From NCBI RefSeq assembly GCF_014284235.1, contig NZ_JACOGD010000001.1:558001-622000 (forward strand): a DNA stretch of 64,000 nt, in the 5' to 3' direction. Every line of letters begins with the position of its first letter. The first letter of the stretch is position 1. Below the pieces are notes generated by a model that searched no databases, was not told the origin of the DNA, and saw nothing but the letters and a program-made list of their open reading frames with translations. Both the position numbers and the translations under genes were made by a program. Origin of the DNA: Cognatundibacterium curvum (GTDB lineage: Bacteria > Pseudomonadota > Gammaproteobacteria > Burkholderiales > Burkholderiaceae_D). Shown one piece after another: positions 1-64,000 of the stretch.

Positions 1-1
1 C

Positions 2-28
2 ATCACCCAGATGATACTGGGACTGTAA
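2..28 (+). CDS. 3' end of an upstream gene (partial)
   Basis: Only the last eight codons and a TAA stop are inside the window, in the frame ending ITQMILGL. The gene directly precedes an acyl-CoA dehydrogenase on the same strand, and this tail resembles the end of other acyl-CoA dehydrogenases, so it may be the partner subunit. The fragment is too short for a firm call. Confidence 0.35.
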   Translation: MTQMILGL

Positions 29-39
29 AGGAGCGCGCC

Positions 40-1176
40 ATGAATTTTGATTTCAGTCAGGAACAGATTCAGTTTGCCGATGCACTCCATCGCTGGGCAA
101 ATCAGGATTATCAGTTTGAACAACGTAAGCACATTATTCAGTCTGCCAGCGGCACTTCTGATGATGCATGGGCTGCACTGACCGAGCTCGGCGCACTGGC
201 GCTGCCAGTGCCGGAAGATCAGGGTGGCTTTAACGGCAGCGCGGTGGATATGTTGGTGCTGATGCAGGAACTGGGGCGGGCGCTGGTGGTGGAGCCCTAT
301 TTCGCGACTGTATTCGCCGCTGAATTCCTGAAGCTGGCGAAAGCCCACTTTGATATTTTGGAACAGGTGGCAGCAGGCCAGACTAAACTCGCAGCCGCGC
401 TGTATGAAGCGCAATCACGCCATGAGGCTTACGATATCAAAACTACCGTCACTGCCAACGCAGATGGCTATGTGCTCAATGGAAAAAAGACGGTCGTGAT
501 TCACGGTGCACAGGCTGATCAACTGATTGTCTCCGCCAGAGCGGGTGGTGATCAGCTTGCAGCCAAAGGCATCATGCTCTTCCTGGTCGATGCGCGCAGC
601 CCGGGTGTCAGCCGTCGCGATTACCGTACCCTGGATGGCATGCGCGCCGCCGATATCAGCTTTGACCAGGTACAGTTACCCGCTATCGCCTTGCTAGGCC
701 GTGAAGATGGCGGTGCAGACTTACTGGACGCGGCGCTGGATTACGGCATCACTTTGCTGTGCGCTGAAGCCGTCGGTATCATGGAGGCCACCATTGCCGC
801 CACACTGGAATACCTGAAAACCCGCCAGCAATTCGGCGTGCCTATCGGTAAATTCCAGGTACTGCAGCACAGGATGGCGGACATGTATATGGAGATGGAA
901 CAGGCACGCTCTATGGCGACGCTGGCGGCAGTCAAGCAAAGCAGCGCAAATGTGCAGGAGAGACGACGCACTGTCTCGGCTGCCAAAGTGCGGGTTGGTC
1001 AGGCTGCGCGCCTGATAGGTCAGCAGGCAGTCCAGCTGCATGGCGGCATGGGTGTCACCAATGAACTGCCGGTGGCGCACATGTTTAAACGGCTCACGAT
1101 GATAGAACTGAGCCTGGGTGATACCGATCACCATCTGGCACGTTTTATCGCGCAATCAGATTTTGCTGCGGCCTGA
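40..1176 (+). CDS. Acyl-CoA dehydrogenase family protein
   Basis: A 378-residue protein with the layout of FAD-dependent acyl-CoA dehydrogenases, which oxidise acyl-CoA thioesters to 2-enoyl-CoA and pass electrons to ETF. The N-terminal helical domain is followed by a beta domain and a C-terminal four-helix domain. Visible family signatures are YLKTRQQFGVPIGKFQ near residues 258-272 and HGGMGVTNE near 334-342. The start is well supported by AAGGAG six bases upstream of ATG. A likely partner gene ends 12 bp upstream and a MaoC hydratase follows, which suggests a small acyl-CoA catabolic unit. The usual catalytic Glu position cannot be assigned by eye, so substrate chain length is unknown. Confidence 0.9.
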   Translation: MNFDFSQEQIQFADALHRWANQDYQFEQRKHIIQSASGTSDDAWAALTELGALALPVPEDQGGFNGSAVDMLVLMQELGRALVVEPYFATVFAAEFLKLAKAHFDILEQVAAGQTKLAAALYEAQSRHEAYDIKTTVTANADGYVLNGKKTVVIHGAQADQLIVSARAGGDQLAAKGIMLFLVDARSPGVSRRDYRTLDGMRAADISFDQVQLPAIALLGREDGGADLLDAALDYGITLLCAEAVGIMEATIAATLEYLKTRQQFGVPIGKFQVLQHRMADMYMEMEQARSMATLAAVKQSSANVQERRRTVSAAKVRVGQAARLIGQQAVQLHGGMGVTNELPVAHMFKRLTMIELSLGDTDHHLARFIAQSDFAAA

Positions 1177-1188
1177 GACAGCCCCCGG

Positions 1189-1218
1189 AAAAATCCCAGC
1201 CCTTGTGCTGGGATTTTT
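1189..1218 (+). terminator. Rho-independent terminator after the acyl-CoA dehydrogenase
   Basis: A 12-bp perfect stem (AAAAATCCCAGC / GCTGGGATTTTT) closes a 6-nt loop and runs into a T-rich stretch 12 bp after the stop codon. It separates the dehydrogenase from the MaoC gene, perhaps incompletely. Confidence 0.85.
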
Positions 1219-1259
1219 CTTTCTCTATCAGACCTGCACAACAAAGAAAGGAAAACACG

Positions 1260-1721
1260 ATGTCCGAGCAAACCAACTGGTGGTATTTTGAAGACTTTAT
1301 ACCCGGTGCAGTCATAGAACTGGGTCAACGCCGTGTCACAGAAGAGGAAATTCTGCGCTTTGCGACAGAATTTGATCCTCAGTCTTTTCATATCAATCAT
1401 GAGAGCGCGAAGGACTCTATCTTTGGCGGCGTGATTGCCAGTGGCTGGCATACCTGTAGCATGATTATGCGTATGGTGGTGGATGGTTTTCTGGCACGCT
1501 CGTCCAGCATGGGCTCACCCGGCGTTGATGAAATACGCTGGATCGTGCCAGTCAAACCTGGTGACATACTAACCGTCCGTGCAGAAACCCTGTCCCGCCA
1601 TGCTTCGGTGTCCAAGCCTGACCGCGGTGTCGTCTATACCCTTTGGACTGCTGAAAATCAGCGTGGTGAAGTTGTGTGTACCATCAAGGGTATGGGCATG
1701 TTCGGACGTCGCCCGCATTGA
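1260..1721 (+). CDS. MaoC-family (R)-specific enoyl-CoA hydratase-like protein
   Basis: A 153-residue single hotdog-fold protein. FDPQSFHI near residues 38-45 carries the Asp and His of the MaoC hydratase motif, followed by the usual GGVIASGWHT segment. The family hydrates 2-enoyl-CoA, which fits the acyl-CoA dehydrogenase upstream. An open frame extends to 1203, but that extension runs through the terminator. The ATG at 1260 follows AAAGGAAAA and matches the family length, so it was chosen. The exact substrate cannot be told from sequence. Confidence 0.88.
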   Translation: MSEQTNWWYFEDFIPGAVIELGQRRVTEEEILRFATEFDPQSFHINHESAKDSIFGGVIASGWHTCSMIMRMVVDGFLARSSSMGSPGVDEIRWIVPVKPGDILTVRAETLSRHASVSKPDRGVVYTLWTAENQRGEVVCTIKGMGMFGRRPH

Positions 1722-1867
1722 TATCCCATAACCTGGGCAGCAGCTGGGTTGAGATAAATAGCGTGATCAACATTGCACGCTAAGGATATTGTCAAGCTTA
1801 TGTCATGTCGGCTACTATCAGGCGCGTTGTGCTTATTTGCTAAAGAAAAATCATCAGGAGAACATGC

Positions 1868-3127
1868 ATGAGTGAGTCCACCAAATCCCGGCCAACACAG
1901 CTCAGTAATCCGGCGCGCCGCCACTGGCTTGCTTCGGGCAGTGTCGGTGTAGCCGCTGCAGGGCTGGCGGGGTTACAACAGAATGCAATCGCACAAGCGG
2001 TCGCCACCACTGCCGCAGCCATTCCAGCCGCAAAGCCTTTACCATCTTATGTGAGCTGGAAAGATGCATCTGCCCTCATCGTCCATTCCAGCGGCACTAT
2101 AGAAACCCGGCGCAGCGCGTTTGGCACCAGCGTCATCACTCCGGCTGAACAACTGTATGTGCGCAATAACCTGCCAGCACCCGATGCATCCATCGTGGCT
2201 AATCGCGATGCCTGGGAATTACAGATCGATGGCGTGAAGCGCCCTGCTACGCTTAATCTCAAGCAATTGAAACGCCTGGGACTGGAAACCGTCACGGCGG
2301 TATTACAATGTTCGGGCAATGGACGTGGCCTGTTCCCGAGTAAGCCCAGCGGCACACCCTGGCAGATTGGTGCTGCCGGTTGCGTAGTCTGGAGCGGCGT
2401 ACCGGTACGCGCACTGATCGCAGCACTCGGCGGCGTGGCTGATGGGATGGTGTACATGACGGGTACCGGTGGTGAAAAACTGCCCGAGGGCATAGATCCG
2501 AAATCGGTGATGGTGGAACGCTCAGTTCCCCTTAAAGCACTGGACGAAGCGATACTGGCCTGGGAAATGAACGGTGCCCCGCTACCCCTCGCCCATGGCG
2601 GTCCGTTGCGTCTGATCATACCTGGCTATACCGGCGTCAATAACATCAAATACATCAAACGTCTGGCCTTCACGACCGAACAGACCGAAGCCAATATTCA
2701 AAAACATGGCTATCGCATTTCGCCACCGGGCCAGAAAGGCGACCCAACGCATCCATCAGTCTGGGAAATGAATGTGAAGTCCTGGATCAATTCACCAGCG
2801 CCGGAAGCAGGCGAAGTTCCGGCTGGCGATACCCTGATACAAGGGGTCGCCTTCGGCGGTATGCATGCAGTCAAAACGGTAGAAGTATCCGTCGATGGTG
2901 GCAAAAGCTGGAAAGCAGCGCGCTTTATCGGCCCCGATATGGGCAAATATGCCTGGCGTCAGTTTGTGTTGGCGGTGCGCCTGGATGCCGGCAACTACAC
3001 CATCGCCTGTCGTGCGACCGATAGCCAGGGTCAGGTACAGCCGGAAGCCAGGGTGGAAAATGCGGGCGGCTATAACAACAACAGCTGGAAAGACCATGCA
3101 TTGCAAATCAATGTGGTGGCAGCATGA
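1868..3127 (+). CDS. sorA: Periplasmic sulfite dehydrogenase, molybdopterin subunit (SorA/SoxC-like)
   Basis: A 419-residue protein of the sulfite oxidase family. A Tat-type leader (ARRHWLASG near residues 17-25, then an Ala/Gly-rich stretch and QA cleavage-like site) points to export of the folded molybdenum enzyme. The conserved molybdenum-ligand cysteine is Cys148 in VLQCSGNGRG, and a C-terminal Mo-co dimerisation domain covers roughly residues 290-415. The stop overlaps the ATG of a monohaem cytochrome c gene by 4 nt, the arrangement of sorAB in Starkeya. SoxC is the main alternative, but no other sox genes are nearby. Likely reaction: sulfite to sulfate with electrons passed to the neighbouring cytochrome. 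Confidence 0.88.
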   Translation: MSESTKSRPTQLSNPARRHWLASGSVGVAAAGLAGLQQNAIAQAVATTAAAIPAAKPLPSYVSWKDASALIVHSSGTIETRRSAFGTSVITPAEQLYVRNNLPAPDASIVANRDAWELQIDGVKRPATLNLKQLKRLGLETVTAVLQCSGNGRGLFPSKPSGTPWQIGAAGCVVWSGVPVRALIAALGGVADGMVYMTGTGGEKLPEGIDPKSVMVERSVPLKALDEAILAWEMNGAPLPLAHGGPLRLIIPGYTGVNNIKYIKRLAFTTEQTEANIQKHGYRISPPGQKGDPTHPSVWEMNVKSWINSPAPEAGEVPAGDTLIQGVAFGGMHAVKTVEVSVDGGKSWKAARFIGPDMGKYAWRQFVLAVRLDAGNYTIACRATDSQGQVQPEARVENAGGYNNNSWKDHALQINVVAA

Positions 3128-3474
3128 AAAAACGCATAGTCCGCGCGTGTGCGCTGCTGCTCGGTATGACCGCAGCATTAACCACTGCATCTGCAATCGC
3201 TCAGAATAAAGATCAGGATGGAGGGAAGACGCTGGAAGCAGGCAAAAAAGTTTTTACCCAGACTGCACAACCCGCCTGCATCGTTTGTCATACACTCAGG
3301 CATGCCGGTGCGAGTGGTGAAATCGGGCCCTCGCTGGATGAATTGAAACCGGATGCAGCCCGGGTAGAAAAAGCGGTCAGAAATGGAATCGGCCAGATGC
3401 CTGCATTTAGCAATCTGTCTGATGCGGATATCCGGCTGGTGGCAAAATATGTGTCTACCGTAGCCGGTCAGTAA
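3124..3474 (+). CDS. sorB: Monohaem cytochrome c, electron acceptor of the sulfite dehydrogenase (SorB-like)
   Basis: A 116-residue exported protein with a signal peptide of about 26 residues ending near ASAIAQ. The single haem c motif CIVCH begins at residue 52, and the likely axial Met is in GQMPAF near residue 91. Translational coupling to sorA through an ATGA overlap supports the pair acting as a heterodimer. A hairpin terminator follows within 30 bp, so the operon is just two genes. Confidence 0.87.
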   Translation: MKKRIVRACALLLGMTAALTTASAIAQNKDQDGGKTLEAGKKVFTQTAQPACIVCHTLRHAGASGEIGPSLDELKPDAARVEKAVRNGIGQMPAFSNLSDADIRLVAKYVSTVAGQ

Positions 3475-3502
3475 ATCAGCTAAAAATTGATTGCAAAGGT
3501 AA

Positions 3503-3533
3503 AAAAAGCTGCCAAAAAAACGGGCAGCTTTTT
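3503..3533. terminator. Bidirectional terminator between convergent sorAB and the rhodanese fusion gene
   Basis: An 11-bp stem (AAAAAGCTGCC / GGCAGCTTTTT) with a 9-nt loop sits between two converging stop codons. T-rich on one side and A-rich on the other, it can serve both strands. Confidence 0.85.
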
Positions 3534-3537
3534 TAAT

Positions 3538-4707
3538 TTAATTCTTCGTTTCAGACGGTAACTTATTTTCACGCCAATCCGGCATGCCGCCGCGATACCA
3601 GTAAATTTTGGACACACCGGTTGCCTTAGCAACGATCGATGCCTTGTAAGACTTCCAGCATTCCGGACCATTACAGTAAAACACCAGTGCTTTGTCTTTA
3701 CCTAACTTCGTCACTGCCGAATAGTCATCCAGGCTTGAATCAAACTCTCTGTCCTTGAGGCTCTTCTCCACATAGGGCGCATGGATTGCCCCCTTGATAT
3801 GTTCCTGATCATACTCTTTGACAGAGCGGGTATCGACCAGCACAGCGCCTGAGGCTGCCAGTTTCTGCACTTCTGCAGAACCAACGGTTGCCACACCGGA
3901 TATAACTTTAGGCGTCAGGATACCCAGCGCCGCAATGTAGGCATATTGCGTTTCATCGGCACTGCTGGTGGTCACCATTTTCCCCAAGCCAGCAGCTTCT
4001 GCATCCGGCCCTGATAGCCAGCGCAATACTTTCTTTTTCTCAGCATCTGGCATCGATTTTTTGACCATCAAGGCCAGGCCGGAAGGCAATTCAGGAGTCG
4101 CCTTCAACACCACAGCGACCTGTGGATTGGCCTTCATCCAGACTTCTGCTTCTGCCTTCGCAGCGATCGTCACGTCTGCAATATTGGCACTCAGCGCCAG
4201 CAATCCGGCACCGCTGGTTTTACCATAGGTGACGCTCTTCATACTTTTCAGACTTAAACCGGCTTCATCCAGCAATCCCTTAGCGACATAAGCACGCACC
4301 GAATCCTGTTGGGTCAGGTAAAGGCGTTTGCCTGCCAGCTGATTCAGGCTGCCAATGTCTTTGCGGGCGATCAGCACAAATTCAGAATTGATTTTCTGAC
4401 GCGCCAGCAGTTGATATTGATGTGAAATTGCCGAGGCGGTGACATGCGGCGGGCCGATCAGCATATCGTTTTCCTGGGTACGGGTGGCACGCATGACATC
4501 CGTCAGGTCCGACGTTTGTTTCAACACCACCGGTGCTCCCAGCGTGCTGATCAGGGATTGGGTAGGGACACTGCCAAAGGACAAAGACTTTTTATTAGTT
4601 TCATCGGCAGGATCAATACCGATCAGCACTTTGTAGTCTGCCATCGCGTACAGTGGCCAGGCGAGAGTCAGCCCCAGCAGCAGATGCTGCCAATCATTGC
4701 GTTTCAT
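3538..4707 (-). CDS. PhnD-like substrate-binding domain fused to a C-terminal rhodanese domain
   Basis: A 389-residue exported protein. After a signal peptide (MKRNDWQHLLLGLTLAWPL...AMA) comes a type-2 periplasmic-binding-protein domain resembling PhnD/phosphite-binding proteins (about residues 25-250: VLIGIDPADE, MLIGPPHV, GKTSGAGLLAL). A rhodanese domain follows (about 285-385) with the VDTRS entry motif and an active-site loop YCNGPECWKS. The first loop cysteine is the expected persulfide carrier. ATG at 4707 was chosen because it gives a normal signal peptide; GTG at 4725 and ATG at 4716 are in frame. No transporter genes adjoin it. A periplasmic sulfur-handling role beside sorAB is a guess from position. 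Confidence 0.78.
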   Translation of the reverse strand: MKRNDWQHLLLGLTLAWPLYAMADYKVLIGIDPADETNKKSLSFGSVPTQSLISTLGAPVVLKQTSDLTDVMRATRTQENDMLIGPPHVTASAISHQYQLLARQKINSEFVLIARKDIGSLNQLAGKRLYLTQQDSVRAYVAKGLLDEAGLSLKSMKSVTYGKTSGAGLLALSANIADVTIAAKAEAEVWMKANPQVAVVLKATPELPSGLALMVKKSMPDAEKKKVLRWLSGPDAEAAGLGKMVTTSSADETQYAYIAALGILTPKVISGVATVGSAEVQKLAASGAVLVDTRSVKEYDQEHIKGAIHAPYVEKSLKDREFDSSLDDYSAVTKLGKDKALVFYCNGPECWKSYKASIVAKATGVSKIYWYRGGMPDWRENKLPSETKN

Positions 4708-4865
4708 TATGCGCATTTCATTCACAGATGTTAGTCAGCCTTGTCACTCAAGGCAAAAAATATATCAAAAAATGAAATTCTCACAGATAACAATGGCGTC
4801 AAGCAAGCAAATTCGCGTGCCACCTGACTTTGCGCGCAACGCCATCACCACAATACATTGCTGCC

Positions 4866-5330
4866 TTACCAGTTTTTATACGGGTTCTGTATCAGACTGG
4901 CATTCGCATAACGGCGATCATGACTGACTTCCTGCCCCAGCCAGGATGGGTGTACGAACACCTGATCTTCAGAATTCAGCTCTACTTCGGCCACCACCAG
5001 GCCTGCATTATCACCAAAAAACTCATCGACTTCCCAAACCACGCCATCACGCGCAATGCGGTAACGCTGCTTTTCTATCAAAGGGCGCTGGCAAACCTGA
5101 TCTAGCAAGGCACGTGCCTCGTCCAGCGGAATGGAATATTCCCATTCGCCGCAACTGATGCCGGTGGACTTGCTTTTGATGGTCAGACAGGCGGTATCCC
5201 CCTCTATCCTGACACGCACGATGCGCTCAGGATCGGTGCTGATATAGCCCTGACATAAGAGGCTGCCCGTTGCGCCTGCGCGCCAGCTGTCATCCGCCAC
5301 CAGAAACTTACGTTCAATTTCTACGCCCAT
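4866..5330 (-). CDS. CYTH-domain (triphosphate tunnel metalloenzyme) protein
   Basis: A 154-residue CYTH protein. The family signature EIERKFLV (ExExK) stands at residues 4-11, and charged strands such as RIVRVRIEGD, CLTIKSKS and VVAEVELNSE line the tunnel. Bacterial relatives hydrolyse inorganic triphosphate or other organophosphates. The start at 5330 (MGVEIERKF) is preferred over an upstream in-frame start at 5375 because the family begins just before ExExK, and 5375 lies in the terminator of the gene upstream. Length is typical. Confidence 0.85.
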   Translation of the reverse strand: MGVEIERKFLVADDSWRAGATGSLLCQGYISTDPERIVRVRIEGDTACLTIKSKSTGISCGEWEYSIPLDEARALLDQVCQRPLIEKQRYRIARDGVVWEVDEFFGDNAGLVVAEVELNSEDQVFVHPSWLGQEVSHDRRYANASLIQNPYKNW

Positions 5331-5373
5331 TTTTTTCTGCCTGTTCTGTTTATCTTGCTGAATTTCACCTGAC

Positions 5374-5400
5374 AAAAAAAGAGAGCGCCGCAGCGCCCTC
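5374..5400 (-). terminator. Rho-independent terminator of the M14 carboxypeptidase gene
   Basis: On the minus strand, GAGGGCGC pairs with GCGCTCTC (one G-U pair) across a 4-nt loop and is followed by seven Ts, starting 24 bp after the stop codon. Confidence 0.8.
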
Positions 5401-5423
5401 TTCTCGCCTCTATCTGAGCTACA

Positions 5424-6548
5424 TTAAGCGCTGACAGATTTCAGGATAGGCTGCAACATGGCTTCGCCCAGTTTTGCACTACGCGCGCCATCCCAGCCCA
5501 CTTCTGCATCTGGCAGATTATCATTATCTTTGAATGGCAACTCCAGAGTCAGCGATACGCATTTATAGGTATGGCCTATGTATTTTGAAGCCAGTTTCAG
5601 CATATCCGCATTGTACTTCGATGCTTCGTAACCGATCTTGGTCTGGAAATCCGGGCTTGCTGCGCAGAAGCTGTCGACAAATACCTGTTGCTCATGCGCC
5701 TGCTGCCCGGTAAAGCCTTCTATCATCTCGCTGCCTGCAACGAATACATAGGGCAAGGCTTCATCGCCATGTATATCCAGGAACAGATCGCAACCGGTTT
5801 CTTGTATCTTGTTTTTCACATGATAGACTTCCGGGCTGGTTTCCAGCGATGGCGTCATCCATTCACGATTCAGATTCGCGCCGGCTGCATTGGTACGCAG
5901 ATTGCCACGGTAAGCACCGTCCGGATTCATGTTCGGCACTACATACAACACAGCCTGATCCAGAATCGCACGTGCAATCGGATTCGCCGGATCGAGCAAG
6001 GCATTCAACATACCTTCGACCAGCCACTCTGCCATAGTTTCACCCGGATGCTGACGCGCAATCACCCAAACTTTTTTCTTGGCCGACGGATCACCGATTA
6101 CCACCAGATTCAGATCGCGGCCATCCACGGTATTGCCCAGATCCTGCACGCGCGCCAACGGCGATTGCTCCACCGCACCCAGCAAGGACAAATGACGCTC
6201 CCAGCTGTAAGGCTCAAAATAAGCGTAGTACACGCTGTCAGTCTCTGGAGTATGGCGAATCGTCATCACTTTGCCATCGAACTCTGTATCGACGCGGAAC
6301 CAGTTTTCACGGTCATAGCTGGCAACAGCACGATAGTTTTCCCAGCCCTTGGCGTAAGTTGCCTCACCCGCATTCAGAAAACGCATCACCGTTTCCTGAT
6401 CACGTGCGCCTTGCAAACGGAAATGGAACCATTGCCAGATATCCGCATGCGAATCTTTGCGCAGTTTTAATTCGATGTCACCCGCTTGTTCGGCCTTGAC
6501 GACTTCAATCGCGCCCGCGTCGAAGTTCTGACTGATTTTAATTGTCAT
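5424..6548 (-). CDS. M14-type zinc carboxypeptidase (cytosolic carboxypeptidase-like)
   Basis: A 374-residue protein with an N-terminal beta-sandwich domain (about 1-125) followed by an M14 carboxypeptidase domain. Zinc ligands are readable as H167 and E170 in RQHPGE and H260 in DIHGDE. Substrate-binding segments NMNPDG (206-211) and NLNREW follow, and the catalytic Glu is likely in SLTLELPFK near 345. No signal peptide is present. This matches the bacterial group related to eukaryotic cytosolic carboxypeptidases; its substrate is unknown. A TTG-initiated extension to 6650 is possible, but the ATG at 6548 matches the domain start. It is followed by its own terminator, so it is likely monocistronic. 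Confidence 0.88.
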   Translation of the reverse strand: MTIKISQNFDAGAIEVVKAEQAGDIELKLRKDSHADIWQWFHFRLQGARDQETVMRFLNAGEATYAKGWENYRAVASYDRENWFRVDTEFDGKVMTIRHTPETDSVYYAYFEPYSWERHLSLLGAVEQSPLARVQDLGNTVDGRDLNLVVIGDPSAKKKVWVIARQHPGETMAEWLVEGMLNALLDPANPIARAILDQAVLYVVPNMNPDGAYRGNLRTNAAGANLNREWMTPSLETSPEVYHVKNKIQETGCDLFLDIHGDEALPYVFVAGSEMIEGFTGQQAHEQQVFVDSFCAASPDFQTKIGYEASKYNADMLKLASKYIGHTYKCVSLTLELPFKDNDNLPDAEVGWDGARSAKLGEAMLQPILKSVSA

Positions 6549-7033
6549 ATGAGTTTCAGTTTGATCGTTTATTTCACCGCCAGCCAACACTGTACCTCTG
6601 CGTTTCAGGTTGGACGACGACCTATGCACCGTATTGTCACAGCTTTTCAAGAATATGAAAATAATTTAGTCAAATTTTGCTCTGAATATGTTCAAATACA
6701 GTTTTCAGAAACGGCTTACCGCCTTGATTTAGGTTAGCCACTCAGAGAAGGCACTGAGAACGCACAGCATACAACAAACAATGAATGTTTGTTTATCTAT
6801 ATTTATTGATATTATTTTTGAAGCCAGCAGTCTTTTGAGCTGGCAATATCGCTGTTACTCAGGCTTGACTAAGCGGGTGCTGGCGATTTGAGCCATTAGG
6901 AATTCTCAGGCAGACGATATGCGGTCAATAACAAACTATGCTCAGAATGTCAGAGTGGATATCTGCGTCTCCATACACGGACAATTCAGAACCTGAATTA
7001 AAAACCAGTTCGATTAATGCGCTTGCATTATGC
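6549..7033. other. Intergenic region, no gene recognised
   Basis: About 485 bp of AT-rich sequence holding the promoter region of the carboxypeptidase gene. Both strands were read for gene remnants, and no coherent protein-like frame or RNA gene was found. Confidence 0.6.
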
Positions 7034-7435
7034 TTAAGGAACAACCAGCAACACCTTTACCGTGGAATCTACCGAAGCCTTGTCGATATAAGCCAGAGCG
7101 CTGGGTTCTGCAGCGACCGCTTTTTTTATCGCAGCATCATTTGGAAATTCTTTTGGTGCTGTTCCCTTGCCTGAAAATGAAGCCTTGGCCCAAATTGCCT
7201 CTACCTGGGCAGGTGTTTTTTTGATGACTTTTTCATAAAATTCTTTACGTATCGCTGCATCCTTGCTGTGATCCAGCGGCGTGAAAATTGTGGAGCCACC
7301 CAAAAAAAATTGAGAAACCTGTTCTGGCAGCATACGTGTCGCCTGGTTGGCAGGATTCGTGACGACGACAATCTCTGCCGTAGCGGGTAGCGCATTCAAT
7401 ACTAACAATGCAAACATCAGTCGTGTTTTCATCAT
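7034..7435 (-). CDS. Short phosphate-binding-protein-like periplasmic protein
   Basis: A 133-residue protein with a signal peptide (MMKTRLMFALLVLNALPATA) and a half-size PstS-like core. VVVTNPAN, the ILPEQV-like LPEQVSQFFLG and PSALAYIDKASVD segments are typical of small periplasmic-binding-like proteins. Downstream of a porin-like gene on the same strand, the pair resembles two-gene units for uptake or sensing of oxyanions. The start at 7435 follows AAAGGA, with a second ATG at 7432 equally possible. It is too small to be a full ABC-transporter receptor. Confidence 0.72.
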   Translation of the reverse strand: MMKTRLMFALLVLNALPATAEIVVVTNPANQATRMLPEQVSQFFLGGSTIFTPLDHSKDAAIRKEFYEKVIKKTPAQVEAIWAKASFSGKGTAPKEFPNDAAIKKAVAAEPSALAYIDKASVDSTVKVLLVVP

Positions 7436-7521
7436 ATTTCCTTTTACCAAATGTTGGACAAGCCATAAGCATTTTCATGACATCTTCGATGGCATAAATT
7501 GTTGCCTGTTATATTTGCCTG

Positions 7522-8682
7522 TTAAAACAGTCGATCGTAAGAGATGCGGAACACGTTCACGTTACCGCCAAAGTTATTCGTGGTGTCTTGATTTTTATCC
7601 AGCTGCAATTTGACTGCGCTTTTTGCATCGATGTCGTAACGCAAAGTAAAGGATAAGCGCTTGTAGGCCTGGGGTTGATATTTGCTCAGATCAGAGGTCT
7701 TTTCTTTGTAGCTGGCATAGTTCAGGAATGGTGTCCACGCACCCATGCGATAACCGGCACCTAAGGTATAGGACGGTGCAGTCACCGTGTATCCGGCATC
7801 ATCAAAATTTCTGGAAAGCTGGGTCAGCTCACTTAAGAAAAACCATTGATCCATATCCAGATTGACCGCAATGCCGTAAGCCTTGAGTTTGGCAGCACTG
7901 TCCAGAGCGATGGAACTGTTGACCACCTTCACATCAGACTGTACATATACCGCTCTTACTGTGAGTGGCCCCCGCTCCAGCTCGGCATCAGCACCGATGA
8001 TATTGCTCCAGGTGACGTCAGTCTGACCGCTGAATACCAGTTTTTCGTAAAGAGAATCTTTGGATTTTTCTTTACCGCCAAATACACTGAAGGCGACATT
8101 ATTATCCGCCACGCTGGTGCGGTAACGGACACTCGCGCCGTTATAATTAGTCACTTCCCAACCATACAGCTCCGGTGGCGGGCTTACCCACGGATAGGCT
8201 GCGCCCACATCCTGGAAGTCGGAGTAAAAATATAAGGGGATACGCTTACGCCCTACCTGAACTTCCCATTCTTTATTGAGTTTATAACTGGCATAGGCCC
8301 ATTGAATATTGGGCGTGGAATCCGTGCCGCGCACCACCACCTGCCCAGTCAGGCTGAAATCTTTGCTGATGGCATAAGTCGCCTGTACCCCGGCACGCGA
8401 TTCGGGCTGCAGAGAAAAACTGTTGTTGTAGACACCTGCATTTGACCAGTCCGCTACATAGCAGGGACAAGTTTTATCATTGATGGCAGCCGGCCCGGTA
8501 TAGTTTGCCGGTAACTCACCGCCAAAGGTACGTCCGCCCACAATGGATAAAAATCCACTGACTTTGAGTTTAGATCCTGCGTCCATCTCCTCGGCATATG
8601 CAGAGGTGACCGAAAAACTGAGGAAGCCCAATAAACTGCTGCACAATCCGGACCAGAGTTGAAGTTTGACTGAAGTCATCAT
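7522..8682 (-). CDS. Outer-membrane porin-like beta-barrel protein
   Basis: A 386-residue protein with a signal peptide (MMTSVKLQLWSGLCSSLLGF...AYA) and a run of alternating beta-strands. It ends NVFRISYDRLF, with the C-terminal Phe required for outer-membrane insertion. Strand patterns such as LTGQVVVRGTD and WEVQVGRKRIPLYFYSD resemble Gram-negative general or alginate-type porins. The ATG at 8682 is supported by AAAGGA seven bases upstream; an open extension to 8808 lacks a ribosome site. It is probably co-transcribed with the small binding-protein-like gene 86 bp downstream. Confidence 0.8.
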   Translation of the reverse strand: MMTSVKLQLWSGLCSSLLGFLSFSVTSAYAEEMDAGSKLKVSGFLSIVGGRTFGGELPANYTGPAAINDKTCPCYVADWSNAGVYNNSFSLQPESRAGVQATYAISKDFSLTGQVVVRGTDSTPNIQWAYASYKLNKEWEVQVGRKRIPLYFYSDFQDVGAAYPWVSPPPELYGWEVTNYNGASVRYRTSVADNNVAFSVFGGKEKSKDSLYEKLVFSGQTDVTWSNIIGADAELERGPLTVRAVYVQSDVKVVNSSIALDSAAKLKAYGIAVNLDMDQWFFLSELTQLSRNFDDAGYTVTAPSYTLGAGYRMGAWTPFLNYASYKEKTSDLSKYQPQAYKRLSFTLRYDIDAKSAVKLQLDKNQDTTNNFGGNVNVFRISYDRLF

Positions 8683-9128
8683 GCGATCCTTTAGATAAAT
8701 TGCCAAATGCGTTTGACGTAGAAGCTGTGCTGTAAAGCCGTTCTGATGATCCAAGGTGCCCGGTTCTGGAGATGGGATGAAAAGTTTGGGCCGCATTGCC
8801 GGCACCAACGCCCTGAACCCAGTCTATAAGGCTAATTGCTACTTTCAGTGTAGGTCAGTCTTTAGCTTAGCGATCTGAAATCTTCCATATCAGTTGCTAC
8901 AAAACAACCGATTGAAAAGAACTGTCAGATGAACGTCAAATCACAGTAAATTTCCTTACTGCACTGCAGGTATGTTGAATACTGAAATATTGCTCTATTT
9001 GTCCATAGAAGCATCTGACATTTTTTGACTTACGGATCTGGGCGACATGCTTGGTTGAATGACTGAAGGAATGAGGATGCGGCTATCGCTTTTGCTTCAG
9101 CCCTCATTCGAAATTATAATCTTTACAA
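8683..9128. other. Intergenic region with a hairpin near the MFS gene end
   Basis: About 445 bp without a recognisable gene. At 9069-9109 an 8-bp inverted repeat (GAATGAGG / CCTCATTC) with an inner GGCT/AGCC pair lies 20 bp beyond the stop of the MFS gene. It could be a weak terminator, though no T tract follows. Confidence 0.45.
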
Positions 9129-10334
9129 TTAATTTAAAGGCAATGGAAACGCTGACTTGGCATCAGTCCTCAACTTGTCTTTGTGGTCTAGTCGCCCAGC
9201 CAGCGTTGTCAACAGCAAAGCCAGGAAAACCACTACAGAGGCGACCCATGGTGTGCTCATCAAGCCAATATGCGCAACAATCAAGCCCCCACCCCATGCG
9301 CCGCCGGCAATACCCAAATTAAAGGCAGCGATATTCAGACCAGAAGCAACATCTATTGCATGAGGAGCATCACGCTCTGCCCGCTGGACAACATATACTT
9401 GCAATCCTGGCACGTTACCAAAGGCGACAGCACCCCAGGCGAACACGGTGAGTAAGGCTAAGCACTTATTTGACGCAGTAAACGTCAGCATCAATAAGAC
9501 CAGCGCAAGCAAAGTAAATACGATTTGCAGTGCCCGTATTGCTCCCTTTTTGTCGGCTAACTGACCACCCCAGATATTCCCGAATGCGACAGACACGCCA
9601 TAGACCAGCATGACTAAACTGACACTGGAGGCAGAAAATCCAGATACCTCCTGCAAGACAGGTGTAAGGTAAGTGAATGCAATGAAAGAGCCGCCGTAAC
9701 CCAATGCCGTCATTGCATAGACTAACAATAAGCGCGGCTTTTTAAGTACCGCCAGCTGCGTCAATAAAGAGGCTGGCTGGCTGTGGGAAATCGTATCAGG
9801 GACCAGGATCCAACTGCCTGTCAATGCGACTATCCCCAGGAAAGAAACTGCAAGAAAAGTGGTCTGCCAACCAAAGGTCTGGCCGATAAAGGTCCCAAGT
9901 GGCACCCCAGTGACAAGAGCAACGGTCAAACCAGTAAACATGATGGCAATAGCGCTCGCCGCCTTATCCTTCGCCACCAGGCCGGTCGCTATCGTTGAGC
10001 CTATCGAGAAAAACACACCATGTGCCAGGCCGGTCAGTATTCTGGCTGCCATGAGGGTTTCATAGCCAGGCGCCTGCCAGGCAAGCAAATTCCCGATTAT
10101 AAATAAAGCTATCAAGCCCAACAAAAGCTGCTTTCGTGGCACACGACTCGTCAACGCGGTCAACAATGGCGCACCGACTGCGACACCCAGCGCATATAGA
10201 CTCACCAGCAGTCCCGCTGAGGGAAGCGAAACACTAAGGCTGGCAGCAATGGTGGGGGTGAGGCCAACAATCAAAAATTCTGTCGTCCCGATAGCAAAAG
10301 CGCTCAGTGTCAGCGCCCAGAGAGCAAATGGCAT
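9129..10334 (-). CDS. MFS transporter, DHA1-type drug/sugar efflux pump
   Basis: A 401-residue protein with twelve hydrophobic segments. The family start is plain (LWALTLSAFAIGTTEFLIVG), with the motif-A-like loop TSRVPRKQ and a motif-C-like VTGVPLG near residues 140-150. These resemble AraJ/YdhP-type arabinose or drug efflux transporters of the inner membrane. It is divergently transcribed from a LysR gene 102 bp away, which very likely controls it. The substrate cannot be inferred. Confidence 0.87.
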   Translation of the reverse strand: MPFALWALTLSAFAIGTTEFLIVGLTPTIAASLSVSLPSAGLLVSLYALGVAVGAPLLTALTSRVPRKQLLLGLIALFIIGNLLAWQAPGYETLMAARILTGLAHGVFFSIGSTIATGLVAKDKAASAIAIMFTGLTVALVTGVPLGTFIGQTFGWQTTFLAVSFLGIVALTGSWILVPDTISHSQPASLLTQLAVLKKPRLLLVYAMTALGYGGSFIAFTYLTPVLQEVSGFSASSVSLVMLVYGVSVAFGNIWGGQLADKKGAIRALQIVFTLLALVLLMLTFTASNKCLALLTVFAWGAVAFGNVPGLQVYVVQRAERDAPHAIDVASGLNIAAFNLGIAGGAWGGGLIVAHIGLMSTPWVASVVVFLALLLTTLAGRLDHKDKLRTDAKSAFPLPLN

Positions 10335-10436
10335 GATTTTCCTTCAAATTGAGTCATTAGGGTGACGCAGTTTGCTCGCTTTACTATCAAAGAAAAATTC
10401 TCTTAGCTACAATATGTTTTTGACTGAGAATCACAA

Positions 10437-11330
10437 ATGCTAAATATTGAATCGCTGATTGCTTTTGTTTCGGTAATGGATACCGGTTCATTCTCCGCTG
10501 CAGCCGACCGGCTGGGGCAAACACCTTCCGGTATTAGTCGTGCTATTTCGAGGATGGAGACTCAACTTGGTACTACCTTGCTGAAACGAACTACCAGACG
10601 TTTAGATATTACTGAGGAGGGAGAGTGGCTATTAGCACGTGCACGTCAGATTCTGTCAGATTTGCATGATACAGAGGCAAGCATGAACGCCCGCCTTTCA
10701 CAGCCATCGGGTTTGGTAAGAGTCAGTGCAGCAACGCCCGTTTTAAATCATTTAATCGCGCCGCTGGCAGCAGATTTTATGGATAGTTATCCGCTAATAC
10801 GCTTAGATCTGGTCAGCGGAGAAACTGTGGTCGATCTGATTGAGGAGAAAATTGATTTAGCGATCAGAATCGGTCCTCTCGCCGATTCAACACTTCATGC
10901 ACGCGGATTGGGAAGCAGCCGGTTGCGCTTACTGGCATCACCAGATTATTTAAAGCGCTATGGTATTCCCCAAAAAATAGAGGATTTGTCTGCACATCGT
11001 TTGATTGGATTTACCTCTCCGGCAACGCTCAATATGTGGCCATTAACCCAGGATAACGGCAACAATTATTTGATACAGGCGCAAATTACCGCCTCGAGTG
11101 GGGAGACGCTGCGCCACCTGGCCTTGAGAGGCACGGGAATTGTTTGCTTAGCTGACTTTTTAACGTCTGAAGACAGAGAAAAAGGGCAACTTCTCTCCAT
11201 TATGGAAGATGTAAGCTTGCCCTGGCACCAGCCAGTTTGGGCCGTATTTTACAAACAAGGCGCACTGGCCCCGCGTATCAATGCCTTGGTGACTTTTTTA
11301 GCTGAACGGCTAAAAACCACGTTAGACTGA
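10437..11330 (+). CDS. LysR-family transcriptional regulator
   Basis: A 297-residue protein with the LysR N-terminal winged helix (IESLIAFVSVMDTGSFSAAADRLGQTPSGISRAI, about residues 4-37) and a C-terminal type-2 periplasmic-binding-like effector domain (about 90-290). The divergent arrangement with the MFS pump and the shared 102-bp promoter region fit the usual LysR logic of activating a neighbouring efflux gene when an inducer binds. The inducer is unknown. Confidence 0.9.
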   Translation: MLNIESLIAFVSVMDTGSFSAAADRLGQTPSGISRAISRMETQLGTTLLKRTTRRLDITEEGEWLLARARQILSDLHDTEASMNARLSQPSGLVRVSAATPVLNHLIAPLAADFMDSYPLIRLDLVSGETVVDLIEEKIDLAIRIGPLADSTLHARGLGSSRLRLLASPDYLKRYGIPQKIEDLSAHRLIGFTSPATLNMWPLTQDNGNNYLIQAQITASSGETLRHLALRGTGIVCLADFLTSEDREKGQLLSIMEDVSLPWHQPVWAVFYKQGALAPRINALVTFLAERLKTTLD

Positions 11331-11838
11331 TAAAAAGCTGGCTTAAGTGATAAAAATGCGCTGAAGCTCCGCAACATGTATTGTTCCATTTTCATGGGCG
11401 CCACCCGATGTCAGTTTTGGTTTGCTCATATTTTATTGCTGATCGCTGCCTTTACGCCTGATCAAAAGTGATAATGATGGCCTTACTGACATGCCCCATT
11501 ATCGCAGCCTTGGAAACAGTATCCTGTTTTTGTCAGCATGCAGCCGCAATAAGTCAGCAATTCTCGATATAGATTAGATTTATCATTCCAATTATGTTCA
11601 AATCTAAGCACCTCACGACAAGCAGAATCAATTGGATTTTCAACGGCTATCTATCAACAGATGACTATTCGTTTTAGAACTGACATCCATATAGATAAAA
11701 ACTAAAAATTAATTCAAGCTCAATCCAGGCAATCAGAATATTTCCATATGGAAATTTAACGATATTCCGCTCCATGCCGCTTGCAATCGAATTCTTTTGA
11801 GATTGGGTATTTTCCAGCATTGGACAAGAAATCAACAA
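11331..11838. other. Intergenic region before the GGDEF-EAL gene, no gene recognised
   Basis: About 500 bp, increasingly AT-rich to the right. No protein-like frame or RNA gene was seen on either strand. Confidence 0.55.
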
Positions 11839-14349
11839 ATGAAAGCTGACATGGTAGCCTCGTTTTTGTCCACTGCCGGCAACCTGGGGCGAAGAGCCTG
11901 GACTTGCCTGACGTATCCAAAATTCTTGCATTTTGGTCTCAACGGCCGCGATACCAAGCCCGGTAATCCTGAGTTCTTCCAACTGAACAACGCGTTGGTG
12001 GAGCAGAAAGTGATGACTGCGCGAGTCAGAGCCTTTGCCCGACGTTCGTTTGAGGGCGCATTGACCGCGCCACTGGGGACTGCGCTACTCGCGTGGGTCG
12101 GCGGTGGGGTCGCCGGATGGCAGCCGGCTGTGATCTGGTTTGCCATCTTCTGCGTGATCGAGTTTTTAATTGGCCGGTCTGCCTACCTCTGCTGGCGCGA
12201 TGGTTCACAGAAGCTGGATATACTAACGCAAGGCAGGCGTCTGATCTTCCTCAGTTTTCTGATAGGCCTGGTTTGGGGCTCGTCCGTTTTTGTATTCTGG
12301 AGAGAGGGGCAAATCCAGCATTATCTTCTCAACCTGACGATCTTGGTGGGGGTGTCCGCAATCTCAATATCGATCATGTCGCCATTTCTCATGGCTACAG
12401 TAAGTTTTTACAGTGGTCTGTTGCTATTACCCTTGATCCATACGCTGCTGATGCAAGATCCGATCAGCTTGAAAGTTGCAATGGGGCTAGGCATTCTGTA
12501 TATGCTTAGCTTGCAACATGCCAGTGTGGTTGGCGATCAACTCATCAAAGATCTGGAGTTAACTGTTAGAAACGAAATGCTGGCTGAACGTCTGCACCTG
12601 GCGCTTGATGCCGCGGATCAGGACTGGTTCGACCTGAATCCACAATCTGGCGAGATGGTCGCCAGTGTCCGATATATAAATTTTCATGGTATCGCTACGG
12701 ACGATACCGTATACGATTTCCAGAGTTGGCTGGATGTCATACACCCGGATGACAGAGCTGCCACGCAATTGGCGTTCAGTACGGCATTACAGGATGGTGG
12801 CGCTATCGAATCTGAGTACCGCGTCCGCGCACTGAATAATGAATGGCTTTGGATACGATCCATAGGGCACGTGGTTGACCGCGATGCCCAAGGTAAGGCA
12901 GTAAGAGTAATCGGCATCCATTCGGATGTCACTGAAAGTAAGCATGTCGACGGAAAAATCAGGAAGCTAGCCTTCTACGATCAGCTGACAAACCTGCCAA
13001 ACCGCCGTCTCCTCAATGATCGTATCCAACATGCCATTCAAAACGCAAAGTGCCAACAGCAATATGGCGCCCTCCTGATGCTGGATATGGATGATTTCAA
13101 GGCACTGAACGATACCCAAGGGCATGACGTCGGGGACAAATTTTTGGTGGTTGTAGCGCGACGCATTGAGTCCTGTGTTCGGGAAGTTGATACCGTGGCT
13201 CGTCAGGGCGGCGACGAGTTTGTGATATTACTTGAATCTCTGGGCGAGCGAGATGAGGCAAGCGATCGGGCAGAGGCCATCGCCAAAAAGATACTCGACG
13301 CAATCAAAAAACCCTACTTGCTTGAATTGACTGAGGTTGCTGGCAAAGGGCATACCTACAACTATCATTGCAGCGCAAGTATAGGCGTGACCCTGTTTTC
13401 TGGCCAGGTTAACTCAAGTGAGGAATTGATGAAACGCGCCGACACGGCCATGTACCAGGCGAAGACGTCCGGGCGTAACTTAATTCGCTTTTTTGATATG
13501 GGCATGCAGGAGCAAGTCACTGCCAGAGCAATCCTTGGCAATGAATTACGTGAAGCCATACAGAAGAACCAATTTGTCCTGCATTACCAACCCCAGATGA
13601 ATGAGGCAGGCTGCATAACGGGAGCCGAAGCGCTCTTGCGCTGGATGCATCCCAGGCATGGCGTGATGCCTCCTGACAGCTTCATTTCCGTAGCAGAAGA
13701 CACGGGATTGATTTTACCCATCGGCCGGTTCGTCATGGAAACAGCATGCGCGCAGTTAGTCGCCTGGGCTGCCCGCCCCGAAACCGCACACCTGACTTTG
13801 TCGATCAACGTCAGTGCGGCACAGTTTCGCGACCAGGAATTCATAGATCATACGCTGGCTACCGTTAAAAGTAGTGGCGTCAACTCATGCAAAATCATGC
13901 TGGAAATTACTGAGAGCCTGTTGTTGAACAGCCTGGAAGGCATCATTGAAAAGATGTTTGAGTTGAAAACGCGAGGAATTAGTTTTTCGCTCGACGATTT
14001 TGGCACCGGGTACTCCTCACTCGCCTATCTCAAACACCTGCCTATCGACCAGTTGAAGATAGATAAATCATTCATCCGTGATGTTCTGACCGATATGAAT
14101 GATGCAGTGATAGTCCGCACTATCATCGCCCTTGCGAAAAGCATGGAGCTCAACATCATTGCTGAGGGAGTTGAAACCAAAGAACAGCGTGAGTTATTGG
14201 CGAAAAATGGATGTTTTGCATATCAAGGATATTTATATGCTGGCCCAATGGCAACTGAGGAGCTTGAGCAATATATGCAGCAATTGATCGCGAAAACCAC
14301 GGCCTGCACAAGCACATCAGCAGGCAATGAATGCCAAACTCAGTCTTGA
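11839..14349 (+). CDS. Membrane PAS-GGDEF-EAL cyclic-di-GMP protein
   Basis: An 836-residue inner-membrane signalling protein. About five or six hydrophobic helices (roughly residues 75-230) are followed by a PAS/PAC domain (about 235-365), a GGDEF domain and an EAL domain. GGDEF is intact at about 457-461, with an RxxD inhibitory site (REVD) five residues upstream. EALLRW near 597, DDFGTGYSS and EGVET show an intact phosphodiesterase signature. Both halves look catalytically competent, so the protein could make or degrade c-di-GMP depending on the PAS signal. The ATG at 11839 (MKADM) was preferred to one at 11797; ribosome sites are weak for both. Confidence 0.9.
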   Translation: MKADMVASFLSTAGNLGRRAWTCLTYPKFLHFGLNGRDTKPGNPEFFQLNNALVEQKVMTARVRAFARRSFEGALTAPLGTALLAWVGGGVAGWQPAVIWFAIFCVIEFLIGRSAYLCWRDGSQKLDILTQGRRLIFLSFLIGLVWGSSVFVFWREGQIQHYLLNLTILVGVSAISISIMSPFLMATVSFYSGLLLLPLIHTLLMQDPISLKVAMGLGILYMLSLQHASVVGDQLIKDLELTVRNEMLAERLHLALDAADQDWFDLNPQSGEMVASVRYINFHGIATDDTVYDFQSWLDVIHPDDRAATQLAFSTALQDGGAIESEYRVRALNNEWLWIRSIGHVVDRDAQGKAVRVIGIHSDVTESKHVDGKIRKLAFYDQLTNLPNRRLLNDRIQHAIQNAKCQQQYGALLMLDMDDFKALNDTQGHDVGDKFLVVVARRIESCVREVDTVARQGGDEFVILLESLGERDEASDRAEAIAKKILDAIKKPYLLELTEVAGKGHTYNYHCSASIGVTLFSGQVNSSEELMKRADTAMYQAKTSGRNLIRFFDMGMQEQVTARAILGNELREAIQKNQFVLHYQPQMNEAGCITGAEALLRWMHPRHGVMPPDSFISVAEDTGLILPIGRFVMETACAQLVAWAARPETAHLTLSINVSAAQFRDQEFIDHTLATVKSSGVNSCKIMLEITESLLLNSLEGIIEKMFELKTRGISFSLDDFGTGYSSLAYLKHLPIDQLKIDKSFIRDVLTDMNDAVIVRTIIALAKSMELNIIAEGVETKEQRELLAKNGCFAYQGYLYAGPMATEELEQYMQQLIAKTTACTSTSAGNECQTQS

Positions 14350-14610
14350 ATTGATCATTTTCAACTGCCAGAAATTTGCAAGCACAAGAGAACCATTTAC
14401 CGGCGAACAGCAGCCCAAACGTTTCCGAAAAATCGCTCACCAGCGCGGCGCGTTCACATTCAAACGCCATCTGCACGGCAAGAAAATCTGCATTCAATGC
14501 CGTCGAGCATGTGCGCATGCAACTGTGATCCATCGAGACCTGGCTCACTTCCGAACTGAGGAGGCAGCAATCCAGCTTTAAACACGGATAAGCTGACACT
14601 TCCCTGAAAT

Positions 14611-14718
14611 TCAGATAACGCTCAATCTCGTTCCGATTTCAAGCTTATTGCGCCCATTTTGTTTCGCACAATACAGCGCCTGGTCTGCCAATTCGAATAG
14701 TTCCGTATCGGTAGCCAT
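14611..14718 (-). pseudogene. C-terminal scrap of a GGDEF-domain gene
   Basis: Minus-strand translation gives ELFELADQALYCAKQNGRNK and then a few residues to a stop. This is the conserved end of a diguanylate cyclase domain (xxADxALYxAKxxGRN). The GGDEF core is absent and the frame is closed by TAG just upstream, so this is a decayed remnant rather than a gene. Confidence 0.75.
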
Positions 14719-14857
14719 AAAGAACTAAAATACTTGAAAAGCACTACTGTTCTTTCAGAGGTAAGATTTACCTGAACACGATTAATAGAAATATTGAAAA
14801 CAGCCGAAGCTGGCAGCTTGGTGCACCTCCAACTCAAGCTACTTGAAGCAGCCGGGG

Positions 14858-15226
14858 TCAACGAATCCGCACATGTTCTGGTGTCTGTGTATCGTCATCG
14901 ATCAATGACGGACCAACATTTCTATCGGCTTGTCTATGCCCTCCGCCAATTTTAAGTTTGTGAGGAACGAGCCTGCTACCAACATAGCCAATCCGTGCTG
15001 AGCAAAGGGCAGTCAATGAAAATGGAGATTTGCCGCAAATATGGCAGTAAATGAAGCAAGGGCGATTGCCCCGCGACCAATTATTGTTGAGTGCGCGTGC
15101 GCCAATGCGGTAGACAGCCAAAACTAATCAACCCTAGCTTTAGACAAAAACCAATGCCTGCAAAAAACTAACGAAATGAGGAGCCAAGGCTGAATTGGTC
15201 TCGGTCTGAAGTGTCGTTACAGCCAT
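14858..15226 (-). pseudogene. chrA: Degraded chromate transporter gene (chrA remnant)
   Basis: On the minus strand an ATG at 15226 opens a ChrA-like N-terminus (HFVSFLQALVF). After a frameshift this continues as CLKLGLISFG, the family's LKLGxISFG signature. The sequence then jumps to VYRIGARALNNNW, an internal deletion. It continues through ALASFTAIFAANL and, after further frame changes, IGYVGSRLVPHKLKIGGGH and PSLIDDDTQTPEHVRIR, which matches the cytoplasmic loop of ChrA. Several frameshifts and stops and the internal deletion show a dead gene. Sequence on either side (14350-14610 and 15227-15519) holds nothing I recognise. Confidence 0.7.
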
Positions 15227-15519
15227 AAAGTTGCCCTTCCTCTGTCTCAAAGCTTACGATCAGATGTCGCTTTTTTTAGTGCAGCTTGGGCGCTATGGAC
15301 TAACTAGTCAAAATCCATAAACGCACCCCGCACTTGATTTTCAGGGTTTAGGTGTAGTGCGATCAATGGTGGCTGAACTATCTCTTTATGAACGCAAAGC
15401 CTTATTGCGCAACTTATTTGTAGTCAGTAACCGGTCTTGCGTTACCAAGGGCAATGCACGGGAACAGGCTTACCGACCGCCCCGCCAAACATGCAGGCCG
15501 GTAATTCGTGCCCCACCCC

Positions 15520-16884
15520 TTACAAATAAGCAAGCAATCTTTCGCGAGTCCAGAGTTTGTTGGCGTAGATTAAAGCGCCAACACCTGTCACGATGACGCA
15601 CAAGACATACGTTGTGTTCATGGTAAATATCGCGGTCGTTATTGGATTCCGTTGTTGTAAATAAAAATAGAGAGCAGCAACAGATGTCGCCAATAACCAC
15701 GCAATAAATAGATAGAAGAAACTGCGACCTTGGTTTTTGCTGCCTCGGATAAGCAAACCAATGCAGAACGCACTGATTAATTCGATGACCAGAATGGCGA
15801 TGCTGAGGAAAGACACGGACGCCGTATCATTTAATGCCATTGGCGTCGAAAAGAACATTTTTGAGCCCAGCAAGGTAAGGAAAATGAGAATCGCCCAGCA
15901 TCCGTAATACATCACACTTGAGATCAGAAAATGATTGGCAATGCGAGCATTTTGAAAGTTTTTTGGCAGCAGGAAAAAACGCCAATGCAAATCTTTGACC
16001 ACGATGTAAGGGCTGGAAAATGCAGCGATCATTACTAAGAACAGCAGGTGGGGTAAGGTCACAGGTGCATGCCAATCAACGACCAGCTTAGAGCTAATCG
16101 GAAGAAACCAGAATAGGCCTAAAATAGCGAGTCTACCTTTCTTTTCTCTGGCGTTAATCGATCCAAGGCTAGTGAACCGCAAATAGAAGTGGCGCAAGTT
16201 ACTGATGAGCACCAACTCTCTCAATCGGAGAAATAGCGTTTTTCCTTTTTGAACAGGTGGTTTGTCCCAGTAGAGCAATGTGCAAACAGTGAGTATCGGC
16301 CACGCCAAGATGGCAGGTAAATGCCACTCAATGGAAGCATTTATCCACTGCTTGGCTCCCATGTGGAAAGTAATGTAAATTAAGCATGCTACGAATGCAA
16401 AGAATAACAAATAGCATCGTTTATTCAAATAGTGATTGAATACCATTGGCAAGGAAAAACCGCCCGCTAATGCCAATGACGCCATCGCCAATAACGCGCT
16501 AGTCGGCAATAAATCTTTATGGTTTAACTCCAACGTAGCGAGCACACAAAGCAGGATAATCAGACCCAAGGAGGTTCGCGTCAAAATTGCGCGCTGCCAG
16601 CCATGCCATAAACTGACAGGTGTTTGCATATGATAGAAAACTCGCGCGCCTGAGAGCATAATGCGTCCCCATTTTAGCCCGCTCACCATTAAACTAAATA
16701 GGCAAACGCCGGTAAAAACGGAAGCATAAAATAACCAATGCTTACCATCTTTGTTCAGCAAAATTATGCTGTATACGATCGCGAGTAAGGTCAGAAAAAA
16801 AATTGAAATATAGCCTGTGTAACTACCTGTATACCAAAATTTCAATGTCTTCGATTCTGACTTTAACATGGCTTGCATTTTCAT
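15520..16884 (-). CDS. ABC transporter membrane protein (ABC-2 type, uncharacterised)
   Basis: A 454-residue integral membrane protein with about ten to twelve hydrophobic segments (for example ISIFFLTLLAIVYSIILL and LGLIILLCVLATLEL). It begins 3 bp after the ABC ATPase stop and so is its membrane partner. No close family is recognisable from sequence. The gene order GntR-ATPase-permease is that of YtrA-type ABC-2 exporter operons, many of which respond to envelope-active compounds. Confidence 0.72.
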   Translation of the reverse strand: MKMQAMLKSESKTLKFWYTGSYTGYISIFFLTLLAIVYSIILLNKDGKHWLFYASVFTGVCLFSLMVSGLKWGRIMLSGARVFYHMQTPVSLWHGWQRAILTRTSLGLIILLCVLATLELNHKDLLPTSALLAMASLALAGGFSLPMVFNHYLNKRCYLLFFAFVACLIYITFHMGAKQWINASIEWHLPAILAWPILTVCTLLYWDKPPVQKGKTLFLRLRELVLISNLRHFYLRFTSLGSINAREKKGRLAILGLFWFLPISSKLVVDWHAPVTLPHLLFLVMIAAFSSPYIVVKDLHWRFFLLPKNFQNARIANHFLISSVMYYGCWAILIFLTLLGSKMFFSTPMALNDTASVSFLSIAILVIELISAFCIGLLIRGSKNQGRSFFYLFIAWLLATSVAALYFYLQQRNPITTAIFTMNTTYVLCVIVTGVGALIYANKLWTRERLLAYL

Positions 16885-16887
16885 AAT

Positions 16888-17832
16888 TCAATAATTCAAG
16901 GCGATAAAAAGATCATCGAGACCGTTGATAGACGGTGCTGTAACGATGTCATCGATGTCAAATTTAGTCTCAGAATTTTTCACTATCCAGTCACGGAGTA
17001 CACGTGTGTCTATGACACATTGCTCTCGATTTTCGGCAATACATAGTGATTGTGGTATGTTGAATGAAGATTTTGGTAAGATTCGAATGAATTCCAAAAC
17101 CGCATCCCATTCCTCAAATAACTGAATTCCGCCATTGCGCATGAAGGCAACGTGAGACACCACGCGTTCTAAGTCGCTTAATAAATGGCTGGAAATAAGG
17201 ATGGTCGGCGCATATTCGACGCTGCTGTCATGTTGATCTTTTTCATGGATAGAATCAGCAAAGAATGGTCGTTCATCTTGAAACAAGGAACGCATGAAAT
17301 CACGTCTTGTCATAGGATCAAGGCTTGATACTGGCTCATCCAAAATAACTAAGTCTGGTTGATGTGCGAGCGCCAGCACCACCGCCAATTTTTGTTGATC
17401 GCCTCCCGATAGTTGACTTACTTCACGAGTCATAGGCAGACGCAAGCGTAGCGCCAATTCTATGGCACGTCGTTCGCGCCATTTAGGATAGACTTGCCCT
17501 ATCATCTTGATGTGTTTTTCAACAGTGAGCCAAGGAAATAGATCAGCGGATTGCGCAACAAAGCCGAGTCGTTCGCGTATCGTATCGTCCATTTCTAGTA
17601 CTGGTGTATCGAACAGGCATACTTCGCCTTGCTGAGGCTTATGCAATCCAACCAGACAACGCAGCAGCGTCGATTTACCGCAGCCGTTGGCACCAATGAG
17701 ACCCACCACTGCACCATGAGGAATCGCCAGATTGACATCTTGCAATATCGATTTAGAGCTATAGGAATAATGCAGGTTTTCGCAGGAAATCGCGAATTGC
17801 TTGGCGGCTGATGCTGTGGTCTTAGTCTGCAT
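16888..17832 (-). CDS. ABC transporter ATP-binding protein
   Basis: A 314-residue ATPase with Walker A GANGCGKST (48-56), signature LSGGDQQ (141-147) and Walker B LVILDEP (161-167), plus the switch histidine region ILISSHLL. Homology to the CcmA/YtrB class of export ATPases is clear up to about residue 235. The last 80 residues form a variable tail. Its start overlaps the GntR gene by 11 bp and the permease follows at 3 bp, so all three are translationally coupled. Confidence 0.9.
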   Translation of the reverse strand: MQTKTTASAAKQFAISCENLHYSYSSKSILQDVNLAIPHGAVVGLIGANGCGKSTLLRCLVGLHKPQQGEVCLFDTPVLEMDDTIRERLGFVAQSADLFPWLTVEKHIKMIGQVYPKWRERRAIELALRLRLPMTREVSQLSGGDQQKLAVVLALAHQPDLVILDEPVSSLDPMTRRDFMRSLFQDERPFFADSIHEKDQHDSSVEYAPTILISSHLLSDLERVVSHVAFMRNGGIQLFEEWDAVLEFIRILPKSSFNIPQSLCIAENREQCVIDTRVLRDWIVKNSETKFDIDDIVTAPSINGLDDLFIALNY

Positions 17833-18217
17833 TTCTTTTATTCTCGTTCTCTATAGTTTTTAATGCCTGTTCAAATAACCTCAGCGCTTGCGCCTTCTCC
17901 AATCCGAGCTGATGGGTTACTTGGGCTGCACTCAACATCGCAGGCATAGCTAAAATGGTTTTGTCTTTTGCCGTATTGCGCTGCTCTGCAATCACCATGC
18001 CGACCCCACGCATGCGCACTAATACACCTTCGATCTCCAGCATGTTGTAAGCCTTGCTGACAGTCATAGGATTAATCGCATGTTGCAAAGCGACCGTCCG
18101 CACGGAGGGCAATGTGTCACCTGAACGCAACTGTCCACTTGCAATAAAGCGCCTCACCTGATCGATGATCTGGCGAAAAATGGGTGTACTGCTGGAAGGG
18201 TGTATGTCGTAGTTCAT
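17822..18217 (-). CDS. GntR-family repressor, YtrA subfamily
   Basis: A 131-residue short GntR protein: a winged helix-turn-helix (about residues 8-75; PIFRQIIDQVRRFIASG, LPSVRTVALQHAINPMTVSKAY) and a short helical dimerisation tail with no large effector domain. This is the YtrA layout, found as first gene of ABC-2 operons. A palindromic operator candidate lies just upstream at 18227-18248, suggesting autorepression of the operon. Confidence 0.9.
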   Translation of the reverse strand: MNYDIHPSSSTPIFRQIIDQVRRFIASGQLRSGDTLPSVRTVALQHAINPMTVSKAYNMLEIEGVLVRMRGVGMVIAEQRNTAKDKTILAMPAMLSAAQVTHQLGLEKAQALRLFEQALKTIENENKRNAD

Positions 18218-18226
18218 TGTGAATTA

Positions 18227-18248
18227 GTGTATCACTACGATAATACAC
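18227..18248. promoter_or_regulatory. Candidate YtrA-type operator
   Basis: An inverted repeat GTGTA-N12-TACAC (outer arms GTGTAT and ATACAC) lies 9 bp upstream of the GntR start codon. GTGTA/TACAC half-sites are characteristic of the YtrA subfamily, so binding here would shut the three-gene operon. Confidence 0.65.
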
Positions 18249-18504
18249 ATTACAAGGTATTTGAGGCGTCAGTCGCCAATATTCGATGGAACTAAGCCCC
18301 GTTGGTAACAAGTCCCAGTCAAATTTAAATTTGCAAAGAAGCCCATGGAAATGCCAAACAATCGCCAGCAAGCTACCTGTGGGCGAAATACGGTGATCGC
18401 CGCTATAGTTACGCTTGAGAGCAATTTGACGATTCTCATCGGATTTAAAGGCATTAAGGAAATCATTGGGGCAATAATTTAAAAAGGCTCCCCAGAAAGC
18501 AAAA

Positions 18505-18526
18505 AGGCCAATCTGCTGATTGGCCT
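18505..18526 (-). terminator. Terminator downstream of the tRNA-Pro remnant
   Basis: Minus strand: AGGCCAAT, a 6-nt loop, ATTGGCCT and then TTTTTG, 17 bp past the CCA end of the tRNA fragment. It was the tRNA gene's own terminator and therefore belongs to the ancestral chromosome. Confidence 0.8.
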
Positions 18527-18542
18527 AAGTCCTTGATTTTAT

Positions 18543-18592
<50 letters not shown>

Positions 18593-18742
18593 TCTCACGA
18601 TGTTTTTTAAGATTTTTTAAAGTTCACATTTCATTATTTTATCCCTTAAAAATCAATAACTTATAATTTTTATTGTCCACGAATGTTTTTTTACGTTTTT
18701 TACTATCCACAAAATCTGTTGGGGTAAATGTTGGGGTAAAAT

Positions 18743-18761
18743 TTCGAACCTCCGACCCCAT
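18743..18761. repeat. att-like direct repeat, copy 2 (just upstream of the integrase start)
   Basis: Exact 19-bp repeat of the tRNA T-arm/variable-loop segment, 13 bp before the integrase ATG. It carries no further tRNA sequence. It may be a leftover attachment core from a second integration event or part of the integrase's own att region. Confidence 0.7.
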
Positions 18762-18774
18762 ATATAAATTTTCA

Positions 18775-20172
18775 ATGTCAAAATTAACACAAAAGGCACT
18801 TGAAGCAATTGACCCAGAAATGCATGGAAAAACCGTGCGAGAAGACGGCGGATTACTCGGCAAAGTTCGCCTCAAAGGCGATCAGATATCCATCTATTTT
18901 TACTACCGTTACCGCTGGGAAGCAAAAACCCGGGATTTGTCATGTGGAACCTGGCCAACCGACTCGCTGGTCACTATACGCAAAATCAGGGACGAAGCCA
19001 GGCTAAAAGTAGCAAAAGGCATCGATCCCGGCGAACAGAAAAAAGTCGTCAAGATTGAAGCTCAGGAAGCCATCGCTCTTAAACTGGCGGAGCAAAGTAA
19101 AAAGCTCAAAGAAGAGCTGACTTTCACGGATATGTTTGAGGCTTGGATAGACAACGGCGTACGCCGCGAAGATGGTAATGCAACGCTAAAACGAACTTTC
19201 AGCTCTGATGTCCTGCCCTTTCTAGGCAAAAAGAAAGTTTGCCAAATTACCGAGTCAGATTTAATCCATGTACTCAAAAAAATGGTGGATCGCGGCGTCA
19301 ATCGCTCAGCGGTCCTCATGAATAATAATTTTAAGCAAATGTTCTCTTGGGCGGAAAAACGCCAACCCTGGCGAAAACTCATGCTTGAAGGAAATCCTGC
19401 AGACCTGGTTGAGATCAAAAGAGTCGTCAGCGAAGAGTATGACATAGACAACGTTCGCACCCGCATCCTCTCTGACGAAGAAATCGCTGAATTAGCAGCT
19501 ATTTTTATGCGTCAGCAAGCCAGCTATGAACAAGCGGAGAACAAACGCGCAGCACAACGTCCTGTCGTCGCCACCACCCAACTCGCCATTTGGATCATGC
19601 TGTCCACCTTGTGCCGTGTTGGCGAATTGAGTTCTGCGCGCTGGGAGGATATTGATTTCGACAAGAAGGCTTGGTTTATCCCCAAAGACAACGTCAAAAA
19701 CAAAGTCGCATCATTAAACGTGTATCTTTCTGACTTTTCCCTGGAACAATTCAAGCAGCTATACCAACTGACGCGCTATAGCGAATGGTGCTTCCCTGAC
19801 TCCACAGGCAATAACTGCATAGGCCGCAAAGTCATTGCAGACCAGGTCAGCGACCGGCAATTCATGTTTAAAGTGGACAAAAACGGGGAACCAACCGCCC
19901 CCAAAAAGAACCGCAAGAACGACAACTCTTTAGTCTTAGCGGACGGCAACAACGGCAAATGGACCCCGCACGACCTGCGCAGAACCGGCTCAACCATCAT
20001 GCAAAAACTGAGGATCTCAATTGATACGATCAACCGCTGCCAAAATCATGTCACTCCCGGCGGCAAGGTGAATCGACACTATCTGCACCACGAATACGAA
20101 GAAGAAACCAGAGATGCCTGGCAGGCGCTGGGGCTGTATTTGGAAGCAGTTTGTGGCGACGTGATGCCATGA
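18775..20172 (+). CDS. int: P4-type tyrosine integrase
   Basis: A 465-residue tyrosine recombinase. The N-terminal DUF4102-type domain (LTQKALEAIDPEMHGKTVRE; about 1-95) and a core-binding domain precede the catalytic domain. Active-site residues are readable: R281 in STLCRVGEL, H399 and R402 in PHDLRRTGST, H425 in QNHV, and the nucleophile probably Y436 in NRHYLHHEY. The ATG at 18775 is used because MSKLTQKAL is the family start; an open frame back to 18673 would read through the att-like repeat. It adjoins the truncated tRNA-Pro gene and faces into the accessory region, as expected for the integrase that built this island. Confidence 0.92.
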   Translation: MSKLTQKALEAIDPEMHGKTVREDGGLLGKVRLKGDQISIYFYYRYRWEAKTRDLSCGTWPTDSLVTIRKIRDEARLKVAKGIDPGEQKKVVKIEAQEAIALKLAEQSKKLKEELTFTDMFEAWIDNGVRREDGNATLKRTFSSDVLPFLGKKKVCQITESDLIHVLKKMVDRGVNRSAVLMNNNFKQMFSWAEKRQPWRKLMLEGNPADLVEIKRVVSEEYDIDNVRTRILSDEEIAELAAIFMRQQASYEQAENKRAAQRPVVATTQLAIWIMLSTLCRVGELSSARWEDIDFDKKAWFIPKDNVKNKVASLNVYLSDFSLEQFKQLYQLTRYSEWCFPDSTGNNCIGRKVIADQVSDRQFMFKVDKNGEPTAPKKNRKNDNSLVLADGNNGKWTPHDLRRTGSTIMQKLRISIDTINRCQNHVTPGGKVNRHYLHHEYEEETRDAWQALGLYLEAVCGDVMP

Positions 20173-20428
20173 TTAGCGCATCTGTCACAATATGTCTGAT
20201 CATGCGAGGGCAACCATTTGCCGCTATAAATAGCACAGATGACTGCCCGCATCCATACGTCTGGCAAGCGCTCTCCACCAAGAATCCCATCGTGTGTTTA
20301 GGCACGATGAGCGCTCAAACCGATATCAAACACATTGCATGTTTCGGATAATGAGTAAATTTTACGACTATTAGCTATCCATACATACCTCACAGAATAT
20401 CTTTCTCGAAGTATGTCGCTGCCTACAT

Positions 20429-20682
20429 TATGATTTCGTTTGCCGATCTGAGTCTGGTAATTTCTGCTCTTAACCGGGATAGTTCGACGACTTCTGGCGT
20501 AAGGATTTTATAGTACCTTTGAGCCCCCCCCCCATTTCCGATGCTGCCTTGAGACAATTGAGCAGCAATTGATCGCATAAGCCTAATTCCTTGACAACCA
20601 AAGAGACCCATTTAACATCAGAAACACGTTTGAAGGCACTTCTTTTAATTCGGTCGTATAAGTTTGTTAGGTATCCGGTTCA
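20429..20682 (-). pseudogene. IS3-family transposase orfA remnant
   Basis: Minus-strand frames give RIKRSAFKR, VSLVVKELGLCDQLLLNCLK and, after a shift at a run of ten Cs (20524-20533), LTPEVVELSRLRAEITRLR. This is the helix-turn-helix and leucine-zipper order of IS3-family OrfA. A TGAACCGGATACC end-like sequence lies at 20670-20682. OrfB is absent, so the element is dead. The flanking 20173-20428 holds no recognised gene. Confidence 0.7.
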
Positions 20683-20694
20683 TCATTTGTATTA

Positions 20695-20727
20695 CCAAAG
20701 GTGACGTTGAATTTACATCACCTTTGG
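20695..20727 (-). terminator. Hairpin downstream of the large helicase-nuclease gene
   Basis: A perfect 10-bp stem (CCAAAGGTGA / TCACCTTTGG) with a 13-nt loop lies 29 bp beyond the stop of the gene ending at 20756. The T tract is poor, so termination is likely but not certain. Confidence 0.5.
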
Positions 20728-20755
20728 AACTAAATTTTAGCGGACACTCTACTAA

Positions 20756-23700
20756 TCAGAATATTGCTCTTCCGCCAGGCAAATTGACTGTCACTACAGA
20801 ATCAGTAATTGTCTCTTCTTTTGTAGCAGTAATGACAGATTCGCTAGCCAACAACGCGCTTTCTGTCACCGGAATCTCTGCTCTGCGCTTAATGGTCAAG
20901 AGTTGATGCAATTTGGCGTCTACCTTATCTAAGGTACCTTGCATGTCAATCCACCAATCGGTAGACCAAATGCGAACGACCTCCCAACCAAGGCCGCGAA
21001 GCACCTGCTCACGAAGTTTATCTCGATCTCGTGCTGTAGCAGAGCGATGGTAGGTTGCACCATCGCACTCTACTCCTGCTAAATAACGGCCTGGAGCATC
21101 AGGATCGACAATGCCAAGGTCAATGCGAAATGAGGAGACTCCAACTTGAGGATGCACCTGCCATCCACGCTCCACAAGTGCACCACATACCGCCTTTTCA
21201 AACGGACTGTCAAAGTCACCAATGCTACCAGCTACAAACTCCCCTAAGGCGCGAGCACCACGTTCAGCAAATTCGAGGAAATGCTTCAAATCTCGAACGC
21301 CCAATGCTTGTGTACGAGATAAATCCATTTTTTCCGGCTTAAAGCTACCAAACACACGTAACTCCTGACGAGCACGAGTAATAGCAACATTCAGACGCCT
21401 CTCTCCACCTTGTTGGTTCATCGGGCCAAAATTCATTGGCATAGCACCATCTATTCCTGGACCATAGGTGATAGAGAAATACATGATGTCTCGTTCGTCA
21501 CCTTGAACACTCTCAAGGTTCTTTACAAACACTGGCTCGAGAGAAGCCTCAGCAAAGTGGTGCTCAATCGATGGATCGTGCCTGCGAGCTTCATCAAGCA
21601 AGTCTTCGATAAGTCGTTGTTGTTCCGTATTAAAGGTCACAACACCAATTGTCAAACCACTATCACGGAAACCATGCGACTTGAGACGAGAAACGAGATC
21701 TGCTACGAGCGCTTTTGCTTCCGGCTTATTTGTACGAGAAGCACCTCGTTCGTATTGACCGCCAGTCACATATTGGAAGCTTACAGCCCGGTCGTTTGTC
21801 ACTGGACTCGGGAAGGTGACAAGGTCTCCACCGTAATATCTATAGTTTGAAAAAGCTATGAGGCTTTCGTGGCGACTACGGTAGTGCCACGAAAGCTTCA
21901 TTGTAGGTAAGTTTGCACCTATGCACTCTTCAAGAATGCTTTCCAGCTCAATCTCAACATCAGTGTCGTCGACATCTGACTCAGCACGGTCGAAGAAGGT
22001 TGTTGGAGGAAGCTGTTTTGGGTCTCCCACCATGATGACTTGTCGAGCTCGAGCCATAGCACCAATCGCATCCCAAACAGGGATTTGAGAGGCTTCATCG
22101 AAAACGACCACATCGAAATCTGCCGTTTCTGCTGGTAGATATTGAGCCACAGAAAGAGGACTCATCAACAAGCAAGGAGTTAGACGTACAATCGCACTTG
22201 ATGCTTTTGACATCAACTCTCTAAGCGGAAGATGCCTGGATTTCTTTTGCATTTCATAACGAAGAAGACCCCATTCCGAACCCTGAGTGACCATTGTCGG
22301 CGACGGTAGCCCAGCAGATAGCTGAGCATGTACCCATTTCTGGGTCAATGAAATAAATTTTTGGTCGAGCTCACGGAAATCGTGTATGCGTTTTTCGTGC
22401 TCTGCAGATACAAACGTACGCAGGACATCATCTTGGTCAACGACAGCGTTGAGCCACCAACGACAGTAGTCTGTCTCGAACACTTCTTTGACGGTACCCA
22501 ATGCAACTACCCCTTGCTCAAGTCCCGAGACAAGGGGAGCTAGACCAAGCGTTATTGCATGCTTTCTTACTTTACGCCAGGCACACCAATCACGAAGACG
22601 GCTCGATTCTTTCAGAACTAGGCGGGCACGCTCGAGAATCTGTTGCGGCGACAATGCAGACAAGATATGGTGTTCAATCTGGGGAATGCCACTAGATATT
22701 GCAAAAATCTCGATAACCCTGTCAAACTCAATAAGAGCATCAGCATAAACGTGACCCGCAGCGGCAACAGGTCCAAAAGGTTCGAGTAATACATTGCTAT
22801 CCCCCAGCATAAGCGTAATCGGTGCTTTCAGCTGTGCGAGCGCTTCAGGTGTACTTGCAAGGGAACCCAACGTACTAGACAAAGCCTCGGAGAACTGTAA
22901 TGCAGACCCTATACCATGCAATTTTGTCTGCAATCCACTCCACAATCCATCCGTTTTTACAATAAGTTCATCGTATCCTTCGATGCTTGTGCGCAAAGAA
23001 ACTAATTCGCGCATTTTTTTCAGGTCTTCAGCCGCAAGCTTGCCCGCACGACCACCCTCGATGAACATAAAACCTTCGTCCAACCAAACAGCCTCACTAC
23101 GAGCTAAAGAAAGCGCCGACTGAAAGGAGAGGAACTCTTTGGAGACTGCCACGTCCGATTGATATCCTCTCCAAACCCCAGCAGTTTCATCGCTGAGTAG
23201 CTCAAGGGGTGCAACAACCAAGTCAATTTGACGAAGCTCTCTCATGCGCTGAAGGTCCTCGCGAGCGATGTCTCCACATAGGCCTTTTGCAACAGGATCG
23301 AATCCAATATCCTCCCATGGTTTACGTTCAAAAGCTTGTTCGTGTGCGCATTGGAACGCATATAAAGATCGAGCAACGTTTATGTCAGTTTTTAGACCAG
23401 CCCAAACGTTCGATGTTGGCAGTGACAAATCATCAAACTCATTTAGCTTTTGAGTGAGCTTGTCGATTTCAACAATTCTCTCGATGTCACTATCGATGTC
23501 AGGCTCACCAGTGTTCTTTGCAAGTTCTTTCAACTTTTTCGCTAAACTACGCTTGCGCAGGAAACTAAATGGCCAAGAAGAATTTTGCAACTCTAACAAG
23601 TCACCTTGAAGTTCTTTAACTACTTTGGTAGGGATACCGTCCTTGTAGATCAGAGTCTGTCGACTAACAAGATCCTGGCGAGTCCGAAGCAGTTCAATAG

Positions 23701-26700
23701 CATCACTTAGCCGTTGTTTTAAAGAAGAGTTCCATGGCTGCGACAAATTAGATCGAAGTTCTTTGTCACGCTGAAGCTGGATGATGCCAAAACGTAAATC
23801 ATCAAGCATCTGTTTACCACACGGCTGAGATAACTCAGAAAGTAGGAAACGATATCTCTCAAGCATTGGCACTGCTTGACGTAAGCTATCTGAAATATTC
23901 TTTGCATCGGGTCGCAATACGAATCTCCAATCATACCCTGATGCCCTCAGGAGAATAGATGCAAGCTTTGTTAGCCCATTGCGAACACGAGAATCAAGTA
24001 TCAACTCAGGCAAGCCAATAGTCTTGCGTAATGCTAAGGCGGCTGTCTCAAAAACTTCCACTACACTTAGGACTCTTTGAGCTGAGTTAACCAGGTTCTC
24101 AGCCCAAGTCGGAGACCATTCTGTCTGAAGAATACCTGCGAGTGGATTTGCCGTGAGGTTTGAAGCTCCGAACGCACGAGCATTTACGTCAAGCAGTTCA
24201 GCTGTTTGACGTAAATCTCGCATGGACTCAGAATCATGATGATGTGCATTTGGCCATGACAGATGAAGAATAGGAAAGCCATGTCCCTCAACAACACGGC
24301 CAATCGCCTCATACACACACAAACCGTTTGAATAGATTGTATGAAGCCGCTCAACATATCCATTGAGCTGAGATCGCAACAGTTCAAGACGTGCAGCCTC
24401 AGCATGCCATTCGTCTGGGGCAAGTGTCGCACTGGCATCCCAAGATGTTCGAAGCTGGTCCAGCACTTCTGCTTTACGAGCCTTATTAGAATGTAGCTCC
24501 AAGCAAAAATTACCAAGACCAACTTCGGCTAATCGTCGATAGACGACATCAAGGGCAGCCATTTTTTCGGAAACGAAAAGAACACGTTTTCGTTCCGCGA
24601 GAAATTGTGCAATAAGATTAGAAATGGTCTGACTCTTTCCAGTGCCTGGCGGTCCAATAAGAACGTAGTCTTTCCCTCTGCTACCAGCGACTACCGCTGA
24701 CAACTGCGAAGAATCCGCAGGAAGTGGGCAAAACGTCTCCTTAACAGGTAACTCGAAATCCAATCGACGGACATCGGGAAATTCCACATTATTAAAATAA
24801 GAATTTCTCGGCGTATCAATAAGATGCCGTACCACAGGGTTCTTTCTTAGGCTTTCGACCCGCTCAGTCAAGTCGCGCCACATCAAATATTTAGCAAAAG
24901 AGAATGATGCAAGCACTACGTCTTCGACAACTTCCCAGCCAGGAATATCTTTGATAGCATGGGAAACAGTCATCCATATACCAGCAACATCCAGCCCAGC
25001 ATCATCTTGAGGTAGATTTGTGTCACGAATACCAAGTTCAAGCTCGAAATCTTGGCGAAGCAGCTCGATAAGCGTTGGATTAAAACGAGCTTCATCATCA
25101 TGAAGCTTTATACTAAAGCCAGATCGAGCACTTTTCCTCTCAAGTGATACTGGCAAAAGAATCAACGGTGCACGATATTTTTTTTCATCCCTGACGTCCC
25201 TTGTCCATGAAAGAAACCCCAGAGCCAAGAACAAGGTATTTGAACCTCCCTCTTGTAAACTTGTGCGGGAATTCCGATACAGTTCAAGGAGACGATTCTC
25301 AAGCTCTTCTTGGGTTAAACCAACGAATACTTCTTTCCGCTTAAGAGCATCCAAAGCATGTTGTTTATGCACATATTCTCGCTCGCGTGCCTCATGGAGT
25401 GCTTTACTGCGCGGATCGTCACCGTCCATAAGATCTGGACGGCTCAACAACTTTAACGCATGTCCCTCCGCGAGCACATCTTCAACAGCCCCGGGTTCGG
25501 GAGCGTCAAGCTTTATAGATTTTTTCCCAGCTTTAAAACTCAAAAGGTTATTACGTAAAGACAAATCTAACAATTTTCTCTGCCACCGTGATAGCCGATC
25601 TTCTGGACACTCCACCTCAATACGCGCCTCCTCTTCTCCTCCTAAATCCGGACAATCTTCCCATACTGGATCTTGCGGCTCTTGCTGCGGCGACGAACCT
25701 TGTTCCGAGAAATTAGATTTTTCACTGGCAAGGGGCTTAATACGCTGAAGACGAGCTCGACGGATATCGACAGCCAACTTGAACACCCCCTCTTCAGCCT
25801 CCGAAATGTGCTCTTCACCTTTTAATATAGTGAAACTAAACGTCGGAAGTGGTCGATGAACAAGTAACGTCGATTCAAAAAGCACCATCTCCTTCAATTT
25901 AACGCGCTTACGAAGAGCCGTGATATCGTCAACAACGGTAGAAGAGAATTCCTCTGGTTTCAGCCATACACCGGGGAAAGCGTGCCCATTCTGGAAAACG
26001 ATGAGAGGATTTAGACCAGCTTGCTCAAGTGCTGCACAAATGAAAAGGGTTAGATCTAAGCAGGTGCCTAGCCCAGACTCCACAACTTGACCAGGTCCGC
26101 GAACTTTTTGTCCTTGTTGCTCAAAGCTAGCTGGTGGTAAAGCGTAGTCCAACCCCAAACTACCAATAGCGCTCCAAATTGCAGATGCAAGCTCCCATGC
26201 CCGTTTGGCACCATCTTGATAACCATTAATGGAGGAGGACTTACCAGCCTTGCGCAAAATCTCAGCGGCATTCTTAAGCACGCGCTCGACTGCAGGCTCG
26301 TTCGGTTGAACAAATGCAGCAATCATGTCGGGTAGTGATGACAATCCTCCCCATTGATTTCTTGGCAGAAGTTCGACTGTTGACTCAATGCGAGCAATAC
26401 TAGGCGATTCTCCATCTGAAATGGTAAGTTCCAAATTCAGAATTGCCTTCTCTGCTTCCGTTAGTCGTCCTAGTAACGAGCCATCAAGCGAAATATTGAG
26501 ATCTCCAATATGAAGTGTCTGCCCTGATGCTAACTGGTCGATATGCCAGGTTTTTGGCTTCAAAAACGGCGGCGTAGATATCACTGTCAAACGAAGATTG
26601 CGATACGAAATTTCGGTTTCATTTACAATCGCCAGTTCATGAATTGCAGGCACCGCATTTTGAAAATCAGCAAGATTTATCCGGGTCGAAACATTTATTT

Positions 26701-26776
26701 CAATTTTGACCTCAGGTGGTAACTCTTCACTCACCTTCGTTAGTTCGATATCCCCTACATCCATATTGAATCCCAT
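20756..26776 (-). CDS. Giant transglutaminase-like / DUF4011 / SF1 helicase / Vsr-like nuclease protein (Hhe-like defence)
   Basis: About 2006 residues. Order of parts: an N-terminal beta-rich region; a transglutaminase-like segment with Cys in GLGTCLDLTLFICAALEQA and His in NGHAFPGVWL (about 215-260); DUF4011 beginning LSRWQRKLLDLSLRNNLL (about 400); SF1 helicase Walker A GPPGTGKSQT (about 710) and Walker B VVFDEASQIP (about 1560) separated by roughly 850 mostly helical residues; motif VI NVAITRARQEL; and a C-terminal PD-(D/E)XK domain of the Vsr/MTES_1575 type (FRIDLGIVD, VECDG, about 1890-1975). DUF4011-helicase-Vsr proteins have been reported as the single-gene antiphage system Hhe. Starts TTG 26803, ATG 26776 and ATG 26764 are possible; the last has the best ribosome site. 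It stands alone with its own hairpin. Confidence 0.85.
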   Translation of the reverse strand: MGFNMDVGDIELTKVSEELPPEVKIEINVSTRINLADFQNAVPAIHELAIVNETEISYRNLRLTVISTPPFLKPKTWHIDQLASGQTLHIGDLNISLDGSLLGRLTEAEKAILNLELTISDGESPSIARIESTVELLPRNQWGGLSSLPDMIAAFVQPNEPAVERVLKNAAEILRKAGKSSSINGYQDGAKRAWELASAIWSAIGSLGLDYALPPASFEQQGQKVRGPGQVVESGLGTCLDLTLFICAALEQAGLNPLIVFQNGHAFPGVWLKPEEFSSTVVDDITALRKRVKLKEMVLFESTLLVHRPLPTFSFTILKGEEHISEAEEGVFKLAVDIRRARLQRIKPLASEKSNFSEQGSSPQQEPQDPVWEDCPDLGGEEEARIEVECPEDRLSRWQRKLLDLSLRNNLLSFKAGKKSIKLDAPEPGAVEDVLAEGHALKLLSRPDLMDGDDPRSKALHEAREREYVHKQHALDALKRKEVFVGLTQEELENRLLELYRNSRTSLQEGGSNTLFLALGFLSWTRDVRDEKKYRAPLILLPVSLERKSARSGFSIKLHDDEARFNPTLIELLRQDFELELGIRDTNLPQDDAGLDVAGIWMTVSHAIKDIPGWEVVEDVVLASFSFAKYLMWRDLTERVESLRKNPVVRHLIDTPRNSYFNNVEFPDVRRLDFELPVKETFCPLPADSSQLSAVVAGSRGKDYVLIGPPGTGKSQTISNLIAQFLAERKRVLFVSEKMAALDVVYRRLAEVGLGNFCLELHSNKARKAEVLDQLRTSWDASATLAPDEWHAEAARLELLRSQLNGYVERLHTIYSNGLCVYEAIGRVVEGHGFPILHLSWPNAHHHDSESMRDLRQTAELLDVNARAFGASNLTANPLAGILQTEWSPTWAENLVNSAQRVLSVVEVFETAALALRKTIGLPELILDSRVRNGLTKLASILLRASGYDWRFVLRPDAKNISDSLRQAVPMLERYRFLLSELSQPCGKQMLDDLRFGIIQLQRDKELRSNLSQPWNSSLKQRLSDAIELLRTRQDLVSRQTLIYKDGIPTKVVKELQGDLLELQNSSWPFSFLRKRSLAKKLKELAKNTGEPDIDSDIERIVEIDKLTQKLNEFDDLSLPTSNVWAGLKTDINVARSLYAFQCAHEQAFERKPWEDIGFDPVAKGLCGDIAREDLQRMRELRQIDLVVAPLELLSDETAGVWRGYQSDVAVSKEFLSFQSALSLARSEAVWLDEGFMFIEGGRAGKLAAEDLKKMRELVSLRTSIEGYDELIVKTDGLWSGLQTKLHGIGSALQFSEALSSTLGSLASTPEALAQLKAPITLMLGDSNVLLEPFGPVAAAGHVYADALIEFDRVIEIFAISSGIPQIEHHILSALSPQQILERARLVLKESSRLRDWCAWRKVRKHAITLGLAPLVSGLEQGVVALGTVKEVFETDYCRWWLNAVVDQDDVLRTFVSAEHEKRIHDFRELDQKFISLTQKWVHAQLSAGLPSPTMVTQGSEWGLLRYEMQKKSRHLPLRELMSKASSAIVRLTPCLLMSPLSVAQYLPAETADFDVVVFDEASQIPVWDAIGAMARARQVIMVGDPKQLPPTTFFDRAESDVDDTDVEIELESILEECIGANLPTMKLSWHYRSRHESLIAFSNYRYYGGDLVTFPSPVTNDRAVSFQYVTGGQYERGASRTNKPEAKALVADLVSRLKSHGFRDSGLTIGVVTFNTEQQRLIEDLLDEARRHDPSIEHHFAEASLEPVFVKNLESVQGDERDIMYFSITYGPGIDGAMPMNFGPMNQQGGERRLNVAITRARQELRVFGSFKPEKMDLSRTQALGVRDLKHFLEFAERGARALGEFVAGSIGDFDSPFEKAVCGALVERGWQVHPQVGVSSFRIDLGIVDPDAPGRYLAGVECDGATYHRSATARDRDKLREQVLRGLGWEVVRIWSTDWWIDMQGTLDKVDAKLHQLLTIKRRAEIPVTESALLASESVITATKEETITDSVVTVNLPGGRAIF

Positions 26777-27169
26777 TTCAGAATTGATTGGCTTCGAAAC
26801 CAAATTTCATATTTTTACAAGATCGAGAAAACTGAATTTCTTCTGGTTCCATCACCAGGAAACTAAGTTCCACTTATAGGCTATTTACATGGCGTTAATT
26901 GCTACAACGCCAAGTTGAGTTAAGTCTTTCTATCATCACAATTAAACGATGGTCAAGTAATTTCAGAGATAGCAATCCACTCGATTACTATATCAACCTC
27001 GAATAATTAATTAAAAAACAATATTCCTCATAGAGTTCGATATCCAATCTATATATCAATGAGCGGATAGTCGATCATATATAAAATTTTAGTTAAAAAT
27101 AAAATAATCAATTAAATATTAAATAACATTGTAAAATGTCAACTTTGTGATTAGATCTTTGAGACTCGA
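26777..27169. other. AT-rich divergent intergenic region
   Basis: Roughly 390 bp of very AT-rich sequence between the divergent large helicase gene and a small membrane-protein gene. It presumably holds both promoters. No RNA gene or remnant was recognised. Confidence 0.5.
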
Positions 27170-27589
27170 GTGCGACACCTTCTTCTACTGTTGAGTTTTG
27201 TCTGTTGTATTGCATATGCTGAAAACCGCAGCTATGAGGTAAGTAATGTGGAGGAAAAAGCTGCAGAGTGTTCGGCTGATCCTGAGTGCGAGGCGTTATA
27301 TTTGCGGATGGAAGCGAGGAAAGCGGAGCAAAAAAAAACAAAGCCATTGATTTCTGGATGGGATTTGGCATTTCTTGCATTTGTCTTAATCGGGTTTTAT
27401 TACTGGCGTAACAGGAATGAATCCGAGCAAGAAGGGAATATTGAAAAACACGTTGTTACTAAACAAGAAGAACTGAAGTTAGATACTCTTCAGGAATTTA
27501 AGTTACATGCAGTGACGGATGAACAAGAATTGGATGAGCATGAAAAGTTTTTAAAAGATTTAGAGCTAAGATCTCGTAAAAATAGATAA
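27170..27589 (+). CDS. Small exported single-pass membrane protein, unknown function
   Basis: A 139-residue protein starting at GTG. A signal-like segment (RHLLLLLSFVCCIAYA) is followed by a short acidic region with two Cys (AECSADPECEALYL), one transmembrane helix (WDLAFLAFVLIGFYYW, about residues 63-79) and a charged, probably helical tail of about 55 residues. No family is recognised. It is AT-rich and divergent from the large helicase-nuclease gene. A role as its accessory membrane factor is only positional. Confidence 0.5.
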   Translation: MRHLLLLLSFVCCIAYAENRSYEVSNVEEKAAECSADPECEALYLRMEARKAEQKKTKPLISGWDLAFLAFVLIGFYYWRNRNESEQEGNIEKHVVTKQEELKLDTLQEFKLHAVTDEQELDEHEKFLKDLELRSRKNR

Positions 27590-27713
27590 TTTTTTCACCT
27601 AAGCGGAATCTCTATTCTTGCCATACATACTGAGTGAAAATGACTAGAATATCCAAATTCCTTAAAAAATACTTCACGCATTTCGCAGGACTACTGAATC
27701 AAGTCAAAGGTGA

Positions 27714-28004
27714 AACTTATGTGAGTGCACTGGGATCAAGGGTAAGCGGTTCGTACTGCCTACTGATGGATCACCTGACCTACGACGAGCGCGCAAGCTC
27801 AATAAAGCAATAAGCATAGAGACTTCCTGGAAAAATCAGCCGATCCAAGTTCACCGCGTCATGCACTTTAATTGTGGTGACGATGGGAGTATTTGGGTTA
27901 TGAATGACGGCAGCGCGATCAACATGACTAAAAGGGGGAATCCGACAAAAAAAGGCAATGGGACTGTTCCTTCCTTTTTGACGAATACTAAGAAAAATGT
28001 CTGA
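27714..28004 (+). pseudogene. Small open frame without a start, possibly frameshifted
   Basis: A 96-codon frame, open from just after a TGA, reads CTGIKGKRFVLPTDGSPDLRR... and ends in FLTNTKKNV. It looks protein-like but has no ATG before 27861. An overlapping ATG frame at 27640 (MTRISKFLKKYF...) stops at about 27813. The two could be halves of one gene broken by a frameshift; no family is recognised. Confidence 0.3.
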
Positions 28005-28151
28005 TAGCTAGCTCAATGTAGAACTATCCAAGCTCCTCTGACCATGACTACAACTTTCATAGGACTGGCATTGATACAATCAAATCATGCAAAGAACATA
28101 GCATTATGTTGCTTAAAGTTTATTTTCCCCTTGCTGTTTTTTGAGTAACCT

Positions 28152-28379
28152 ATGCCAAATCGTTGCCAATGCGGATGTTGCATCCGCAATTCACTACCCG
28201 AACAAGAAAAGCTCGCTATCATGGAGCGAGCCAAATACGACCACATTACTGTCCTCGACAGAGGAAGAATGCAGGCGGTCAAAGACGAAGAATGGAGGAG
28301 GTTCCAGGAGAAAAGAGACCTGCGAGTCCGCAAGCTGATACAGAAATTCTTCCGAACCTTTATTTTTTGGCGATATTGA
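28152..28379 (+). CDS. Small hypothetical protein
   Basis: A 75-residue frame with ATG start. The N-terminus MPNRCQCGCCIRN is cysteine-rich (three Cys in CQCGCC) and could bind a metal. The rest is basic and helical. No ribosome site is obvious and no homologue comes to mind, so coding status is uncertain. Confidence 0.35.
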   Translation: MPNRCQCGCCIRNSLPEQEKLAIMERAKYDHITVLDRGRMQAVKDEEWRRFQEKRDLRVRKLIQKFFRTFIFWRY

Positions 28380-28510
28380 TTGAGCTCACTGCTAGCACAC
28401 ATTTGATTTGCCAATAATTACAAATTACACTGCCTTACGGCCAATTTTTTCTGTTGCGTTATTAAACAAAGTCAGCAATCACTCAACATCAAGAACATGT
28501 GGAGTGCATT

Positions 28511-28539
28511 CGCATTACGTTCGCATTACGTTCGCATTG
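28511..28539. repeat. Short tandem repeat (11-bp unit)
   Basis: CGCATTACGTT occurs twice in tandem, followed by a partial third copy CGCATTG, in a non-coding stretch. Adjacent 28380-28617 holds no gene I recognise. Confidence 0.7.
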
Positions 28540-28609
28540 CAGCGGCATCTCAGTTCACTCAGAGGTATTGGACATGCAGTATTTGTAAAAATATCGCGGC
28601 GCACGACGA

Positions 28610-28770
28610 CTATTAGTCCCATCGACATGGGAAACACCAAAGTGCGCGACGAAATCCGCCCCGGAATATAGGTTCATCTGGTAGCGCTTTGAGCCAAATA
28701 TTCTCTATTAGCGAATGGAGAATATTTTCTGTAGCACCACCTACGGCAACCCTGCCTGCTGCGTTTGCAG
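28610..28770 (-). pseudogene. Dispersed remnant, copy 1 (GGAxENILHSLIENI type)
   Basis: Minus-strand translation reads NAAGRVAVGGATENILHSL, then IENIWLKALPDEPIF and, after a one-base shift, GADFVAHFGVSHVDG. Two more diverged copies occur at 32054-32200 (minus) and 51212-51436 (plus). The copy overlaps the last codons of the GIY-YIG gene. The protein pattern faintly recalls the C-terminus of molybdenum-hydroxylase large subunits, but this is a weak guess. Confidence 0.6.
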
Positions 28771-29613
28771 CGCTTTCAGAGTACGTCCAGTTTCGTCTTT
28801 CCATTCCGTGCGGCCATTCGCGCTACGGCCCAAGATGATCGCTGCAGCAGTTGATGGGCTAGAAAAGCTGTAGTCCTGTTGAAAGACATAGTTCTCGCCT
28901 ACGCGCCGCAATACTTCGTTATCGATTAAATCTTGTCGCAGATCGACGATGCCATGCATTTGCTCTCGCATCGACGATGTGATATTGGCACTGGCCTGCG
29001 AATTTTCCTTCACGACAAACCCCTGGTTTGATTCATAACCTAACGCGTTCAAACCTTTTCCGGTACAGCGTAAAACAGTGGTATTCGCCTGATTTATCTC
29101 TGTCGCATGTGCCAGCTCAAAAGCAGACACGCCTAAAACGGGCAACATACTCAACATATGATCGAGAAACACCAGCATATCGGCACGATCTGACTCCGAC
29201 AGCGTGGGTTCATTTTCTGCTTTGATGTTTTCCAAACGCATGCGCTTGGCATCTTTTGCACGCTGTATCAGTTGGGATTCGAGGAACTGCACATGTGCTT
29301 TATTGAGCTGCCCTGCGCCAGCCACAAAAAAGACTGCCTTGGTCCAAAAATCTTTATTGCTGAAATGACTTTCTAATCTTGGCTTTACCGGATCGCCCTC
29401 ACCGATATAGACCATCTCGCCATCACCATCTGGTCGCGGGCCAAGCAAAAGATAAACCCCTGTTTGAGCAAACTCTTCACGCTGCTTTATCGTCGTCAGT
29501 AATGGACGAGGAAATACAACTGCTCTGCCTATCCAATTGCTGCGCTCTACTATGCGCAGACCATCCGGGTCACCAGTCGCTACGAAAATTTTTAGGGAAA
29601 ATGGTTTAGGCAT
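28741..29613 (-). CDS. GIY-YIG nuclease family protein with DUF4357
   Basis: A 290-residue protein. A GIY-YIG-type core begins TGVYLLLGP and continues EMVYIGEGDPVKPRLESH (about residues 51-83), with a conserved Glu in FLESQLIQRA (about 108). The C-terminal DUF4357 segment is SPSTAAAIILGRSANGRTEW (about 252-271). This architecture is common near restriction systems and is presumed to cut DNA. Its last codons overlap a dispersed remnant sequence, so the true C-terminus may have been altered by an insertion event. No operon partner on the same strand. Confidence 0.8.
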   Translation of the reverse strand: MPKPFSLKIFVATGDPDGLRIVERSNWIGRAVVFPRPLLTTIKQREEFAQTGVYLLLGPRPDGDGEMVYIGEGDPVKPRLESHFSNKDFWTKAVFFVAGAGQLNKAHVQFLESQLIQRAKDAKRMRLENIKAENEPTLSESDRADMLVFLDHMLSMLPVLGVSAFELAHATEINQANTTVLRCTGKGLNALGYESNQGFVVKENSQASANITSSMREQMHGIVDLRQDLIDNEVLRRVGENYVFQQDYSFSSPSTAAAIILGRSANGRTEWKDETGRTLKALQTQQAGLP

Positions 29614-29812
29614 AAATTAATCAATCAACAAAACATTTGATGCATTTCATATTATGCATTCACCAATAAAATATTGAGCAATGCATATCATAGTTACATA
29701 GCTAAACTATATCAATCTGAAAAACAGCACGCACCAATATCGGAAATTCGACATAGATAAATAGTAAAATTATTAACCATAATATAAAAAATTTAACCAC
29801 AATCTAAATTCA

Positions 29813-30559
29813 ATGACCCGATTCGCCGAGCCAACAATTATCCGTTGCCCTTCATGCAACTGGCATTTACGCCAAAGCCAACTTGCTTCAATCAATTTTC
29901 ATGGACGTACAATTCAAGTATGGACTGACGGGGTGACAAGTATCGGTTATGAGATTGTAAGTTCACCACTACTACAATGTCCTTTATGCAGCAATCCATT
30001 TTGGAAGCAAGATGCTAAAGAAGTCGATATACCACAACCAGAACCACAAGAAAAAAAAGGGCGACTTGCAAGTATCCTGGCTACGCTGACTGGAAAAAAG
30101 AAAAAGGAAGAAAAAAAGCCTGTAGAAACAAATTGGCTGGGTGTTCCAAATGATGTGGCGCATGCAGTTAATTCCCAAGTACCAACAATTGGAGACTGGC
30201 TAACGATATTGAATGGCTCGAAAGGCCTTAGCCCAGAGCGAGAATCAATCGTTAGGCAAAAAATTTGGCAAAAAGGCAATGATCATTTACGCACACGCCC
30301 AGATGGCACACCATGCCGTAAAACCCCTTTGTTTTCTAATGATTTTTCAGAGCAGAACTTGCTGGCGCTGCTGGATTTACATAAGAACAACTTGATCGAT
30401 TCACCTACTGAGAAGGCAGAAATACTGCGGCAACTTGGCAGATTCGACGAAGCACTGCAAGTTTTAGAAACAATCAAGGAAGAAGGCTTGAACCGCATTG
30501 CCACTAGAATTTGGGAACTCGCGACCAAACATGATGGCAGCCTGCAATCACTTAGCTAA
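29813..30559 (+). CDS. Zinc-ribbon protein with TPR-like C-terminus, unknown function
   Basis: A 248-residue protein. Two CxxC pairs, CPSCNW (residue 12) and CPLCSN (residue 57), form a probable zinc ribbon at the N-terminus. A lysine-rich linker (GKKKKEEKKP) follows, and the C-terminal region ends with a TPR-like helix pair (EILRQLGRFDEALQVLETI). No family name is recognised. It is flanked by two nuclease genes (GIY-YIG and HNH) in the defence region, but it is monocistronic on the opposite strand to both. Confidence 0.6.
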   Translation: MTRFAEPTIIRCPSCNWHLRQSQLASINFHGRTIQVWTDGVTSIGYEIVSSPLLQCPLCSNPFWKQDAKEVDIPQPEPQEKKGRLASILATLTGKKKKEEKKPVETNWLGVPNDVAHAVNSQVPTIGDWLTILNGSKGLSPERESIVRQKIWQKGNDHLRTRPDGTPCRKTPLFSNDFSEQNLLALLDLHKNNLIDSPTEKAEILRQLGRFDEALQVLETIKEEGLNRIATRIWELATKHDGSLQSLS

Positions 30560-30654
30560 AATTGAAATTGGTTAGCTATATGCTACAGCGGTCAATAAAA
30601 CGAACAAGTCCGATGTACAGCTTATCTGTACTAACTCAAACTTGCTCTGACAGA

Positions 30655-30694
30655 AGGTGGCTGTCTCTAGGCGACTCCCGCCTCGAAGCCACCT
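30655..30694. repeat. Nested inverted repeat
   Basis: AGGTGGCT and AGCCACCT form an 8-bp outer stem enclosing an AGGCG/CGCCT inner stem. It lies between the converging zinc-ribbon and HNH genes and could act as a terminator, though no T tract follows on either side. Confidence 0.5.
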
Positions 30695-30749
30695 GTCGCC
30701 CCAAAGCTGTCTTTCAAAATAAGGAAGGCCAAGGGGTTTTACATCCAAC

Positions 30750-31847
30750 CTACTTCTGGAACACTTCCCCGCGGTGGTACTCGAGGTATCCAGCCGTTCC
30801 ATCCGATAGGAATCGAAGTGGCTTTGGTAGCCCCAAAAGTTTAACGTGACGTTCGTCCAAGCGGGGGGAAATCATCATTTGGCCATCGCTGTCGAATGTG
30901 ATTAAGCCTCTGTCAAAAAGGGCGTCAAGATTTGCCGACAGCAGCAACCCATTGTCCACATCGAGCTTCTGTTTCCCCTTTGCTTTAACCCATGGTTTGA
31001 TGTGGGACGCTATTAGAATTTCACGACAATTAATGCCAGTGACGGCACATGCACCACCCCAAACCCTGATTAAGTCCTCACGAAATTGACCTTGCCCACG
31101 ACGAGCGTTGATGCTGGTTAGAACATCTGTGATTGGTTCTTTTTCGTTGGCTATTTCCTCTACCCTGATGGGGGCGGAAGGGGCAATTTGAATGGCATCA
31201 CTAAGAACCTGCCACTTCTCTCCACGCTGTTCGGCAGGTATTGCATCAAGAAAACGCCCTGCCACTAAGCGGTCAAGTTCAGTGTAGCGACCAAACATTT
31301 GAAGCAGCTTCCCTTGCCCTGTTATTGTTCTCGCATTGAGCGTGACAGGCTCATCAAGCCACCAGAAAAAATCATCTGGACAAATCCAGTTAGGTATCCA
31401 AGCCGTATCCTTCTTCCAGTCGGCGAGAAATTGCTGATGATTTCCATCGTACTGGTGCCGAACATTCGGAACAGCCCAAGCTTCTTCGTGAAGGTCATTC
31501 AAATTGAGGTCTTTGACTAGTTGTTCGCGTTGTGGACGATAGTGTTCGGAGGCGAGGCAAATCGCATTTCCGGCAATGCCGACAAGCTGCTGTATCCCAC
31601 TGTGCGAAACGGTCATGAATACGAAGGTCTGACCCGCGTTTTCGTCCACCGGAGCATTGCCCAAGCCCTCCGTGTGGAAGAGACGATAGCGCTGCCTCCC
31701 GCGCTTGAGAAGCATCCGAGGTGAATTATTCCATTCCTCATGACCGTAACCTGTATCTTTGGGATAGCCGCTAGTTGCGATGACACCTGACGGACGAACA
31801 TATGATTGAGTGTTCCAGAAGATAGGTTTTTGAATGAATAGTGCCAT
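30750..31847 (-). CDS. HNH endonuclease (HNH_2-type), probable restriction nuclease
   Basis: A 365-residue protein whose C-terminal third is an HNH nuclease: CAVTGINCREILIASHIKPW (about residues 268-287) followed by DVDNGLLLSANLDALFDRGL. The Cys, His and Asn positions of the beta-beta-alpha-metal fold are present. The N-terminal part (about 1-240) is unclassified and may recognise DNA. The ATG at 31847 is preceded by AGGAAAACT; the open frame extending to 31931 has no ribosome site. Nucleases of this shape often act alone as modification-dependent restriction enzymes; which modification is unknown. Confidence 0.78.
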   Translation of the reverse strand: MALFIQKPIFWNTQSYVRPSGVIATSGYPKDTGYGHEEWNNSPRMLLKRGRQRYRLFHTEGLGNAPVDENAGQTFVFMTVSHSGIQQLVGIAGNAICLASEHYRPQREQLVKDLNLNDLHEEAWAVPNVRHQYDGNHQQFLADWKKDTAWIPNWICPDDFFWWLDEPVTLNARTITGQGKLLQMFGRYTELDRLVAGRFLDAIPAEQRGEKWQVLSDAIQIAPSAPIRVEEIANEKEPITDVLTSINARRGQGQFREDLIRVWGGACAVTGINCREILIASHIKPWVKAKGKQKLDVDNGLLLSANLDALFDRGLITFDSDGQMMISPRLDERHVKLLGLPKPLRFLSDGTAGYLEYHRGEVFQK

Positions 31848-32053
31848 AGTTTTCCTATAAGTTATTTTAATCGAACGTACAAATGAACATGCGGGCGTGC
31901 CGTCAACAGCACTCCGGTAGCAGCTTGCCAATCTTCAAAACTCACAGACTGTCACGCCATATTGTAGTAATCGGTTGACATTCACTGTTAGCAGCAGCAT
32001 GGAACTCGAACTCTTCGGACAGCATGTATCAGGTCAGTTTTGGACCAGTACAG

Positions 32054-32200
32054 TTAATAACCAAAAGCGTCGGGAACACCGAAATGCATGACTAAATTCT
32101 TCCAGAATATTGGTTCATTCAGCTGCACTTTGATCTCTATGTTTTCTATCAGCGAATCGAGAATATTTTCCGCAGCACCAGCTACAACGGCCCCGTCTGT
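32054..32200 (-). pseudogene. Dispersed remnant, copy 2
   Basis: Minus-strand translation reads TGAVVAGAAENILDSLIENI, then EIKVQLNEPIF and HFGVPDAFGY before a stop. It aligns with copies at 28.7 and 51.3 kb. It lies in a 600-bp gap (31848-32449) between the HNH gene and hsdR that holds no intact gene. Confidence 0.6.
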
Positions 32201-32449
32201 TAACTTATTATTGGTGGTATATTTGGGTTAGCTTAAGACTAAAGAGACTTTCAGTGCTTTCTCTGCGCTCTCCTGAAAATCATTAATCTTAGTCATCAAT
32301 CATTCTTCATCCAAAAGCTCTTCCAGCAAATAAGATTTACTATATCCACTTCCTACCTTCTTCCTACTTAACACTGCATTGAGCACGTTTGACCTTACTG
32401 AAAAATTTTTAAATGCGTCGTAAAAACATTCAGTCTTTCCACTACCAAA

Positions 32450-35400
32450 TTATCTTGTTGGGTTGGTCAAAATTTCAAAAATCACCTTAGAAAATAACTT
32501 AGCCTTACCCGGATCAGACAGCAATTGCATCATCTGATTCTGATGTGCGTCGCCACTACCTAAGATGGCATCATCTACCGCCCTTGGAAAGTCACCCAGC
32601 ATCGCTTGCTCTGCGCTGTTATTGGCGATCTGCTGCATGACGATGTCATTTTCGCGCACCTTGTCGCTGATGGTATAAGCGTAGTTGACCATGTCGTTGT
32701 CGGTGAGTTGATCAGTGATGAACAGCTCGTTTAAGCGGTGTACGATTTGGGATAAGAACTCGGTCTTTTTGTCTTTAGCCTTGGCGGTACCTGCGCCCTC
32801 GCCTGGTTCCAGCTTGTATTCATCGCTGTTCTCTTTCAGCGTTAAATGTTGCTGGCGGATTTTAGAGACGCGGTAATGGCTGAGTACTATGCTGGATAAG
32901 TCGATATCGTCTTCATCCAAGATGGTCTCACGCAGCATAGGGCGCAGGTTGCGCGCATACAGACTGAGTTTTTCCAGGTCTTTGTCGTTGTAATCAACGA
33001 TTTGCGACATGAACTCGTAAAAGCGCACAAAGGTGCCGAGGTCTTTTTTGAAAATTTCTAACGCGTCTTTTGCACGCTTGCAGTCTTTGAAGCTGTTTTC
33101 TGCATTGGCAATCAGCACTGCGTCGTTAAATTTCTTTTGACGCTCAAACATGTCTTTGGCTGTCTTGTACGCTTCCACAGCATGCTTGTAACGCTTCTGC
33201 CAGCGCTCTACCGCAGGCTTGCAAATATTGGCGATCGCGGCGTTGCTCTTACTTTTAACGAAGAAGGCGTCGCAGAATTGTTCGACTTCTGTCCAGGTAA
33301 AGATATCAGCAGCCCTTAGCTTGTCGTACAGATCAAAAATCAAATTCGGATTCGACACATCTGCCAACTCTGCCGTCTGGAAGTAAGGCTGAAAAGATGC
33401 CAGAATCTCTTCCGGCTCATTAAAAAAGTCCAGAATGAAGGTGCCAACCTCAGCCTTGCCCGGATAAGTGCGATTTAAGCGCGACAAGGTTTGTACGCAC
33501 TCAACACCGCCCAGCTTTTTGTCGACATACATGGCGCACAGCTTGGGCTGATCAAAGCCGGTCTGAAACTTGTTCGCCACGATCATGACTTGATAATCGT
33601 CCGTATCAAAGGCTTTGCGCATGTCGCGGCCTTTGAGATTCGGGTTCATATTGGTTTCAGTGAATTTCTGCCCAAGGAACATCTCTGCATTCGGGTCTTT
33701 GTCGTTGAACTCGACTTCGCCAGAAAACGCCACCATCGCGTGGATCTGTTGGTAGCCTTGCTCGCTCTTCATTTTTTCAACGAGGTATTTATCAAACGCC
33801 TGTTTGTAGCGCACCGCCTCTTTACGCGAGCTGGTGACCACCATCGCCTTCGCCTGGCCACCTAACAAACCCATGACATGGGTTTTAAAGTGCTCGACGA
33901 TTACCATCACCTTTTGGCTGATGTTGTGATCGTGCAGGCGTACCCATTGATTAAGCTTAACCTTGGCTTTTTTGCTTTCGACTTCCTGGTCGACATCCTT
34001 CATCCTCATCGCCAGGTTATAGGCGACTTTGTAGTTGGTGTAGTTCTTCAACACATCAAGAATAAAGCCCTCTTCAATAGCCTGGCGCATGCTGTAGACA
34101 TGGAATGCGGCGGGCTTATTGCTCTTAGAAGCTGGTTCTTCAGGGCGCGGCAAGCGGCCGAATAATTCTAAAGTCTTGGTCTTGGGTGTGGCGGTAAACG
34201 CCAGATAAGTCAGGTTTTTAGAGGCGCGGCGCGAGGCGACGGCGGCATCCAGAATGTCTTCTGTCGATAACTCATCCTCCTCGCTGGCGCTGCCATCGAC
34301 CATCAAGACTTCTTTTAACTGCCGGGCAGTCGAACCGGTTTGCGACGAATGCGCCTCATCGGCAATGACGACGTAATTACGTTCTTTAAGGCTGACGCTG
34401 TTTTCTATCGCCTTTAAAACAAACGGGAAGGTTTGTATCGTAACGATGATAATGGGCTGAGAGTTCTCTAATGCCTTGGCAAGCTTTTCAGATTTAGAAC
34501 CATCGCCTTCTTGATTATTGATGCGTCCCACTACACCGTCAGTTTGTTCAAACTGGGCAATCGTGTCTTGCAGTTGCGCATCCAGCACCGTGCGGTCGGT
34601 GACGACGATCACGGAATGGAACAGCTTGTTACCTTTGTCATCGTAGAGTGACGACAATTGATGCGCTGACCAGGCAATCGAATTGGATTTACCAGAACCG
34701 GCGCTGTGTTGAATCAGATACTTATGCCCCGGCCCTTCAGTGCGTGCGGCATCAAGCAATTTATTCACCACATCCCATTGATGGTAGCGCGGAAAAATCA
34801 GGCTTTCTTTCTTGTATTTGCGCCCTTCCCAGTCTTCTTTGTCTTCGATCTGCAAATGCACATAGCGGCCAAGGATTTTGAGCAGGTTATCGGGCAATAA
34901 GACTTCGTTCCACAGATAATCGGTCGCGTATTGGTTAACGTCTAAAGGTGCATCATTCCCCGCGCCGCCCTCATGCGTGCCTTTGTTAAACGGCAGGAAG
35001 AAAGTGCTTTCTCCTTCTAAACGCGTGGTCATATAGACCTCGTACTGGCTCACCGCAAAATGCACCAGCGCACCGCGTTTAAAGGTCAATAAAGGTTCCG
35101 GTTTTTTGGTAACCGGGTCCACCGGCAAACGCGTGCTGCGGTACTGACGCATCGCATTATGTACCGCTTGCTTGAATTCTGATTTCAGCTCCAGTGTCGT
35201 GACCGGGATACCATTGACGAACAACACCAGATCAATACGCCAGTCTTTGGCTTTAACGCCCGTTTCTGCCAGATGCGCAGCGGTCGCCCACGGGCTGTAC
35301 GTCACCTCCGGCACCACGCGCAAACGATTCTTTTTGTAGCGCGCCAAGGTATCTGGGTTCAGATCATGTTCCGGTGCGAACTGGCATAAAGAAAAGCGCG

Positions 35401-35719
35401 TACCACGATCTTTGAGCTCATGCCGCAACACGCCCAGCGTACCAAAGCTGCGGATTTCTTTATTGGCGGCATTCGGGTCAGCCTTATTCAATTGCTGCGC
35501 CAAACGCTCCAAAAATTTTTGCTCAGGCTGCACCGGATACAAAGCACAAAACTTTTGCCATTGTTCGACTTGGGTGTCTTTGACAAAGCCAATCACATCT
35601 TCGGGATACAAAGCCAGTTCGCGGTTGTAATGCTCTGCTTTGCCGAGCAACCAGCCGTTGGCAAGTAATTGGCGAATCATGTCGCTTTGGAAGGTACTTT
35701 CGTTGGCTTTGCTCATCAT
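32450..35719 (-). CDS. hsdR: Type I restriction enzyme, endonuclease/translocase subunit HsdR
   Basis: A 1089-residue HsdR. The N-terminal nuclease motif is readable (DLVLFVNGIPVTTLELKS, about 160-180). Motor motifs follow: Walker A QHSAGSGKSN (about 337-346), VIADEAHSS (about 450) and FQTGFDQPKL (motif VI region, about 718). A C-terminal helical region (about 830-1085) would bind HsdM/HsdS. All catalytic motifs appear intact. The start MMSKANEST is at 35719 or 35716. It is the last gene of the type I cluster, separated from hsdS by a 355-bp palindrome-rich gap, so it may have its own promoter. Confidence 0.94.
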   Translation of the reverse strand: MMSKANESTFQSDMIRQLLANGWLLGKAEHYNRELALYPEDVIGFVKDTQVEQWQKFCALYPVQPEQKFLERLAQQLNKADPNAANKEIRSFGTLGVLRHELKDRGTRFSLCQFAPEHDLNPDTLARYKKNRLRVVPEVTYSPWATAAHLAETGVKAKDWRIDLVLFVNGIPVTTLELKSEFKQAVHNAMRQYRSTRLPVDPVTKKPEPLLTFKRGALVHFAVSQYEVYMTTRLEGESTFFLPFNKGTHEGGAGNDAPLDVNQYATDYLWNEVLLPDNLLKILGRYVHLQIEDKEDWEGRKYKKESLIFPRYHQWDVVNKLLDAARTEGPGHKYLIQHSAGSGKSNSIAWSAHQLSSLYDDKGNKLFHSVIVVTDRTVLDAQLQDTIAQFEQTDGVVGRINNQEGDGSKSEKLAKALENSQPIIIVTIQTFPFVLKAIENSVSLKERNYVVIADEAHSSQTGSTARQLKEVLMVDGSASEEDELSTEDILDAAVASRRASKNLTYLAFTATPKTKTLELFGRLPRPEEPASKSNKPAAFHVYSMRQAIEEGFILDVLKNYTNYKVAYNLAMRMKDVDQEVESKKAKVKLNQWVRLHDHNISQKVMVIVEHFKTHVMGLLGGQAKAMVVTSSRKEAVRYKQAFDKYLVEKMKSEQGYQQIHAMVAFSGEVEFNDKDPNAEMFLGQKFTETNMNPNLKGRDMRKAFDTDDYQVMIVANKFQTGFDQPKLCAMYVDKKLGGVECVQTLSRLNRTYPGKAEVGTFILDFFNEPEEILASFQPYFQTAELADVSNPNLIFDLYDKLRAADIFTWTEVEQFCDAFFVKSKSNAAIANICKPAVERWQKRYKHAVEAYKTAKDMFERQKKFNDAVLIANAENSFKDCKRAKDALEIFKKDLGTFVRFYEFMSQIVDYNDKDLEKLSLYARNLRPMLRETILDEDDIDLSSIVLSHYRVSKIRQQHLTLKENSDEYKLEPGEGAGTAKAKDKKTEFLSQIVHRLNELFITDQLTDNDMVNYAYTISDKVRENDIVMQQIANNSAEQAMLGDFPRAVDDAILGSGDAHQNQMMQLLSDPGKAKLFSKVIFEILTNPTR

Positions 35720-36074
35720 TGCGCTCTATTTCTGATGTTTATTTTGTGATCGTTTCTTAAGTATGGTACTTAGCAGTACCGAGGGGGCTGATGCAAGTTA
35801 AGTAATGGGAAATATTCTCACTCAATTCGAGACGCACCGCGTCTCGAATTCGAAACGTTCGCTCTGTACCGTCGTTCCTGCGAAGGGGTTGGCGAGGGTT
35901 TCGATCAGCATGCTGATCGGCATGCGTTTGCAAACGCAGAAGCGCCCCGCAAGGTAAAATCCAGCTGCTTTAACTTCGCATCGCGCCATTTGAAATAGGA
36001 CGCTGCGCATAAATTCACTTCACTGGATTCCCGCCAAAAGCACGCGGGAATGACGGTGCGGGCGCTTGTGCTGC
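35720..36074. repeat. Palindrome-rich spacer between hsdS and hsdR
   Basis: No gene. Four inverted repeats stand in series: a perfect 12-bp stem with 3-nt loop at 35824-35850 (AATTCGAGACGC / GCGTCTCGAATT), a 16-bp palindrome at 35903-35918 (GATCAGCATGCTGATC), another at 35923-35938 (TGCGTTTGCAAACGCA), and a dRS3-like ATTCCC-N13-GGGAAT at 36027-36051. It looks like a diverged relative of the 116-bp repeats at 38.4 and 38.9 kb with extra hairpins. Confidence 0.75.
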
Positions 36075-37379
36075 TCATGCGGCTTGTGCCTCTGACAAAG
36101 GCGGCTGCCAATCGCGTACGTCGATTTTTCCGGTGACGGCGGCGGAGATTAGGGCTGTGCGGCGTTCATAAGCGTACGAAATGCTACTTTCTGTTCGCCC
36201 CAATAATTCGTCAATTACTGATGTTTTCCGACGAATTTCACTGCAAATCATAAGTTGCTCTGCTACCTCGGGAAATGCTATCTTGATCTCAGAAAGCTTC
36301 TCTCGGTTTATCTTTGGCATCGCCACACGATCCGACTCTAGAATTGCAAAGCTCGTGAACCAATTGGACAACAATGAAAAAAAGAGAAACTCGTTTGTAA
36401 GTCCGTTTTCCGCACGAATTGGATACATATCAGCGCTACAAATCGTTTCATCATTTGGTGAAACACAGACTTTTGCTAATGCCGGTCGAATTTTTGAATA
36501 AATGATTTCTCCAGACGTGCACAGATACTTTCCACTATCCGCGCCTTGAGCTTCCGCTGTCTCCAGTTCTATGAGCCTTCCAGTCCCACTCTCAATATGA
36601 TTTGGTGCAATGAGCGTGTAGTTTCGATAGGGAAGTACAGAGGGATCAACTTGTCCATTTCGAATGGATGCGCAGTGATTGAACTTACACAGACGCCAAT
36701 GCGCAGGCACTTCGCCCAGCCACTCTACGCCGGAGTCGCGCATGGGGGCGTTGGGGTTGAGGCCTTTGGTGACGGCATGACTAATCACCGCCTGCCGTTT
36801 TTCTTTCAGCAGCTTGATCAACTCTTGCTGCTTCGCAATCAGGGTATCGATCTTGGCGGTTTCGTGGTCGAGGAAGTTGGCGATTTTTTGTTGTTCTAAA
36901 TAGCTCGGTGAAAGAAAGTAACAACATGCTATATCGGTGTAGTTGATTGTTTGTCGAACGCCGGCACCAAGTGTTTTCATGTGAGAAACGTCGAACTGTT
37001 GCAGCAACCACTTTAGATATTTTTTGTCATAGGCCACATCAGAATTTAATACGATATATCCAGTGCTCACTACAACATCAATATCTGAAAGTGCGGTTCG
37101 CAAACTAAGAAGATCGAAATTTAAATTCAACGGATTTACGAGAAACTCTCCTGCCAGTACTTCCTGGTATGCCGCTTTTGTTTCTGGGGCTAAGTTTTCA
37201 CTATTTTTATATATCACTCGTCCAAAGCTAATCGAACCGGCATCTAATTCCGGATTTGATGTCTTCTTTTTTTCAAAGAAAACGTGTTTCATCCGTATTG
37301 GTTGCCAGCATGCTGGCACTCTTCCCATCCAAGTAACCCCTGAATCCTTATATTCAAGATAAGCCTTATACCGACTCAT
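36075..37379 (-). CDS. hsdS: Type I restriction enzyme, specificity subunit HsdS
   Basis: A 434-residue HsdS with two target-recognition domains, each followed by a conserved helix. The first half starts DSGVTWMGRVPACW and ends at IANFLDHETAKIDTLIAKQQELIKLL (split here as two segments of the same helix); the second starts DSGVEWLGEVPAHW and ends ERRTALISAAVTGKIDVRDW. Near-repeat openings of the two halves are the family hallmark. It sets the DNA sequence recognised by the enzyme. Its ATG overlaps the stop of the DUF1016 gene by 4 nt, so the two are coupled. The C-terminus (PLSEAQAA) abuts repeat DNA. Confidence 0.93.
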   Translation of the reverse strand: MSRYKAYLEYKDSGVTWMGRVPACWQPIRMKHVFFEKKKTSNPELDAGSISFGRVIYKNSENLAPETKAAYQEVLAGEFLVNPLNLNFDLLSLRTALSDIDVVVSTGYIVLNSDVAYDKKYLKWLLQQFDVSHMKTLGAGVRQTINYTDIACCYFLSPSYLEQQKIANFLDHETAKIDTLIAKQQELIKLLKEKRQAVISHAVTKGLNPNAPMRDSGVEWLGEVPAHWRLCKFNHCASIRNGQVDPSVLPYRNYTLIAPNHIESGTGRLIELETAEAQGADSGKYLCTSGEIIYSKIRPALAKVCVSPNDETICSADMYPIRAENGLTNEFLFFSLLSNWFTSFAILESDRVAMPKINREKLSEIKIAFPEVAEQLMICSEIRRKTSVIDELLGRTESSISYAYERRTALISAAVTGKIDVRDWQPPLSEAQAA

Positions 37380-38395
37380 AGATCCCCCTCCTGCGCCAGA
37401 TTCAACATATAAAACTCATGCAGCTTGGCTTGCAGCAGTTTTTTATCGGGTAGCTGGGTTTGGTATTCGGCAATCATGGCGGGAGACAGGCTGCGGCTTA
37501 AGGCATATTCGACCACTTCATCGTCTTTGCTGGCGCACAGCAACACGCCAATGGCAGGGTTTTCATGTGGCTTTTTGTGGTCGCGGTCCAGCGCTTCGAG
37601 GTAGAAGTTGAGTTTGCCTAAGTGTTCGGGTTGGAATTTATCCACTTTGAGTTCTATCGCGACCAGCGCGTTTAAGCCGCGATGGAAGAATAAGAGATCG
37701 AGGGCAAAGTCTTGTTTGCCGACTTGGATAGCGTATTCGCTACCGACAAAGCAAAAGTCGCGTCCTAGTTCGAGCAAGAAGTGCTTAAGCTTGGCGAGCA
37801 AGCCTTGGTGCAGATCGGCCTCGCTGTGCTGTTCTGACAGGCTTAAAAAATCAACGATGTAGCTGTCTTTGAAGACCTTGAGGGCTTCTGGGTGTAATTG
37901 TGTCACCGCTGGTGAGACTTTTATTGGATTCAACACCACCCGTGCAAACAAGGCGGTATTGAATTGTCGCTCCAGCTCACGTTTGCTCCAGCGTTCTTGG
38001 ACTGCCATGCGTAGGTAAAACTCACGTTCTTCAGGGCGCTTACTTTGGCTCAAGATGATCAGATTGTGTGTCCACGGTAATTGTCTCACCAGTGGCGCGA
38101 CAATTTTGTCATCCTGATACGTCTCGTAAAACTGCCGCATACGAAACAGATTGGCACGGGTAAAGCCTTTGAGGTTAGGCTGCGTGGTCGCCAGGTGCTT
38201 TGCCAGTGCGTCTACCACGCCATCGCCCCATTCTGCTGCTTTGATCTTATTGCTGATATAGGCACCTACTTGCCAGTACAAGTCAATCAGGGTGGTATTG
38301 ACAGCTTGATACGCGTGTTGGCGTGCTGCGGCGATCAGGTGGACGACTTCGGAGAAGTCGGGTTTAGATGCACTTACGCTAAGATTTTGGCTCAT
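37376..38395 (-). CDS. DUF1016 / PD-(D/E)XK nuclease-like protein (YhcG-type)
   Basis: A 339-residue protein. The N-terminal DUF1016 winged-helix region (ARQHAYQAVNTTLIDLYWQV, about 24-43) is followed by a PD-(D/E)XK nuclease domain with FALDLLFFHRG and VAIELKVDKFQPEHLG (about 235-270). Relatives often sit inside type I operons and in other defence loci. Their role in these operons is unproven. It overlaps hsdS downstream and the GIY-YIG gene upstream by 4 nt each, so it is embedded in the hsd transcript. Confidence 0.87.
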   Translation of the reverse strand: MSQNLSVSASKPDFSEVVHLIAAARQHAYQAVNTTLIDLYWQVGAYISNKIKAAEWGDGVVDALAKHLATTQPNLKGFTRANLFRMRQFYETYQDDKIVAPLVRQLPWTHNLIILSQSKRPEEREFYLRMAVQERWSKRELERQFNTALFARVVLNPIKVSPAVTQLHPEALKVFKDSYIVDFLSLSEQHSEADLHQGLLAKLKHFLLELGRDFCFVGSEYAIQVGKQDFALDLLFFHRGLNALVAIELKVDKFQPEHLGKLNFYLEALDRDHKKPHENPAIGVLLCASKDDEVVEYALSRSLSPAMIAEYQTQLPDKKLLQAKLHEFYMLNLAQEGDL

Positions 38396-38835
38396 TGACT
38401 GCTCCCCGGATAACCGTCATTCCCGCGTGCTTCTGGCGGGAATCCAGTTTGTTCACCTTGCGCAGCACTAGCTTTAGCTTGCGTGCTTTGCACGTGGTGT
38501 TGTGCTGGATTCCCGCCTTCGCGGGAATGACGAATCTTTTGAATTTGTCCAGTAATTTCAAACCATAAGTCATCCCAATCTGGATTACGTTCTTCTATCA
38601 GTCGCAACTTCCACTCACGATTCCATTTTTTGAGCGCTTTTTCACGGGTGATTGCACTCTCCATAGTCTCGTGTTGTTCGTACCAGACTAAGGTCTTCAC
38701 AGCATATTGTTGTGTGAAGCCCTCCCCCCCCCCTTCACGATGTTGCCAAATGCGTTGTATTAAATCGGAGGTCACACCAATATACAAGGTGCCGTTGCGT
38801 TCGCTGGCGAGAATGTAGACTGCGGGGGCTTTCAT
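38392..38835 (-). CDS. GIY-YIG nuclease, small YhbQ/UPF0213-like, with repeat-derived tail
   Basis: A 147-residue protein. The GIY-YIG core is clear (VYILASERNGTLYIGVTSD at 6-24, then RIWQHR, VWYEQHETMESAITREKALK). Ten consecutive Gs on the coding strand (38724-38733) encode the Gly-Gly-Gly of HREGGGEGF, a homopolymer prone to slippage. The last ~46 residues (RHSREGGNPAQHH...) are translated from a 116-bp palindromic repeat, so the natural end of the nuclease was probably near residue 100. A second copy of the repeat lies just upstream of the gene. It overlaps the DUF1016 gene by 4 nt. Confidence 0.8.
   Translation of the reverse strand: MKAPAVYILASERNGTLYIGVTSDLIQRIWQHREGGGEGFTQQYAVKTLVWYEQHETMESAITREKALKKWNREWKLRLIEERNPDWDDLWFEITGQIQKIRHSREGGNPAQHHVQSTQAKASAAQGEQTGFPPEARGNDGYPGSSQ
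38416..38531. repeat. 116-bp dRS3-like repeat unit, copy A
   Basis: Bounded by two palindromes of the ATTCCC-N-GGGAAT type (the right one is ATTCCCGCCTTCGCGGGAAT, a 20-bp fit to the Neisseria dRS3 consensus) around a ~70-bp core. Copy B at 38856-38971 is the same length and orientation and differs at about three positions. Copy A is read through as the C-terminus of the GIY-YIG protein. Confidence 0.85.
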
Positions 38836-38855
38836 ACTTTACCTCCGGCACTGGT

Positions 38856-38971
38856 GTCATTCCCGCGTCCTTCTGGCGGGAATCCAGTTTGTTCACCTTG
38901 CGCAGCACTGGCTTTAGCTTGCGTGCTTTGCACGTGGTGTTGTGCTGGATTCCCGCCTTCGCGGGAACGAC
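38856..38971. repeat. 116-bp dRS3-like repeat unit, copy B
   Basis: Nearly identical direct repeat of 38416-38531, in the 166-bp gap between hsdM and the GIY-YIG gene. Together the copies bracket the GIY-YIG core like a cassette. Confidence 0.85.
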
Positions 38972-39001
38972 AGCCTATAGGTGTTGCGGCAACTAAATTA
39001 C

Positions 39002-41335
39002 TCATGAATGCACCTCTTGCAACAGCTTCATGATTTCTGCGCTCACGGCATCCAGATCAGCATCGATCTCTGCCAGGTCACGCGGTGGCAGGTATTGGTA
39101 GAAATGGCGGTTGAACGGAATTTCATAGCCGACGATGCCGATTTGCTGATCTTTATCGTCCTTCTTGCTGGCATCGATCCAGGCATCTGGTACGTGCGGT
39201 TGCACTTCTTTGTTGAAGTAGGCTTCGTTGACTTCGTTCACGCTGCGGCTTGGGTCGAGCGCGACGTTTTCAAAATCGCGCAAGTCACTATCGGCTTTGT
39301 ATTCTATGGTTTTGCCATCGACGTTAAACAAGCCGTAGATTGGGTCGGCTTTGGTTTTATGGATTTTTTTGATGACCGGCTGAGCCGCCGGGTTTTTCCA
39401 GCTGACGGCGGATTCGATGGCTTTTTTGTCTTTAGCATCCAGACTGATGCCTGCGGCTTTGGCTGCGCCAGCGATGGCATCATCATATTGATTCATATCG
39501 TCAAACTGCGCGCTGCCTATTTGCACCTGCAGCGCCAGCGCCTTGCGCATGGTGGCTTTGGTGCTGGTCCAGGTATCACGATTCAGCAAGTCCTTGATTT
39601 GCTTTTCTTTGAGATCAGCAAAATGGGTTTTGATATAGCGGCGGATCGCTTCTTCATGGCTGCTGAGGTCGCCGTAATGCGGGCAATCCGCTGCATCGCT
39701 CCACAGTGCGGCGGGCAGATGGGCGAATTCTGAGTAAGCCCATTGCATGACGCTGTTCAATGCGCCGGATTCAAAACGCAAAGCGGCGATACGCTCATCG
39801 CTGAACTGGTAAGACTGACGCAACGGACGTTCTATGGTGATGCGGCGGTAGCCGAATTCATGGGTTTTAAAGATTTTGGCGGCGAAGGTTTTTGCGGCTT
39901 CTGTCTTGGGATTAGCCGATTGGCGACCGCGATTGCTTTTGGCTTCGGTGGGTTTCTCCAGTTCGCGTGCGTCAACGACTTCAAAGCGACCAAAGCATTG
40001 CGTAATGGTGCGGATATCGTCTTCGCTCATCTCATTGCGCTTGCTACCCAAGGATTTGCGCATCTTGCCGCAGAGGTTGCTGCCATTGATAAGTTGTACC
40101 ACGCCTTTGCGTTCGGTCGCTTTTTTGTTCGACAAGATCCAGACATAGGTGGCGATGCCGGTGTTGTAGAACATGTCTGTCGGTAAGGCGACGATGGCTT
40201 CGAGTAAATCGGCTTCTAAAATATAGCGCCGGATTTCTGATTCACCGCTACCAGCGCCACCGGTAAATAAGGGCGAGCCATTAAGAATAATACCGATGCG
40301 GCCACCACCGTCTTTGCTGTCGCGCAGCTTGCTAATCAAATGCAGCAGGAATAACAGGGAGCCATCCGAAACACGTGGCAAACCAGCGCCAAAGCGGCCG
40401 TCATAGCCTTTTTCATTATGTTCTTTGACGATGTCGTCTTCGATTTTTTTCCAATCAACACCAAACGGTGGGTTGGAGAGCATGTAATCGAACGGCGTGG
40501 CATAGAGCTGATCGTTAGACAGCGTATTGCCCAGCTTGATGTTGCTAACCTCCTGGCCTTTGATCAACATGTCGGCTTTACAGATGGCGTAGCTTTCCGG
40601 GTTCAATTCCTGGCCATAGGCACGCATGACTGCATTGGGGTTGAGTTCGTGCACATACTCCATACCGGCAGACAAGAAACCGCCTGTCCCTGCGGTAGGA
40701 TCGTAGATGGTGCGGATAATGCCAGGCTTAGTCAGCGCCTCATCGTCTTCCATGAAGACTAATGATGTCGTCAGCCGGACGATGTCGCGTGGCGTAAAGT
40801 GCTCACCTGCTGTTTCATTGGAGCCCTCAGCAAAGCGCCGGATCAGTTCTTCAAAGACCAAACCCATATCGTGATTCGATACAGTTTTTGGGCTGAGATC
40901 AATGGTGCGTACTTTCTGCACGACTTTGTAGAGCAAATTAGCGTCATTCAATTGACCGATGAATTCGGCGAAATTGAAGTATTCAAAGATTTCACGCGCA
41001 TCTTTGGAGAAGCTTTGGATGTAGCTTTCAAGATTTGCCTTGATACCGCTCTCACCAAGCTTAGACAAATCCATTTTGGAGGTATTAAAGAAGCTCAATC
41101 CACCCGTCGAGCGCAAAATGAGTTTCTCTTGCGCCTCTTCAGGCAGATTCATCGCCTGCACTTTTTGGTGTTCAGCCAGTACCGCTTCCTTGCTCGCTTC
41201 CAGCACACACTCTAAACGGCGTAACAAACAGAACGGCAGGATGATGCGACCATATTGGCTTTGTTTAAAATCGCCACGCAGCAGATCAGCGATAGCCCAT
41301 GAGTCGGCGGCGAGGTTGTTTGGAGTTTGCGTCAT
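39002..41335 (-). CDS. hsdM: Type I restriction enzyme, DNA methyltransferase subunit HsdM
   Basis: A 777-residue N6-adenine methyltransferase. The N-terminal HsdM helical domain leads into the SAM-binding motif DPTAGTGGF (about 208-216) and the catalytic NPPFGVDW (about 285-292). The C-terminal part is longer than in short HsdM proteins and ends [12 protein letters not shown]. The ATG at 41335 ([13 protein letters not shown]) matches the family start; an open frame extends to 41386. First gene of the type I operon. With HsdS it protects host DNA, and with HsdR it restricts unmodified DNA. Confidence 0.93.
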
Positions 41336-41774
41336 GATGTACGAAGTTAAAAACTGTTGAAGCGGAAAGTGGAACACAAAGCGCAAGGGTTTATAGCCGA
41401 GTTACAGGCATCTGTTGTCGTCAAGCCCACTTTAAATCAGAGAAGAAGCAACTCAAGGCCACCCGGAGCCAGTTTGATTGGCAGATAGCATCTTGCGCCA
41501 GTTCTATAAATGACAGATGTTACATGATCAATAATATAAAACCTATAGCTGGCAAGCGGGTTTGCGCTAAATCAGCGGGATGCAGTGAGAAAAAATGGGC
41601 TAAAGGTACGCAAACTGTAATCAGGCATTTCCTTGCGCAGCGTCCATTATTAGCGAAGCCAGAACGCAACGTTGCACATCACACCACTTCATCACATAAC
41701 ATTTGAAGTTCGTTTTATTGTCTACATTTTAATATTATGGGAGAATGCCCGATTTCAAACTAAAAGGTTAAATA
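41336..41774. other. Divergent promoter region between hsdM and lemA
   Basis: About 440 bp without a gene, turning AT-rich towards the LemA gene. TTGTCT and TTAATATTAT around 41718-41738 could be a promoter, and AAAAGG precedes the LemA ATG. Confidence 0.4.
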
Positions 41775-42518
41775 ATGTCAAATGAATTGGATGAAGTAAC
41801 TGGCCCCGTTGATGCAAATGGCCGCGATATCAATGTTATTAACAAGCAAATACCAGTTACTGTGGGTACTGGCTCGCTTCTTTTTGAGATTGCACTATGG
41901 ACGGTCATTCCGGCTTTAGGAATCCTTTTCCTGCTCGCCGGGGTACTCCCAAAAGAAGAAGCAATAAAAATGATTGTTGGCGGTGTATTGCCAGGTGCGA
42001 TTTTTCAGTTCATGAAAGTCAAAGCACTATCTTATTTGCGAGCCCTTCAGCAAAAGATCCAAGCAGATGCTTCTCAAATCGATAATTACCTAGAGCAACG
42101 TGTAGTTATCCTGGAAAACGTGGTTGGTCTGGTGAAAAAATCGATTGATCTCGACACAGATGTGATGAAAACAGTCACAGCTTATCGTAGCGGTCACAAC
42201 CTAGGTTCAGACGCCCAGCGCAATGAGGCATCACAGCAACTTGATGGCATTTTTTCCCGTATCCATGTTGCGGTTGAGTCCTATCCTGACCTTAAGTCAC
42301 AGGCGGTAATCGCCGATGCCATGCGCCAAAACAGCTACCTTCAAAAAGAAATTACCGCTGCCCGTACGCTGTATAACGATACGGTCGCTATGTGGAATCA
42401 AGATATTTTTGCTTGGCCAACAAAGCAAATCGTTGCTGCCCGCGCAGCTTATACAACACGAATCCCATTCACCGCATCCGCCGAGACCAAAGCCGCAGCA
42501 AGGAGTAAATTCTTTTGA
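41775..42518 (+). CDS. LemA family membrane protein
   Basis: A 247-residue protein. Two hydrophobic helices near the N-terminus (FEIALWTVIPALGILFLLAG, MIVGGVLPGAIF) are followed by a long helical bundle. The LemA signature YPDLKSQAVIADAMRQNSYL (about 173-192) and ARTLYNDTVAMWNQDIFAWP (about 202-221) are clear. Its stop overlaps the TTG start of a DUF3137 gene. LemA proteins are small bacterial envelope proteins of unknown biochemical role. Confidence 0.85.
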   Translation: MSNELDEVTGPVDANGRDINVINKQIPVTVGTGSLLFEIALWTVIPALGILFLLAGVLPKEEAIKMIVGGVLPGAIFQFMKVKALSYLRALQQKIQADASQIDNYLEQRVVILENVVGLVKKSIDLDTDVMKTVTAYRSGHNLGSDAQRNEASQQLDGIFSRIHVAVESYPDLKSQAVIADAMRQNSYLQKEITAARTLYNDTVAMWNQDIFAWPTKQIVAARAAYTTRIPFTASAETKAAARSKFF

Positions 42519-44272
42519 TCGAGGACGTCCACGAGCCACTTGAGCTCTATAAAACACACTTCAAAGAAGCTCACGCAAGAAACACATCTGAGTTGTTCGA
42601 AGATCTGGTGCGTCAATCAGGTGTTGACGAAAACGCCAACATTGTAACTGTTAAGCAACTTCGCGAACTTGAAACGGGAGTCTCAAGTGAAAGCTCGGCG
42701 AGCAAGTGGTGGGGGATTTTGCGGGTTTGCACTATCGCTGCACTCGCCTTTTCCTTGCTCTATGTCTATGCAAACAATTACTCATTGATGTGGATGATTG
42801 TGCCAGCGGGCCTATTTGGTGCTGCCATCTACAAACTCAACAAATTAATTGCCGACGTTAATGCACGCCTAAAAAATCTGGAACAGCAACGGGATGCAAA
42901 ACGTGAAGAAGCATGGCAGCAGATGGCACCGCTTAATCGCCTCTACAAATGGGACATCTTGGCAAAACTATTGGAAAAAACCGTTCCGCGCATTAACCTC
43001 GATCCCTATTTCTCCAATGGGCGTTTGGATGAGCTTCGCAACAGCTTTGGCTGGAATGATCAATTCAATCAAGGGCGCTCCATCGTTTTTTCTCATAGTG
43101 GAGTGATTAATGGCAATCCATTTATACTTGCCCAAACGCTAGAGCATTCGATGGGGACAAAAACCTATCATGGATCGCGCCAGATCAGTTGGACTGAACG
43201 TCAACGGGATTCAAGCGGAAGATGGACTACCGTTACACGTCACCAAACCTTGAATGCTTCGGTCGAGAAGCCATTTCCTGAATATGGTCATCGCTCATTT
43301 ATTATTTATGGTAATGAAGCTGCACCAGACCTTTCTTTCAGTCGACAACCATCTAACCTCTCGACCTTAGGTGACGGGTGGATCGCAAACTGGAAAAAAG
43401 ACCGCGCTGTTAAAAAGCTCGAAAATAAATCTCGCAACATTGAAAATGGTGGTGGATTCACTGTCATGGCCAATCGCGAATTCGACGCGATGTTTGGAGC
43501 AACTGATCGCGATCATGAAGTTCAGTTCCGACTATTATTTACCCCGCTTGCACAGCAGGAAATGCATAAATTACTAAAAGACAAAGAAGTCGGCTACGGG
43601 GATGATTTCGAATTTGAAAAAAGACGCATGATTAATTTAGTTGAGCCAGCACATATGGTGTCGACTGATATTAGTGCGCAACCTGAAAAATTTTATAGCT
43701 ACGAATTGGCTTATGCACGGAGATTTTTCAACGATTATCATAATCATTTTTTCAAATCGTTCTTCTTCGGCATCGCACCTTTGTTGGCAATTCCGCTCTA
43801 CCAACAACATCGCTCCCACAACGATATCTACAAAGGTGTCAATTCGAGTCATTCGTGTTTTTGGGAGCATGAAACTATCGCTAATCACTTTGGTGAAGCA
43901 GTATTTCAACACCCCGAATGCATTACAAGAAGCTTGTTAAAAACACGTTCTAAGGTTGAAGCAGATAACACGCAAACAGTTCAGGTTACAGCCTCCGGTT
44001 TTAAAGGAATTAATAGAACAGCTGTGGTCTCAGTGTATGGTGGAGATGGTCACTATCATGATGTTCGGGTTAACTGGGTCGAATATATCCCAGTTAAACA
44101 TCAATCTCATATCATTGTTCGTGAAAAACAAAATTTTCCTGCAGAGGGAGAAGTAAAGCCGTCAGAGATTGATGATGGATCATGGCAAACCGCATTTAAG
44201 CAACGCGGAGTAGACCTTAGCAAAGCGGTTCTACGTCGCTCTGTGGTCTCCGCAGTCCTTCCTCAAGTCTGA
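42515..44272 (+). CDS. DUF3137 membrane protein, LemA partner
   Basis: A 585-residue protein starting at TTG, supported by an AAGGAG ribosome site eight bases upstream and a 4-nt overlap with lemA. Two transmembrane helices lie at about 68-105 (VCTIAALAFSLLYVYA, MWMIVPAGLFGAAIY), then a cytoplasmic DUF3137 domain (about 150-400; GRSIVFSHSGVINGNPF, EVQFRLLFTPLAQQEMHKLL). The last ~180 residues look like an additional unclassified domain. LemA-DUF3137 is a recurrent pair whose function is unknown. Confidence 0.78.
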   Translation: MIEDVHEPLELYKTHFKEAHARNTSELFEDLVRQSGVDENANIVTVKQLRELETGVSSESSASKWWGILRVCTIAALAFSLLYVYANNYSLMWMIVPAGLFGAAIYKLNKLIADVNARLKNLEQQRDAKREEAWQQMAPLNRLYKWDILAKLLEKTVPRINLDPYFSNGRLDELRNSFGWNDQFNQGRSIVFSHSGVINGNPFILAQTLEHSMGTKTYHGSRQISWTERQRDSSGRWTTVTRHQTLNASVEKPFPEYGHRSFIIYGNEAAPDLSFSRQPSNLSTLGDGWIANWKKDRAVKKLENKSRNIENGGGFTVMANREFDAMFGATDRDHEVQFRLLFTPLAQQEMHKLLKDKEVGYGDDFEFEKRRMINLVEPAHMVSTDISAQPEKFYSYELAYARRFFNDYHNHFFKSFFFGIAPLLAIPLYQQHRSHNDIYKGVNSSHSCFWEHETIANHFGEAVFQHPECITRSLLKTRSKVEADNTQTVQVTASGFKGINRTAVVSVYGGDGHYHDVRVNWVEYIPVKHQSHIIVREKQNFPAEGEVKPSEIDDGSWQTAFKQRGVDLSKAVLRRSVVSAVLPQV

Positions 44273-44316
44273 CAGCACGGACAAATTAGCGTAAAACTGC
44301 ATTGATATTTTTAATT

Positions 44317-44349
44317 CTGAATGGTGAATATTACACCTTCACCATTCAG
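44317..44349. repeat. Perfect 12-bp inverted repeat after the DUF3137 gene
   Basis: CTGAATGGTGAA, a 9-nt loop, TTCACCATTCAG. Placed 45 bp beyond the stop, it is likely a transcript-end hairpin, although no T tract follows on the plus strand. Confidence 0.65.
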
Positions 44350-44521
44350 AGCCGGTCACTTTCAAATCAGCACGTAAAAATACTGATGCCGACTAAACCA
44401 GGGGAAGTGCGCATTGCATACAACAGGTACGTAACCTGAATCTGGCGTCGCTCAGAATACTCTCCACAGCTTATTGCTCATTTTTTTTGATAAGCCAAAT
44501 CATCACCAGCAACAAATTTCC

Positions 44522-44806
44522 TTACAATTGACTGGCACGACGAGCATTCCAAAGATCATGCACCATCTGCATACGCAGCCATTGCTCAGCGGTGCTTCCG
44601 CAATGCGTTTCAAGTGAAATGGCAACTTCAGCGTTAATACTACGTCGTTCATGAATAATGTTGGCAAACATACGTGGGCTTAAATTCAATTTTTCTGCCA
44701 AGGCTGCCTGAGATATCTTCAGTTCAGGCAGCACCACTTCGCGCAAGATTGCGCCGGGATGCGTTGGTTTGCGATTAGGGTCTGGCTGTATAGCTTGGTT
44801 CATCAT
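44522..44806 (-). CDS. higA: HigA-family antitoxin-like XRE protein, without HigB
   Basis: A 94-residue protein with the HigA signature HPGAILREVVLPELKISQAALAEKL (here given across two segments) and SINAEVAISLETHCGSTAEQWLRMQ. The helix-turn-helix lies at about 33-65. HigB toxin normally lies directly upstream on the same strand. The 150 bp examined there contain no RelE-like frame, so this is a solitary antitoxin or a relic. It may act as a stand-alone repressor. Confidence 0.82.
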   Translation of the reverse strand: MMNQAIQPDPNRKPTHPGAILREVVLPELKISQAALAEKLNLSPRMFANIIHERRSINAEVAISLETHCGSTAEQWLRMQMVHDLWNARRASQL

Positions 44807-45139
44807 AGGGAGTCCCTCTTTTTATGAACAAGGCGGTGAATGCTTGCATATTGTCTATTTTACACGTGATGCTTTTAATGCACTATTGGTTTTAGAAAAT
44901 TGTGGCAAGACTATTAATACAGAAAAATCCCCTCCTTTTGCCCACTTCCACAAGAAAGACTGAATGTACGCAAAACCGCCGTCATCCATTTCTATGATCA
45001 CCATCCAATGTTAGTTTTTGGTTTGCCCGCATTTCGCTAATTCGGATCTAAAGTATTAAGTTTCGAAGATGCAGACCTCATTTGCCGCACATCCTCGTGC
45101 GAAGATTAATTGAATCAATCGTTCACAAACCACCATTTT

Positions 45140-45231
45140 TGAACATCCCAACAAATTCCATAGTACAATGTTCAAAATATATGAAAAATACATATGAACA
45201 TGTCCATATGTATTTAACACCTTATTGAACA
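45140..45231. promoter_or_regulatory. res-like region upstream of the resolvase
   Basis: Four TGAACA/TGTTCA half-sites occur within 92 bp (45140-45145, 45169-45174 inverted, 45195-45200, 45226-45231), with CATATG palindromes between them, directly before a serine resolvase gene. This arrangement fits a recombination site bound by the resolvase dimer. The rest of the gap (44807-45139) holds no gene I accept. Confidence 0.5.
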
Positions 45232-45268
45232 GTGAAGTTCAACTTTTTGGAAATAACCGGGGAAAATG

Positions 45269-45841
45269 ATGGCAACTTTTGCGTACGGGCGTGTTAGCAC
45301 CAAAGATCAAACAACTGAGAACCAGAAATGCGAAATCGAGGCTCAAGGCTACCGCATAGACTATTGGTTTGCAGACGAAGGGGTCAGTGGTAAGGTGCCA
45401 GCAAGCCAAAGACCGCAGTTCAGCAAAATGCTCGGACAAATTCGTGATGGCGAAACCTTAATCGTTTCTAAGCTTGATCGCCTTGGTCGCGATGCCCAGG
45501 ACGTCGGTGCAACGATCAAAGCACTTGCGAATCGCAAAATTGAAGTGATCGTTCTACAGCTTGGAAAACTAGACCTGGCCTCCCCTGCCGGAAAATTAAT
45601 GCTGAATATGCTGGCTGCCGTTGCTGAAATGGAGCGAGACTTATTAGTTGAGCGTACCCAGGCGGGACTGGCACGTGCTAAGGCAGAGGGTAAAACACTT
45701 GGTCGCCCAACAAAAACAAATGATGAGCAACGTGAACAAATAATCAACCTACATAAACAAGGTACATCGATTAGCGCCCTTTCTCGTATTTATGGCATTT
45801 CTCGAGCAAGTATTATGAGGGTTACTGGTACTTTGTCGTGA
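45269..45841 (+). CDS. Serine resolvase/invertase
   Basis: A 190-residue small serine recombinase. The nucleophile Ser is in AYGRVSTKDQ (residue 10) and the conserved arginines in SKLDRLGRDAQD (about 67-78). The long E helix includes AAVAEMERDLLVERTQAGLA, and a C-terminal helix-turn-helix (TSISALSRIYGISRASIMRV) binds DNA. Length and order match Tn3-type resolvases and DNA invertases. ATG 45269 gives the better spacing to GGGG than ATG 45266. No transposase accompanies it, so it may be a stranded part of a transposon or an island-internal resolution system. Confidence 0.9.
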   Translation: MATFAYGRVSTKDQTTENQKCEIEAQGYRIDYWFADEGVSGKVPASQRPQFSKMLGQIRDGETLIVSKLDRLGRDAQDVGATIKALANRKIEVIVLQLGKLDLASPAGKLMLNMLAAVAEMERDLLVERTQAGLARAKAEGKTLGRPTKTNDEQREQIINLHKQGTSISALSRIYGISRASIMRVTGTLS

Positions 45842-45902
45842 AATATTATCTCTTTGAACACGATATATAGAGAGAACCTCACTACCAGCTGTTATTGGGA
45901 AA

Positions 45903-46919
45903 TTAGCTATCACACGAATAACTCAAGCCTATTTGCTTTCGAATTGCGTCTAGGACTTCAATTTGCTCTAGCATTTCGGCATGCGGCATGGTTGGACTTT
46001 CAATTTTTTTATTATATATACATCGCATAACTTCTATGGCTTCATGTATATAACCATCACCTTGATAGGGATACTCTTGAGATATTGAATTTCCATTGTT
46101 TAGTGATAGTGTAAATTTATCGGCTCGATAGAATCGAAATGGAATACTTAAAACACCCAAATCACCAATAATATTCATACCGCCATTTGTTGAAATACGA
46201 ATACTGCACATGCTTGATGATATTCCCCCGTTTTTATGTCTTAACAGGAAACTAGTTTGCTCATCAACCTTGGTGGTTCCAATTCTAGAAATGGCCTTCA
46301 CTTCATCTACGGCCCCAAGAAAAAAAGTTGAGATTGAAAGACAATAAACCCCGATATCAAGCAAAGCACCACCACCAAGCTCTTTGTTGTTTAGGCGGTG
46401 TTCTGGGGCCGTGTCACCAATGAAACCAAAATCAGATTGAATATGCTGTACTTTTCCAATTGTTCCACTGGTAATAATATTTTTTGCTTCTATTATTGCG
46501 GGAAGAAAACGGGTCCACATTGCCTCCATAATAAATAAATGTTTTTGTTTTGCCACATTAATGACTTGCTCAGCCTCACGCAAATTTAAGGCAAATGGTT
46601 TTTCACAAAGTACATTTTTTCCAGCCTTTAAACACATTAAAGAATTTTTTGCATGGAATATATGGGGAGTCGCAACATAAATAACTTCAATTTGAGAGTC
46701 GTGGGCCAATTCTTCATATGAAGAATAGCAGCGGCTACTATCAACACCGAACGCTCGTCCAAATAAACTTGCATTTAGTTTGTTGCGTGATCCAACTGCA
46801 ACTAACTGTGCTTGCGGAATGTCCATCAAAGCTGAAGCGAAAATTCTAGCAATTTTCCCTGTTCCAAGAATGCCCCACCGGACTTTCCTCCCCTCATTTT
46901 TGCTTTCACTTATTTGCAT
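45903..46919 (-). CDS. Gfo/Idh/MocA-family oxidoreductase
   Basis: A 338-residue NAD(P)-dependent sugar-type dehydrogenase. The Rossmann nucleotide motif is WGILGTGKIAR (15-25), the catalytic Lys is expected in CEKPFALN (about 104-111), and the C-terminal half is the mixed beta-sheet substrate domain (LDIGVYCLSIS). Relatives oxidise or epimerise sugars, inositols and nucleotide sugars. It is the last gene of an AT-rich, same-strand five-gene cluster, starting 55 bp after the preceding gene, and probably modifies the sugar transferred by the cluster's glycosyltransferase. Confidence 0.85.
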   Translation of the reverse strand: MQISESKNEGRKVRWGILGTGKIARIFASALMDIPQAQLVAVGSRNKLNASLFGRAFGVDSSRCYSSYEELAHDSQIEVIYVATPHIFHAKNSLMCLKAGKNVLCEKPFALNLREAEQVINVAKQKHLFIMEAMWTRFLPAIIEAKNIITSGTIGKVQHIQSDFGFIGDTAPEHRLNNKELGGGALLDIGVYCLSISTFFLGAVDEVKAISRIGTTKVDEQTSFLLRHKNGGISSSMCSIRISTNGGMNIIGDLGVLSIPFRFYRADKFTLSLNNGNSISQEYPYQGDGYIHEAIEVMRCIYNKKIESPTMPHAEMLEQIEVLDAIRKQIGLSYSCDS

Positions 46920-46974
46920 AATATATAGATTCAGTATCTATCAACTATTTTGTAAATGTGCTGCAAACTAAAAG

Positions 46975-48207
46975 CTAACGGAAATTTGCTTGCCCCACTA
47001 TTTTTAACATTCCAGAGATATAATCCGCCGTTTCTTTGATTTTTCCTGCACCAAACTCAAATGTTGCGTCTAGTGTACTAAGGAAAATTTTTCCTTTACA
47101 ATTTGTTGTGGAATCAATAAGGGAAAGTATACTTTTACCCTCACGGTCTGATAACAGAACTAGTTCGTCTTCTGGGCCATCAAACACACCATGATAGTGC
47201 CAACAACATGCTTTTGGAGTTAAGCCGGGTAAAGTTGCTTTAAATGAAGGCGATACTTTTATATCAAGCTTCCGTTGCTCACGCCACCAACTACTATCAA
47301 CAGGACGTGAGTACCACTGAACTCCAGGAAACCAATTATCGCGCAGATCTTCAATAATTAGATTTGTTCCATTTTTGATCGCGCCATCAATTATTGGCCA
47401 AAATTTTCTTAAAGCGCGTGTATTACTTTCCCACGGAATCCAGATTGATGTAGCGTTTGAAAGTATGGATGAGCAAAGACAAGACCAATGGACTCCGTGA
47501 AACTGGCTTCGAAATTGTTCTGACATTAAAAATGAACGCTGCGCCCAATTACCAGAGTGTACGTATATATTTAATGGTATTTTTTTTACTATTTTTTTCC
47601 GCGCAGAAAGGCAATACGCGAGTAAATTTGAAAAAAATCTATTTGGTGCGATGGAATCTTTATTTGAAAATGCTGGCAATCTCCCAGCGGCCGTTAAAAC
47701 TAATGCCCCAGAATCATTTGACATCGGTTTGATCGCAGCTATAACCCGATTATCCATATCAGTAATTAAAGGAATAAGCTCAGAACCTTTTAGCTCTCCT
47801 TCACACCACCAACCTCTTATTTCTTCTTTGCAAGCCAATTCTTCTAATGCGACATGATCAAGAAGAAAAGAATAATCATTTTTTGTTGCTCTAAAAGCTT
47901 GGAGTCGATGTATGGTCGGGCTATGCACCCAGGAAACATCTTCTACTATGTAGGGCAATATTCCGTCAAAACAGAATATCCAACCACCATTTTTTAAAAA
48001 ACTCCTCAATATCTCTTTTTTTGGATGAAGTAAAACATTATCAGTCCCGGTAGGAATAATTACCAAATCACAAAATTCAATGGCTTCATAAGTTAACGAC
48101 TCTACTTCAATCCATTGGTCTAAATAATTATGTCTATCCCCATTGTATAGTTTATGCAAATCAATACCACTATCGATGATCGCGACCTTTAACTTATTAA
48201 TATCCAT
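46975..48207 (-). CDS. Putative class I amidotransferase/ThuA-like two-domain protein
   Basis: A 410-residue protein of no family I can name with certainty. The N-terminal half has a flavodoxin-like pattern reminiscent of glutamine-amidotransferase or ThuA-like folds: VAIIDSGID, CDLVIIPTGTDNVLL, LRSFLKNGGWIFCFDG. A second such half appears around residues 210-400 (WPIIDGAIKNGTNLIIEDL, GKIFLSTLDATFEFG). The nucleophile Cys of active amidotransferases is not evident. It lies 12 bp after a radical SAM gene in an AT-rich cluster. It may bind or hydrolyse a sugar-related intermediate; that is inference. Confidence 0.45.
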   Translation of the reverse strand: MDINKLKVAIIDSGIDLHKLYNGDRHNYLDQWIEVESLTYEAIEFCDLVIIPTGTDNVLLHPKKEILRSFLKNGGWIFCFDGILPYIVEDVSWVHSPTIHRLQAFRATKNDYSFLLDHVALEELACKEEIRGWWCEGELKGSELIPLITDMDNRVIAAIKPMSNDSGALVLTAAGRLPAFSNKDSIAPNRFFSNLLAYCLSARKKIVKKIPLNIYVHSGNWAQRSFLMSEQFRSQFHGVHWSCLCSSILSNATSIWIPWESNTRALRKFWPIIDGAIKNGTNLIIEDLRDNWFPGVQWYSRPVDSSWWREQRKLDIKVSPSFKATLPGLTPKACCWHYHGVFDGPEDELVLLSDREGKSILSLIDSTTNCKGKIFLSTLDATFEFGAGKIKETADYISGMLKIVGQANFR

Positions 48208-48219
48208 ATTTTCGACGAT

Positions 48220-49476
48220 TTAAGGTAGCAAATTTAGGGGGTCCGAAAATGCTGTTTTTTTGATGCGACCGGCATATGCCTCATTTGATAAAGACGTTCT
48301 CAATGCTAATTGGCAGTAATAAGGAAGCAGATCATACTTTAGATAAATGTCGCCCAGATTCCGGAAAAAATGTAAAGCTTCTTTCGCGGTTGGTGGTTGT
48401 TTTTTACAACGTGAGCCTTCATCTAAGTGAAGAATGTTGGCAGATGGAGTGATGCCTTGAGACGCTAATTCTTCGCAACCCTGAAGAGTATCCTCTATTG
48501 AATCTAAACCTAAAACTAAGTTGCACCATGAGTGTCCCCATCCATAAATATCCACCGCTTTACGTAACATAAATAAATAGTGATCTCGACCAATCTCATT
48601 TTTACCCGGGCACTCAGACGCAAAAACGTCTGGCATCCATGCTTCAAGATTGAAAACAACGGTACTTACACCACTATCTTTCATCAAATGTAATGCATCA
48701 GTACTAGACGGCGGTGCAGTTACGGCGACAATACCTTCAGTGAATCGTTTGCTATATTTACTGTTTAAGACTTTAGAAATATCAGCATATATTGACGCTT
48801 GCATGTCTAGCTCGTCATTTTTCAAATTCCCGCTAATTAAAATTAGGTGCAAGTGTTCGGCATAACAGTCGTCGTTAATCGCAAGTTCAAGAGCTTCATT
48901 CATTTCTTTGAAATACAAGTCACGTGAATTCTGCCACAACTGCAACGCAGGTATTTCTCTCTTTTTTTTTGCAGTAAAGAAAATACTTTTTTCTACTTTC
49001 TTGGTATTAATTTTATTGATGCCGCAAAATGTACACATCTTCGAAATGGCACAATCGTGCCAAGGCCAAATATTCATTTCATCAACACCACATGCGCTTA
49101 TAAGGCGGGTCAATGGGATGCCTGATGATGTGTACTTTGAATAGTATTTCGGCTCTGGTACAAAAATTGTCTCTGATAATCCCTTGAATATATGCTCACA
49201 TCCATTTGCACTTAGTTTCAGCTTTCCGTTTTCAACGTCTGCAATCACCGCTGATTGATCTGAAGCTGCAACCGCTGATACACAAGTTTGGTACCCATCT
49301 TCTCCTCGTAACAACAATTCTTGCGGGCGAAATTGCTCAATTCGATGTCCTTTTGGTGCGTTGTAAACAAGATTTTGCCCTTTTGCACCATTTGCTTTTG
49401 CCATTTCTAAAGCATGTTCAGTAAAATGAATGCCACGAGTTAAGATGAGTGCTTTTGCTAGTGTTTCATGCGACAT
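48220..49476 (-). CDS. Radical SAM protein with a CX5CX2C cluster motif (HmdB/BioB-like)
   Basis: A 418-residue radical SAM enzyme. Cluster cysteines are C142, C148 and C151 (DCAISKMCTFCG), giving CX5CX2C instead of the usual CX3CX2C. The same unusual spacing is known from HmdB. The barrel continues with FNLEAWMPDVFASECPGKNE, GWGHSWCNLVLGLDSIE and NILHLDEGSR, segments resembling the BioB/HydE/HmdB branch. About 130 residues precede the motif, an unusual N-terminal extension. GAGGAAG precedes the ATG, and the gene begins at the base after the glycosyltransferase stop, so the two are coupled. Product unknown. Confidence 0.8.
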   Translation of the reverse strand: MSHETLAKALILTRGIHFTEHALEMAKANGAKGQNLVYNAPKGHRIEQFRPQELLLRGEDGYQTCVSAVAASDQSAVIADVENGKLKLSANGCEHIFKGLSETIFVPEPKYYSKYTSSGIPLTRLISACGVDEMNIWPWHDCAISKMCTFCGINKINTKKVEKSIFFTAKKKREIPALQLWQNSRDLYFKEMNEALELAINDDCYAEHLHLILISGNLKNDELDMQASIYADISKVLNSKYSKRFTEGIVAVTAPPSSTDALHLMKDSGVSTVVFNLEAWMPDVFASECPGKNEIGRDHYLFMLRKAVDIYGWGHSWCNLVLGLDSIEDTLQGCEELASQGITPSANILHLDEGSRCKKQPPTAKEALHFFRNLGDIYLKYDLLPYYCQLALRTSLSNEAYAGRIKKTAFSDPLNLLP

Positions 49477-50433
49477 TTATCGCTTCCTCAAATTTGAAAG
49501 GGAAAAAGGAAAGATTGCGGCTAAAGTTGCAACTGTGTGCAAGATAGGAAATATTATTAAATATAAGACAATATTTAAATTTATTGATTTTGTGATGTAT
49601 GCAAATAATAATAAAAAAATACCAATTAAAACAATGGCTGACTCCAGATGATTCGTTAAAACTAAAACAACAATAAAGCAAGTGTAAATAATTGGTATGC
49701 CGTGATATGCTAAATAATGGATAATGCAATATAACCATCCAGAATCAGCCTTCCAAGCATCTTTCGTTAGTCGAAATAAACCTTTCATCCAACGGATACG
49801 CTGCAAAAATAAACTTCCCCAACCACTCCTTCCTTTCTCATAGCCGATAATTTTATTCACCCTTTGAATACCAAGCCCTAATTGGCGGCACTTCAATCCA
49901 AAATATAAATCATCTAAAAATGTGTCACTGTTATCATTTATAGATGACAACAATTCAGGGGAATACATCACAAATTGCCCTGGCACAGTAATGCCCACTC
50001 GCAAGAAATGTAAAGTTGGCCGCAAAAACCGGTGAGACCAACGTTTATCTAATTGAATGCAGTTTCCCAAGAGTCCGGGTTCTGAAATTGATTCAATCAA
50101 TCCAAATGTAATACCATCCATTCCTTTTAAAGCATTCAATATAAGTTCTTTACATGCTGAAATTTCAAGGTGCATATCAGAATCTATAACGCAAATAAAT
50201 GGAACATCAATACGTAATTGCGACTTGATTTTTTGCAATTTACTTCCAGGGCCACATAAAATCTGCTCAATTTCGATTGGATGTGAAATTTCATCGCATT
50301 CAGTAATTACAAGTGCGCGTGTTGCAATTCCTGATGAATTAAGTTCCTTTTTCAGGTCAGCAATGTCGTTATTAATATTTTCGCCAACCGAAAAAGTTAT
50401 CAATAACACTTCATAATCGGGTGGCTTTAGCAT
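49477..50433 (-). CDS. Membrane glycosyltransferase family 2, processive-type motifs
   Basis: A 318-residue GT2 enzyme. The nucleotide-sugar metal motif is DSD at 84-86 (CVIDSDMH), the acceptor-site acidic pair is D174/D175 (TFLDDLYFG), and QRIRW at 211-215 is the QxxRW motif of cellulose/hyaluronan/ceramide glucosyltransferase-type enzymes. Three or four transmembrane helices occupy about 233-312. The ATG at 50433 is chosen because the GT-A fold begins there; a GTG at 50496 would lengthen it by 21 residues inside the upstream gene. It overlaps the preceding gene by 23 nt. It likely builds a glycolipid or short glycan on the inner membrane. Confidence 0.82.
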   Translation of the reverse strand: MLKPPDYEVLLITFSVGENINNDIADLKKELNSSGIATRALVITECDEISHPIEIEQILCGPGSKLQKIKSQLRIDVPFICVIDSDMHLEISACKELILNALKGMDGITFGLIESISEPGLLGNCIQLDKRWSHRFLRPTLHFLRVGITVPGQFVMYSPELLSSINDNSDTFLDDLYFGLKCRQLGLGIQRVNKIIGYEKGRSGWGSLFLQRIRWMKGLFRLTKDAWKADSGWLYCIIHYLAYHGIPIIYTCFIVVLVLTNHLESAIVLIGIFLLLFAYITKSINLNIVLYLIIFPILHTVATLAAIFPFSLSNLRKR

Positions 50434-51067
50434 GTCGAGCAATTTCAAGTGAGTCTGGTATATGTATCGGACGTAATTTTCCTGGAAACTCAGCACCTTT
50501 GATATTCATCGTAATTTCAGGTGATAACTGATTTCTGATCCGGTCCTTCTGTTTATTTAACATTGACGGACTTAGATTTTCAGGTAGTTCAATGTCTAAA
50601 ATTACTGCGTCCTTATTAAAAATAGATAGCTCTTTGCAAATTTGATAATATGAATCAAACCATGGATAAGCACCGTACAATAAACAAACCAACAATTGGC
50701 TAAAGCAAATTTTTCGTTCTAAAACTTCGCATCCCAAAGTCTTAATTTCTCTCTTTGCTTGAACTGAATCGCTTACAAAAGGTGGCGGGAGTATTGCAAT
50801 AGTATTTCGCAAATGATCATCTATTAAGATACTGCTATTCCTTTCTCCATTTGGCTTAAACAACTCATAGGAGATTGGTCCAACAAACCACCATAACAAA
50901 GATTGTGTATCGTGCGAAATTTTGACAAGATCATCAAAATCTCTAATTAAGTTCAGTTCATCTTCAAAATTTGCTGGCAAGTACTTTTGACCTACGTATG
51001 CCTGAATGGCATTTAATCGAATTACGAGATTTTGTCTCGATGAAGTATTTTGAAAAATTGCAGTCAT
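50411..51067 (-). CDS. Diverged nucleoside-diphosphate-kinase-like protein, first gene of the AT-rich cluster
   Basis: A 218-residue protein. Residues 88-213 can be laid over a nucleoside diphosphate kinase: TIAILPPPFV replaces the family's IIKPxxV, PWFDSYY matches PFFxxLV, FPGKLR matches the GTLR segment, and IHIPDSLEIARHA matches the phospho-His region (HGSDSxExAxRE) with His202 retained. The Lys of the KPD motif is missing (Pro here), so phosphotransfer is doubtful. The first 85 residues form an unknown helical domain. It leads the five-gene cluster. This assignment is by eye and needs structure prediction. Confidence 0.5.
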   Translation of the reverse strand: MTAIFQNTSSRQNLVIRLNAIQAYVGQKYLPANFEDELNLIRDFDDLVKISHDTQSLLWWFVGPISYELFKPNGERNSSILIDDHLRNTIAILPPPFVSDSVQAKREIKTLGCEVLERKICFSQLLVCLLYGAYPWFDSYYQICKELSIFNKDAVILDIELPENLSPSMLNKQKDRIRNQLSPEITMNIKGAEFPGKLRPIHIPDSLEIARHAKATRL

Positions 51068-51211
51068 ACAAAACTTTTTGAACGATCCACCATTAAGGAA
51101 GTTAATTTTTACTTAAATGTTAATTATACAGCAATGAGGTTCAGACCATTTTTCAAAGTTTAGTTATTCAAAGATGATTGGCTTATGATTTCACGACAAT
51201 ACTTTTAGCTC

Positions 51212-51436
51212 TTGCAGTCACACGAAAAAAGAGATGCAAACGCAGGAGGTGGGGCCGTCGTAGGTAGTGCAGTAGAAGACATTCTGCATTCGCGAATAGA
51301 AAATATAGGGCTCAAAGTGCCAATGGATGAACCGATTTTAGGGGTGGATTTCGCCACGCATATTGGCGTTCCTCACGCTTATTGTGATGGACAATTAATG
51401 GCAAATGCAGTAACTGGAAACCGATCTGAAAGTTAA
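51212..51436 (+). pseudogene. Dispersed remnant, copy 3
   Basis: Plus-strand frame reads NAGGGAVVGSAVEDILHSRI, ENIGLKVPMDEPIL and VDFATHIGVPHAY before a stop at 51436. It matches copies at 28.7 and 32.1 kb but in opposite orientation. It is the best-preserved copy and has no functional start. It occupies the 450-bp gap (51068-51518) between the two unnamed gene clusters; nothing else was recognised there. Confidence 0.6.
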
Positions 51437-51518
51437 TAGATATAAAGTGCAGAATTTGATTGAGAAGCCCCTTCCTCGGTGACAAGCCTAATGTTCAATC
51501 CAACCAAAATTACTACGA

Positions 51519-52103
51519 TTATCGTAGAATTTTTTCTGGCCATCCATTTACAAACACTGAGCCATCCATCCGCAGACGAACTTCAAACACACGTTCAACG
51601 TTACCATCATTTTCGATTAGCGAGTCGTAACGCGCCGTCAAGTAATGGAATTGTTGATTCGTAGAGCCAGCCCAACGGCGACCACGTTCAGGTAAATTCG
51701 CTTCATACGGACCATCTACTAACACATCAGTATATTGAAGTAACTGGATACTCCCAGGCAACTGAAGTGCTTCAAGTTCACCTTTTGTATATCCGCTAAA
51801 TACCATCACCGACAGTCCCAGTGTCTGCGCACCTTGCGCGACCACAGCCAAACCTTGAGCTTGTAACATGGGCTCGCCACCGAGAAAAGTTACCCCCTCT
51901 AGATCATGCGTGCGATGCGCAGTTGCAAGCCAGTCGAGAACTGATGACGTCGAAACAAGCTCACGCTCGACCAATTGAAGATACACTGGGTTGCAGCAAC
52001 CACGGCAACGCTTGTTGCAACCTTGCACCCACAACACAGCTCTTCGTCCCGGCCCTTCGGCTTCTGTGCAAGGCAGACGAGATGCTAAGTTAAGCCAATG
52101 CAC
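51519..52103 (-). CDS. Small radical SAM activase-like protein (NrdG/PflA type)
   Basis: A 194-residue radical SAM protein. Cluster cysteines C29, C33 and C36 form CX3CX2C (GCNKRCRGCC), with an extra Cys37. GGEP follows at 75-78 (VTFLGGEPML), and the fold is the short barrel of anaerobic ribonucleotide reductase activases (NrdG). No glycyl-radical enzyme is encoded nearby. It is the last gene of the five-gene operon, 4 bp after the AAA+ gene. A role in activating an operon partner or modifying a nucleotide is inference. Confidence 0.83.
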   Translation of the reverse strand: MHWLNLASRLPCTEAEGPGRRAVLWVQGCNKRCRGCCNPVYLQLVERELVSTSSVLDWLATAHRTHDLEGVTFLGGEPMLQAQGLAVVAQGAQTLGLSVMVFSGYTKGELEALQLPGSIQLLQYTDVLVDGPYEANLPERGRRWAGSTNQQFHYLTARYDSLIENDGNVERVFEVRLRMDGSVFVNGWPEKILR

Positions 52104-52107
52104 AGCG

Positions 52108-53970
52108 TCACTCTAATTCAAGTAACAATTTGCTACCTGCGATACGAACCTCAATTATCTTGCCCCGAATTTGATTAGGAGCGGCCATATGTTCAAATAA
52201 AAAAGCGGCTAATGGATCAATCAGTTTGTTAGTGATTGCGTTAGGGACGCCGCGCCCGCCCGCTCCGCGATCCACGTCCTTAACTAGCAAGGTTAATATC
52301 TCACTCTCCTTAACTAATCTCAAATCCGAAATACCCCATTTATCCCTCAGCCCCTTACGCAGTGGCGCCAGCTTGGCGCGCGCGATGTCGATCAAGAAGC
52401 TATCATCACTCATAAAATTGAACGGGATAATGTTGGCCTCCCCTATTCTCCCCAACAATTCTGGACGTTTTAGCTCATGCACGAAGTGTTGCCGCACTTT
52501 TTGGATAAATTCGTTGCGTACATCTAGGCTCTCAGGCTTAACCTCAGCTGCGCCAATATTCGAGGTGAATACGATAACTGTATCTGAAAACATAACAGTT
52601 TCCCCTTTGCCATCCGTCAAGCGCCCGTCTTCAAGAATTTGTAGAAACTTGTCGAGAATACGAGGGTGCGCCTTCTCGATTTCATCGAATAGCAGTAATG
52701 AAAATGGTCTTTGCTTGACCGCATTGGTCAACTGCCCCCCTGCTTCATAACCAACGTATCCTGGCGGAGCACCCACCAATCTCTGGTCGGCATGCTCGTG
52801 GTTAAACTCTGACATGTCGAAGCGAAGACAGGCTTCTTCGTCGCCAAAGAGGAATTCAGCAATGGACTTTGCAAGTTCAGTTTTGCCGACGCCCGTAGGG
52901 CCGACAAAAAACAACACTCCCTTGGGAGTGCGTTGCCTGTACGAGTGTTGCAGTCCCGAAAGTCCCGTGAAGGCGCGCACGAGGATGCGCCGCACCGCTT
53001 CAATGGCTTCCCCTTGACCTTTGACGCGCCTTCCCAGGGTTTCGACAATGGTCTGGAGTTTTTTGTGATCCAGTTGCTCCCAAGGACTGTGTCTGCGGCC
53101 GTGGCGATACAGATTGAGCAAAGACAAGGCACTTGAGACTTCAGTCTCCTGTCGTGAAAGTCGTGCAAGATTGTGAATGTCGCGGATACTCTGGCCTTCC
53201 AAGCCATCAACGAAGTCAGCCAACTCACGTCCTCCTTGCTGCAAAGGGGGCTGCAGCCGAAACACCTCTTTCAAGCCCAGTACAGCAGACTCGCGAACCT
53301 GCCTTATCGGCAAGGGGATTGCTATTTCTCTAAATAGTGGATTGTTCAAGTAGAGCGATGGTGGCAACACATTCAAGCCCCCACATAGCAACACCAGTAG
53401 TGATTGTGGTTGACCAATGCTTTCAGCATTGCGAACCACAGCGGCATCACGGGTAGCCTGTCCCAAACGCATCAGCCATCCGCGCTCGTTCTCACTCAAG
53501 GAGTTGACGCTACCAAACAAATATTGCGTCCAGTCCAAGACAAATGCGACTGGCTTTTCGGCACGTGGTTGTCTCAGCGATTGCGCAGCAAAAGCCAGCA
53601 AGTCATCCGCGCTTGCCGAAATGCAGCTATATGCGGGGCTCGGCACCGATGTAGGCGGTAATTCACCCATGTCATAGGCGCTCCCCTCGGACGCGCTTTC
53701 TCTAACTGCATGCGGCATAACTGAGCTTTGCAATTCCCGCCAAGTCCTCTCATCAACGCCACTAACGCCATTGACGCGGTTCCAGAAAATCACGTGCTGG
53801 TACCCGCGCTGACGCAGCAGGTTAATCAACGCGGCAGGCAATGCTGTCCATTGCCCTGGCGCTTCGGGATCTGATGTCAAATCACCAGTATTACCGTGCA
53901 AAATCACACCGCGCCGTATGCCGCATTCGCGGTGAAAATCTTCTTGCCAAGTCAACAAAGCTGAACTCAT
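52108..53970 (-). CDS. ClpB/Hsp104-D2-like AAA+ ATPase with degenerate N-terminal AAA module
   Basis: A 620-residue protein. The C-terminal half is a ClpB-type second AAA+ ring: Walker A GPTGVGKTE (about 357-365), the pore-loop region GAPPGYVGYEAGG, Walker B LLLFDEIEKAH (about 424-434), sensor 1 VFTSNIGA and RPELLGRIG as arginine-finger region, then a small D2 domain. The N-terminal ~270 residues look like a second AAA fold that has lost its P-loop (RRGVILHGNTGDL) and Walker B acid (VAFVLDWTQYL). There is no Clp N-domain or middle domain. Overlaps the coiled-coil gene by 4 nt. It could remodel an operon partner rather than act as a general chaperone. Confidence 0.85.
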   Translation of the reverse strand: MSSALLTWQEDFHRECGIRRGVILHGNTGDLTSDPEAPGQWTALPAALINLLRQRGYQHVIFWNRVNGVSGVDERTWRELQSSVMPHAVRESASEGSAYDMGELPPTSVPSPAYSCISASADDLLAFAAQSLRQPRAEKPVAFVLDWTQYLFGSVNSLSENERGWLMRLGQATRDAAVVRNAESIGQPQSLLVLLCGGLNVLPPSLYLNNPLFREIAIPLPIRQVRESAVLGLKEVFRLQPPLQQGGRELADFVDGLEGQSIRDIHNLARLSRQETEVSSALSLLNLYRHGRRHSPWEQLDHKKLQTIVETLGRRVKGQGEAIEAVRRILVRAFTGLSGLQHSYRQRTPKGVLFFVGPTGVGKTELAKSIAEFLFGDEEACLRFDMSEFNHEHADQRLVGAPPGYVGYEAGGQLTNAVKQRPFSLLLFDEIEKAHPRILDKFLQILEDGRLTDGKGETVMFSDTVIVFTSNIGAAEVKPESLDVRNEFIQKVRQHFVHELKRPELLGRIGEANIIPFNFMSDDSFLIDIARAKLAPLRKGLRDKWGISDLRLVKESEILTLLVKDVDRGAGGRGVPNAITNKLIDPLAAFLFEHMAAPNQIRGKIIEVRIAGSKLLLELE

Positions 53971-55112
53971 TTGCTTCTCTCCTGTGTCACATTAGGGTAA
54001 GGGCGAGCATCCTGATCCTGGTCGTCGGGATTGACCCAAATCACGCGCTTGTCGCTCAGACTGATGCCGTAAGCATCTTGTAGTGTAGCCATAACGGGTG
54101 CGACATCTTTCTCGCAAGTTTTGCCCTTGTATTGATGAAACTTGTAGCTGAGATGGCCGCTCAAGTTGATGCGAAAATCTGCCTGTGCGCCAGCAGGTCG
54201 ACGGGCGCGAATCAGTACCTCATCTTGCCCTTGTGATGTGAGATGCTCTGGCCTATCCACAACAAAGCCAGCTTGTTGCAGTGACTGATAAATCGCCCGC
54301 ACGACTTCGCGGCGTTGGCTTTCGTCCACGGCAACTTCATCTTGTTCTTGCACCAGTTGACTCAAGGCTTCAGCCTGCTCTGCAGGAGCGAGTCCTATTG
54401 CATGGGCCAATGCCTCGCGCAACTTGGCAGCGCGTTCGCCACCACCATTATTCGCTTCCTGTTCCAACTGCTCTCTTTGCAGCGTCAGTACATCGGCCAC
54501 GGCTTCGCGCTGCACAAGATTTTTCATTTCCTGCAGCTGGCGTTCAGCATCCATTTCATACCGCTGCCGAACTTCGCGCATGACAGCTGAAATCTGCGCC
54601 GAAGTCATGTTATTGGCTGCATTACCAAGCAGTCGCTCCCGTAGTTGCTGCAATTCGGCAAACGCGGCGTTGAGTGCGACAGGTGTGCTCCAGCAGATCA
54701 AACCTTCGCGCCATGCTGCCTCAAGTTCTGCCCGCAGCTGCAACTGTCGTTCGGCCTCAGCTTGCTGCGCTTTGCCGAATGCCTCAGTTGCGGCTAGCTC
54801 AGCATCTTGACGGTAACGGCGCTGCTCACGCGCAAATCGTGGTAATCCGTGAAATCGTCCACCTATGGAACGGCTCATATCTCTGGCAGCAAACGGGTCG
54901 GAGTCCATCAAAGTCTCCATGCGGTCAAGAGCGATACTCAACTCACGAAACTCTTCCGCAACTACGGCATCTAGCCTTTGACTGATGACATCATTCAATA
55001 CCCTGCGGTAGCGCTCAAGGAAGGGACGCGTTGTCTCGCGCACACGCTGTCGATCAAGCTCTTGTTTGCGTTGCCGTTGAATTTGGTAGCGATATTCGTC
55101 TGCACGACTCAT
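53967..55112 (-). CDS. Coiled-coil protein of the helicase-PIN operon, unknown family
   Basis: A 381-residue protein dominated by charged, Gln-rich helices: an N-terminal coiled coil (RYQIQRQRKQELDRQRVRE), a second long coiled coil around 85-235, and a small globular C-terminus of about 110 residues (SQGQDEVLIRARRPAGAQAD, LSGHLSYKFHQYKG). No catalytic motif is seen. The ATG at 55112 follows AAAGGAAATG; the extension to 55199 is inside the upstream gene. It sits between the PIN gene (4-bp gap) and the AAA+ gene (4-nt overlap), suggesting a structural subunit or substrate for the ATPase. Confidence 0.65.
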   Translation of the reverse strand: MSRADEYRYQIQRQRKQELDRQRVRETTRPFLERYRRVLNDVISQRLDAVVAEEFRELSIALDRMETLMDSDPFAARDMSRSIGGRFHGLPRFAREQRRYRQDAELAATEAFGKAQQAEAERQLQLRAELEAAWREGLICWSTPVALNAAFAELQQLRERLLGNAANNMTSAQISAVMREVRQRYEMDAERQLQEMKNLVQREAVADVLTLQREQLEQEANNGGGERAAKLREALAHAIGLAPAEQAEALSQLVQEQDEVAVDESQRREVVRAIYQSLQQAGFVVDRPEHLTSQGQDEVLIRARRPAGAQADFRINLSGHLSYKFHQYKGKTCEKDVAPVMATLQDAYGISLSDKRVIWVNPDDQDQDARPYPNVTQERSK

Positions 55113-55116
55113 GGTT

Positions 55117-57519
55117 TCATTTCCTTTGTTTTTTTCTTTTATCTTGCTTCCGTGGATGTATTCCTGGCGTAGCAGCGGGCACAAGGCGTGAAGGCGCATA
55201 TGACTTGGAATCTTGTGTGTTCAGGCCAAGCGACTGCGCTTTGTTTCGTAGATTGATGTCATTACTAACAAACAAAACCTCGTTCAGACGGAAAAACAAC
55301 GCCGTTGAAAGGATGGCATGATCGGGGTGCTTGACATCCCACTCTGAAGGCAGTAAGGCCGTGTATTCTGTTTCATGTCGGATGCGGGACGAGGTTGCAT
55401 CCAACTGACGAATAGCAGCACGCGCCTTGGCAGAGCGAGCCTGATCTACACTGGTCTTCAACCCATCCAACTCACTCAGAACCCGATGCGGCACGATCGG
55501 AATATCGTTGGAGCGTAGCTCCTGCAAAAGCTCAGGATGTTCCATCAGAGCGCTGGTATCGAACACGACAACGCGGTGTCTAATTTCGACTGGGGCCAGC
55601 TTCTCCTGCGCTAGAAGATTCCAGCTTTCGACTGCTTCATTCAACACATACCAGAGGGGAGATGATGTATTTAGAGCATGAAAATGCTCCGCAGCGTTGC
55701 GCCAAGTGCGCACGGCATCCAAGGCATGAGGGGTCAAGGTGCGCACATCCATTTGGCTATTATCCGCTGCTTTCAACGCCTGCTCGCCAATACTCCGGTA
55801 AACATCCTGGACGGCTTTCTCAATATCTTGCAACGGCTGCTGTATAGCGTGTGGGCCATACAGCTTCAACTCTTTTCGCTCTAATGCGTGTTCCAGCCAC
55901 ACTTGCCGCAATTCGACGGAAAGCAATTCTTCTGGAATTTCAGTGGTGGAAGGCAAGGCAGATCGCAGCTTTTCCAATGATTCCAAGGTGCGAATGGGAG
56001 CCGCATGACGCAGCAGCGAGGCCTGCAACGGCACAGCCTTGTCCGCAGACAACACCTGAGCTATCTGAATCAAAAGAGAAACGACTTCCTCAGGTCCAAG
56101 CTGATTGGGCGTATGTTTCAACGACTCATCAATAGCTCTCACCAGAGATCGTTCCCAAGCAGATTTCCAGTCTTTTCTATCTGGCCGCCACAAACCAATT
56201 GCTTGTGTAGCGGGTTCGATCACCGCCATCAGATCGCCCAGCGGCTGTTCAGCACGCGTGGCAAGCCACGGCCACACCGTTTCACCGAGTGCATCGACAT
56301 CTCGCCATGCTACGGACATGAAGGCAATGCGTGGGTCATCGGAGTGCTCGCAAGCGCCCTCTAAATCTCTCCGCAGCTTGGCCCAAAGCGCGGTTGCAGA
56401 CTGGTCGTTCAAAGTCACCACCAAGCCACACAAGCGCGGTTGTCCCGCCCAATAGAGGCGGAGGTTACCGGCCACTTCTGCTTGAGCACTCGCTCCGCCA
56501 ACCTGCGGTAGAGACAAGCTACGAAATCCAGTCATCATTCCTGCAGGGGGGGGCATAAGCAGCGTGAACACGGTCGGTTGTTTGCTATTGGCAATCAGTT
56601 CCGGTGCACTCACTTCAGATGAGAAAACGATGGTGGGTATTGCCGCATCCGCAACCACAACGCCTTGCGCAATGATGCATAACCGCGCTCTGGCTACGCC
56701 CCCATTAGTTGCTGCAATGGAGCGGACAGTGCGTGCATCTCGTAAAACAGAAGAGTCAATGACTGGCAGCAAAGCATTCGGCTCGCTTGTTAGTGCATCA
56801 GCAAGCAGAAGTTCCCATGCCAGTTCGGATTGTGCTTGCGCCAACCAGCGCTGCAATGCTGCATCGCGCGGGGCATTCACATTCAGCACGCCGTCCTCGC
56901 TACATGAGATTTCGAGTCGGCGCTCTACCCATCCCGCTGCATGCACTACGGGCACGATGCGATCTATAACTGTCGCAGGATTTTTCCAGTCATAAGTTTC
57001 CTGCGCTATGGCACGTTCAACCTGGGGCAACGGATTTTGCGGTCTCAAAGATATGTCGGCGTCGCTGATGCGACTCATGCTGCCTTGGCTCTGCAGCCCA
57101 CCATCCTTCTTGGCCGGTTTGATCTCATCGCCGATAGGGTCATAGTGATGACTGACTTTGATCGTGCGCGAGCGCACCGGCAGGCTATCGGTGCGCAAGA
57201 ATTGCAAGCCATCAGCAGTCAATTCAAGCTCAGTTAGAGGTACCTCAAGCGTATCCAGAGCGTTACGCTTGGGTAGAGCACCCAAAGCGGAAAGTTCAGA
57301 TACGCAGCCGTCCAAAAGTTCACGCACATCGCATGCGCCAAGTTGATCGCGGAAAACACCCAGCAAAGACAAGTTCTGTTTGTCAGATAAATGAAGGCCA
57401 GGATCACACAGTCGCAACACCATCCGTTCGAATACCGTGGGCTTGCGCTCGGTGTGATAGGTCACATCGGATTCAATGCGATACAAGGGTAAGGGAACGA
57501 AAATTTCTGCCAGCTTCAT
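55117..57519 (-). CDS. Large protein with C-terminal PIN-domain ribonuclease
   Basis: An 800-residue protein. Residues about 646-775 form a PIN domain related to the PhoH-associated type: VVVFDTSALMEHPELL with the first Asp, VLSELDGLK with the Glu, HPDHAILSTAL with a third acid, and VSNDINLRNKA with the fourth. All four acidic positions look present, so RNase activity is expected. The first 640 residues are unclassified, with alternating beta and helical parts. A run of eight Cs on the coding strand (plus-strand Gs 56546-56553) encodes MPPPAGMM. ATG 57519 overlaps the helicase stop by 4 nt. Confidence 0.78.
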   Translation of the reverse strand: MKLAEIFVPLPLYRIESDVTYHTERKPTVFERMVLRLCDPGLHLSDKQNLSLLGVFRDQLGACDVRELLDGCVSELSALGALPKRNALDTLEVPLTELELTADGLQFLRTDSLPVRSRTIKVSHHYDPIGDEIKPAKKDGGLQSQGSMSRISDADISLRPQNPLPQVERAIAQETYDWKNPATVIDRIVPVVHAAGWVERRLEISCSEDGVLNVNAPRDAALQRWLAQAQSELAWELLLADALTSEPNALLPVIDSSVLRDARTVRSIAATNGGVARARLCIIAQGVVVADAAIPTIVFSSEVSAPELIANSKQPTVFTLLMPPPAGMMTGFRSLSLPQVGGASAQAEVAGNLRLYWAGQPRLCGLVVTLNDQSATALWAKLRRDLEGACEHSDDPRIAFMSVAWRDVDALGETVWPWLATRAEQPLGDLMAVIEPATQAIGLWRPDRKDWKSAWERSLVRAIDESLKHTPNQLGPEEVVSLLIQIAQVLSADKAVPLQASLLRHAAPIRTLESLEKLRSALPSTTEIPEELLSVELRQVWLEHALERKELKLYGPHAIQQPLQDIEKAVQDVYRSIGEQALKAADNSQMDVRTLTPHALDAVRTWRNAAEHFHALNTSSPLWYVLNEAVESWNLLAQEKLAPVEIRHRVVVFDTSALMEHPELLQELRSNDIPIVPHRVLSELDGLKTSVDQARSAKARAAIRQLDATSSRIRHETEYTALLPSEWDVKHPDHAILSTALFFRLNEVLFVSNDINLRNKAQSLGLNTQDSKSYAPSRLVPAATPGIHPRKQDKRKKQRK

Positions 57520-60500
57520 GCGCGGCCTCCCCATTTACCGTACTTGTCGCCCTTGGGCGCAACCGTCCGATTGGGTGGAACATTGAACCTGCCGCTCTGC
57601 TGTTGTGGCTGCTGGGGTAGCATGTCGGGTGACATCAACTGCCTTGCCGTAACCAGCTGTGCATCGCGCTCCAGTTGATCTAGGATAAATTTGTAAACGG
57701 TTTGCTTTTCGCTACCTGCGCTGGCCATTCGAGGCAAATCCACCTCATAGGATGCATACATGCTTTTCGCGCCGAAGACGATCAGCAGTGCCTGCGCGCG
57801 AGAAAAGGCCACATTAATAAATTCGAAACGGGCGACATTGGCTTTGCTGGAACGACGCCGGGGCTGATTGCCCGAACGTAAAGGGTCGTATCCATCGTGT
57901 CGCACCATACTGACCAGCACGATCCACTTCTGCTTTCCCTGATAGCGGATCACTGTATTGACTTCAACATCCAGACAATCAAAACGGCCGTTGGACTCTT
58001 TGGGCCTGCGGCGGCGGATGGCAGCACGAATTTCTCGGCATTGGTTGGCATAAAAAGACACCACTCCGACTTTACATTTATTTGTCCGCGAGTAGCCCAG
58101 TGCAGCGGATTGGCGTTCAATTTGCTCCAGCGTTTCCGCAATCAACTCCGCTTCCAGGCGATTGGTGCGCCGAGGTTGGTTGCCGTCCATATCTTCACGG
58201 TGAATCTGGTTGTGCAGGTTGTAGGTTGTGTCCACCCACAACACATGGTCGCCCGGAGTAAGCAGAGGCGAGCCACCGTCCACGTTCTCTAATCTCAATC
58301 CGTGAACTCGACGAAGCTTAGGTTCTCGGTCATCGTCAGGCGCAAGGAGGCCGCATTCCAACTCGTCTTCGTAAAAATAGTTCACTATCTTCATAATTTG
58401 CGGGTGCATGCGGAATTGCACATTGAGTCGCGCGCGGATGGCGTCATCCGCCATCTCGAAATGTGACTTGAATAACGAGGCTGTGACCATCTTCTCAAAG
58501 CGGCGCAAGTTGTCGCGGGTCAGCAAGGTTTGCGCTTCTGCAAGATTGCCTGTGCTGTTTTCCTCTGCGTTGGCAGCTTCGTTTTCTTCTGCTTCATCCA
58601 TGAAGCTACGTGCTTCGTCGCCTTCCTGAAATAGCGGCGGCAACTGCCGGTGGTCGCCCACCAGCACGGCGCGGCGCGCGCGCATCAAGGGCATCAGTAA
58701 TTCCAGCGGCGTAGCCTTGCTTACTTCATCAATGATAGCGACATCAAAACTCGTCTGGCCGACATCGTCAAGCGTGCGCTCATTTTCGTTGCAGGTAATG
58801 GCAACTACATTGCAGCTCGCCAGAAAATCCGAGCGCAAATTCTGCCAGTCTTCTTCTCCGGCGTTGTTGCGGCTCAAATCGCGCATCCACTCTTCTAGTA
58901 GCGCCGCCCATGTCTGGCGTTCATGTTGTTGACTGGCCTGGCGTTGCTCCACGGCCTTGATGACTTGGACAACGGTTTCGAAGCGCTGCGATAAAGTCGC
59001 GGCAGGTTCTATCGGCAAGCGGTTGCCTTGCGTGATAGCCTCATCCTGCAACAGAGCGTTAACCTTATGCTGATGCTGTCTGCGCTGCTCGTACCAGTTA
59101 TCCAGCTGGCTTTGCGCGCTACACTCCCGGTTCCTCGCGTCTCGCACAAGGCCATCATTTGGGGCTTGAGGCGCGGGCTGCAACAATTGAGTCTGCATGG
59201 ATTGCTTCAGGATTTCGATGGCCTGTTCGATAACCGGCTGCGCCGTCTCCAACATATTCAGGCTGGCTGCAATTTCGTCACCCAGTTGAGTCGCATTTTC
59301 AATGGAAGCGCACCATTTGGTCGCTTGATGAAACAGGCCGTCATAGCGGCTGCGCTCCAAGCCCACACCAGCCTGCTCCAACTCTTTGAGTTCCTTGCGT
59401 CTGGCTCTCCATGCATCCACGAAAGCGTCGTCCTTCTCCATCTGCTCTTCCAGGGTTTGGACTTCGTTTCGGAGCGATTCGATGCGTAGCCGGATGCTTG
59501 CATCCTGAATGGGGCTGTCCGCAGCTTCACGCAGGCGACGAATATCCGCAGCAATGGCTTCTCGCACATTCGTGAAACGCCGCCACGCGGCCAGCATGTA
59601 CGCCAGCATTTCGCCCCGACTGCCTGCATGAGCCAGCCAATCGTCCATAGAAAATTTCACAAGCAATCCTGCCGCCTCGCAGGAGGCAAGGCCTTGCGCC
59701 AAATTTCTGGTAGGCAGTTCCACTTCCCGCAAGTCGCCATACAGCGTTTCGGCTTCGCCATAAAGGAAGGCCTGAACGCTCTGCAGGCGCAGGCGTTTGG
59801 CCTTGTCTTCATCCACCATCGCGCACGCAGTGTAATACGCCTGCTGCGCCTGCGCTGTCTGGCTGCGGGCCGATGCCAAGTCCATTTCAAGTTGCCCTCG
59901 TCTGGCGTTCAACTCCTTCTCGTCGTGCAACACAAAAGCAGCGCGGCCATGCCATTCCAACAGGAGGCGCAAGTCTTCGTCACCGCGCTTCCACACTGCG
60001 AGGCGCTCTTCGGTTTGTGCTGCCAAGGCTTTGTAGTAACGCTGCAAGGAGGCCGGCCCCGCGAAGGCAGCGCCATCTTCCGTCACTTTGCGTTCACTCC
60101 GTGCTAACCGCACTACGCGCAAAGAACCGTCATAGCTCAGGCTGTCCAGCGCGTTGTCCACGGCGGTATGCGCCTGCGATGCCAGCAACACCCGCTGTCC
60201 GCGCCGCGCCAGTTGGACGATGGCCTCAGCAATTACCGTGGTCTTGCCCGTGCCCGGCGGTCCTTGAACCAAGCACAAATCAGGCGCAGAAAGAATCTTG
60301 ACCACGGCTTCTTTCTGAGCCGTGTTGAGCTTGTCGTTGGCCCACTGCGCCACCGTCTCTAGACGATGCGGCACGGAAACCTGTGCAGACTCGAACAAAT
60401 AATCATTCAGATACGGCGCGAAACCACCCTGTTCCTGCAACTGCCGCAGTGATTGTTGATGGCGTTTTATCAGACTCATATCGCCTGCCGTTGAAATGGA

Positions 60501-61475
60501 TAGAAAGCCGGACTCCGGAATTTGGTTTAGAATGCGTTCGCGCAAGGTATCTGGCTCCTCGGCATTGGCAAGATCATTCGCATCGTCTTCAGTCAATGAG
60601 ACAGTCAAATCGGCAAGCGCAGGCGTAGGCCAAGGACATTCAGACAGGTTTTCGTCTTTGGGCAATTTCCGATTTTTCGCTAAAGATGCCGACTCAAGGA
60701 GTTTGCCCGCCTGCCCCAACCGAGGAAGGCGACGCTCCTCCCTTTCAGGCAAACCAAAGACCCACGGATCTTTGGACTGCCCGACCTGAAACACCACCAG
60801 ATCATCCCGTCCCAAGGCCTTACGATCCTTTTGCAAAGTCTGTGCGCTCTGTGCTATCAATGAAAAAACCAACTGCTCGTCACGCCATTCGCGACTGATG
60901 TAGCGTAAACCGCGCGCCTTGTGACGGATAAGGCTTTCTTTCCATTGAAGAAATTCAGTCCACTCGGTCAACTGCTTTTCGGTTTGCTGCGTAATTGGCG
61001 GCAAGTCAACCAGTAACTGCGGTGTGAGCAGATTATTGACACGCTGAATACGCTGCTGACCCAGCGCGGATTTCAAGCTGTCATGCACAGCAAATGCAAT
61101 AAATTCACGCTCGAAAGAACGCGCTGGCAGGTCGGCGGTCTCGACGAAACCGTTGATCAGAAAAAGTGGAGAAGAGGATTCAGTAGGCCAACTTCCCGTC
61201 GCGATGAAGGTACACCCTTCACGAAAGGGCCAATCTCGCCCACCGCCGCTAACTCGAATTGCCATCTGGGCGTATCGTGGATTCTGCTTGTCTCTCTGTC
61301 GATTAGAAACATAGCCACTGATGGGCATATTATTTGGGAAAAGCAACTCATACAAAACTAAAGCCCCATCACGACCATTGCAAAACGCTCTGAATGCCCT
61401 ATGGCGGCGCTGGATCTCGGTAATAGCTTGTTTCATTACTCGACTATCCAAGTCAAGAGCAACATATAAATTCAT
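57516..61475 (-). CDS. UPF1/Dna2-like SF1 helicase with a long coiled-coil insertion
   Basis: A 1319-residue SF1B helicase. Walker A GPPGTGKTT lies near 403 and motif Ia ASQAHTAVDNAL follows. Walker B is VAIIDEVSKATP near 910, motif III VGDHRQLPPLF near 935, motif IV-V FRMHPQIMKIVNYFY and VNTVIRYQGKQKWIVLVS, and motif VI FINVAFSRAQALL. Between motifs Ia and II about 450 residues of coiled coil (roughly 450-880) are inserted. The first ~370 residues are an unclassified N-terminal module, and the C-terminus is Gln/Pro-rich and basic. First gene of the five-gene operon. UPF1-like helicases translocate on RNA or ssDNA, and pairing with a PIN nuclease suggests joint action on nucleic acid. Confidence 0.88.
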   Translation of the reverse strand: MNLYVALDLDSRVMKQAITEIQRRHRAFRAFCNGRDGALVLYELLFPNNMPISGYVSNRQRDKQNPRYAQMAIRVSGGGRDWPFREGCTFIATGSWPTESSSPLFLINGFVETADLPARSFEREFIAFAVHDSLKSALGQQRIQRVNNLLTPQLLVDLPPITQQTEKQLTEWTEFLQWKESLIRHKARGLRYISREWRDEQLVFSLIAQSAQTLQKDRKALGRDDLVVFQVGQSKDPWVFGLPEREERRLPRLGQAGKLLESASLAKNRKLPKDENLSECPWPTPALADLTVSLTEDDANDLANAEEPDTLRERILNQIPESGFLSISTAGDMSLIKRHQQSLRQLQEQGGFAPYLNDYLFESAQVSVPHRLETVAQWANDKLNTAQKEAVVKILSAPDLCLVQGPPGTGKTTVIAEAIVQLARRGQRVLLASQAHTAVDNALDSLSYDGSLRVVRLARSERKVTEDGAAFAGPASLQRYYKALAAQTEERLAVWKRGDEDLRLLLEWHGRAAFVLHDEKELNARRGQLEMDLASARSQTAQAQQAYYTACAMVDEDKAKRLRLQSVQAFLYGEAETLYGDLREVELPTRNLAQGLASCEAAGLLVKFSMDDWLAHAGSRGEMLAYMLAAWRRFTNVREAIAADIRRLREAADSPIQDASIRLRIESLRNEVQTLEEQMEKDDAFVDAWRARRKELKELEQAGVGLERSRYDGLFHQATKWCASIENATQLGDEIAASLNMLETAQPVIEQAIEILKQSMQTQLLQPAPQAPNDGLVRDARNRECSAQSQLDNWYEQRRQHQHKVNALLQDEAITQGNRLPIEPAATLSQRFETVVQVIKAVEQRQASQQHERQTWAALLEEWMRDLSRNNAGEEDWQNLRSDFLASCNVVAITCNENERTLDDVGQTSFDVAIIDEVSKATPLELLMPLMRARRAVLVGDHRQLPPLFQEGDEARSFMDEAEENEAANAEENSTGNLAEAQTLLTRDNLRRFEKMVTASLFKSHFEMADDAIRARLNVQFRMHPQIMKIVNYFYEDELECGLLAPDDDREPKLRRVHGLRLENVDGGSPLLTPGDHVLWVDTTYNLHNQIHREDMDGNQPRRTNRLEAELIAETLEQIERQSAALGYSRTNKCKVGVVSFYANQCREIRAAIRRRRPKESNGRFDCLDVEVNTVIRYQGKQKWIVLVSMVRHDGYDPLRSGNQPRRRSSKANVARFEFINVAFSRAQALLIVFGAKSMYASYEVDLPRMASAGSEKQTVYKFILDQLERDAQLVTARQLMSPDMLPQQPQQQSGRFNVPPNRTVAPKGDKYGKWGGRA

Positions 61476-61609
61476 CTTAAATTATTTCCCTTATGTATGG
61501 CACTTTCGCAAATATTTGACCTAGCACGATGCATTTTTCATGCCTCGCTTGAAACTGAGAATTCTGATAAAAAATATCTTAACTTACCAAATAATATGTT
61601 TTTAACAAT

Positions 61610-62617
61610 TCAACTTAAATCAATAGAGCCGAAGTAACTTCGGTAAGTTTTTTTTATCTGGTCGCGAACAGTTACACTCAGCTCGTCTGGCGAAAGTAAT
61701 TTAATATTGCTGCCACATGAAAGAATCCAGCGTAGAAGCTGTCCACTGGAGGGTATTGTCACTGTTAGTAATGAGCCGTCTTCCCCTTCCTGCATTGGGA
61801 TAAGTTTCTGACTATCATTCAATGGACAGTCGTAAAGCAAGGTCTCCACATAGCCACTGACGACCGCCTTCAGTTCAATCATTTCTCCATCAGAAAAATC
61901 TGCCTTTCCCCTGGCAATGTAATCAGCAAAGCAGAAACTGCCGGTTTTTTTATCAGAAGTGCCTAGCAGCTCTACCTTTAAAATTCTGTCGACTGCGTAA
62001 AGCCTCTCGCTACCACCATCATCTTTCAATGCAACAAGATAAATTCTAGGGCCGCGTTGCATAATGCCCAGCGGATGCAACGTCGGTTCACTGACATTTT
62101 CCTGGCGGTCTTTGTACCTGATACGTACTGACAATCTCTCTTTGAGTGCTTTCAGTACCGATGAAAAAATACGGTAATCAATCACTGCTGGCTTTAAACG
62201 CAAGCTATCTGGAAGGATGCAGATTTTTTTCTCATCCAACGCAATGCCATCATCTGGTTTTTTGAGCCTGGTAATCAGCTTTGCCAAATCTGTATTCGAA
62301 ACAATGCCTTCGAGCTCAACCTTTAAGTGTTCGATAAAATATTCCCAAACAGGACCGTCAATCTCATCATCCTGTGCGACCTGAACATAAGTTGGTGAAT
62401 TTTCACTCTTATGATGTAGTGCAACTCTTCCTGCAGAAATGAGGTCTTTTAAATCTCGTTGGATAGTACGTGCGGTAAGTATCAAATCCGGGTTGGAATT
62501 CGCTAATTTCTCAATGATTTGCTTACTCGAAAACCCAACGGACGCTCCTTGATCAGCGGTTGGAAGCAAACTTTCAATTAACTTCAGGCGTTCAACCCTG
62601 TCATACGAGAGAGACAT
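61610..62617 (-). CDS. WYL-domain transcriptional regulator
   Basis: A 335-residue protein. An N-terminal winged helix (VERLKLIESLLP, TARTIQRDLKDLISAGRV; about 7-75) is followed by a WYL domain (about 150-240; SVRIRYKDRQ, PLGIMQRGPRIYLVAL) and a C-terminal WCX-like extension. WYL regulators commonly control defence operons by sensing a nucleic-acid or nucleotide signal. It lies 134 bp upstream of the helicase-PIN operon on the same strand and probably regulates it; the 134-bp gap would hold the operon promoter. Confidence 0.87.
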   Translation of the reverse strand: MSLSYDRVERLKLIESLLPTADQGASVGFSSKQIIEKLANSNPDLILTARTIQRDLKDLISAGRVALHHKSENSPTYVQVAQDDEIDGPVWEYFIEHLKVELEGIVSNTDLAKLITRLKKPDDGIALDEKKICILPDSLRLKPAVIDYRIFSSVLKALKERLSVRIRYKDRQENVSEPTLHPLGIMQRGPRIYLVALKDDGGSERLYAVDRILKVELLGTSDKKTGSFCFADYIARGKADFSDGEMIELKAVVSGYVETLLYDCPLNDSQKLIPMQEGEDGSLLTVTIPSSGQLLRWILSCGSNIKLLSPDELSVTVRDQIKKTYRSYFGSIDLS

Positions 62618-62682
62618 AATGAAATTTCAAATAATCTGATTTGTTGATATTACTAACACAGTGCGACATACGTTGTCGGCAG

Positions 62683-64000
62683 TTAATGTGCACACATTTC
62701 TTGCACTAACAGGTCTGAGGCTCGTTGGGTCAATACAATCGACACGGACAATGTGCCCCTAGTCATACCAACGAACAACTTTGCACGTTCAGCTTTTGAC
62801 AGCTCTGCAAAATCAACCTCTGTCAGGATGATGGCTGCAGCGGACTGCCCCTTGAAGCGAAAAACAGATTCCAGCAACAAAAGGCCTTTACTCCACTTAG
62901 CCTGACCATCCTCAGAGAAGTCTCCAGTGAAGCGTTTTGTGCTATAGCTAGCAAGATTTTCCTGCCGAAGCACTTTAGATTGCTGCATTCCTTTTACAGT
63001 CAGTACCGCGATATCGGTGACGTCTATGCCCTGCTTCAGACAATCCTGAATTGCACCTTCTGTTTTTTTAATCAAATCATGTTCCCCGCCGTCATAGATA
63101 TAGAACTGAGGAATATCACCATGCCATGGACTTTTTGATTTAATACTCTTGGATGTAAGTCCAAAAGCATTTATCGCCTGGCAAATCATCTGCGGGCTAC
63201 GGAAGTTGTCCATACACTCGATACTGACAGTCTCAGATAATTCACATGATTTGCGTGCATAGAGGCATTGGTCGGCATCTTCAAGGAGATAAAGTCGGCC
63301 ATCAGGGCGCAGAAAATTGAGAAGATGATTAATCCACTCCGGCTGAAGATCTTGAGCCTCATCAAGAATCAGTAGATCTACCAGCTCTTGGTCCAAGGGT
63401 GCACAATTGAGAAAATGCTGAGTCGCCTTGCTAAAAATATCGACATCCCGGAAATCAATGATTTGACCACCCTGGCGATAGCGATCTATACACATCGTAT
63501 GAAAGGTCGTGCATTGCCCGGGAGCGATCCGACACATATGCTCTGCCAATGGCCGATTGAAACAAACATAGAGTGAACGTAGGCCCGATCCGGCGACCTC
63601 GTTTAGCAAGGACAGTGCAAGCTGTGTTTTACCAGATCCAGCCGTCGCTTGAATACGATAGCGTTGAGTCGGTGCTTTAATCCGTGGCACCCAGGTGGCA
63701 AGTCCATCTGAAAGGCCTCGGATAGTTTGCAGAAGCTGCCCCTGTATTGTCGCGACATCCGGCACCAAATCCAAATGATTGCTCAAAAACGCTTTGACAT
63801 TGGAGGCATTTTTGTCCTTTGTGCCAGGCGGAAGTAATTTGATGATTCGGGCAGGCAAATTAGGGAAATCGACGCTATCAAAAATGCGCTCCCTTGGCAG
63901 GCCAACGATCGCCGATTCCGTTACGCGGAAATCTGGTAACACTAAACATGTCTGCACATGTACATTAAGATTTTCTTTACTCAGCAACTGTCGCATCGCG
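62683..64000 (-). CDS. NERD-UvrD-like SF1 helicase (5' end beyond the window)
   Basis: At least 437 residues. The first visible stretch (LLSKENLNVHVQTCLVLPDF) resembles the second half of a NERD nuclease-related domain, so the true start probably lies beyond 64000, although an ATG exists at 63996. Helicase motifs follow: Walker A ATAGSGKTQLAL (about 116-127), Walker B LLILDEAQDLQPEW (about 207-220), DNFRSPQ (motif III-IV area), and motif VI AKLFVGMTRG near the end. It is 65 bp upstream of the WYL gene on the same strand and may belong to the same defence locus. Confidence 0.78.
   Translation of the reverse strand, partial: AMRQLLSKENLNVHVQTCLVLPDFRVTESAIVGLPRERIFDSVDFPNLPARIIKLLPPGTKDKNASNVKAFLSNHLDLVPDVATIQGQLLQTIRGLSDGLATWVPRIKAPTQRYRIQATAGSGKTQLALSLLNEVAGSGLRSLYVCFNRPLAEHMCRIAPGQCTTFHTMCIDRYRQGGQIIDFRDVDIFSKATQHFLNCAPLDQELVDLLILDEAQDLQPEWINHLLNFLRPDGRLYLLEDADQCLYARKSCELSETVSIECMDNFRSPQMICQAINAFGLTSKSIKSKSPWHGDIPQFYIYDGGEHDLIKKTEGAIQDCLKQGIDVTDIAVLTVKGMQQSKVLRQENLASYSTKRFTGDFSEDGQAKWSKGLLLLESVFRFKGQSAAAIILTEVDFAELSKAERAKLFVGMTRGTLSVSIVLTQRASDLLVQEMCAH

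Follow-up and report, generated by a model that had tools for sequence, protein, structure and literature searches.

What does an operon encode in which a UPF1-like helicase is joined to a PIN nuclease, a coiled-coil protein, an AAA+ ATPase and a radical SAM protein, and does it belong to a known defence system? Five such genes, all intact and tightly packed, occupy the minus strand (51519-61475) of the window, the 64,000-nucleotide stretch of a Cognatundibacterium curvum contig analysed here (Table 1). The initial annotation, which had listed these parts from the sequence alone, is upheld by the open reading frames and by a Pfam scan of the five proteins, which returned AAA_11/AAA_12 (4.9e-37, 2.5e-30), PIN_4 (5.9e-23), AAA_2 (2.3e-49) and Fer4_12 (2.4e-29), and no Pfam family for the coiled-coil protein. 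The tight junctions that it described were also recovered: measured from the starts conserved in relatives, they are a 4-nt overlap, a 4-bp gap, a second 4-nt overlap and a second 4-bp gap.

Table 1. Features of the operon, its neighbours and the island that carries it (window positions unless given otherwise)
Feature	Position	Strand	Basis and remarks
UPF1-like SF1B helicase	57516..61475	-	1319 aa; Pfam, PADLOC and motifs
Winged-helix/PIN protein (gene 2)	55117..57519	-	Conserved start 57519 (800-aa form); ORF opens 57534 (805 aa)
Coiled-coil protein	53967..55112	-	381 aa from conserved start 55112; ORF opens 55199
Tandem AAA+ ATPase	52108..53970	-	620 aa; Pfam AAA_2
NrdG/PFL-activase-type radical SAM protein	51519..52103	-	194 aa; Pfam Fer4_12
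Presumed att site, left island end	18489..18593	.	105-bp direct copy (104/105) holding the 3' part of tRNA-Pro
Intact tRNA-Pro	G000:C11:629577-629653		Beyond the window
Tyrosine-recombinase-like integrase beside the att copy	18673..20172	+	Read by eye
Probable type I restriction-modification cluster, same island	32450..41386	-	Labels by eye
WYL-domain regulator directly upstream of the operon	61610..62617	-	Pfam
UvrD-like helicase gene, neighbour outside the unit	62683..63996	-	Runs past the window edge; PADLOC RTasNERD-Hel 1e-10

A conserved gene order on a genomic island

Co-occurrence of the genes across genomes, on which the initial annotation had staked its reading beforehand, holds: the five-gene set stands in a single order in 27 of the 33 fetched loci, in 13 groups below 80% AAA+ identity, and five of the six loci lacking the full order are cut by contig ends. 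A scan that queried the N-terminal half of the AAA+ protein alone returned 27 loci, with the coiled-coil gene present in 27, the radical SAM gene in 26, gene 2 in 26 and the UPF1-like helicase in 23; all absences fall at contig ends, except that of gene 2 in locus L030. Two of the 23 helicases are non-canonical, one from another clade and in another position (L030), the other broken into four pieces (L033). The same gene order is found in loci titled Pseudomonadota, Synergistales, Verrucomicrobia, Myxococcales, Helicobacter and others, two of them cut by contig ends.

The operon is rare. Among 398 sampled genomes of the phylum, with at most five candidates scored per genome, the window's own was the single carrier, and the PIN protein had a match in none of 35 same-genus genomes. 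Megablast recovered no relative of the operon from E. coli complete genomes, a scan of viral contigs yielded no relative among its 53 pattern matches, and phage records held no relative of the AAA+ N-terminus. Several carriers of the operon or its variants are plasmids, and close copies of the helicase are spread across bacterial families in the helicase tree described below.

In C. curvum the operon lies within a tRNA-Pro island of about 53 kb, beside whose presumed att copy stands the integrase gene; its catalytic motif was not recovered with a regular expression. The restriction-modification cluster comprises what we take by eye to be HsdR (32450-35719), HsdS (36075-37379), a YhcG-like protein (37376-38395) and HsdM (39002-41386). 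GC content shifts at the operon edge, from 0.50-0.55 in the operon genes to 0.43 in the WYL gene and 0.35-0.40 in the downstream genes. The WYL gene had been suggested as a likely regulator of the operon, but it is not conserved with it: no relative was found at E<=1e-3 in the open reading frames of 50 other loci, nor at E<=0.01 by tblastn, and we rejected WYL control as belonging to the unit. The Aristaeella plasmid, which carries a variant system, does have a gene annotated as WYL, a distant match (21% identity, pairwise E 0.009). The UvrD-like neighbour is 543 aa in full (L083:2683-4314), with an N-terminus that looks NERD-like by eye. Scans of 118 flank proteins, out of 144 listed, gave matches, taken without a control set, to models of BREX, CRISPR type III, DISARM, CARF and type I restriction-modification.

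The helicase and the winged-helix/PIN protein

The helicase carries the motifs GPPGTGKTT, DEVSK, GDHRQLPP, QFRMHP, VIRYQGK and NVAFSRA. Motifs I (residue 404) and II (residue 913) are some 500 residues apart, and the poorly conserved span between them holds the insert, in agreement with the length of about 450 residues first proposed for it. With near-copies included, motif I is conserved in 29 of 29 sequences and most residues of motifs II-VI in 25-28 of 29, nearly every column of the latter alignment containing one gap. In PADLOC the Mokosh model MkoA ranks first (1.5e-99), with the match spanning the helicase part; by blastp the protein is 27.5% identical over 396 residues to the helicase in the MkoA position of L062, and CnuH-type helicases are at least as close. 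In a quick tree of 39 rows, with long branches flagged and CnuH labels assigned by neighbour genes, the 27 five-gene helicases cluster together (SH-aLRT 98), separate from CnuH. This tree omits L062 and L063 (MkoA helicases missed by the motif II pattern), L033 (broken) and L007, L017, L022 and L027 (helicase beyond the contig).

Gene 2 had been described as an 800-residue protein ending in a PIN domain. The PIN end stands, as an SMG6/PIN_4-type domain at about residues 649-775 of the 800-aa form. The protein begins, however, with a winged-helix adaptor of about 135 aa, followed by middle beta and helical regions (AF2 model, pLDDT 81), and the PIN domain is absent from 2 of 32 second-gene proteins (L031 and L027), so that these two must rely on a different effector or mode. 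Its acidic positions are kept in 29-31 of 32 aligned rows, a count that includes near-copies and the PIN-less rows of L027 and L031. The best PDB relative by sequence is human SMG6/EST1A (1.5e-10), the nuclease that partners UPF1 in nonsense-mediated decay. A fold search ranked Thermus TTHA0540 first and SMG6 next; lower down came exosome chains of Rrp44 type, SMG5 and Nmd4, the last both alone and bound to Upf1. The relatives TTHA0540 and AF0591 are listed without function.

By hhalign, the gene-2 N-terminus matches the combined CnuE-position and MkoB N-termini at 3.1e-6 (probability 88), MkoB alone at 0.0012 (probability 19) and two other helicase partners at 0.019, against control values for unrelated pairs of 0.086 (coiled coil versus CnuE), 0.54, 0.58 and 0.59. 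The winged helix is a common fold, and this profile match alone falls short of proof. The N-terminus of a Polaromonas gene-2 relative matches MkoB 9-209 (1.4e-4).

The AAA+, radical SAM and coiled-coil proteins

The first AAA+ domain is degenerate, with no lysine at the presumed Walker A position and D-W in place of D-E. The second, of ClpB/ClpC D2 type, has Walker A, Walker B and the GYVG pore loop intact; Walker A and the DE of Walker B are present in 32 of 32 proteins, as are, in 32 of 32 aligned radical SAM family members, CxxxCxxC, a following fourth Cys and GGEP (near-copies included in both counts). NrdG (TIGR02491) matches the radical SAM protein at 8.6e-25, with 87.5 bits below the cut-off of 126.1, and we therefore call it NrdG-type and not NrdG; no NrdD was found among the operon proteins by Pfam. 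Among models and structures, glycyl-radical-enzyme activases come closest to it. Family models and motifs in this way confirm the short NrdG-type radical SAM protein and the ClpB-D2-like ATPase of the first description. Viperin models are the sole PADLOC defence matches of the radical SAM protein at E<=0.01 (best 3.8e-7); we rejected viperin identity, the match being weak and limited to the radical-SAM core that the two have in common (residues 27-103).

The coiled-coil protein is predicted to fold into helices (3-280) followed by a beta-beta-beta-beta-alpha domain (289-348), in which G330, C333 and D336 are invariant. Motif, predicted fold and search rank tentatively suggest that this tail is DUF2997-like, as a distant relation. 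Of 23 members, two had tails that matched DUF2997 (PF11211) at E<=1; the best match (0.014) stays below the curated cut-off, and across the 23 the scores of other families equalled or exceeded it (Erp_C 0.004, Methyltransf_34 0.0085). In the L030 tail SBB_T7 (0.0031) and NarE (0.066) rank before DUF2997 (0.075), the window and L027 tails have no family match, and hhalign of the tail against DUF2997 gives a probability of 6%. A local HMM of the coiled-coil C-termini was searched against 3,618 sequences (locus open reading frames plus two added DUF2997 proteins). With its own members removed, the top match was a Geminocystis L056 reading frame (3.7e-6), then the DUF2997 protein of L078 (E 1); small reading frames of L066 and L003, one of L058, Rhizobium genes of L068 and L067 (cut at the locus ends) and the DUF2997 protein of L079 (E 4.2) followed, every match below the Geminocystis frame being individually insignificant. 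The best score among 100 column-shuffled decoys was 15.1, versus 19.5 observed. A fold search of the PDB with the coiled-coil model came back empty at E<=0.001. The coiled-coil gene that lies downstream in Rhizobium was considered as a homologue of the window's and set aside (hhalign 0.22, insignificant).

The AAA+ and radical SAM genes recur beside UPF1-like helicases of other clades. In L030 they adjoin a CnuH-clade helicase, a kinase and an MkoB-like gene. A vWA gene lies next to this variant, and part of the PADLOC MkoA model matches its kinase gene. On Rhizobium, Caballeronia and Aristaeella plasmids they stand beside UPF1-like helicases of about 1800 to 2150 aa, DUF4011-type in both that were scanned; four of the eight records of the Rhizobium/Caballeronia set were examined. 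The radical SAM (126 aa) and helicase (1824 aa) frames of Rhizobium L067 are shortened.

Two further clusters likewise place an AAA ATPase, DUF2997 and an NrdG-type radical SAM protein side by side: a Paenibacillus cluster (L079) of the order AAA-DUF1257-DUF2997-radical SAM, with no annotated nuclease within, and a separate operon (L078) that also shares a UPF1-like helicase and coiled coils. They differ from the window operon in that DUF2997 is a free small protein and there is no PIN match, and the L078 AAA matches PF00004/AAA_lid_3, not AAA_2. We presume the ATPases of such DUF1257/DUF2997/radical-SAM clusters to be Ycf46-like. No UPF1-like helicase was seen near the AAA/radical-SAM set in L079 (by annotation) or in Geminocystis L056/L071.

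Relation to known systems

The claim that no named system matches the operon survives in part. No PADLOC 2.0.0 system covers the set, because the PIN and coiled-coil proteins match no model at E<=0.01; the helicase, however, matches MkoA, and the layout is that of cnuHE. In Mokosh type I, MkoA, to which the operon helicase is homologous, carries a Ser/Thr kinase domain. MkoB of that system contains a PLD nuclease (PMC10952713). The operon has neither, with no PLD in gene 2 and no kinase in the five proteins by Pfam (for the helicase, among 25 of 26 families listed), and it has three further conserved genes.

CoCoNuT cnuHE is described as a UPF1-like helicase with a helical coiled-coil insertion after Walker A, then an elongated winged helix fused to a nuclease; types II and III have coiled-coil partners and a hexameric AAA-type NTPase, and extended type III-A has a tandem AAA+ protein with only the C-terminal domain active (Bell et al. 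2024, PMC11090510). The operon resembles cnuHE in its helicase gene followed by an elongated winged helix fused to a nuclease, as judged from hhalign, AF2 and the PIN domain. It differs in being without McrB/McrC (CnuB/CnuC), TerY-P and a HEPN/PLD/Vsr effector (Pfam: no McrB or DUF2357 match), in having a PIN effector, a ClpB-D2-type AAA+ protein and radical SAM, and in helicases that fall outside the CnuH clade; 'PIN' and 'radical SAM' have 0 whole-word occurrences in PMC11090510. With the defining parts absent, membership of Mokosh or CoCoNuT was rejected and kinship retained.

In vWA-MoxR ternary systems, SF1 helicases are said typically to accompany PIN effectors, and a peptide effector is proposed as the target that a radical SAM protein modifies (Kaur et al. 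2020, PMC7159879); the ATPase and layout differ, and the window operon has no vWA match by Pfam. The UPF1-SMG6 decay core (and yeast Upf1-Nmd4) likewise combines a UPF1-family helicase with an SMG6-type PIN nuclease. The bacterial partner differs in its winged helix, and the Pfam scan found no UPF2/UPF3 or 14-3-3-like parts, so this likeness is one of analogy and distant homology only. For the coiled-coil/AAA+/radical-SAM triad, we found no prior description in the open-licence literature.

Discussion

We give about an even chance to the reading that the operon spreads horizontally and provides defence by degrading RNA, as a variant of cnuHE and Mokosh with a radical-SAM/AAA+ module as its gate. 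The gene set, its conservation, the motifs, the family relations and the signs of mobility come directly from the analysis above; the antiviral role, RNA as the target and the direction of gating are what we infer; that the target is RNA or ssDNA is a reasonable inference. The UPF1-like helicase would load on invader RNA or aberrant transcripts and recruit the winged-helix protein, whose SMG6-like PIN domain would cut RNA. The triad would gate this pair, a position filled in relatives by McrBC (CoCoNuT) or kinase/TerY-P. We conjecture that the radical SAM protein acts on the coiled-coil protein, placing its modification on the invariant Gly/Cys of the DUF2997-like tail. The AAA+ protein, as a hexamer with a dead first and a working ClpB-type second domain, may then pull or remodel the coiled-coil protein and so release or switch off the helicase-nuclease pair.

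It is possible, though doubtful, that the operon is a radical-SAM-licensed prokaryotic counterpart of nonsense-mediated decay. UPF1-like helicase and SMG6-type PIN would then make up a machine for immune RNA decay that a radical modification of the DUF2997-like domain (Gly/Cys-centred, for instance) arms or disarms and the ClpB-type AAA+ protein remodels, and AAA/DUF2997/radical-SAM would be a portable control module of several UPF1-like helicase systems. Our estimate is tempered by the other Pfam families whose scores on the tail match that of DUF2997.

Alternatively, the operon could be a stress or redox regulator in which an oxygen-sensitive radical SAM protein and the AAA+ protein tune mRNA decay in anaerobiosis or infection-unrelated stress, as a mobile fitness or addiction cassette. 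The anaerobic RNR/PFL activase type of the radical SAM protein and the nuclease-free annotation of the related Paenibacillus cluster are consistent with this. We consider it unlikely given the distribution, patchy even within the genus, the close copies across bacterial families, the mobile island and the defence-model matches in the flanks.

Rather unlikely, too, is a DNA-directed version, with the helicase on ssDNA (at forks, or on incoming plasmid or phage DNA) and PIN nicking DNA, for plasmid exclusion or as a DNA-damage sensor like Hachiman. UPF1-like helicases are described as working on RNA or ssDNA (PMC11090510), several carriers are plasmids, and Hachiman is itself described as a helicase-nuclease DNA sensor. 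Arguing against this, most of the PIN relatives named by sequence and fold belong to RNA decay (SMG6, Nmd4, exosome chains), TTHA0540 and AF0591 being those listed without function.

In a third case, which we regard as improbable, the radical SAM protein would not modify the coiled-coil protein; it would sense or sabotage nucleotide metabolism, by recognition of phage anaerobic ribonucleotide reductase or through a viperin-like antiviral nucleotide. The viperin matches would fit, as would the 1798 of 50,697 phage records that match the L078 radical SAM protein at E<=1e-10, mostly annotated anaerobic RNR activators among the 20 matches listed. Counter to this are the restriction of the viperin match to the shared core, the activase models and structures nearest to the protein, and its constant place after the AAA+ gene in five-gene loci, which fits a protein substrate. 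A chance cluster of unrelated genes, for which nothing speaks except that the set had no prior description, is refuted by the same order in distant taxa.

On the defence reading that we prefer, the operon bears on how RNA surveillance arose. Nonsense-mediated decay has been proposed to have grown from a conflict system (PMC5031192). One bacterial operon unites both core activities of eukaryotic mRNA surveillance, a UPF1-type helicase and an SMG6-type PIN nuclease, and this makes such an origin directly testable. The operon also suggests that a defence nuclease may be controlled by radical-SAM chemistry together with an unfoldase, and it offers the uncharacterised DUF2997 a candidate role and a candidate place as a radical-SAM substrate.

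Operon layout and conservation

The five-gene operon is real and interesting: helicase, PIN protein, coiled-coil protein, AAA+ and radical SAM follow one another on the minus strand, all five intact. The initial annotation described same-strand genes joined by 4-nt overlaps or 4-bp gaps, and with gene starts taken from conservation in relatives (table) the junctions are indeed, in order, a 4-nt overlap, a 4-bp gap, a 4-nt overlap and a 4-bp gap. The names it gave to the parts agree with Pfam and NCBIfam.

A tblastn search of 72,556 plasmid records with the PIN protein as query returned nine (six from Moellerella and one each from Polaromonas, Photobacterium and Acinetobacter), and the same five genes stand in the same order in all four plasmid loci examined, one Moellerella and the other three. 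Moellerella is 77-91% identical to the window throughout the operon. Across the three distant loci identity is 54-58% for AAA+, 43-57% for radical SAM, 36-40% for the helicase and 35-38% for the coiled coil. The PIN protein (gene 2) is only 27% identical over its length in Polaromonas, and 22-23% in the first half and 32-38% in the PIN part in Photobacterium and Acinetobacter; thus, the nuclease-bearing protein is the fastest-evolving of the five. The name of the Acinetobacter plasmid, pNDM1_010055, points to an NDM-1 resistance plasmid.

Scanning genome_contigs with two AAA+ N-terminus peptide patterns alone gave 59 pattern matches, 27 encoding a relative. Together with the window, the four plasmid loci and Leisingera, these make 33 loci. 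The annotation had left conservation of gene order to comparison across genomes, and all five genes occur in 27 of the 33, counting a Helicobacter suis contig (L033) with broken helicase and AAA+. Four loci (L007, L017, L022, L027) start within gene 2 and one (L032) stops within the AAA+ gene, so that L030, a Planctomycetaceae MAG, alone truly departs from the canonical layout. Close copies inflate the raw count: grouping at 80% AAA+ identity reduces the 33 loci to 17 groups and the 27 complete ones to 13. In the Helicobacter contig the helicase lies in four pieces and AAA+ in two, the remaining three genes being intact; PMC11090510 reports similar fragmentation of CoCoNuT genes in Helicobacter.

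Record titles of carriers include Pseudomonadota, Planctomycetes, Synergistales, Verrucomicrobia, Myxococcales, Helicobacter and a Lentisphaerae MAG. The helicase core of the last is 94% identical to the window's, and the distribution therefore has to be read with horizontal transfer or mis-binning in mind. Carriers are rare: a search of 398 phylum genomes found the coiled-coil family in one, the window's own, and a search of 35 same-genus genomes found the PIN protein in none, the sole match beyond the window's genome being to the PIN region (7e-4).

AAA+, radical SAM and coiled-coil proteins

In the second AAA+ domain, Walker A and the DE of Walker B are invariant in all 32 alignment rows covering them, and a few rows show changes in the sensor-2 and arginine-finger regions; a PDB profile search groups this domain with ClpC/ClpB D2 (2.6e-78). 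In the first domain the presumed Walker A position lacks lysine, D-W replaces D-E in 32 of 33, and the PDB matches are weak, around the lid, to paraplegin and VCP-like chains. The radical SAM protein carries CxxxCxxC, one further Cys and GGEP in 32/32 aligned sequences. Its nearest solved structure is pyruvate formate-lyase activase (3.8e-18), and its best NCBIfam model is NrdG, but below the cut-off.

The AlphaFold model of the coiled-coil protein (mean pLDDT 81, pTM 0.44) is helical up to residue 280, with a domain of four strands and one helix at 289-348; Gly330, Cys333 and Asp336 are invariant (23/23). We take the shape of this tail to resemble DUF2997. The Pfam DUF2997 model reaches E<=1 in two of 23 members (best 0.014, sub-threshold) and is outscored on these tails by Erp_C (0.004) and Methyltransf_34 (0.0085). 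It scores 0.075 on the L030 tail, after two other families, and a Pfam search of the window and L027 tails gave no match. Direct profile comparison gave a weak match, scoring 19.5 against a maximum of 15.1 in 100 shuffles but with a probability of 6%.

One of 299 genomes searched contains DUF2997, at a locus (L078) encoding AAA, a UPF1-like helicase, a 473-aa gene, two coiled-coil genes, an NrdG-type radical SAM and DUF2997. This operon parallels the window's but is built from other families, and its AAA is spread over two ORFs. Its radical SAM, used as query against plasmids, retrieved a Paenibacillus cluster of AAA-DUF1257-DUF2997-radical SAM, and both DUF2997 proteins have G-x-x-C. Given the shared G-x-x-C and the weak, non-unique profile support, we call the tail DUF2997-like. 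From neighbourhood and invariance we conjecture that the radical SAM protein acts on its Gly/Cys.

An accessory set beside other helicases

The coiled-coil, AAA+ and radical SAM set is portable. In L030 a vWA gene precedes the three, and after them come a 189-aa gene, a kinase, a CnuH-clade helicase and an MkoB-like gene. On Rhizobium and Caballeronia plasmids (four examined of eight such records) AAA+ and radical SAM are followed by a UPF1-like helicase of 1824-2101 aa; the UPF1-like helicase of locus L073 has kinase, DUF4011 and REase_MTES domains. In Aristaeella, radical SAM and AAA+ are surrounded by a DUF4011 helicase, kinases, FHA and phosphatase. An annotated WYL gene lies upstream of this cluster, and its product shares 21% identity with the WYL protein of the window. 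The Geminocystis AAA+ and radical SAM genes are separated by ~9 kb; an anti-phage dCTP deaminase is annotated in their neighbourhood, and an ORF immediately upstream of AAA+ matches the coiled-coil C-terminal profile (3.7e-6).

Probable genomic island and flanking genes

GC content is 0.50-0.55 in the operon genes and 0.35-0.47 in their immediate neighbours. A direct repeat beside an integrase-like ORF and an intact tRNA-Pro (table) probably place the operon within a ~53-kb island, where a type I RM cluster is also present (by eye). A relaxase-like ORF near the right end suggests a mobilisable element. One copy of a 2.9-kb repeat, 99.6% identical and with two ABC-transporter-like genes (by eye), lies just outside the island and the other inside.

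Coordinates of features in the window and in compared loci
Feature	Location	Remark
PIN gene start	window 57519	
Coiled-coil gene start	window 55112	
105-bp direct repeat with 3' part of tRNA-Pro	window 18489-18593	adjoins integrase-like ORF (by eye)
Intact tRNA-Pro	C11:629577-629653	window's contig
2.9-kb repeat	window 15352-18262; G000:C11:622835-625745	
Relaxase-like ORF	L083:9344-10270	by eye; stretch past the right window edge
Second radical SAM gene	window 48220-49476	
Glycosyltransferase and variant radical SAM homologues	window 48220-50496; L021:13023-15726	L021, Methylococcaceae MAG
WYL gene	L072:1558-2550	Aristaeella
DUF2997 operon	G162:C46:1-9213	L078

Among 118 of 144 flank proteins of other loci, scanned without a control set, 109 PADLOC models matched at 1e-15; the 25 models listed include, with a single protein each, BrxC, BrxL, Csm3, Cas6, CARF-HEPN, DrmD, JukA, PrimPol and type I specificity. 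Among Pfam families, Radical_SAM is the most frequent in these flanks (7/118).

Eleven of 33 loci have another radical SAM gene close to the operon, larger than the operon's own and belonging to one of several families; it is within ~3.2 kb in L004, L005, L007, L009-L014 and L021; eight of the 11, with the window, form one group of near-copies by AAA+. Glycosyltransferase, PHP, JmjC, LRR or nucleotide-kinase genes accompany it. Shortly downstream of its operon, L021 has distant homologues of the window's glycosyltransferase (2e-24) and variant radical SAM (3e-30). Could these genes and their partners be swappable modification cassettes?

Kinship with Mokosh and CoCoNuT

PADLOC labels the window helicase MkoA (1.5e-99), the helicase of Mokosh, a system that has a kinase; no PADLOC model fits the window's PIN or coiled-coil protein. 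From N- to C-terminus, the AlphaFold model of gene 2 (mean pLDDT 81, pTM 0.50) runs from a strand-helix unit through a beta region and then a helical one to the PIN domain. SMG6/EST1A is the best sequence match of the PIN part (1.5e-10). A fold search places Thermus TTHA0540 and SMG6 first, then yeast Nmd4, exosome-structure chains, archaeal PIN proteins and SMG5, with two trypanosome mitoribosome-assembly chains interspersed among these lower matches (for nonsense-mediated decay, see PMC11463774 and PMC5031192). L031 (Synergistales) and L027 (Thermogutta) retain the N-terminal part and lack the PIN domain.

In the CoCoNuT layout cnuHE, a UPF1-like helicase is followed by a winged-helix protein fused to a nuclease. 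Gene 2 of Polaromonas matches residues 9-209 of MkoB (1.4e-4). For the N-terminus of gene 2, hhalign gave 3.1e-6 (probability 88) when six CnuE-position N-termini were aligned with two from MkoB, compared with 0.086 to 0.59 for four unrelated pairs; MkoB alone gave 0.0012, and 0.019 was reached with two other helicase partners. A quick tree of 39 helicase cores, with the two MkoA sequences absent, gathers all 27 five-gene helicases in a single group (SH-aLRT 98), separate from CnuH-type and DUF4011-type helicases, and by blastp the window helicase is roughly equidistant from MkoA and CnuH-type helicases. Together, these results identify a helicase-gene 2 pair of the cnuHE/Mokosh kind, yet of a separate lineage whose effector is PIN.

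Four plasmid clusters (L057, L058, L060, L061) with vWA, phosphatase, kinase, UPF1-like helicase and a next gene, after which DUF2357 (McrC-type) genes come in three of the four, are probably CoCoNuT systems. The CoCoNuT paper (PMC11090510) has no whole-word occurrence of PIN or radical SAM; a table in PMC10952713, with PMC11291487, supplied the Mokosh facts. We found no description of helicase, PIN, AAA+ and radical SAM together in the open-licence full-text literature, an absence bounded by that coverage. We regard the system as a variant within the cnuHE/Mokosh kind that combines PIN as effector with a new unit of AAA+, radical SAM and coiled coil, and we infer a role in defence and RNA as its target.
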